Positions 1 through 23,234 of a DNA stretch of 23,234 nucleotides are shown here, piece by piece. Positions within the stretch are counted from its first letter, which is position 1; every line of letters begins with the position of its first letter. The notes beneath the pieces were generated by a model. It was not told where the DNA came from, did not search any database, and worked only from the letters and a program-made list of their open reading frames with translations. This DNA comes from Bacteroidales bacterium (GTDB taxonomy: Bacteria; Bacteroidota; Bacteroidia; Bacteroidales; UBA932): NCBI GenBank assembly GCA_017483985.1, contig JAFUUB010000112.1, positions 1 to 23,234 of the forward strand, in the 5' to 3' direction. A program made the position numbers and the translations under genes.

Positions 1-35
1 CCGTAAAATCAGGGGTAGATTTCAGTTTTAAATTG

Positions 36-67
36 TTTGTGTTTGTAAAAAATATTTTTTTACTTTG
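36..67 (+). promoter_or_regulatory. Bacteroidetes-type promoter of SusC/SusD unit 1
   Basis: TTTG at 36-39 is followed after exactly 20 nt by TTACTTTG at 60-67. This matches the Bacteroidetes primary-sigma consensus TTTG-N19-21-TAnnTTTG with one mismatch in the -7 element. Transcription should start near 74, giving a leader of about 55 nt. The leader opens with a small hairpin, GACCAT (75-80) and ATGGTC (86-91) around a 5-nt loop, which could protect the 5' end. Spacing and position are seen directly; function is inferred. Confidence 0.65.
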
Positions 68-129
68 CGAAAGAGACCATCGGAAATGGTCCCCATACTA
101 TTGAAAACTATTCATTAATTATTAAGCTT

Positions 130-3100
130 ATGGGTAAAAAATCTCTAATGTTGCTGCTGTCCCTCTTTTTCGGGGTAGCGGCATTCGCGCAGAACGTATC
201 CGTCCGCGGTACGGTCACTGACGCATCGACCGGAGAAGGGATCCCCTTCGCTTCGGTGATTGTCCGTGGTACGATGACGGGTACGTCCTCCGATGCCACC
301 GGGCACTATGAACTGACGGCTCCGAATGGAGGCACGTTGGAATTCTCCGCTGTCGGTTATGTTACGGTCGCAGTGGCCGTGAACGGCCGCGGTGTCATCA
401 ACGCCGAACTCAAGCCGGATGCCGAATTCCTGGACGATGTCATTGTCGTCGCTTACGGTACCGCATCCCGTGCCGCCTTCACTGGCTCCGCGAGCCAGGT
501 CAAGGGCGACGAGATCGCGCGCGTGTCCAATGAATCCCTTGACAAGGGCCTGATCGGAAAGGTTTCCGGTGTCCGTATCACCTCCGATAACGGTGATCCG
601 GGTTCCGCTGCCAACATCCAGATCCGTGGCGTCGGCTCCGTATCCGCCACCACCCAGCCGCTCTATGTCGTTGACGGTGTCATCATCGATCCTTCCACTT
701 CCGGCGATGTGGGTTCCGGTTACAGGAGCCTCGGTGTCCTCAACACCATCAACCCGGAGGACATTGAATCCATGACGGTCCTGAAGGACGCGGCTGCCGC
801 TTCCCTATACGGCTCCCGTGCTGCGAACGGCGTCATCATCATCACCACCAAGAAAGGCCGCAGCGGCAAGACCACCGTCACCTATACCGGTGAAGTGGGC
901 GTCACCCAGATCGCCAACATGAAGGCCTTTGACATCATGGATGGTCCGACCTTCATGCAGTGGGTCGCGGATGCGTATGACGGCTACTATCAGCTGTATG
1001 GGTATGACAGCTATGCCGCTTACAGAGGATTGTCGACCACTACGGTCAAGTACATGCAGGATAATGGATGGTTCTATGACGGCAGCGGAAAGATCAGTAC
1101 CCAGTGGCAGAAGGAGGTCTTCCGGAACGCGATGACGACGAACCACCAGGTGGGTATCAGCGGCGGTAACGACCGTACCCAGATCTATGCCGGCCTCGGA
1201 TATACCAATAATAAAGGTGTCGTCCTCGGTTCCAGCTATACCCGTCTGTCGGGACGTCTGAATGTCGACCATAAGGTCAACGACTGGCTCAAGGCTTCTT
1301 TCCGTCAGATGATTTCTTTCAACAAGACGAACGGTTATTCCGACCAGAGCGACCAGGAGCAGGGCTGGGGCAATGCCTCCCCGACCTCCAGCATTTTCCA
1401 GCAGGATCCGACCGCTCCGGCCAAGGACGAAAACGGAGAGTGGCTCAACGGTACCTCCTGGTCCGGGACGGTGGACAACCCGCACATCGCCTTTGAAGAT
1501 GATTCTTACGAATACTACAATACCGATGCGACCCGCAGCCTGTCCAATATCGACGTCACGGTGACTTTCACTCCCTGGCTGAACCTGACCAACAATTTCG
1601 GTTACGACTGGATGGACAGCCGCCAGTACATGTGGTGGGGACCGACTTCCGTCGACGGCGGCTCCTACAATGGTCTGAAGAACGAGTATGACAACCAGTC
1701 CAAGACCCTGACCAACTCGACCGTCCTCCACTTTGACAACAAGTTCGGGGACCACAGCGTCTCCGCCCTGGCCGGCTATGAGTATTCCGACCACTATGGC
1801 GATTATATCTATGCTTCCACCAGCAACTTCCCGACCGACAAATTGACCGCCCTGGCCGTCGGCCAGATGAACGGGGCCTCCGGCTCGCGTTCGCGCGCCG
1901 TCATGAACAGCTTCCTCGGCAGCGTCAACTACAACTTTGCCGACCGCTACTATGCGTCCGCTTCCTTCCGTCGGGACGGTTCCTCCCGTTTGGGTCCGAA
2001 CAGCCGCTGGGCCAACTTCTGGTCCGTATCCGGTGCCTGGCGCCTGAGCAAGGAAAGCTTCCTCGAGGGGAATCCGCTCTTCACCGACTTCAAGATCAAG
2101 GCTTCCTACGGTACCAACGGTAACCTCCCGGGCGGCTATCTCTCCTACAAGCAGAACTATTCCCTCGGCAACGCGTATGCCAAAGAGGCGGCCATCTATC
2201 CTTCCTCCGCCGGCAACGAGAACCTCGGGTGGGAGAAATCCCGGAACTTCAACGTCGGCTTCGAATGGAACATGTACAACCGGGTTACCCTCGGCGTCGA
2301 GTACTTCAACAAGTATACGAGTTCCCTGCTCTTCCCGTATCCGGCTTCCATCGTCACCGGTTTCAGCAGTTATACCGCCAATATCGGCAACCTGCGCAAC
2401 TCCGGTATCGAAGTGGAAATCAACTCCACGAATGTTTCTACCAGTGACTTTACCTGGACGACCAGTTTCAACTTCACCTGGCTGAAGAATGAGATCGTCT
2501 CCCTGCCGGACGGCGAAGACATCTCTTCCGGCGACGGCGGCCTGTACCTGCTCCGGGAAGGCGAATCCATGTACACCTTCTTCCTTCCGGAATATCTCGG
2601 TGTCAACAGCGAGACGGGTCTCGGCGAATTCTGGGTCGATCCCGAGGATGAGTCCAAGGGGAAGACCAACTACTACACCCAGGCGGGCGCTACGATTGTC
2701 GGAAAAGGTATTCCGGATGTTACCGGTGGTATGACCAATACCCTCACCTACAAGAATTTCGATCTCTCCTGCCTGATCTCCTACCAGTTCGGTGCCAGTC
2801 TCTTTGACTATATGGAATACTTCACCGTCAGCGATGGTGTCCGTATGGGCTCTTTCAACCAGTTGGCCAAAGGCGCCGATTACTGGACGCCCGACAACAA
2901 GGATGCGGAATATCCGAAGGTTATCTATAACAACCCGTATCGTTCCGACCGCTGGTCCTCCCGTCATGTCAAGAGCACGGACAACATCCGCCTGCGTGAG
3001 GTCACCCTGGGATACACCCAGCCGTTCAAGAAGTTCATCGAGAGCCTCCGCGTCTACGTCAAGGCTACCAATCCGCTCATGATCTGGTCCGCCACCCCGG

Positions 3101-3192
3101 ATGTCGATCCGGACGTGCCGATCAATGGCTACCGTACGGTCGACGTCCCGGCCACCCGCTCCTTCGTCGCCGGTGTCAATATCAGGTTCTAA
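130..3192 (+). CDS. SusC/RagA-family TonB-dependent outer-membrane transporter (unit 1)
   Basis: This 1020-residue protein is a TonB-linked outer-membrane receptor that imports a ligand captured by its SusD partner. A Sec signal peptide (residues 1-20, ending FAQ) precedes a carboxypeptidase-regulatory-like domain (about 24-100). A TonB-box-like stretch, LDDVIVVAYG, lies near 100-110. The plug domain (about 110-245) ends with the hallmark RAANGVIIITTKKG. The rest is a large beta-barrel ending in VNIRF, with the usual C-terminal Phe. Length is normal for SusC. The ATG at 130 leads straight into the signal peptide and follows an AT-rich leader. The SusD partner starts 19 nt after the stop. The ligand cannot be read from sequence, and no enzyme or regulator is adjacent. 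Confidence 0.95.
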   Translation: MGKKSLMLLLSLFFGVAAFAQNVSVRGTVTDASTGEGIPFASVIVRGTMTGTSSDATGHYELTAPNGGTLEFSAVGYVTVAVAVNGRGVINAELKPDAEFLDDVIVVAYGTASRAAFTGSASQVKGDEIARVSNESLDKGLIGKVSGVRITSDNGDPGSAANIQIRGVGSVSATTQPLYVVDGVIIDPSTSGDVGSGYRSLGVLNTINPEDIESMTVLKDAAAASLYGSRAANGVIIITTKKGRSGKTTVTYTGEVGVTQIANMKAFDIMDGPTFMQWVADAYDGYYQLYGYDSYAAYRGLSTTTVKYMQDNGWFYDGSGKISTQWQKEVFRNAMTTNHQVGISGGNDRTQIYAGLGYTNNKGVVLGSSYTRLSGRLNVDHKVNDWLKASFRQMISFNKTNGYSDQSDQEQGWGNASPTSSIFQQDPTAPAKDENGEWLNGTSWSGTVDNPHIAFEDDSYEYYNTDATRSLSNIDVTVTFTPWLNLTNNFGYDWMDSRQYMWWGPTSVDGGSYNGLKNEYDNQSKTLTNSTVLHFDNKFGDHSVSALAGYEYSDHYGDYIYASTSNFPTDKLTALAVGQMNGASGSRSRAVMNSFLGSVNYNFADRYYASASFRRDGSSRLGPNSRWANFWSVSGAWRLSKESFLEGNPLFTDFKIKASYGTNGNLPGGYLSYKQNYSLGNAYAKEAAIYPSSAGNENLGWEKSRNFNVGFEWNMYNRVTLGVEYFNKYTSSLLFPYPASIVTGFSSYTANIGNLRNSGIEVEINSTNVSTSDFTWTTSFNFTWLKNEIVSLPDGEDISSGDGGLYLLREGESMYTFFLPEYLGVNSETGLGEFWVDPEDESKGKTNYYTQAGATIVGKGIPDVTGGMTNTLTYKNFDLSCLISYQFGASLFDYMEYFTVSDGVRMGSFNQLAKGADYWTPDNKDAEYPKVIYNNPYRSDRWSSRHVKSTDNIRLREVTLGYTQPFKKFIESLRVYVKATNPLMIWSATPDVDPDVPINGYRTVDVPATRSFVAGVNIRF

Positions 3193-3211
3193 TCCTTAAT
3201 CCGAATTCGAT

Positions 3212-4591
3212 ATGAAAAAGATATTCTATGCTGTTTTTGCGCTTGCGGCACTGAGTGCCTGCCAGACGCTTGACCAGGAGCCTTCCACCGCCGTTTCTGC
3301 CGAGACTGCCATCCAGACCTTGGATGATCTGGCCTATGCGGTAAACGGTGCGTATTATCAGGCTACAGGGCGCGGCCAATTGAGCCTGGTTGCCGAACTG
3401 GCCATCTATGCCGACGAACTGGGTCCGGACTCCAACGTCCAGAACGGTTCCGGCCAGTACGCCCAGAAGATTCATGAACGTTCCATCACCGCCCTTGATT
3501 CCTGGGGTGCCTATGCTCCGCTTTACCGGGGGCTCGCCGCGATCAACAAGGCGATTCAAAAGTCCGAAGCCCTGGAAGACCAGGAAGGGGCTGCCCCGTA
3601 TATTGCCGAAATGATCGGCATGCGCGGCTTGTTCCACTTCCACCTGGCTACCTTCTTCGCCCCGATTCCGACTTCGGGTAGTTCCAACACGATGGGCATC
3701 GTCCTTTCCACCGAGGTGTATCCGCTGGATTACAAGGCCCCCCGCGCCTCCCTGGAAGAGACCTACACCCAGATTGTCAAGGACCTGACGACCTACATCG
3801 ATGCCGGCGTCAACAAGGATCCCATGGAAGGTCATCTCAATTACTGGGCCGCCCTTGCCATCCGCGCCCGTGCCTACCTGTATTGGGGCAAGTATGCGGA
3901 GGCTCTTGCTGACGCGAAGGAAGTGATCGAGAAATCCCCGTACAAGTTGTATACGACCGAGAACTATGTTTCCGCCTGGGAAACGGACGGTGGAGACGAG
4001 GTCATCATGGAATATGCGCAGGATGACGACTACAACGCCCAGCGTTATGCTCCCGGTTACTACACCCATCCGGACGGCTATACTGAATACCTGGTTACCG
4101 AGGAGTTCTATAATCTCATGAAATCCAACGCGAACGATGTCCGCTCCAACCTGGTCGGCATGCGCGAAGGCAAGGGTCCTGCCGGCCCGTATCCGCTGAA
4201 GTATCCGGGCAAGAAAGGCTCCAACGTCCCGCTGTATTCCCACAGCATCAAGGTGGTCCGTCTCGCCGAGATGTACCTGATCGCCGCCGAGGCCGCCCTC
4301 AAGACGTCCGGTGCTTCTGCGGCCGTTCCTTACCTCAACACGCTCCGCCGGAACCGTATCACCGGGTATGAGGATGTCACCACGACCGATATCGACGATA
4401 TCCTGCTGGAGCGCCGCAAGGAACTCTTCTCCGAGGGTCAGATCGCATTTGACTTCTGGCGCAACGGCAAGTCTGTCACCAGCGGACCGGCCACCTATGG
4501 TCCGGACCACTACCAGAATGTCCTCCCGATCCCGAAGGATGAGATCGATGTCTGCGGCGAGGATGTCCTCAAGCAGAATCCGGGTTATTAA
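3212..4591 (+). CDS. SusD/RagB-family surface ligand-binding lipoprotein (unit 1)
   Basis: This 459-residue protein is the outer-membrane lipoprotein lid that binds ligand for the preceding SusC. A type II signal peptide carries the lipobox LSAC, with the lipidated Cys at residue 17. The body has the alpha-helical, TPR-like SusD fold signature (for example the AARAYLYWGKYAEAL-type helix in the middle). The SusD/RagB C-terminal signature LLERRKELFSEGQ...FWRN is followed by VLPIPKDEID and NPGY at the end. It is slightly shorter than many SusD proteins but intact at both ends. A strong terminator 25 nt after the stop makes it the last gene of a two-gene unit. Binding specificity is unknown. Confidence 0.94.
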   Translation: MKKIFYAVFALAALSACQTLDQEPSTAVSAETAIQTLDDLAYAVNGAYYQATGRGQLSLVAELAIYADELGPDSNVQNGSGQYAQKIHERSITALDSWGAYAPLYRGLAAINKAIQKSEALEDQEGAAPYIAEMIGMRGLFHFHLATFFAPIPTSGSSNTMGIVLSTEVYPLDYKAPRASLEETYTQIVKDLTTYIDAGVNKDPMEGHLNYWAALAIRARAYLYWGKYAEALADAKEVIEKSPYKLYTTENYVSAWETDGGDEVIMEYAQDDDYNAQRYAPGYYTHPDGYTEYLVTEEFYNLMKSNANDVRSNLVGMREGKGPAGPYPLKYPGKKGSNVPLYSHSIKVVRLAEMYLIAAEAALKTSGASAAVPYLNTLRRNRITGYEDVTTTDIDDILLERRKELFSEGQIAFDFWRNGKSVTSGPATYGPDHYQNVLPIPKDEIDVCGEDVLKQNPGY

Positions 4592-4616
4592 TCCGAGTCT
4601 TACCTTCATCCTGAAA

Positions 4617-4651
4617 AGGAGCCGGTCCCAGTGGACTGGCTCCTCTTTTTT
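4617..4651 (+). terminator. Intrinsic terminator of SusC/SusD unit 1
   Basis: A 12-bp stem, AGGAGCCGGTCC (4617-4628) with GGACTGGCTCCT (4633-4644), has a single G-U pair and a CAGT tetraloop. It is followed by C and six T (4646-4651). This is a textbook rho-independent terminator just downstream of the SusD stop. Confidence 0.9.
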
Positions 4652-4799
4652 GTTTACCGGTCTGCTTCAGGTTACGATTAATTAGCTTCCGGGCGCTTTC
4701 TGTGCCATCGGTAACCGTTCCCGCCGGCTGCCGGTTAATAATTATTCAAAAAAGTGGGTTTTGTCCTTGAAAACCGTTTTGGAAGGCGTTGTAAGGCTG

Positions 4800-4831
4800 T
4801 TTGGATTAATTGAAAAAGATTATTATTTTTG
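4800..4831 (+). promoter_or_regulatory. Bacteroidetes-type promoter of SusC unit 2
   Basis: TTTG at 4800-4803 and TATTTTTG at 4824-4831 are separated by exactly 20 nt. Both match the Bacteroidetes consensus TTTG-N19-21-TAnnTTTG with no mismatch. Predicted start near 4838 gives a leader of about 90 nt before the ATG at 4926. This is the strongest promoter match found in the window and would drive the five-gene unit 4926-14282. Confidence 0.8.
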
Positions 4832-4885
4832 AAGGACTTTTGTTAAAGTGCGGATTGTATCCTAACGGCTACATTCGCAGACGGA

Positions 4886-4902
4886 TTGAATAACTTATTC
4901 AA
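4886..4902. promoter_or_regulatory. 17-bp palindrome in the leader of SusC unit 2
   Basis: TTGAATAA (4886-4893) and TTATTCAA (4895-4902) form a perfect inverted repeat around one C, ending 24 nt before the ATG at 4926. As DNA it could be an operator. As RNA the loop would be very tight, so a dimeric protein site is the more natural reading. The symmetry is seen directly; the function is a guess. Confidence 0.4.
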
Positions 4903-4925
4903 TATTAATAATTCAACCATTGCTT

Positions 4926-7900
4926 ATGGAAAAAATTAGATTTTTTCTCACGGCATTGCTGGTATTCGTCACGGCCGGAATCGTTTCCGCCCAGAACCGT
5001 ACGGTAAAGGGCAACGTGACCGCCCTGTCGGACGGTGAACCGGTCGTCGGCGCCTACGTCCAGGTGGAAGGCACCCGGATCGGCTCCATCACCGATCTGG
5101 ACGGAAACTTCGAGATTCCGAACGTTCCTTCCAGTGCCAAGTATGTCGTCGTGACATTCATGGGCTACAAGGATGCGCGAGTCGAGATCGGACCGAACAT
5201 CCAGGTCGCCCTGGAGGATGACGCCGAGGTCCTTGAAGGGGCCATTGCGACGGGTATGTACAATGTCGACCGGCGACTGAATACCGGTTCCGCTGCCAAG
5301 GTGAGTGCCGCCGAGGCCCAGCTGAACGGTATCGCCGACGTTTCCCGTTCGCTGGAAGGCCGCGTAGCCGGTGTCTCCGTCCAGAACGTCTCCGGTACGT
5401 TCGGTACCGCCCCGAAGATCCGCGTCCGCGGTGCGACCTCCATCTACGGTTCCTCGAAGCCGCTGTGGGTCGTGGACGGTGTCATCATGGAAGACGTCGT
5501 TGACGTGAGCGCCGATGAGCTTTCCTCCGGTGACGCTTCGACCCTGATCTCCTCTGCCATCGCCGGCCTGAACTCCGATGATATCGAGTCCTTCGATATC
5601 CTCAAGGACGGTTCCGCCACCTCTATCTATGGTGCGCGCGCGATGGCGGGCGTTATCGTCGTTACGACGAAGAAGGGTAAGGCCGGCCAGAGCCGCATCA
5701 ATTATACCGGTGAGTATACCTACCGCCTGAAGCCGAGATATTCCACCTTCAACATCATGAACTCCCAGGACCAGATGGAAATCTACCAGGAGTTGCAGCA
5801 GAAGGGCTACCTGAACTACGCGGAGACCGCGAATGCGATGGACAGCGGTATCTATGGCAAGATGTACCAGTTGATCAGCACCTACAATGCCACCTCCGGT
5901 CGTTTCGGTCTCGAGAATACGGAAGCGGCGAAGAACGCCTACCTGCGTGCGGCCGAGTTCCGCAATACCGACTGGTTCGACCTGCTGTTCAACGATTCCA
6001 TCCAGCACAACCACTCGGTGAGCGTGTCCGGCGGTACGGAAAAGGCGACCTACTACGCCTCCTTGTCCGTCCTGCAGGATCCGGGGTGGACCAAGCAGAG
6101 CAAGGTCCAGCGTTACACGGCCAACGTGAACTCGACCTACCGCTTCTCCGACAAGCTCTCCCTGAACCTCATCAGCAATGCGTCCTATCGTCTGCAGCGT
6201 GCTCCGGGTACCATCAACAATGAATGGGACGTGGTCTCCGGCGAGGTCAAGCGCGAGTTCGATATCAACCCGTATTCCTACGCGCTGAATACCTCCCGCG
6301 CCCTGGATCCGGACGAGTTCTATACCCGCAACTACGCTCCGTTCAACATCGTCAATGAATTGGAGAACAACTACATCGACCTGAACGTGACGGATTTCCG
6401 CGTGCAGGGTGAATTGAAATTCAAGCCGTTCTCCCACCTCGAGTTGTCCGGACTTGCCGCCTACAAGCGCACGTCTACGAGCCAGGAACATTACATCCTG
6501 GACGGTGCCAACCAGGCCCTTGCCTATCGTGAGATGAGCACCGCGGCCATCCAGCGGGCCAATCCGTTCCTCTATACGGACCCGGAGAACCCGTATGCGA
6601 CGCCGGTCACCGTCCTCCCGGTCGGCGGTATCTTCGACCGCACGGACAACAGCATCAACGGCTGGGATATCCGCGTGACGGCCAACTACAACAATACCTT
6701 TGCCCGCAACCACATCGTCAACCTCTTCGGCGGTATGGAGGTCAACTCCAACGACCGTCACAACGTGTGGTTCCGCGGCTGGGGCATGCAGTATGATTTC
6801 GGCGAAATCGCCAGCTATGACTACCACGTCTTCAAGAAGGGCGCCGAGGAAAACACCCAGTATTTCACCCTGGGCAACACCCACAGCCGCAGCGCCGCTT
6901 TCTTCGCCAACGGTACCTATTCCTACAAGGGTCGCTACACCCTGAACGGAACGGTCCGTTACGAGGGAACCAACTCCCTGGGTAAGTCCCGTACGGCCCG
7001 CTGGCTCCCGACCTGGAACGTGTCCGGTGCCTGGAACGTCCATGAGGAATCGTTCATGAAGGGTCTTTACCCGACCCTCTCCCACCTTTCCCTCAAGGCT
7101 TCCTATTCCCTGACCGGTGACCGTCCTTCCGTGACCAACTCCCGCGTCGTCATCGCCGCCACCAACCCGTGGCGTCCGTTCGCCGGTGACAAGGAATCCG
7201 TCCTGTACATCAGCGCCCTCGCCAACGGCGACCTCACCTATGAGAAGAAGCACGAGATCAACATCGGCATGGAAGCCGGCTTCCTGGACAACCGGATCAA
7301 TTTCACCTTCGACTGGTACAAGCGTAACAACTACGACCTGATCGGTCCTGTTACGACCCAGGGTATCGGCGGCCAGATCGACAAGTTCGGTAACGTCGCC
7401 TCCATGAAGTCCGACGGTTTCGAAATCTCCCTGACCACGACCAACATCAAGAAGCGGGATTTCTCCTGGACGACCAACTTCATCTTCTCGCATTCCCGTA
7501 ACGAGGTGACCGAACTAGACAACGACGTCCGCATGATGGACCTGATCGCCGGTTCCGGTTTCACCCGTCCGGGTTATCCGGTCCGTTCCCTGTTCTCCAT
7601 CCCGTTCCAGGGCCTGAACAGCGAAGGTCTTCCGACCTTCATCAATGAAAAGGGCGAGACCACGGTTTCCTCCATCTATTTCCAGGAACGTGACGAGGAG
7701 AAGCTCAAGTTCCTCGAGTACTCCGGCAGCGTCGATCCGACGGATGTCGGTTCCCTCGGGAACGTCTTCTCGTACAAGGGCTTCAAGCTGAATGTCTTCA
7801 TTACCTACTCCTTCGGCAACGTCATCCGTCTGGACCCGGTCTTCCGCAGCACCTATGACGACCTGAATTCCATGCCGAAGGAATTCCGCAACCGCTGGAC

Positions 7901-8264
7901 GGTGCCGGGCGATGAGGAGAAGACGACCATCCCGGTCATCGCCAGTTCCTGGCAGAACCGCATCTATTCCAGCGCGGGTGCCTACCTGAGCTATGCGTAC
8001 AACGCCTACAACTATTCGACGGAGCGGATTGCCAAGGGTGACTTCATCCGCATGAAGGAACTCTCCCTTTCCTACGATTTCCCGAAGACCGTGACGGATG
8101 CCCTGCATGTCGGCACGCTCGGACTCAAGCTCCAGGCTACCAACCTCTTCCTGATCTATGCCGACAAGAAACTCAACGGCCAGGATCCGGAATTCTTCAA
8201 TACCGGCGGTGTGGCGGTCCCGCTGCCTAAGCAGTTCACCCTTACCCTCAAGGTCGGTATTTAA
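4926..8264 (+). CDS. SusC/RagA-family TonB-dependent outer-membrane transporter (unit 2)
   Basis: This 1112-residue TonB-linked receptor is the import channel of the second uptake system. I chose the ATG at 4926 over the in-frame TTG at 4920 because the signal peptide then reads MEKIRFFLTALLVFVTAGIVSAQ, ending SAQ. A carboxypeptidase-regulatory-like domain follows (about 26-100) with the NFEIPNVP...VVVTFMGYKD pattern. The TonB-box region EVLEGAIATG is divergent compared with the usual LDEVVVVGYG. The plug includes RSLEGRVAGVSVQ, ...LWVVDGVIM and GARAMAGVIVVTTKKG. A long barrel ends TLTLKVGI. Length fits SusC. It is the first gene of a five-gene unit, with SusD 19 nt downstream. It is clearly a different subfamily from the transporter at 130-3192. 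Confidence 0.95.
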   Translation: MEKIRFFLTALLVFVTAGIVSAQNRTVKGNVTALSDGEPVVGAYVQVEGTRIGSITDLDGNFEIPNVPSSAKYVVVTFMGYKDARVEIGPNIQVALEDDAEVLEGAIATGMYNVDRRLNTGSAAKVSAAEAQLNGIADVSRSLEGRVAGVSVQNVSGTFGTAPKIRVRGATSIYGSSKPLWVVDGVIMEDVVDVSADELSSGDASTLISSAIAGLNSDDIESFDILKDGSATSIYGARAMAGVIVVTTKKGKAGQSRINYTGEYTYRLKPRYSTFNIMNSQDQMEIYQELQQKGYLNYAETANAMDSGIYGKMYQLISTYNATSGRFGLENTEAAKNAYLRAAEFRNTDWFDLLFNDSIQHNHSVSVSGGTEKATYYASLSVLQDPGWTKQSKVQRYTANVNSTYRFSDKLSLNLISNASYRLQRAPGTINNEWDVVSGEVKREFDINPYSYALNTSRALDPDEFYTRNYAPFNIVNELENNYIDLNVTDFRVQGELKFKPFSHLELSGLAAYKRTSTSQEHYILDGANQALAYREMSTAAIQRANPFLYTDPENPYATPVTVLPVGGIFDRTDNSINGWDIRVTANYNNTFARNHIVNLFGGMEVNSNDRHNVWFRGWGMQYDFGEIASYDYHVFKKGAEENTQYFTLGNTHSRSAAFFANGTYSYKGRYTLNGTVRYEGTNSLGKSRTARWLPTWNVSGAWNVHEESFMKGLYPTLSHLSLKASYSLTGDRPSVTNSRVVIAATNPWRPFAGDKESVLYISALANGDLTYEKKHEINIGMEAGFLDNRINFTFDWYKRNNYDLIGPVTTQGIGGQIDKFGNVASMKSDGFEISLTTTNIKKRDFSWTTNFIFSHSRNEVTELDNDVRMMDLIAGSGFTRPGYPVRSLFSIPFQGLNSEGLPTFINEKGETTVSSIYFQERDEEKLKFLEYSGSVDPTDVGSLGNVFSYKGFKLNVFITYSFGNVIRLDPVFRSTYDDLNSMPKEFRNRWTVPGDEEKTTIPVIASSWQNRIYSSAGAYLSYAYNAYNYSTERIAKGDFIRMKELSLSYDFPKTVTDALHVGTLGLKLQATNLFLIYADKKLNGQDPEFFNTGGVAVPLPKQFTLTLKVGI

Positions 8265-8283
8265 TGAATAGGAGATTTAGCGT

Positions 8284-9945
8284 ATGAAAACCAATAGATT
8301 TTCCCTTGTTCTTCTGACCCTTGCTGCCGGCCTCGCGTTTGCGGCCTGCAACAAGTTCCTGGATGAAATGCCGGACAACCGTACGGAGATCGATTCCGTC
8401 GAGAAGATCCGGGCCCTCCTGGGCGGAGCGTATATGTCCAGTACCTATCTGACATTCAACGAATATATGTCGGATAACGTGGACAACCTCGGCGACGACA
8501 ATCCGGGTACGAACCGGTTCATCGACCAGTGCTACCGCTGGGAGGATATCACCGAGGTGGCCAATGACTGCCCCAAGTATTTCTGGGACGACGGTTACAA
8601 TGTGATCGCCCATGCCAACCAGGCCCTGGAGGCCATCAAGGAGATGAGCGGTTCCAGCGACCTGGATGACGATGCGGTCGTCGCAGCCGGCCTGCAGGCG
8701 GAGATGGCCGAGGCCCTGCTCTGCCGTGCCTATGCCCATTTCATGCTGGTCAACGAGTTCTGCCTGAATTACAACAAGCAGACCAGCGAGACCGACCTGG
8801 GTATTCCCTACATGGAAGAGGTGGAGGCCGAACTCAACCCCCAATATGAGCGTGGAAACGTCGCCCATGTCTATGAGATGATCGACCGTGACCTGCAGAA
8901 GGCCCTCCCGTATGTCAGCGAGGCCTATTACAAGGTTCCGAAGTACCATTTCAACGTCCGTGCGGCTTACGCTTTCGCGGCCCGTTTCTACCTCTTCTAT
9001 GAAGAGTGGGACCTCGCCGCAGAATATGCGACCAAATGCCTGGGCTCCCAGCCGGAGAAGGTGCTGCGCGACTGGAAATCCCGCAATGCACTTGAAAAGG
9101 ACCAGGACGTCAAATCCAACGATTTCATCAATTCTTCGTACGATACGAACCTGCTGATGCTGACGGGATATACGTCCTTCGGTAACTATTTCGGTTATCC
9201 GGGCATCACCAAGTATTCCCATGATTCCTACCTCTCGTTTACGGAGGTCGCCTATGCGAAGAATGTCTGGGGGAATACCCAGACCGGTTGGCGCAATGTC
9301 AACGCCTGGTACTGGGATGGGCCGGAATGGTACAGCGGAAGCACGTACGACCAGATCGCCTATTTTAAGATTCCGTATCTGTTCGAGTATACGGACCCGG
9401 TAGCCCGCATCGGTTATGCGCACGCCGTGTATCCGGCCCTTACGATGGACGAAACCCTGCTGACCCGGGCCGAGGCCTATGTCATGCTGGGAAAATACGA
9501 CGAGGCCGCCGCCGACCTCAATACGTGGGCCCACAACATCCTGAAGCCGGATTACTTCAAGACGACGCTGACGGCCGACGTCATTACGGAGTTCTACTCC
9601 AAGCTGGACTACTGGACCCCGGATGTGCCGACGATCAAGAAGAAACTGAATCCCGCCTTCTCCATCGGTGAAGACGGCGGCCGTCAGGAAAGCATGCTGC
9701 AGTGCGTGCTCGGTTTCAAACGGATCGAGAACATGGCCCAGGGCCTCCGCTGGCTGGATGTCAAGCGCTACGGTATTGAAATCACACGCCGTACCATGCA
9801 GCCCGACCCGAATGCCGGTGAGTACGATGCCGGTTTCAAGGTTCTGAACGGCCAAGTGGATATCCTCAAGAAGGATGATCCGCGCCGGGCCATCCAACTT
9901 CCGCCGGAGGTTATCGCCGCCGGTCTGACCCCGAATCCCCGTTAA
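8284..9945 (+). CDS. SusD-like surface ligand-binding lipoprotein (unit 2)
   Basis: This 553-residue lipoprotein is the SusD partner of the preceding transporter. The signal peptide has lipobox FAAC with lipidated Cys at residue 22, followed by NKFLDEMPDNR, the typical SusD start (a 'KFLD..P' motif after the Cys). The helical body includes a TPR-like LTRAEAYVMLGKYDEAAADLN segment. The C-terminal part carries LGFKRIENMAQGLRWLDVKRYG, the SusD family R/W/D-K-R signature, and ends in DPRRAIQLPPE. Length and layout fit the family. It is separated by 19 nt from SusC and 18 nt from the metallopeptidase gene, so co-translation is likely. Ligand unknown. Confidence 0.93.
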   Translation: MKTNRFSLVLLTLAAGLAFAACNKFLDEMPDNRTEIDSVEKIRALLGGAYMSSTYLTFNEYMSDNVDNLGDDNPGTNRFIDQCYRWEDITEVANDCPKYFWDDGYNVIAHANQALEAIKEMSGSSDLDDDAVVAAGLQAEMAEALLCRAYAHFMLVNEFCLNYNKQTSETDLGIPYMEEVEAELNPQYERGNVAHVYEMIDRDLQKALPYVSEAYYKVPKYHFNVRAAYAFAARFYLFYEEWDLAAEYATKCLGSQPEKVLRDWKSRNALEKDQDVKSNDFINSSYDTNLLMLTGYTSFGNYFGYPGITKYSHDSYLSFTEVAYAKNVWGNTQTGWRNVNAWYWDGPEWYSGSTYDQIAYFKIPYLFEYTDPVARIGYAHAVYPALTMDETLLTRAEAYVMLGKYDEAAADLNTWAHNILKPDYFKTTLTADVITEFYSKLDYWTPDVPTIKKKLNPAFSIGEDGGRQESMLQCVLGFKRIENMAQGLRWLDVKRYGIEITRRTMQPDPNAGEYDAGFKVLNGQVDILKKDDPRRAIQLPPEVIAAGLTPNPR

Positions 9946-9963
9946 TCCTTAATTCCGACTATC

Positions 9964-10881
9964 ATGAAAAAGTATATTGCATACATTTTGCTGCTGGGTG
10001 TCGCCGCGTTTACGCTGGCGGCCTGCCAGGAAGACCTGATGCAGGAGGAAAGCGTTATCAAGGATTCCGCCGTGGAGAAAAATGCCTTTGACGAGTGGCT
10101 GGAAACCAATTTCCTGAAGCCGTACAACATCGACTTCAAGTATCGCTTTGAACTCAACGAGTCCGATTTGGGCTACTATACCGTTCCGGCGGACTACAAT
10201 GCCTCCATCATCTATGCCCACCTGGTGAAATACCTCTGCATCGATACCTATGACGAAGTCGCTGGTGTGGATTTCACCCGGGGCTATTTCCCGAAGATGT
10301 TCTTCCTGATCGGCGAATGGGAGTACCGCAACAACGGCTCCTTCGTCCTGGGTACGGCCGAAGGCGGAAAGAAGATCATGCTTTCCGGCGTGAACTATCT
10401 GCCGCAGTATTTCGCGCGCCTGTCCGGAGATGAACTCAGTGAGGTCATCAACTACTATTACATCAAGACGATCCACCACGAGTTCACCCATATCCTGAAC
10501 CAGAACAAACTGTTCTCGGATTCGTTCAAATCGATTACGGCGTCTACCTATGTGGCCGACGCGGCCTTCGATACGGATGATCTCTACCAGCAGCGTGGTT
10601 ACATCACCGCTTACGCCCAGACCAACCCGGACGAAGATTTTGCGGAACTGCTTTCCGAGTATGTTACGCACGACCAGGCCTGGTGGGAGGAGCAGCTGGC
10701 CAACGGTTCCGCGGACGGTGCGGACGGCGGCGCCCTGATGACGGCCAAGATGGACATTGTCCGTGACTATATGCAGAATTCCTGGAACATCAACTTGGAC
10801 GAGCTGCGCGCTACGGTCCTTCGCCGTACGGCGGATGTTTCCGCCGGGAAGGTTGATCTTACCGATATCAGTATCAAATAA
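9964..10881 (+). CDS. Sus-associated HExxH zinc-metallopeptidase-like lipoprotein
   Basis: This 305-residue lipoprotein resembles the substrate-import-associated zinc metallohydrolase lipoproteins encoded with SusC/SusD in Bacteroidetes (family recognised from memory, not searched). The signal peptide ends in lipobox LAAC with Cys 21. The zinc motif HEFTH is at residues 172-176, inside IHHEFTHILNQ. About 40 residues downstream, EDFAELLSEY (around 214-223) offers acidic candidates for a third zinc ligand, Glu218 being the likeliest. The protein is probably anchored to the outer membrane, where it could cleave or bind a peptide-containing ligand for the SusC/SusD pair. It sits 18 nt after SusD and 12 nt before the next gene. 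The catalytic residues appear intact; the substrate is unknown. Confidence 0.85.
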   Translation: MKKYIAYILLLGVAAFTLAACQEDLMQEESVIKDSAVEKNAFDEWLETNFLKPYNIDFKYRFELNESDLGYYTVPADYNASIIYAHLVKYLCIDTYDEVAGVDFTRGYFPKMFFLIGEWEYRNNGSFVLGTAEGGKKIMLSGVNYLPQYFARLSGDELSEVINYYYIKTIHHEFTHILNQNKLFSDSFKSITASTYVADAAFDTDDLYQQRGYITAYAQTNPDEDFAELLSEYVTHDQAWWEEQLANGSADGADGGALMTAKMDIVRDYMQNSWNINLDELRATVLRRTADVSAGKVDLTDISIK

Positions 10882-10893
10882 AAGGACAAGGAT

Positions 10894-12192
10894 ATGAAAC
10901 TGAAGAATATATTTGCTTTTTCGGTCGCCGCTTTTTCGCTCCTGGCCCTGTCTTCCTGCCTGAAAGACCAGGAGGATGTGTTCGAGAGGGGATCCGCTGA
11001 CCGCATGTCCGATTACCTTGAGGAAGTACGGTCCACCCTGAAGGCCCCGAAGTATGGCTGGAAGATGGCCTACTATCCGGGTGCCGACTATGCTGCCACC
11101 AATTTTACCCTGATCTTCGAGGACCAGTATGTGACGGCCGCGCACGAGAGCGCTCCGGATGCGGCTGAACGTTCGACCTATAAGTTGACGACCGACGACG
11201 GTGCCGTGCTCTCCTTCGATACGTACAATGTGCTCCTGCACGCGTATGCGACCCCGGACAGCAAGAAATATCAGGCCAAGGGTGGTGATTTCGAGTTCGA
11301 GATCATCGGCCTGGCCAAGGACCAGGTCACACTTCGCGGCAAGCGTTCCCGCAACCTGTGCATCCTGCGCCCGCTGGACAAACCGGGAAAGGACTTCCTG
11401 AAGGCGGTCAATGAGATGAACCTGTCGTTTGACATTGCGGCGGTTTCCGCCACCATCACCAACGGTCTGGTCGAGGGTTTCCTCGATGCCGGCAAACGCC
11501 GGATGTCCATCGGACGTGCCGGTGCGCCGGATAACGAGATGATGACGATCCGCTATATCGTTCAGGAAGACGGTATCCGCCTGTATTCCCCGACCACCAT
11601 CCAGGGCGTTGAATTCGACGAACTTGTCTTTGACAAGAAGGCGGGCACCCTTACCGGTTCCGGCGTTGTGTTCAACAAGATGATTCCGGAAGGCTGGGTC
11701 TCCTATTCCAGCTATCTTGGCAAGTACACCGTCAACTCCACCGTAGGCTATTTCAGCCCGTTTACGATTGAGTTCAAGCAGCTTGAGTACGGTATCTCCT
11801 ACGAGGTCGAAGGACTGATGCGCACCTATAAACCGGTTATCGACTACGAAGGCGGCCGTGGTACCCTGAATTGGGTTGTTCAGGCTGTCGGAGGCTCCGG
11901 CAGTGTGGTTTACTACTTGACTCCCTGGTCTTTGGCTGAAAATGGTTCTCTTAATTGGCGGGTTGAAGGTGCCGGTTTGCTTGGCCGGGTAGATGACAAT
12001 ACCAAACCGGACTTTACCATTTCGTTTGAAGACAACGGCGTTTGGGAAGACCACAAGGCGGACAGTTGGCTGATATGGGGAGCAACGGGCGACACGAGCG
12101 CAGGCGGTTGCACGGATAGCAATTATTATTTCTTCGGGACGAATAACTATCAGTTCCCGGGTCCTTTCACCTTCACCAAGATTAAAGAGTAA
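10894..12192 (+). CDS. DUF4302-type lipoprotein
   Basis: This 432-residue protein is a predicted lipoprotein with lipobox LSSC (Cys 22). After the Cys, KDQEDVFERGSADRMSDYLEE and the KYGWKMAYYPG segment are typical of DUF4302 proteins, which accompany SusC/SusD and HExxH lipoproteins in Bacteroidetes. No catalytic motif is visible. The remainder is beta-rich and probably surface-exposed, so a ligand-binding or accessory role is likely but unproven. Gaps are 12 nt upstream and 5 nt downstream, which places it inside the operon. Codon choice changes in the last ~320 nt (about 11870-12190), with many more T-ending and TTG/AAT codons than the rest of the operon. Confidence 0.78.
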   Translation: MKLKNIFAFSVAAFSLLALSSCLKDQEDVFERGSADRMSDYLEEVRSTLKAPKYGWKMAYYPGADYAATNFTLIFEDQYVTAAHESAPDAAERSTYKLTTDDGAVLSFDTYNVLLHAYATPDSKKYQAKGGDFEFEIIGLAKDQVTLRGKRSRNLCILRPLDKPGKDFLKAVNEMNLSFDIAAVSATITNGLVEGFLDAGKRRMSIGRAGAPDNEMMTIRYIVQEDGIRLYSPTTIQGVEFDELVFDKKAGTLTGSGVVFNKMIPEGWVSYSSYLGKYTVNSTVGYFSPFTIEFKQLEYGISYEVEGLMRTYKPVIDYEGGRGTLNWVVQAVGGSGSVVYYLTPWSLAENGSLNWRVEGAGLLGRVDDNTKPDFTISFEDNGVWEDHKADSWLIWGATGDTSAGGCTDSNYYFFGTNNYQFPGPFTFTKIKE

Positions 12193-12197
12193 GGCTT

Positions 12198-14282
12198 ATG
12201 AAAAGATTTTTCACATTGATATTCGTTGCGCTTTCCGCCCTTGTCCTGGCGGGATGTGCGCAGGAGCAGCCTGACGGAGCCGAATACCTGGTTGACAACA
12301 GCCTGGGTATCCTGAGCCGCGATGTGTTCTTCCAGCCGGGCGGCGGGACGGGATCCATCGTCGTGGATACGGAAGGCACGGTGACCGCCTCTTCCAACAA
12401 GGATTGGCTGACGGTCTCGGTGAACGGAAGCACGGTCGAACTGACGGCCGCCAAGAACCCGGACATCGAGAGCCGGTACGCCGAAGTGACCATCAAGAGC
12501 GGCGAATCCGGTGCGACGGTCATTGCCCAGCAGTATGGCTACAAGACCGTTTCCTTCTCAGGGAATGACATCGTCGCCAGCGGTAAGTCCCAGACACATT
12601 CCTTCCTGTACACCTATGAGGAAGACATGGTCGTTTCCTCCGATGCGGACTGGATCAAGGCTTCCGTCGCGACGGAGAACGACCAGCAGTCCGTGAAGAT
12701 CGAACTGGCCGAGAACGGTACGGGCGCCGTCCGTACGGGCAAGGTCAGCTGGGAGCTCGGAATGGAGAGCGGCGAGATCAACGTCAAGCAGTTCCCGAAC
12801 TTCGCCGTAAACGAAGCCTGGACGATGGAGTATGTCCGGGATGAAGAAACCAACTCGATCTTCGATGTCGAAGGCGTCGAGGGCTCCTACTTGGTGGGTA
12901 TGCTGACGCAGGCCCAGTTCAAGTCGAAGTATGACGGATCCTTTGAGACCTATGCTTTCGACGTGGCTGCCGCCGCCGATCCTACGGCCCTGTTCGACCA
13001 TGTGGGCGAGATTCCGTGGGCCTTCCTGGCTACCGGTATCTACGAGGCCATCCTCGTCGGTGTCGATGCGAACAACGATCCGACCGGCGAGTACAACTAC
13101 TATGAGATCGAGATTGCCCGTGAGGATGTCCGTACTCCTTATGAGAAGTGGTTGGGCAAGTGGGAAGTCACACGTCAATCTGTGACCGACACATGGGAGA
13201 TTACCGAAAATGTTTTCGGAGAATCCTTCTATATCGCAGGTATCGATGGTAATTCGACGGCCCTGGCCGGAGTGAAGGCAGTCGCCAAGTTCAACAGCGC
13301 GGACAATACCATTACGATCAGATCGCAGACGAATCTGGGTACATATACGAGCAACTCCGGAGAGAATTGTATCATCAATCTCTACGCCTTGTACAATGAA
13401 AGCAGCAGTATCATCGGTGGTGAGCATGATTGTGCGACATTGACGGCTGATGAGAAATTTGAAACGGGAACCATTACCTCTGCCGGAACGGTCACTCCCA
13501 GTGGTGGAAGTGCTACTCCGGTGACGGGAATCGTCTATTTCGCTCATCCGGAGGGTTCCAACAATGGTTATGTTTTCGACAATCAGATTTTCTACAAGTG
13601 GCCGGAAACGATGACAAAAATCGAAGACGGTTCCTCCTCCGGTGGCGGAGAAGGCGGTGGTGAAGGCGGCGGTTCCTATGCCGACTGGCTGGGTACCTGG
13701 AATCTCTCTGCCGGTTCCCTGTCGGTGAGCGAGAATGAAGCGGGGAAATCCTATACCGTCGTTTATTCCGGCTGGGAAGATGTGGAGTTCAGTACGAATT
13801 TCGATGCTTCTACCGGTGATATGGTATTCACGTACCAGCTCTTGTTCGAGTATGATATCGATGAGTATTACCTGACTGGCGTGGAAACTGTTGGCGAGAG
13901 CCGGTATGTCCGGTTCGGCGATCCCAACAAGGGCAATGAGATCGCGCGCGCAAAAATGTCCGGATCAATGGCAACGATAACAGGTGCCACCTATACTTCC
14001 GACGATGAGGGTAGCGTGAATGTCCAGGGTCTCGGTTTCCGGGACTATCAGGTCGAGGATACTGCCGATTATGACAAAGGCTGGTATCGGTTGACCGGAT
14101 ACGACGATATCGCCCTTCCAGCCTCTGCCTCTAAATCCGGTGCCGGAGTCATGCAGAAAGCACAGTCTTGGAACGGCGGTTTCTCCGTATCGAAATCTTG
14201 GATAGGGAGGGGGCTCGCTCCGAGAAGCACGTCTCCTTATCGCCCCGGGGTGCATCCCATGAAGATGTTTGTCGCGGAGTAA
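12198..14282 (+). CDS. BACON-domain lipoprotein with duplicated C-terminal domain
   Basis: This 694-residue protein is a predicted surface lipoprotein (lipobox LAGC, Cys 20). A BACON domain spans about 38-114, with the W-L-T-V...AEVTIKSGE...VIAQQYG pattern. A second BACON-like domain follows at about 117-205. Two related beta-rich domains begin YEKWLGKWEVT at 315 and YADWLGTWNLS at 494, probably lipocalin-like. They are joined by a Gly/Glu/Ser linker at about 478-493 (three GGGE/GGGS units). BACON domains are thought to bind glycoprotein or carbohydrate ligands, so this is a likely capture module for the unit. It is the last gene, followed after 22 nt by a terminator. The final ~40 residues are basic and less structured but end GVHPMKMFVAE before a clean stop, so I take them as genuine. 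Confidence 0.8.
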   Translation: MKRFFTLIFVALSALVLAGCAQEQPDGAEYLVDNSLGILSRDVFFQPGGGTGSIVVDTEGTVTASSNKDWLTVSVNGSTVELTAAKNPDIESRYAEVTIKSGESGATVIAQQYGYKTVSFSGNDIVASGKSQTHSFLYTYEEDMVVSSDADWIKASVATENDQQSVKIELAENGTGAVRTGKVSWELGMESGEINVKQFPNFAVNEAWTMEYVRDEETNSIFDVEGVEGSYLVGMLTQAQFKSKYDGSFETYAFDVAAAADPTALFDHVGEIPWAFLATGIYEAILVGVDANNDPTGEYNYYEIEIAREDVRTPYEKWLGKWEVTRQSVTDTWEITENVFGESFYIAGIDGNSTALAGVKAVAKFNSADNTITIRSQTNLGTYTSNSGENCIINLYALYNESSSIIGGEHDCATLTADEKFETGTITSAGTVTPSGGSATPVTGIVYFAHPEGSNNGYVFDNQIFYKWPETMTKIEDGSSSGGGEGGGEGGGSYADWLGTWNLSAGSLSVSENEAGKSYTVVYSGWEDVEFSTNFDASTGDMVFTYQLLFEYDIDEYYLTGVETVGESRYVRFGDPNKGNEIARAKMSGSMATITGATYTSDDEGSVNVQGLGFRDYQVEDTADYDKGWYRLTGYDDIALPASASKSGAGVMQKAQSWNGGFSVSKSWIGRGLAPRSTSPYRPGVHPMKMFVAE

Positions 14283-14304
14283 ATCCAGGAAACGCAATCC
14301 ATAT

Positions 14305-14340
14305 AACCCGTGGGAATATCCTTTCCCACGGGTTGTTTTT
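14305..14340 (+). terminator. Intrinsic terminator of SusC/SusD unit 2
   Basis: A perfect 12-bp stem, AACCCGTGGGAA (14305-14316) with TTCCCACGGGTT (14323-14334), has a 6-nt loop. It is followed by G and five T (14336-14340), 22 nt after the BACON gene stop. It closes the five-gene unit. Confidence 0.9.
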
Positions 14341-14765
14341 ATACTGCAGGATCCTCCAGCCCGCCACCACCTGGCCTCTCGGTACAGTCCGATGCTTCGC
14401 TGCCTGCAACATAAAACTCTTATTCTCAACAGTTTTCGCATTTCAAGGAGGACGTTTCGTTCTCCTTGAAATGCGAAAAGTTTATTAATCAGTCACTTGC
14501 TTTGCAGGCAGCATGAAGACTCTCATTTTCACCAGTGAGGGCCTTTTTGTCGTTCCGTCCTCGAGCTATTTTTTTGATAGTTTTCTCACAAAAAGGTATG
14601 GCGGTGCGCTTCAAAGTTAAAGAACACCTGTCATGCCCCAATCGGTGTGGTGGCTATCATGCTGTACTTTATGGAGGGAATAAAAGGAGGATAAAGAACG
14701 GGGTGATATATGTAAGGGCCATGCAATTGGAAGCACTGTTCTTTAAGTTTTCCCAATGAGTGTGA
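14341..14765. other. Non-coding region with no credible gene
   Basis: About 425 bp separate the unit 2 terminator from the tandem repeat. Apart from the nested inverted repeat at 14399-14512, I see no gene with a plausible start, composition or conserved motif. The base composition is more mixed than in the flanking coding regions, and short T-rich tracts occur around 14550-14600. Confidence 0.6.
14399..14512. repeat. Nested inverted repeat (fold-back structure)
   Basis: Outer arms GCTGCCTGCAA (14399-14409) and TTGCAGGCAGC (14502-14512) are perfect over 11 bp. Inside lies a second perfect 18-bp pair, TTTTCGCATTTCAAGGAG (14433-14450) and CTCCTTGAAATGCGAAAA (14462-14479), with an 11-nt loop. 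The inner hairpin is followed only by a weak T-containing tract (GTTTATTAATC), so it is a poor terminator. It may be a non-coding RNA, a miniature palindromic element or a processing signal. Confidence 0.7.
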
Positions 14766-14890
14766 GAGATTCCGCCGGCTTCTGTGCTCCGCCGAAGCGG
14801 CGAGATTCCGCCCGCTCCTGTGCTTTGCCCGAAGCGGCGAGATTCCGCCCGCTCCTGTGCTTCGCCGAAGCGGCGAGATTCCGCCCGCCT
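14766..14890. repeat. 36-bp tandem repeat, about 3.4 copies
   Basis: Units begin at 14766, 14802, 14839 and 14875 with GAGATTCCGCC. Periods are 36, 37 and 36 nt, and the fourth copy is truncated after about 16 nt. Each full copy contains a short palindromic core of the GCTTCGCCGAAGC type. There are no unique spacers between units, so this is a tandem array and not a CRISPR. The last copy leads into an imperfect GC-rich hairpin (CGAGAT at 14874-14879 with ATCTCG at 14903-14908). Confidence 0.85.
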
Positions 14891-14929
14891 GCGGCGGTCG
14901 CTATCTCGTGGCCTCCCGGCGGGGCCGGA

Positions 14930-14982
14930 CAACCAAAGGTAGCCCACGACCTTCGGTCGTTCGGGCTTTTTCGCCGTCCCGA
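14930..14982 (+). terminator. Terminator-like module, plus-strand copy
   Basis: A 17-nt lead CAACCAAAGGTAGCCCA (14930-14946) is followed by a bulged hairpin. AGCCC (14941-14945) pairs with GGGCT (14963-14967), with an inner CGACC/GGTCG stem. A run of five T at 14967-14971 follows, then GTCCCGA. It has the shape of an intrinsic terminator on the plus strand but no plus-strand gene lies immediately upstream. The same module occurs inverted at 15008-15056. Confidence 0.6.
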
Positions 14983-15007
14983 CCTCGCTCAAGCGAGCTT
15001 GGCTCGT

Positions 15008-15056
15008 TCGGGACAACAAAAAGCCCAGCGCAGTTGCGCTGGGCTACCTTTGGTTG
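15008..15056 (-). terminator. Intrinsic terminator of tRNA-Ser, minus-strand copy of the module
   Basis: Read on the minus strand it starts with CAACCAAAGGTAGCCCA (15056-15040) directly after the tRNA 3' end. An almost loopless perfect 11-bp stem (15035-15045 with 15022-15032) follows, then five T (15022-15018) and GTTGTCCCGA. It terminates the tRNA and probably also read-through from the reductase gene upstream, because no other hairpin lies between. Confidence 0.85.
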
Positions 15057-15144
15057 CGGAGAGAGCGAGATTCGAACTCGCGATACCCTTTTGGGGTACA
15101 CACGCTTTCCAGGCGTGCCTCTTCAGCCACTCGAGCATCTCTCC
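15057..15144 (-). tRNA. tRNA-Ser(GGA)
   Basis: An 88-nt tRNA lies on the minus strand. The acceptor stem GGAGAGA (15144-15138) pairs with TCTCTCC (15064-15058), with discriminator G at 15057. The anticodon loop is CTGGAAA with anticodon GGA, reading UCC and UCU. The long variable arm TACCC-CAAAA-GGGTA is the class II hallmark of tRNA-Ser. The T-arm is GCGAG-TTCGAAT-CTCGC. CCA is not encoded. It has its own promoter-like -7 box 14 nt upstream and a terminator directly downstream, so it can act as an independent unit. Confidence 0.97.
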
Positions 15145-15157
15145 TTGAATGGGAATG

Positions 15158-15165
15158 CAAAGATA
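15158..15165 (-). promoter_or_regulatory. -7 promoter element of tRNA-Ser
   Basis: On the minus strand TATCTTTG is a perfect TAnnTTTG box ending 14 nt before the tRNA 5' end. This would place initiation a few bases upstream of the mature tRNA. No good TTTG is found at the -33 distance, so only the -7 element is called. Confidence 0.55.
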
Positions 15166-15205
15166 GATATTTTTTTGAAATTCCTTACATTCCCGGGTAG
15201 TTTTT

Positions 15206-16561
15206 TTACAATTTGTTCTGCTTGAGGTTCTCGATGTACCGGTCGATGCGGTGCAACTCGTTCGGGATGCGGATGCTCTGCGGGCAGTGGGCCATGCACT
15301 GTTCGCAGCCGATGCAGTGGCTGGCCTGGCGCAGGGTCGGGACCGCCTTGTCGTAGCTGGTCAGGAAGGCCTTGCGGAGCTTCTGGTAGTCTTTCTGCTC
15401 ACTGCTCTGCGGGACGCTGGCATTGTTGATCTGCTGGTTGTAATGGGCGAAGATGGTCGGAATATCGATACCATAGGGGCACGGCATGCAGTATTTGCAG
15501 TTGGTGCACGGGACAGTGGGATACTCGCGCATCAGTACGGCCATTTCTTCCATGAAAGCGAGCTCTGCTTCATCCATCGGATGGAAACCGCAGAAGGTCT
15601 TGCAGTTGTCGACCAGGTGCTCCATATAAGTCATGCCGCTCAGTGCTGTCAGGACCCGCGGATGGGATCCGACGAAACGGAAGGCCCAGGACGGGACGGA
15701 AGCATCGGGATCGCGTTCCTTGAACTTGGCGGCGACGTTCTGCGGGACGTTGCTGAGCTGGCCGCCCAGCAGCGGTTCCATGATGGTGATGGGAATCTCC
15801 AGTTCGTCCAGCTTGTTGTACAGGTACTCCGCATTGGTGTTGCGACGGGGATCGGCGTGGGTCCAGTCGACATAGTTCATCTGGATCTGGACGAAATCCC
15901 AGTGGTATTTCTCGTGGTAGGCCATGAGCTCGTCGAAGCCCTTCTGCTGGCCGTGGAAGGAGAAGCCCAGGTTGCGGATCCGGCCGGCTTCCCGCTCTTT
16001 CACCAGGTAGTCCAGCAGTCCGTTCTGGATAAACCGGCGCTGCAGGACATCTCCGCTGCCGACATTGTGCAGCAGGAAGTAGTCCAGATAGTCGGTCTGG
16101 AAATACTCCAGGGACTTGTGGTACATCTCGATGCCTTCCTCCAGGGTTGGCTGGAAACCGCGGGTGTTGGAAAGCTTGGTGGCGACATAGTAGCTGTCAC
16201 GCGGGTAACGGGCCAGGGATTTGCCGGTGGCCGCCTCGCTCTGTCCCTGCAGGTAGACCGGAGCGGAGTCATAGTAGTTTACGCCATGGGCCATGGCGTA
16301 GTCGATCAGTTCGTCGACCTTTGCCTGGTCCACGATGTCGCGGCCGTTCTCATCTTTGATCATCGGCCAGCGCATGCAGCCGTAGCCGAGCAGGGAGACC
16401 TTGTTCCCATGCGGGTCGGTCCGGTATTCCATCTCGCCGTCACCGGTCTGGAGGGCGGAAACGCCCGCTTTCTTCGGTGCGCAGGCCGCTGCGGCACCAA
16501 GGGCCAGGGCGCCGGCGCCGCTGACCTTCAGGAAATCTCTTCGGGTGATATTCTTTTCCAT
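15206..16561 (-). CDS. Tat-signal aldo/keto reductase with two C-terminal ferredoxin clusters
   Basis: This 451-residue protein resembles the COG1453-type aldo/keto reductases that carry 4Fe-4S clusters. I chose the ATG at 16561, 4 nt after the upstream stop, because it gives a twin-arginine signal RRDFLK (7-12). A hydrophobic stretch ending AAAAC follows, with Cys 27 in a possible lipobox. This implies export of the folded enzyme and perhaps a lipid anchor. The reductase tetrad is present: Asp98, Tyr103, Lys129 and His165. The C-terminal part binds two clusters, CTNCKYCMPCP (Cys 352, 355, 358, 361) and CIGCEQCMAHCP (Cys 416, 419, 422, 426). NADPH is not expected outside the cytoplasm, so electrons may arrive through the clusters from the polyferredoxin encoded just upstream. 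Substrate unknown. Confidence 0.9.
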   Translation of the reverse strand: MEKNITRRDFLKVSGAGALALGAAAACAPKKAGVSALQTGDGEMEYRTDPHGNKVSLLGYGCMRWPMIKDENGRDIVDQAKVDELIDYAMAHGVNYYDSAPVYLQGQSEAATGKSLARYPRDSYYVATKLSNTRGFQPTLEEGIEMYHKSLEYFQTDYLDYFLLHNVGSGDVLQRRFIQNGLLDYLVKEREAGRIRNLGFSFHGQQKGFDELMAYHEKYHWDFVQIQMNYVDWTHADPRRNTNAEYLYNKLDELEIPITIMEPLLGGQLSNVPQNVAAKFKERDPDASVPSWAFRFVGSHPRVLTALSGMTYMEHLVDNCKTFCGFHPMDEAELAFMEEMAVLMREYPTVPCTNCKYCMPCPYGIDIPTIFAHYNQQINNASVPQSSEQKDYQKLRKAFLTSYDKAVPTLRQASHCIGCEQCMAHCPQSIRIPNELHRIDRYIENLKQNKL

Positions 16562-16565
16562 AGGC

Positions 16566-17972
16566 TTAGTCTTTGATATGGACCTGGAGTCCGTTGACAT
16601 GGATGGCGCTGTACGGGCGGGACGGGCAGAGGTTCTCGCAGGCTCCGCAGCCGATGCACCTGCTTTCGTCGACCGCCGGGATCCGCAGGGAATCCGGATC
16701 GTCCGGGTTGAGGCGGACCATCATGATGGCGCCGACCGGGCAGTGGCGGGCGCAGTTGCCGCACTTGACGCCGTCTTTCTCGACGACGCAGAGGCTGCGG
16801 TCGACCGTTGCGGTGCCGATGTGGAACTGGGTCTTCTCTTCAGGGGTCAGGGGTTTGATGGCGCCGGCCGGACAGACCTCGGAGCATTTGACGCATTCGG
16901 GCCGGCAGTAGCCGCTCTCATAACCCATCTCCGGCTGCATGAGGTGCTCCAGGGAGGTGGAAGGACGCAGGACGTCGTTCGGGCAGTTGGACACGCACAG
17001 CTGGCAGGCGGTGCAGCGGCGGTAGAAATCCTTGACGCTCTCGGACCCGAACGGGGTCAGGGGCGTGGTCCGCTCGGGGTTTTTCTTGTCGAGGATGGTG
17101 GCCAGTCCGCCGTCGCCTTTCGGCTGGGCTTTCAGGGCGGCCGAACCCACGGCGATGGCGGCGCCCGTCATGAAGGCGCGGCGGCCAGCGTCGACAGTCT
17201 TTGGCGCCGGCTCCTGCGCCGGGGCGGACTTGCCGTAGGCAAAGCGGTATTTCATCGCGCCGAACTTACAGTTGCCCAAGCAGTTGAAGCAGTCTACGCA
17301 GCGGCTGTAGTCAATCTTCTTGTGGTCGATATCGATACAGGAAGCTTTGCATTTCTTCTCGCAGAGATGGCAGCTCTTGCACTTTTCCGTGTCGATCATC
17401 GGGCGGAAGAGGGCGAAGCGGGAGAAGAAGCTCAGGGTCGTACCGACCGGGCAGATGACATTGCAGTAGGTACGGCCTCCGAGCCAGGCCAGCACCGTTA
17501 CGACGAGGAAGGTCACGGCTGCGATGATGACCGTCCCGACGGAGGCCGGGGCGACGAGGGTGCGGACCATGCGGCCGTAGGCGCTGTACGGGGCCAGGAT
17601 GGCCACGCAGACCTGGATCCCGGCGATCAGGGCGATGACGAAGAGCGCCCAGATCCCGTAGCGTACCCATTTGTTCTCGGGTTTGAACTGGAAACGGGCT
17701 TTCTTGCCTTTGCGCAGGCCGCTCAGCCAGGACACGAAATCCTGGTACACACCCATCGGGCAGATGACCGAGCAGTAGATGCGGCCGCAGACGAGGGTCA
17801 GTACGACCAGCAGGAGGATCACGCCGACATTGACGGCAAGTACGGCGGGAAGGAACTGGATCTTGGGCAGCCATCCGAACCATTTCGTCAGTTCACCCGA
17901 GATGCCCAGGAAGAGCAGGGTGATGGCGATGAGGAAGACGGCGGCCAAGGCGATACGGGTTTTCCTTAGCAT
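16566..17972 (-). CDS. NapH/NapG-like membrane polyferredoxin with six predicted 4Fe-4S clusters
   Basis: This 468-residue protein looks like a fusion of a NapH-type quinol-linked membrane subunit and a NapG-type ferredoxin. Four membrane helices (about 7-24, 41-63, 105-127, 146-166) carry the two NapH-like motifs GRIYCSVICP (Cys 67/71) and GRTYCNVICP (Cys 170/174). Two clusters follow at Cys 198-208 and 225-235. Then comes RRAFMTG (Arg 264/265) with a hydrophobic stretch to about 281, resembling an internal twin-arginine signal. Four more Cys groups lie at 320-330, 356-367, 395-411 and 439-449. NapGH proteins pass electrons from quinol to a periplasmic reductase. The co-transcribed Tat-signal aldo/keto reductase is the obvious acceptor here. 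No nap catalytic genes are nearby, so nitrate reduction is not implied. Confidence 0.88.
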   Translation of the reverse strand: MLRKTRIALAAVFLIAITLLFLGISGELTKWFGWLPKIQFLPAVLAVNVGVILLLVVLTLVCGRIYCSVICPMGVYQDFVSWLSGLRKGKKARFQFKPENKWVRYGIWALFVIALIAGIQVCVAILAPYSAYGRMVRTLVAPASVGTVIIAAVTFLVVTVLAWLGGRTYCNVICPVGTTLSFFSRFALFRPMIDTEKCKSCHLCEKKCKASCIDIDHKKIDYSRCVDCFNCLGNCKFGAMKYRFAYGKSAPAQEPAPKTVDAGRRAFMTGAAIAVGSAALKAQPKGDGGLATILDKKNPERTTPLTPFGSESVKDFYRRCTACQLCVSNCPNDVLRPSTSLEHLMQPEMGYESGYCRPECVKCSEVCPAGAIKPLTPEEKTQFHIGTATVDRSLCVVEKDGVKCGNCARHCPVGAIMMVRLNPDDPDSLRIPAVDESRCIGCGACENLCPSRPYSAIHVNGLQVHIKD

Positions 17973-18012
17973 TGTATTATCCTTTAAGTTGTTGTCAATA
18001 AATGCAAACAGT

Positions 18013-18020
18013 CAAATATA
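18013..18020 (-). promoter_or_regulatory. -7 promoter element of the polyferredoxin-reductase unit
   Basis: On the minus strand TATATTTG is a perfect TAnnTTTG box, 40 nt before the ATG at 17972. No clear TTTG exists 19-21 nt further upstream, where the terminator of the preceding gene lies, so only this element is called. Confidence 0.5.
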
Positions 18021-18022
18021 CG

Positions 18023-18061
18023 AAAAAAAACCGCACATCCTTTGAGCGGATGTCGGTTTTT
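18023..18061 (-). terminator. Intrinsic terminator of the alaS-to-thiN unit
   Basis: On the minus strand AAAAACCGACATCC (18061-18048) pairs with GGATGTGCGGTTTTT, with one bulged base and a 7-nt loop. Eight T follow (18030-18023). It lies 22 nt after the thiamine pyrophosphokinase stop. T tracts on both sides could allow weak action on the plus strand too. Confidence 0.85.
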
Positions 18062-18083
18062 CTTATCGATATTTCCGTTTTTT

Positions 18084-18761
18084 TCAGTCCAGGCAGACCA
18101 GCACCCGTGAAGGATGTGAAAAATGCAGGCGGACAATGTCTTCGGATGCCCGGTTGAGGGTCGCCTTCCACCAGTTGTCGAAAACGACGTCATCCGTCGG
18201 CCAGACCAGGCCCTCGGACTTGAGGGTCAGGCTGTTGTCGGGGCTGAAAAGGGAAATGCGCCGGCCTTCTCCCACGGCCAGTTCACACGTGTCGGTCACG
18301 GCGAACATCGTCCCGTAGTCGGAGACCATGTCCAGGACCGGTCCGCGGCTCTGCTCCGGCAGGCCGGCCAGGCCGAAGAGGCGGGGATATTCCATCAGCA
18401 GGGACAGGTTGCCGACCGTATGGTCTTCCCGCCGGCCGGTGCCGCCCAGGATGTGGATTGTGGAGACCTCCGGATGGTGCGTCAGGACATACCGGAGCGC
18501 TTTGGTCTGGTCGTTGTCGTCCTGTTCCTCAATCCGGGTGATCAGCCCGGCGTACCGTTTCTGCAAGGCAGGGGAGAGGGTGTCCATGTCCCCGACGACC
18601 GCAGCCGGCAACCGCTCTGCGCCGAAGCGTCTGCGGGTATGGCGCAGGTATTTGACGAGGGCCCCGTCGCAGCAGACGACCGCGTCGGCTGTATCCAGCA
18701 GGTACAGCGGATAGGCCTTGCGGGGGAAATCCCCGTCACAGAGGATGACGACGGTATCCAT
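18084..18761 (-). CDS. thiN: Thiamine pyrophosphokinase
   Basis: This 225-residue enzyme transfers pyrophosphate from ATP to thiamine, making thiamine diphosphate in the cytoplasm. Family motifs are present in order: CCDGA near 30, VGDMDTL near 56 (the GDxDS-type metal site), EEQDDNDQTKAL near 78 (the D-x-TD-type site) and GGTGRREDHTVGNLSLL near 104. The C-terminal substrate-binding region is also complete. I chose the ATG at 18761 because the domain starts immediately (MDTVVILCDGDFP) and the start overlaps the preceding TGA by 1 nt, implying translational coupling. No riboswitch or thiamine transporter gene lies next to it. It is the last gene of the housekeeping unit. The name thiN is used for this function in Bacillus. 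Confidence 0.92.
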   Translation of the reverse strand: MDTVVILCDGDFPRKAYPLYLLDTADAVVCCDGALVKYLRHTRRRFGAERLPAAVVGDMDTLSPALQKRYAGLITRIEEQDDNDQTKALRYVLTHHPEVSTIHILGGTGRREDHTVGNLSLLMEYPRLFGLAGLPEQSRGPVLDMVSDYGTMFAVTDTCELAVGEGRRISLFSPDNSLTLKSEGLVWPTDDVVFDNWWKATLNRASEDIVRLHFSHPSRVLVCLD

Positions 18762-21199
18762 CAGGCGCGGGTCTTGGCAATCTCGGCCGATGAGGTGCCC
18801 GGGGTGGTTCCGTAGGTCTGGGGATCCCGGAATCCGAGCAGGAAGGCGCTGACGTCCATGCGTTTCTTGCCCGCGAGCTGGATGTCCTTGAGGGCGATGG
18901 CCCCGTCGGCCGTCTTGATCCACAGATAGGTCTTTCCGTCGGATAGGACGGAACCGGGCGCGGCAGCAGGAACACCGTCCGTGACCGGCGCGGCGCCGAA
19001 GATCTTCAGCTGCGTGGGCTGGCCGCCGTCGCGGACCAGTTCGGTAAAGGCGGTCGGATACGGGCTCAGGCCGCGGATCAGGTTGTATACCTGGGTCGTA
19101 GGGGCGTTCCAGTCGATGTGGCAGAGCTCCCGGGTCAGTTTCGGGGCCGGTTTGAGGACCTCGCTACCCTGGATGAAGCTCCGCTGGACGCGGGTCTCGA
19201 TGTTGTGCTGGATGATGCCTTCGACCGTCTGGACGACCAGGTCGGCGCCGATCGGCATGAGCTTGTCATGCAGGTCGCCGGCGGTCTCGTCGGGTCCGAT
19301 GCGGCATTCCTGGCGGAGCATGATGCCGCCCGTATCGATGTCCTTGTCGATCATGAAGGTCGTCACGCCGCTCATCCGCTCGCCGTTGATGACGGCCCAG
19401 TTGATCGGGGCCGCGCCGCGGTACTGCGGCAGCAGGGCAGCATGGAGGTTGAACGTGCCCAGCGGCGGCATGGTCCAGACCGCTTCCGGCAGCATCCGGA
19501 AGGCCACGACCACGAACAGGTCGGCTTTCCAGGCCGCGAGCTGCTCCAGGAACTCCGGATCCTTGAGCTTGAGGGGCTGGAGGACCGGGATCCCATGCTC
19601 CACGGCATATTTCTTGACGGCGCTTTCATTCACCTTGAGGCCGCGGCCGCTCGGTTTGTCGGCCACAGTGACCACGCCGACCACCTTGTATCCGTTCTGG
19701 ATCAGGGCTTCGAGCGGGGCGACGGCGAATTCCGGCGTGCCCATGTAGACGATGCGGGTTTGTTTGAAGACTCCCATGATTTTACTCTTGAATTTGCGCC
19801 ACCACGTGCCGAACTGCTCGGTGTTGATCTTGGCGTCGTTGATGGCCCGCCACGACAGGTACAGGCCGATGGGCAGCAGGACGGCGGTCGAAACGAAGAC
19901 GCCGGTCCAGGCTGCGGCCTTGCCGTCATTGGCGAGCTTGATGCCGGTGATGTCCACGACCCAGTACAGGACGAAGAAGAGGACGGCGATGATCAGCGAC
20001 ACGCCGAGGCCGGTCCGTTTGTTGGCGAAGGCTCCCAGCGGGGCACCGATGACGAAGAGGATGAAGCAGGCGAGGGCCTGAGCGAACTTGCGCAGGAGCT
20101 CCACGTCGGTCTTGTCCGAGATCTTCCGGTTGTAGCGCGTCTCCTCGTTGAAATTGTCCATCATCACGGCCAGTTCCCCGGCCGATGCGGTGGCGGAGGT
20201 GTAGGCCTGTTTCTCGGCGGAGAGGGTCTTCCATTCCATCGGCTCCTCGGGCTGGAAGGGCGTCCGTCCGGCGAAATGCTTCGACGTGTCCAGTTGCTCC
20301 TGGTAGCGGAGCGCACGCCGTTCCCAGTAGGCCCGGCGCTGGATCTGGAGCAGCGAATCCCATTCGTGCTGCAGGGAATCCTTGCCGACCTTCAGGTGGG
20401 CGATGTCGCGGGACTTGACCTGGTCGCCGTAGCGGGCGCCGCTGGACTTCTGGAACGCGTAGTTCTCCAGCGGGATGATCATGCTCTGCTTCTCGAATTC
20501 GATCCGCTGCAGCTGCAGGGTCGTATCCCGGTATTTCATCGTGTTGGTTTCCTGGTAGTTGATGCCGCTGTACAGGTCGAAGGTGATGTAGTCCTTCGCC
20601 TTGGACATGCGCATCATCGCGGAATCCGCCAGCACGAGGCTGACGTTGCCCTGCTGGGCGGTATGGTCATACACGATGACCCCGTGCATCATCCCGGTCT
20701 CCTTGTCGCGGTCGTCGATCCGGAGGACATAGCCCTCGAGGCCGTCGTAGAAGGTACCGGTCGGGATGTTGATTTCGTTCTTGGTCTTGCCGATGTCGTC
20801 GCGCAGCGTATAGATCTGGTTGTAGGCGATCGGAACGAGGTTGTTGGCGGCGAAAAAGGCGCCGATGCTGATGATGACCGAAGTGATCATCAGGGGCATG
20901 AGCACCCGGCGCAGCGAGATGCCGGCCGACTTGATGGCGATCAGCTCGTTGTTCTCGGACATCCCGCCCAGGGTGAAGGTGGAGGCCAGCAGGGTGGCCA
21001 GCGGGAGGGAAAGCGGCAGCAGGGTCGCGCCGCCCCAGCCCATGAATTCCAGGATCACCTTGAAACTCAGGCCCTTGCCGACGAGTTCGTCAATATAGAC
21101 CCACAGGAACTGGAGCATCAGGATGAACACGACGACCACCAGCGTGCCGACAAACGGCCCGATGAACGCCTTGAGGATGAACTGGTCCAGTTTCTTCAT
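18761..21199 (-). CDS. fmt: LptF/LptG-type permease fused in frame to methionyl-tRNA formyltransferase
   Basis: One open frame of 812 residues contains two complete proteins. Residues 1-474 form an LptF/LptG (YjgP/YjgQ) permease, the inner-membrane subunit of lipopolysaccharide export. It has membrane helices at about 13-36, 58-80 and 100-122, and the cytoplasmic coupling motif SENNELIAIKSAGIS (about 81-95). A periplasmic domain (about 123-370) is followed by three more helices (about 372-391, 400-418, 428-450). Residues 475-812 form Fmt, which formylates initiator Met-tRNA. It begins MGVFKQTRIVYMGTPEFAV and has catalytic Asn584, His586 and Asp622, with the same spacing as Asn108/His110/Asp146 of the E. 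coli enzyme. The junction FKSKI-MGVF has no stop. Because the permease C-terminus is cytoplasmic, the fusion is topologically possible. An internal start at 19777 could also release free Fmt. Confidence 0.88.
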   Translation of the reverse strand: MKKLDQFILKAFIGPFVGTLVVVVFILMLQFLWVYIDELVGKGLSFKVILEFMGWGGATLLPLSLPLATLLASTFTLGGMSENNELIAIKSAGISLRRVLMPLMITSVIISIGAFFAANNLVPIAYNQIYTLRDDIGKTKNEINIPTGTFYDGLEGYVLRIDDRDKETGMMHGVIVYDHTAQQGNVSLVLADSAMMRMSKAKDYITFDLYSGINYQETNTMKYRDTTLQLQRIEFEKQSMIIPLENYAFQKSSGARYGDQVKSRDIAHLKVGKDSLQHEWDSLLQIQRRAYWERRALRYQEQLDTSKHFAGRTPFQPEEPMEWKTLSAEKQAYTSATASAGELAVMMDNFNEETRYNRKISDKTDVELLRKFAQALACFILFVIGAPLGAFANKRTGLGVSLIIAVLFFVLYWVVDITGIKLANDGKAAAWTGVFVSTAVLLPIGLYLSWRAINDAKINTEQFGTWWRKFKSKIMGVFKQTRIVYMGTPEFAVAPLEALIQNGYKVVGVVTVADKPSGRGLKVNESAVKKYAVEHGIPVLQPLKLKDPEFLEQLAAWKADLFVVVAFRMLPEAVWTMPPLGTFNLHAALLPQYRGAAPINWAVINGERMSGVTTFMIDKDIDTGGIMLRQECRIGPDETAGDLHDKLMPIGADLVVQTVEGIIQHNIETRVQRSFIQGSEVLKPAPKLTRELCHIDWNAPTTQVYNLIRGLSPYPTAFTELVRDGGQPTQLKIFGAAPVTDGVPAAAPGSVLSDGKTYLWIKTADGAIALKDIQLAGKKRMDVSAFLLGFRDPQTYGTTPGTSSAEIAKTRA

Positions 21200-21233
21200 A
21201 CGGAACTTCGCTACGTTTGGAATAAGGACGGAT

Positions 21234-23234
21234 TTACGCCGTGGCGAGTTCGACGAGTTTCTCGAGGGCGTCCTTGAGCCCGTCGGGATTCTTGCCGCCA
21301 GCCGTGGCGAGTCCGGGCTGTCCGCCTCCGCCGCCCTGGATGAACTTGGCGGCTTCGCGGATGTCCTTGCCCGCGTTCTTGCCCGCTGCGACCAGGTCGG
21401 CCGTATACATCAGCACCAGGTTCGGCTTGCCGTCGAACAGGTAAGCACCTGCCAGGACGAAGCCGGAAAGCTCTTTCTGGAGCAGGAGGGCGACGTTGCG
21501 GACCATGGCCGGGTCCATGCTGCGGTCGAAGGCGATGACCTTGCGGCCGCCGATTTCCTTCGCACCGGCGGCGAGGGCCTTGGCCAGCTGTTGTGCCTTC
21601 TCGGCCTGGAAGGCCTCGACCTCTTTCTTGAAGGCGGCATTCTCACCGATCATCTTCTCGATGGCGGCGGTCAGGTCCGGGGTGTTGTTGAAGAAGGTCT
21701 TGGCGCTGCGCAGGGCTTCCTGGGCGGCATAGACCACCTTTTCGGCCGCTTCGCCGGTCACGGCCTCGATGCGGCGTACGCCGGCGGCGATGGCGCTCTC
21801 GGAGACGATCTTGAAGAAGCCGATCCGTCCGGTGGCGGTGGCGTGGGTGCCGCCGCAGAGCTCGGTCGAGGGACCGAAGTTGACGACGCGGACGCGGTCG
21901 CCGTATTTCTCGCCGAAGAGGGCGATGGCGCCCATGGCATTGGCTTCCTCCATGGTGGCATCCCGTTTCTCGCAAAGCGGGAAGTCGCTGCGGATCAGCT
22001 GGTTGACACGTTTCTCAACTTCCATGATCTCTTCATCGGTCATCTTGGAGAAGTGGCTGAAGTCGAAGCGCAGGTAGTCCGCGCAGACATAGGAGCCTTT
22101 CTGCTCGACGTGGGTGCCGAGGACTTCGCGCAGGGCGGTGTCCATCAGGTGGGTAGCCGTATGGTTGGCGGCAATCTTCAGCCGGCGGTCGGCGTCGACG
22201 GAAAGGGTGAATGCCTGGGTGCCGTCCTGCGGCAGCCGTTCGGCGATATGGATGGTCAGGTTGTTTTCCTTGACGGTGTTGAGGATGGCGATCTTTTCGC
22301 CGCCCTCGGACTCGATCCAGCCCGTGTCGCCGACCTGGCCGCCCATTTCCGCATAGAACGGGGTGCGGTCGAAGACCAGCTGGAAGAGGGTCTTGTTCTT
22401 CTGCTTGACGGTGCGCTGCTTCAGCAGGACGGCGCCTTCGACGACGGTGGTGTCATAGCCGAGGAATTCGACTTCTTCGCCGCTATGGAACTCGGTCCAG
22501 TCGCCGAACTCGTTGGCGGTGGCGGCGCGGGCGCGCTCCTTCTGCTTGGCCAGCTCGGCCTGGAAGCCTTCCAGGTCGACGGTGTAGCCGCGCTCGGTGG
22601 CGATCAGTTCGGTCAGGTCGACCGGGAAGCCGTAGGTATCGTAGAGGACGAAGGCGTCGGCGCCGGCGATCTTTTTCGTGTCGGCGGCCTTGGCCATATA
22701 GTCGTCCAGCATGCGGATGCCGCGGTCGAGGGTGCGCAGGAAGGCCATGTCCTCTTCGCGGATGACGCTTTCGATCAGTTTCTGCTGGGCCGGGAGCTCC
22801 GGATAGGCGTCGCCCATGTCGGCGACGAGCTGGGGTACGAGGCGGCAGAGGAACGGTTCGGTGAAGCCGAGGAAGGTATAGCCGTAGCGGACGGCCCGGC
22901 GCAGGATGCGGCGGATGACGTAGCCGGCCTTGACGTTGGACGGCAACTGACCGTCGGCGATGGCGAAGGCGATGGCGCGGATGTGGTCGGCGCACACGCG
23001 CATGGCCACGTCGGTCTTTTCACCGTCATGGTATTTCTTGCCGCTGAATTCCTCCAGTTTGCCGATCAGGCCGCTGAAGACATCGGTTTCGTAGTTGCTG
23101 GTCTTGCCCTGGAGCACCATGCAGAGGCGTTCGAAGCCCATGCCAGTATCGATGTTCTTGGCCGGAAGCGGCTCGAGATGGCCGTCGGCCTTGCGGTTGT
23201 ACTGCATGAACACCAGGTTCCAGATTTCGATGAC
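21234..23234 (-). CDS. alaS: Alanyl-tRNA synthetase, 5' end outside the window
   Basis: The visible 666 residues are the C-terminal three quarters of AlaRS, which charges tRNA-Ala and edits mischarged Ser and Gly. The frame is open to the window edge, with VIEIWNLVFMQYNR as the first residues. By comparison with the usual length of about 870, roughly 200 N-terminal residues, including most of the catalytic core, lie beyond 23234. The end of the aminoacylation domain (NIDTGMGFERL) is followed by the tRNA-recognition region. The editing domain has HTATH near 22160 and its partner CGGTH near 21850, all zinc-ligand residues present. A C-Ala-type tail with GGGGGQPGLATAGGK ends at a normal TAA. The permease-Fmt gene starts 34 nt downstream, probably in the same transcript. 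Confidence 0.97.
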   Translation of the reverse strand, partial: VIEIWNLVFMQYNRKADGHLEPLPAKNIDTGMGFERLCMVLQGKTSNYETDVFSGLIGKLEEFSGKKYHDGEKTDVAMRVCADHIRAIAFAIADGQLPSNVKAGYVIRRILRRAVRYGYTFLGFTEPFLCRLVPQLVADMGDAYPELPAQQKLIESVIREEDMAFLRTLDRGIRMLDDYMAKAADTKKIAGADAFVLYDTYGFPVDLTELIATERGYTVDLEGFQAELAKQKERARAATANEFGDWTEFHSGEEVEFLGYDTTVVEGAVLLKQRTVKQKNKTLFQLVFDRTPFYAEMGGQVGDTGWIESEGGEKIAILNTVKENNLTIHIAERLPQDGTQAFTLSVDADRRLKIAANHTATHLMDTALREVLGTHVEQKGSYVCADYLRFDFSHFSKMTDEEIMEVEKRVNQLIRSDFPLCEKRDATMEEANAMGAIALFGEKYGDRVRVVNFGPSTELCGGTHATATGRIGFFKIVSESAIAAGVRRIEAVTGEAAEKVVYAAQEALRSAKTFFNNTPDLTAAIEKMIGENAAFKKEVEAFQAEKAQQLAKALAAGAKEIGGRKVIAFDRSMDPAMVRNVALLLQKELSGFVLAGAYLFDGKPNLVLMYTADLVAAGKNAGKDIREAAKFIQGGGGGQPGLATAGGKNPDGLKDALEKLVELATA

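What the first reader, a model, noticed from the sequence alone, without database searches (positions are those of the whole stretch)
18761..21199. In-frame fusion of an LptF/G lipopolysaccharide-export permease with methionyl-tRNA formyltransferase
Seen: one frame of 812 codons holds a full-length six-helix LptF/LptG protein followed directly by a full-length Fmt with its Asn-His-Asp catalytic set, joined by a short linker and no stop. Known: these are normally separate proteins, one membrane-bound and one soluble. Inference: the fusion would tether initiator-tRNA formylation to the inner membrane and couple the dosage of envelope export to translation initiation. Alternatively, an internal ATG at 19777 yields two products from one frame. 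A lost stop by a 1-nt indel is possible, because a TAA in another frame lies 8 nt before that ATG.
Basis: partly seen in the sequence, partly recalled or inferred. Interest (0 to 1): 0.72.

Follow-up and report, generated by a model that had tools for sequence, protein, structure and literature searches.

The report
LPS-export permease fused to initiator-tRNA formylase
In a group of mostly uncultured gut and rumen Bacteroidales, a membrane protein for exporting lipopolysaccharide and the enzyme that formylates the start tRNA are encoded as one continuous protein, a real and recurrent gene fusion whose benefit, if any, is unknown.

Summary
In detail: on the minus strand, 21199-18761 is one uninterrupted 812-codon frame with a complete LptF/LptG permease (residues 7-451) and a complete Fmt (482-793). 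It is not an indel artefact: the best 80 relatives kept from a genome collection all carry both halves in one open frame. In an even draw of the family of the window's nearest relative, 47 of 131 fetched loci are fused; 64 have separate same-strand genes, usually overlapping in another frame. Fmt is single-copy in 6 of 6 relatives checked. Fused rows need five changes on trees of each half and of both, and one fused clade is rejected (p 2e-7 to 4e-4): fusion arose repeatedly or was sometimes undone. The linker is about 30 residues, basic, predicted helical, under purifying selection, and matches the permease's own tail in length. Nine of 46 fused family rows have no start codon in the 40 codons before the Fmt core, so there Fmt seems to be made only as part of the membrane protein. 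For the window an internal ATG remains possible. Most likely: a bifunctional inner-membrane protein with Fmt on the cytoplasmic side. A benefit of tethering is unproven. My paper searches found no description.

The parts
18761..21199 (-). fused ORF, LptF/LptG-family permease plus methionyl-tRNA formyltransferase, 812 aa
   Evidence: 80 of 80 kept relatives fused
19847..21181 (-). LptF/LptG permease part (residues 7-451), six membrane segments and a large domain between the third and fourth; coupling-helix Glu85 (assigned by position) invariant
   Evidence: Pfam PF03739, hydropathy, alignment A1, model
19760..19846 (-). linker (residues 452-480), basic, predicted helix 460-478, dN/dS 0.156
18821..19756 (-). 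Fmt part (residues 482-793), catalytic Asn584/His586/Asp622
   Evidence: TIGR00460, Foldseek to 2fmt_A TMt 0.89, invariant columns
19775..19777 (-). in-frame internal ATG (M475), possible second start for Fmt; ATG at the same distance from the Fmt core in 48 of 80 relatives
21234..23234 (-). alanyl-tRNA synthetase (alaS), upstream gene, cut by the window end
   Evidence: Pfam
18084..18761 (-). thiamin pyrophosphokinase, downstream gene; its ATG overlaps the fusion's TGA by 1 nt
   Evidence: Pfam, sequence

Best explanation
One bifunctional inner-membrane protein. The N-terminal half is an LptF/LptG-family subunit of the Lpt exporter; its C-terminal tail, which faces the cytoplasm, runs on as a basic helical linker of about 30 residues into a complete Met-tRNA formyltransferase, the only Fmt gene seen in relatives. 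Formylation of initiator tRNA would therefore be done by an enzyme tethered to the inner membrane. The fusion most likely arose from a tightly packed operon (alaS - lptF/G - fmt - thiamin pyrophosphokinase) in which the lptF/G end and the fmt start already overlap in different frames, so that a small frame change can join them with little extra sequence; this probably happened more than once in the family. Shown: the single frame, its recurrence, that the fused rows are not one clade, linker constraint, single-copy fmt in relatives, conserved catalytic residues. Inferred: that the full-length protein is made and both halves work, cytoplasmic location of Fmt, and any benefit.
For: 80 of 80 kept genome-contig loci fused in one stop-free frame; 47 of 131 fetched loci of the family draw fused, 64 separate on the same strand (63 with the stop within 83 nt of the Fmt core, one, L217, 979 nt away), 20 with no LptF/G detected beside fmt. 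Fmt single copy: 6 of 6; among fused genomes one match each, except G459, whose two matches lie 43 nt apart in one gene with a run of N. Separate pairs: 46 of 63 overlap, stop-to-core phase 1 or 2 in 58 of 63. Gene order alaS - lptF/G - fmt - thiamin pyrophosphokinase with overlaps of 4, 14 and 1 nt in a separate relative (L257); the same order around the fusion in L258 and the window. Five changes on the concatenated tree and on each half's tree; one clade of fused rows rejected on concatenated data. Linker dN/dS 0.156 over 44 pairs; length 31-33 aa in 24 of 24 rows of the window's group. No ATG/GTG/TTG in the 40 codons before the Fmt core in 9 of 46 fused family rows and 5 of 80 loci. Deformylase and LpxC present in 10 of 10 genomes tested, 8 fused and 2 separate.
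Against: No protein-level data. The window has an in-frame ATG (19777) just before Fmt, so a free Fmt could also be made. Proteolysis in the linker (pLDDT in the 50s) is not excluded. The change counts cannot tell repeated fusion from fusion plus later splits; well-supported branches force only three changes, two on the Fmt tree and two in the reduced set. L169 is a single genome whose nearest relatives (79-89% identity) are separate LptF/G proteins, so it may be an assembly indel. The permease half is below the NCBIfam LptF and LptG cut-offs. Relatives are mostly metagenome assemblies, and no whole genome is held for the window, so single-copy Fmt is shown only in relatives.
Confidence: 0.7

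Rival explanations
1. One frame, two products: the full-length protein plus a free Fmt started at the internal ATG 19777 (M475), perhaps the relic of the old fmt start codon.
For: The ATG is in frame 8 codons before the Fmt core; 48 of 80 relatives have ATG at that exact place; in 61 of 64 separate rows the nearest fmt start is 2-10 codons before the core.
Against: 10 of 80 relatives and 20 of 46 fused family rows have no ATG/GTG/TTG within 20 codons of the core, 5 of 80 and 9 of 46 none within 40, so a second product is not a general need. Rarer start codons and ribosome-binding signals were not tested.
Confidence: 0.3
2. The fusion is neutral: overlap of neighbouring genes makes joining easy, both halves work independently, and the tether does nothing.
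For: Separate relatives already overlap in 46 of 63 pairs; fused and separate states coexist and interchange within one family.
Against: The fusion has been kept over long divergence (44-57% identity to the window in the farther fused groups) and linker length is nearly fixed in the window's group; neither proves benefit, since undoing a fusion needs a new stop and a new start.
Confidence: 0.45
3. Sequencing or assembly indel removed a stop in this contig.
For: A TAA lies in another frame 4 nt before the ATG.
Against: 80 of 80 kept loci fused; a protein listed at 100% identity on two contigs, and 26 listed proteins of 91-96% identity and the same 812 residues.
Confidence: 0.01
4. The protein is cut in the linker after synthesis, giving a normal permease and a soluble Fmt.
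For: The linker is among the least certain parts of the model, pLDDT 53-63, and has the highest dN/dS of the six segments compared.
Against: No cleavage site was sought; the linker is still under purifying selection and predicted helical.
Confidence: 0.12

Closest known systems
Methionyl-tRNA formyltransferase (Fmt; E. coli 1fmt/2fmt, TIGR00460)
   Same: Whole two-domain fold and catalytic Asn/His/Asp; TIGR00460 over cut-off; 36% identity and TMt 0.89 to 2fmt_A.
   Different: The solved Fmt chains are 314-322 aa and stand alone; here Fmt hangs on a six-helix membrane protein.
LptF/LptG permeases of the LPS exporter LptB2FG
   Same: PF03739 over the whole half, six membrane segments, coupling-helix glutamate (E84/E88 of E. 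coli LptF/LptG, PMC5082905, passages seen; here Glu85, assigned by position).
   Different: The C-terminal tail continues into an enzyme; below the NCBIfam cut-offs for LptF and for LptG; by sequence solved LptF/LptG chains match only residues 3-220 at E 1e-6 or weaker.
Overlapping, translationally coupled gene pairs (PMC10666635, abstract and passages seen)
   Same: Separate relatives mostly have lptF/G and fmt overlapping by short stretches, the type that the paper finds enriched for subunits of complexes.
   Different: Here the overlap has gone one step further, to a single frame.
ArnA (formyltransferase joined to a dehydrogenase; description partly recalled)
   Same: A formyltransferase domain in a bifunctional protein (NCBIfam and PDB matches).
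   Different: Sugar-nucleotide substrate and unrelated partner; no membrane half.

Membership tests
Fmt | TIGR00460 equivalog score | tested here: met
   234.2 bits against cut-off 201.5
Fmt | Catalytic Asn-His-Asp set and N- and C-domains | tested here: met
   N584, H586, D622 invariant in 93 sequences; both Pfam domains; fold
Fmt | Formylates Met-tRNA initiator | not testable with these tools
   No assay; deformylase present in 10 of 10 genomes tested, 8 of them fused, is consistent
LptF/LptG permease | PF03739 over gathering score, full length | tested here: met
   228.9 bits, profile 2-353 of 353
LptF/LptG permease | NCBIfam LptF (TIGR04407) or LptG (TIGR04408) equivalog score | tested here: not met
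   158.1 of 230 and 95.8 of 240 bits; so LptF/LptG family, not assigned to either
LptF/LptG permease | Six membrane segments and coupling-helix glutamate | tested here: met
   the glutamate is assigned by position
LptF/LptG permease | A second LptF/G partner gene in the genome | tested here: met
   Second, separate locus in 10 of 11 relatives (not in G452); not testable in the window's own genome
True gene fusion | One stop-free frame conserved in relatives, linker under protein-level constraint | tested here: met
   80 of 80 kept loci, dN/dS 0.156
True gene fusion | Full-length product exists | not testable with these tools
   No proteomics

The most novel reading that the evidence does not exclude
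Several Bacteroidales lineages have independently put their only initiator-tRNA formylase on the LPS exporter, so that start-tRNA formylation is done at the inner membrane; convergence would point to a selected physical or regulatory link between envelope export and translation initiation.
Probability: 0.25. Interest if true: 0.75.

Novelty: new variant of a known kind. Interest (0 to 1): 0.52.

Why it matters
Fmt is known as a stand-alone enzyme feeding translation initiation. Lineages in which it seems to be made only as part of a membrane protein are natural experiments on whether formylation can be spatially confined, and on why genes for envelope export and translation share an operon in these bacteria. 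The mixture of fused, overlapping and separate states within one family is also a clear system for how overlapping operon genes turn into fusion proteins. Of the 12 fused proteins with a source-given name in the listings are called methionyl-tRNA formyltransferase and 1 lipopolysaccharide export permease (names cut in the listing), so the fusion is hidden in annotation.

Tried and rejected
Rejected: indel artefact for the window. Rejected for relatives: a second free Fmt that would make the fused one redundant (one Fmt match in 6 of 6). Rejected: a single fused clade (concatenated data only). Doubted: L169 as a real fusion, since its close relatives are separate; L176 recurs at 99% identity in another source. 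Long open frames reported at fmt in two genomes of the class draw are not this fusion: in G696 a TGA ends the ORF upstream of a separate fmt, and in G551 fmt is a separate 307-codon ORF. Spread beyond the family: in the listed part of the order draw only G001 and G014 had a fused-length frame; G132 and G374, also in that draw but not in its listed part, are fused too; all four belong to the family. In the listed part of the class draw only G001 matched over both halves. Both listings were cut, so rare fusions elsewhere are not excluded. Foldseek's 50 shown rows cover formyltransferases only, so the permease half has no structural match shown. Papers: no description of the fusion in the listings (titles and abstract starts seen); passages were read in three papers only; many subscription journals are not held. 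One search was a search on gene overlap and fusion in general.

Rows dropped: the tree used 120 rows (57 fused: 46 of the family draw, the window and 10 loci; 63 separate); left out were 20 loci without LptF/G found beside fmt, L205 (core motif not found) and L217 (LptF/G 979 nt away). Five of the 136 genomes with a match were not fetched for the draw: G001 (fused, represented by L001) and G519, G422, G460, G435 (match at or near a contig end). The mixture-model tree used 76 of 120 rows (44 removed, near copies and some farther rows), the last one 67 of 120. The dN/dS run used 115 of 127 fused rows (those whose start pattern was found) and 44 pairs. Alignment A1 used 93 sequences picked by hand from those held. 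L043 and L057 come from one assembly, so the 80 loci are not 80 genomes.

Full report
What is there. On the minus strand, 21199 to 18761 is one frame of 812 codons. Residues 7-451 match the LptF/LptG family over the whole profile, 482-657 and 687-790 the two Fmt domains. The Fmt half passes the NCBIfam fmt cut-off, while the permease half is below the LptF and LptG cut-offs and is left as LptF/LptG family. Upstream lies alaS (ends 21234), downstream a thiamin pyrophosphokinase whose ATG shares one base with the fusion's TGA.

It is not an artefact. A search of the genome collection found 227 stretches that encode relatives; the best 80 were kept, titled Bacteroidales, Bacteroidia or (five) Candidatus Cryptobacteroides, and 80 of 80 have both halves in one stop-free frame. 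That ranking favours full-length matches, so it shows recurrence, not frequency. The protein database lists one protein at 100% identity and 26 at 91-96%, of the same 812 residues, from other contigs.

How far it reaches. In the GTDB family of the nearest genome (G001), 136 of 149 genomes drawn have a Formyl_trans_C match. I fetched 131 of these loci: 47 fused, 64 separate with LptF/G upstream on the same strand, 20 with no LptF/G found beside fmt. In the order draw (374 of 393 genomes with a Formyl_trans_C match) and the class draw (217 of 217 genomes with some match to the protein), the listed parts show the fusion only in that family; both listings were cut.

The separate state suggests how the fused one arose. 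In 46 of 63 separate pairs the fmt start codon (the ATG nearest the core, or GTG/TTG if none) lies before the end of the LptF/G stop, and the stop-to-core phase is 1 or 2 in 58 of 63. In L257 the operon reads alaS, lptF/G, fmt, thiamin pyrophosphokinase with overlaps of 4, 14 and 1 nt; the fused L258 has the same order. The LptF/G tail after the Pfam domain is 28-52 residues in 51 of 63 separate pairs (68-172 in the other 12), and the fused linkers are 31-47. So the linker looks like the permease's own tail. Short overlaps are reported to couple translation and to be enriched for subunits of complexes (PMC10666635, passages).

Repeated fusion. On the tree of both halves the fused state needs five changes, of which well-supported branches force three (120 rows; 76 rows with a mixture model). 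Each half alone also gives five (three forced on the permease tree, two on the Fmt tree). One clade of all fused rows is rejected (p 2e-7), also without L169 (p 6e-6) and without L169, L176 and seven other rows (three changes, two forced, p 4e-4). Linker lengths differ between groups: 31-33 in group I (24 rows, with the window), 42-43 in 20 of 22 of group II (34 in two), 46-47 in 8 of 9 of group III (35 in one). Parsimony cannot separate repeated gain from gain plus loss. L169 is a singleton whose 79-89% relatives are separate LptF/G proteins; L176 recurs at 99% identity.

Is Fmt made alone? The window has an ATG 8 codons before the Fmt core, as do 48 of 80 relatives. But 10 of 80 relatives and 20 of 46 fused family rows have no ATG, GTG or TTG within 20 codons, and 5 of 80 and 9 of 46 none within 40. 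In those, Fmt seems to be made only as part of the membrane protein. Fmt is single-copy in 6 of 6 relatives. A separate second LptF/G locus exists in 10 of 11 genomes, deformylase and LpxC in 10 of 10, eight fused and two separate.

Are both halves sound? In 93 aligned fused proteins the catalytic Asn584, His586, Asp622 and the coupling-helix Glu85 (assigned by position) are invariant; the role of that glutamate in E. coli is from PMC5082905 (passages). dN/dS (44 pairs of close fused rows) is 0.058, 0.103 and 0.045 in three permease segments, 0.052 and 0.112 in the Fmt domains and 0.156 in the linker. The AlphaFold model has mean pLDDT 83.0 and pTM 0.47, so both folds are fair to good and their mutual placing is not known; the linker is a helix at pLDDT in the 50s. 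Foldseek puts the Fmt half on E. coli Fmt with its tRNA, 2fmt_A, TMt 0.89. Hydropathy gives six membrane segments, and residues 450-482 hold 8 Lys/Arg against 2 Asp/Glu, which fits a cytoplasmic C-terminus.

Verdict. A real, conserved, recurrent fusion protein, most likely a membrane-tethered Fmt. That the tether matters is unproven; a neutral by-product of overlapping genes is about as likely. E. coli grows poorly without fmt while several other bacteria tolerate its loss (PMC7949028, passages), so the stakes in Bacteroidales are unknown.

Noticed in passing
window 130-14282, + strand: Two SusC/SusD-like pairs in a row (130-3192 with 3212-4591, 4920-8264 with 8284-9945), then a zinc metallopeptidase (Peptidase_Mx1), a DUF4302 protein and a BACON-domain protein: a nutrient-uptake type cluster.
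   Followed up: partly
window 15206-17972, - strand: An aldo/keto reductase with ferredoxin-type domains (15206-16600) and a polyferredoxin-like protein (16566-17972) overlap by 35 nt.
   Followed up: no
window 805-2967 minus and 19118-21277 plus: Very long ORFs (720 and 719 codons) opposite annotated-looking genes, probably shadows of codon composition.
   Followed up: no
L169 (G452:C52): Fused frame in a single genome whose close relatives are separate: either a very recent fusion or an assembly indel.
   Followed up: partly
G001:C19:60726-61172: Second peptide deformylase match in an open frame of 489 codons, possibly another fusion or just a long open frame.
   Followed up: no
G696:C57 (L255): The genome search gave an open frame of 734 codons for fmt, but a TGA lies between it and the ORF upstream.
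   Followed up: yes
L210 (G459:C77): Fused frame with a run of N in the Fmt C-domain and a frame change after it, so this copy is incompletely known.
   Followed up: partly
L043 and L057: Two different full fused copies (63% and 62% identity to the window) on two contigs of one assembly (SUG854): a second copy or a mixed bin.
   Followed up: no
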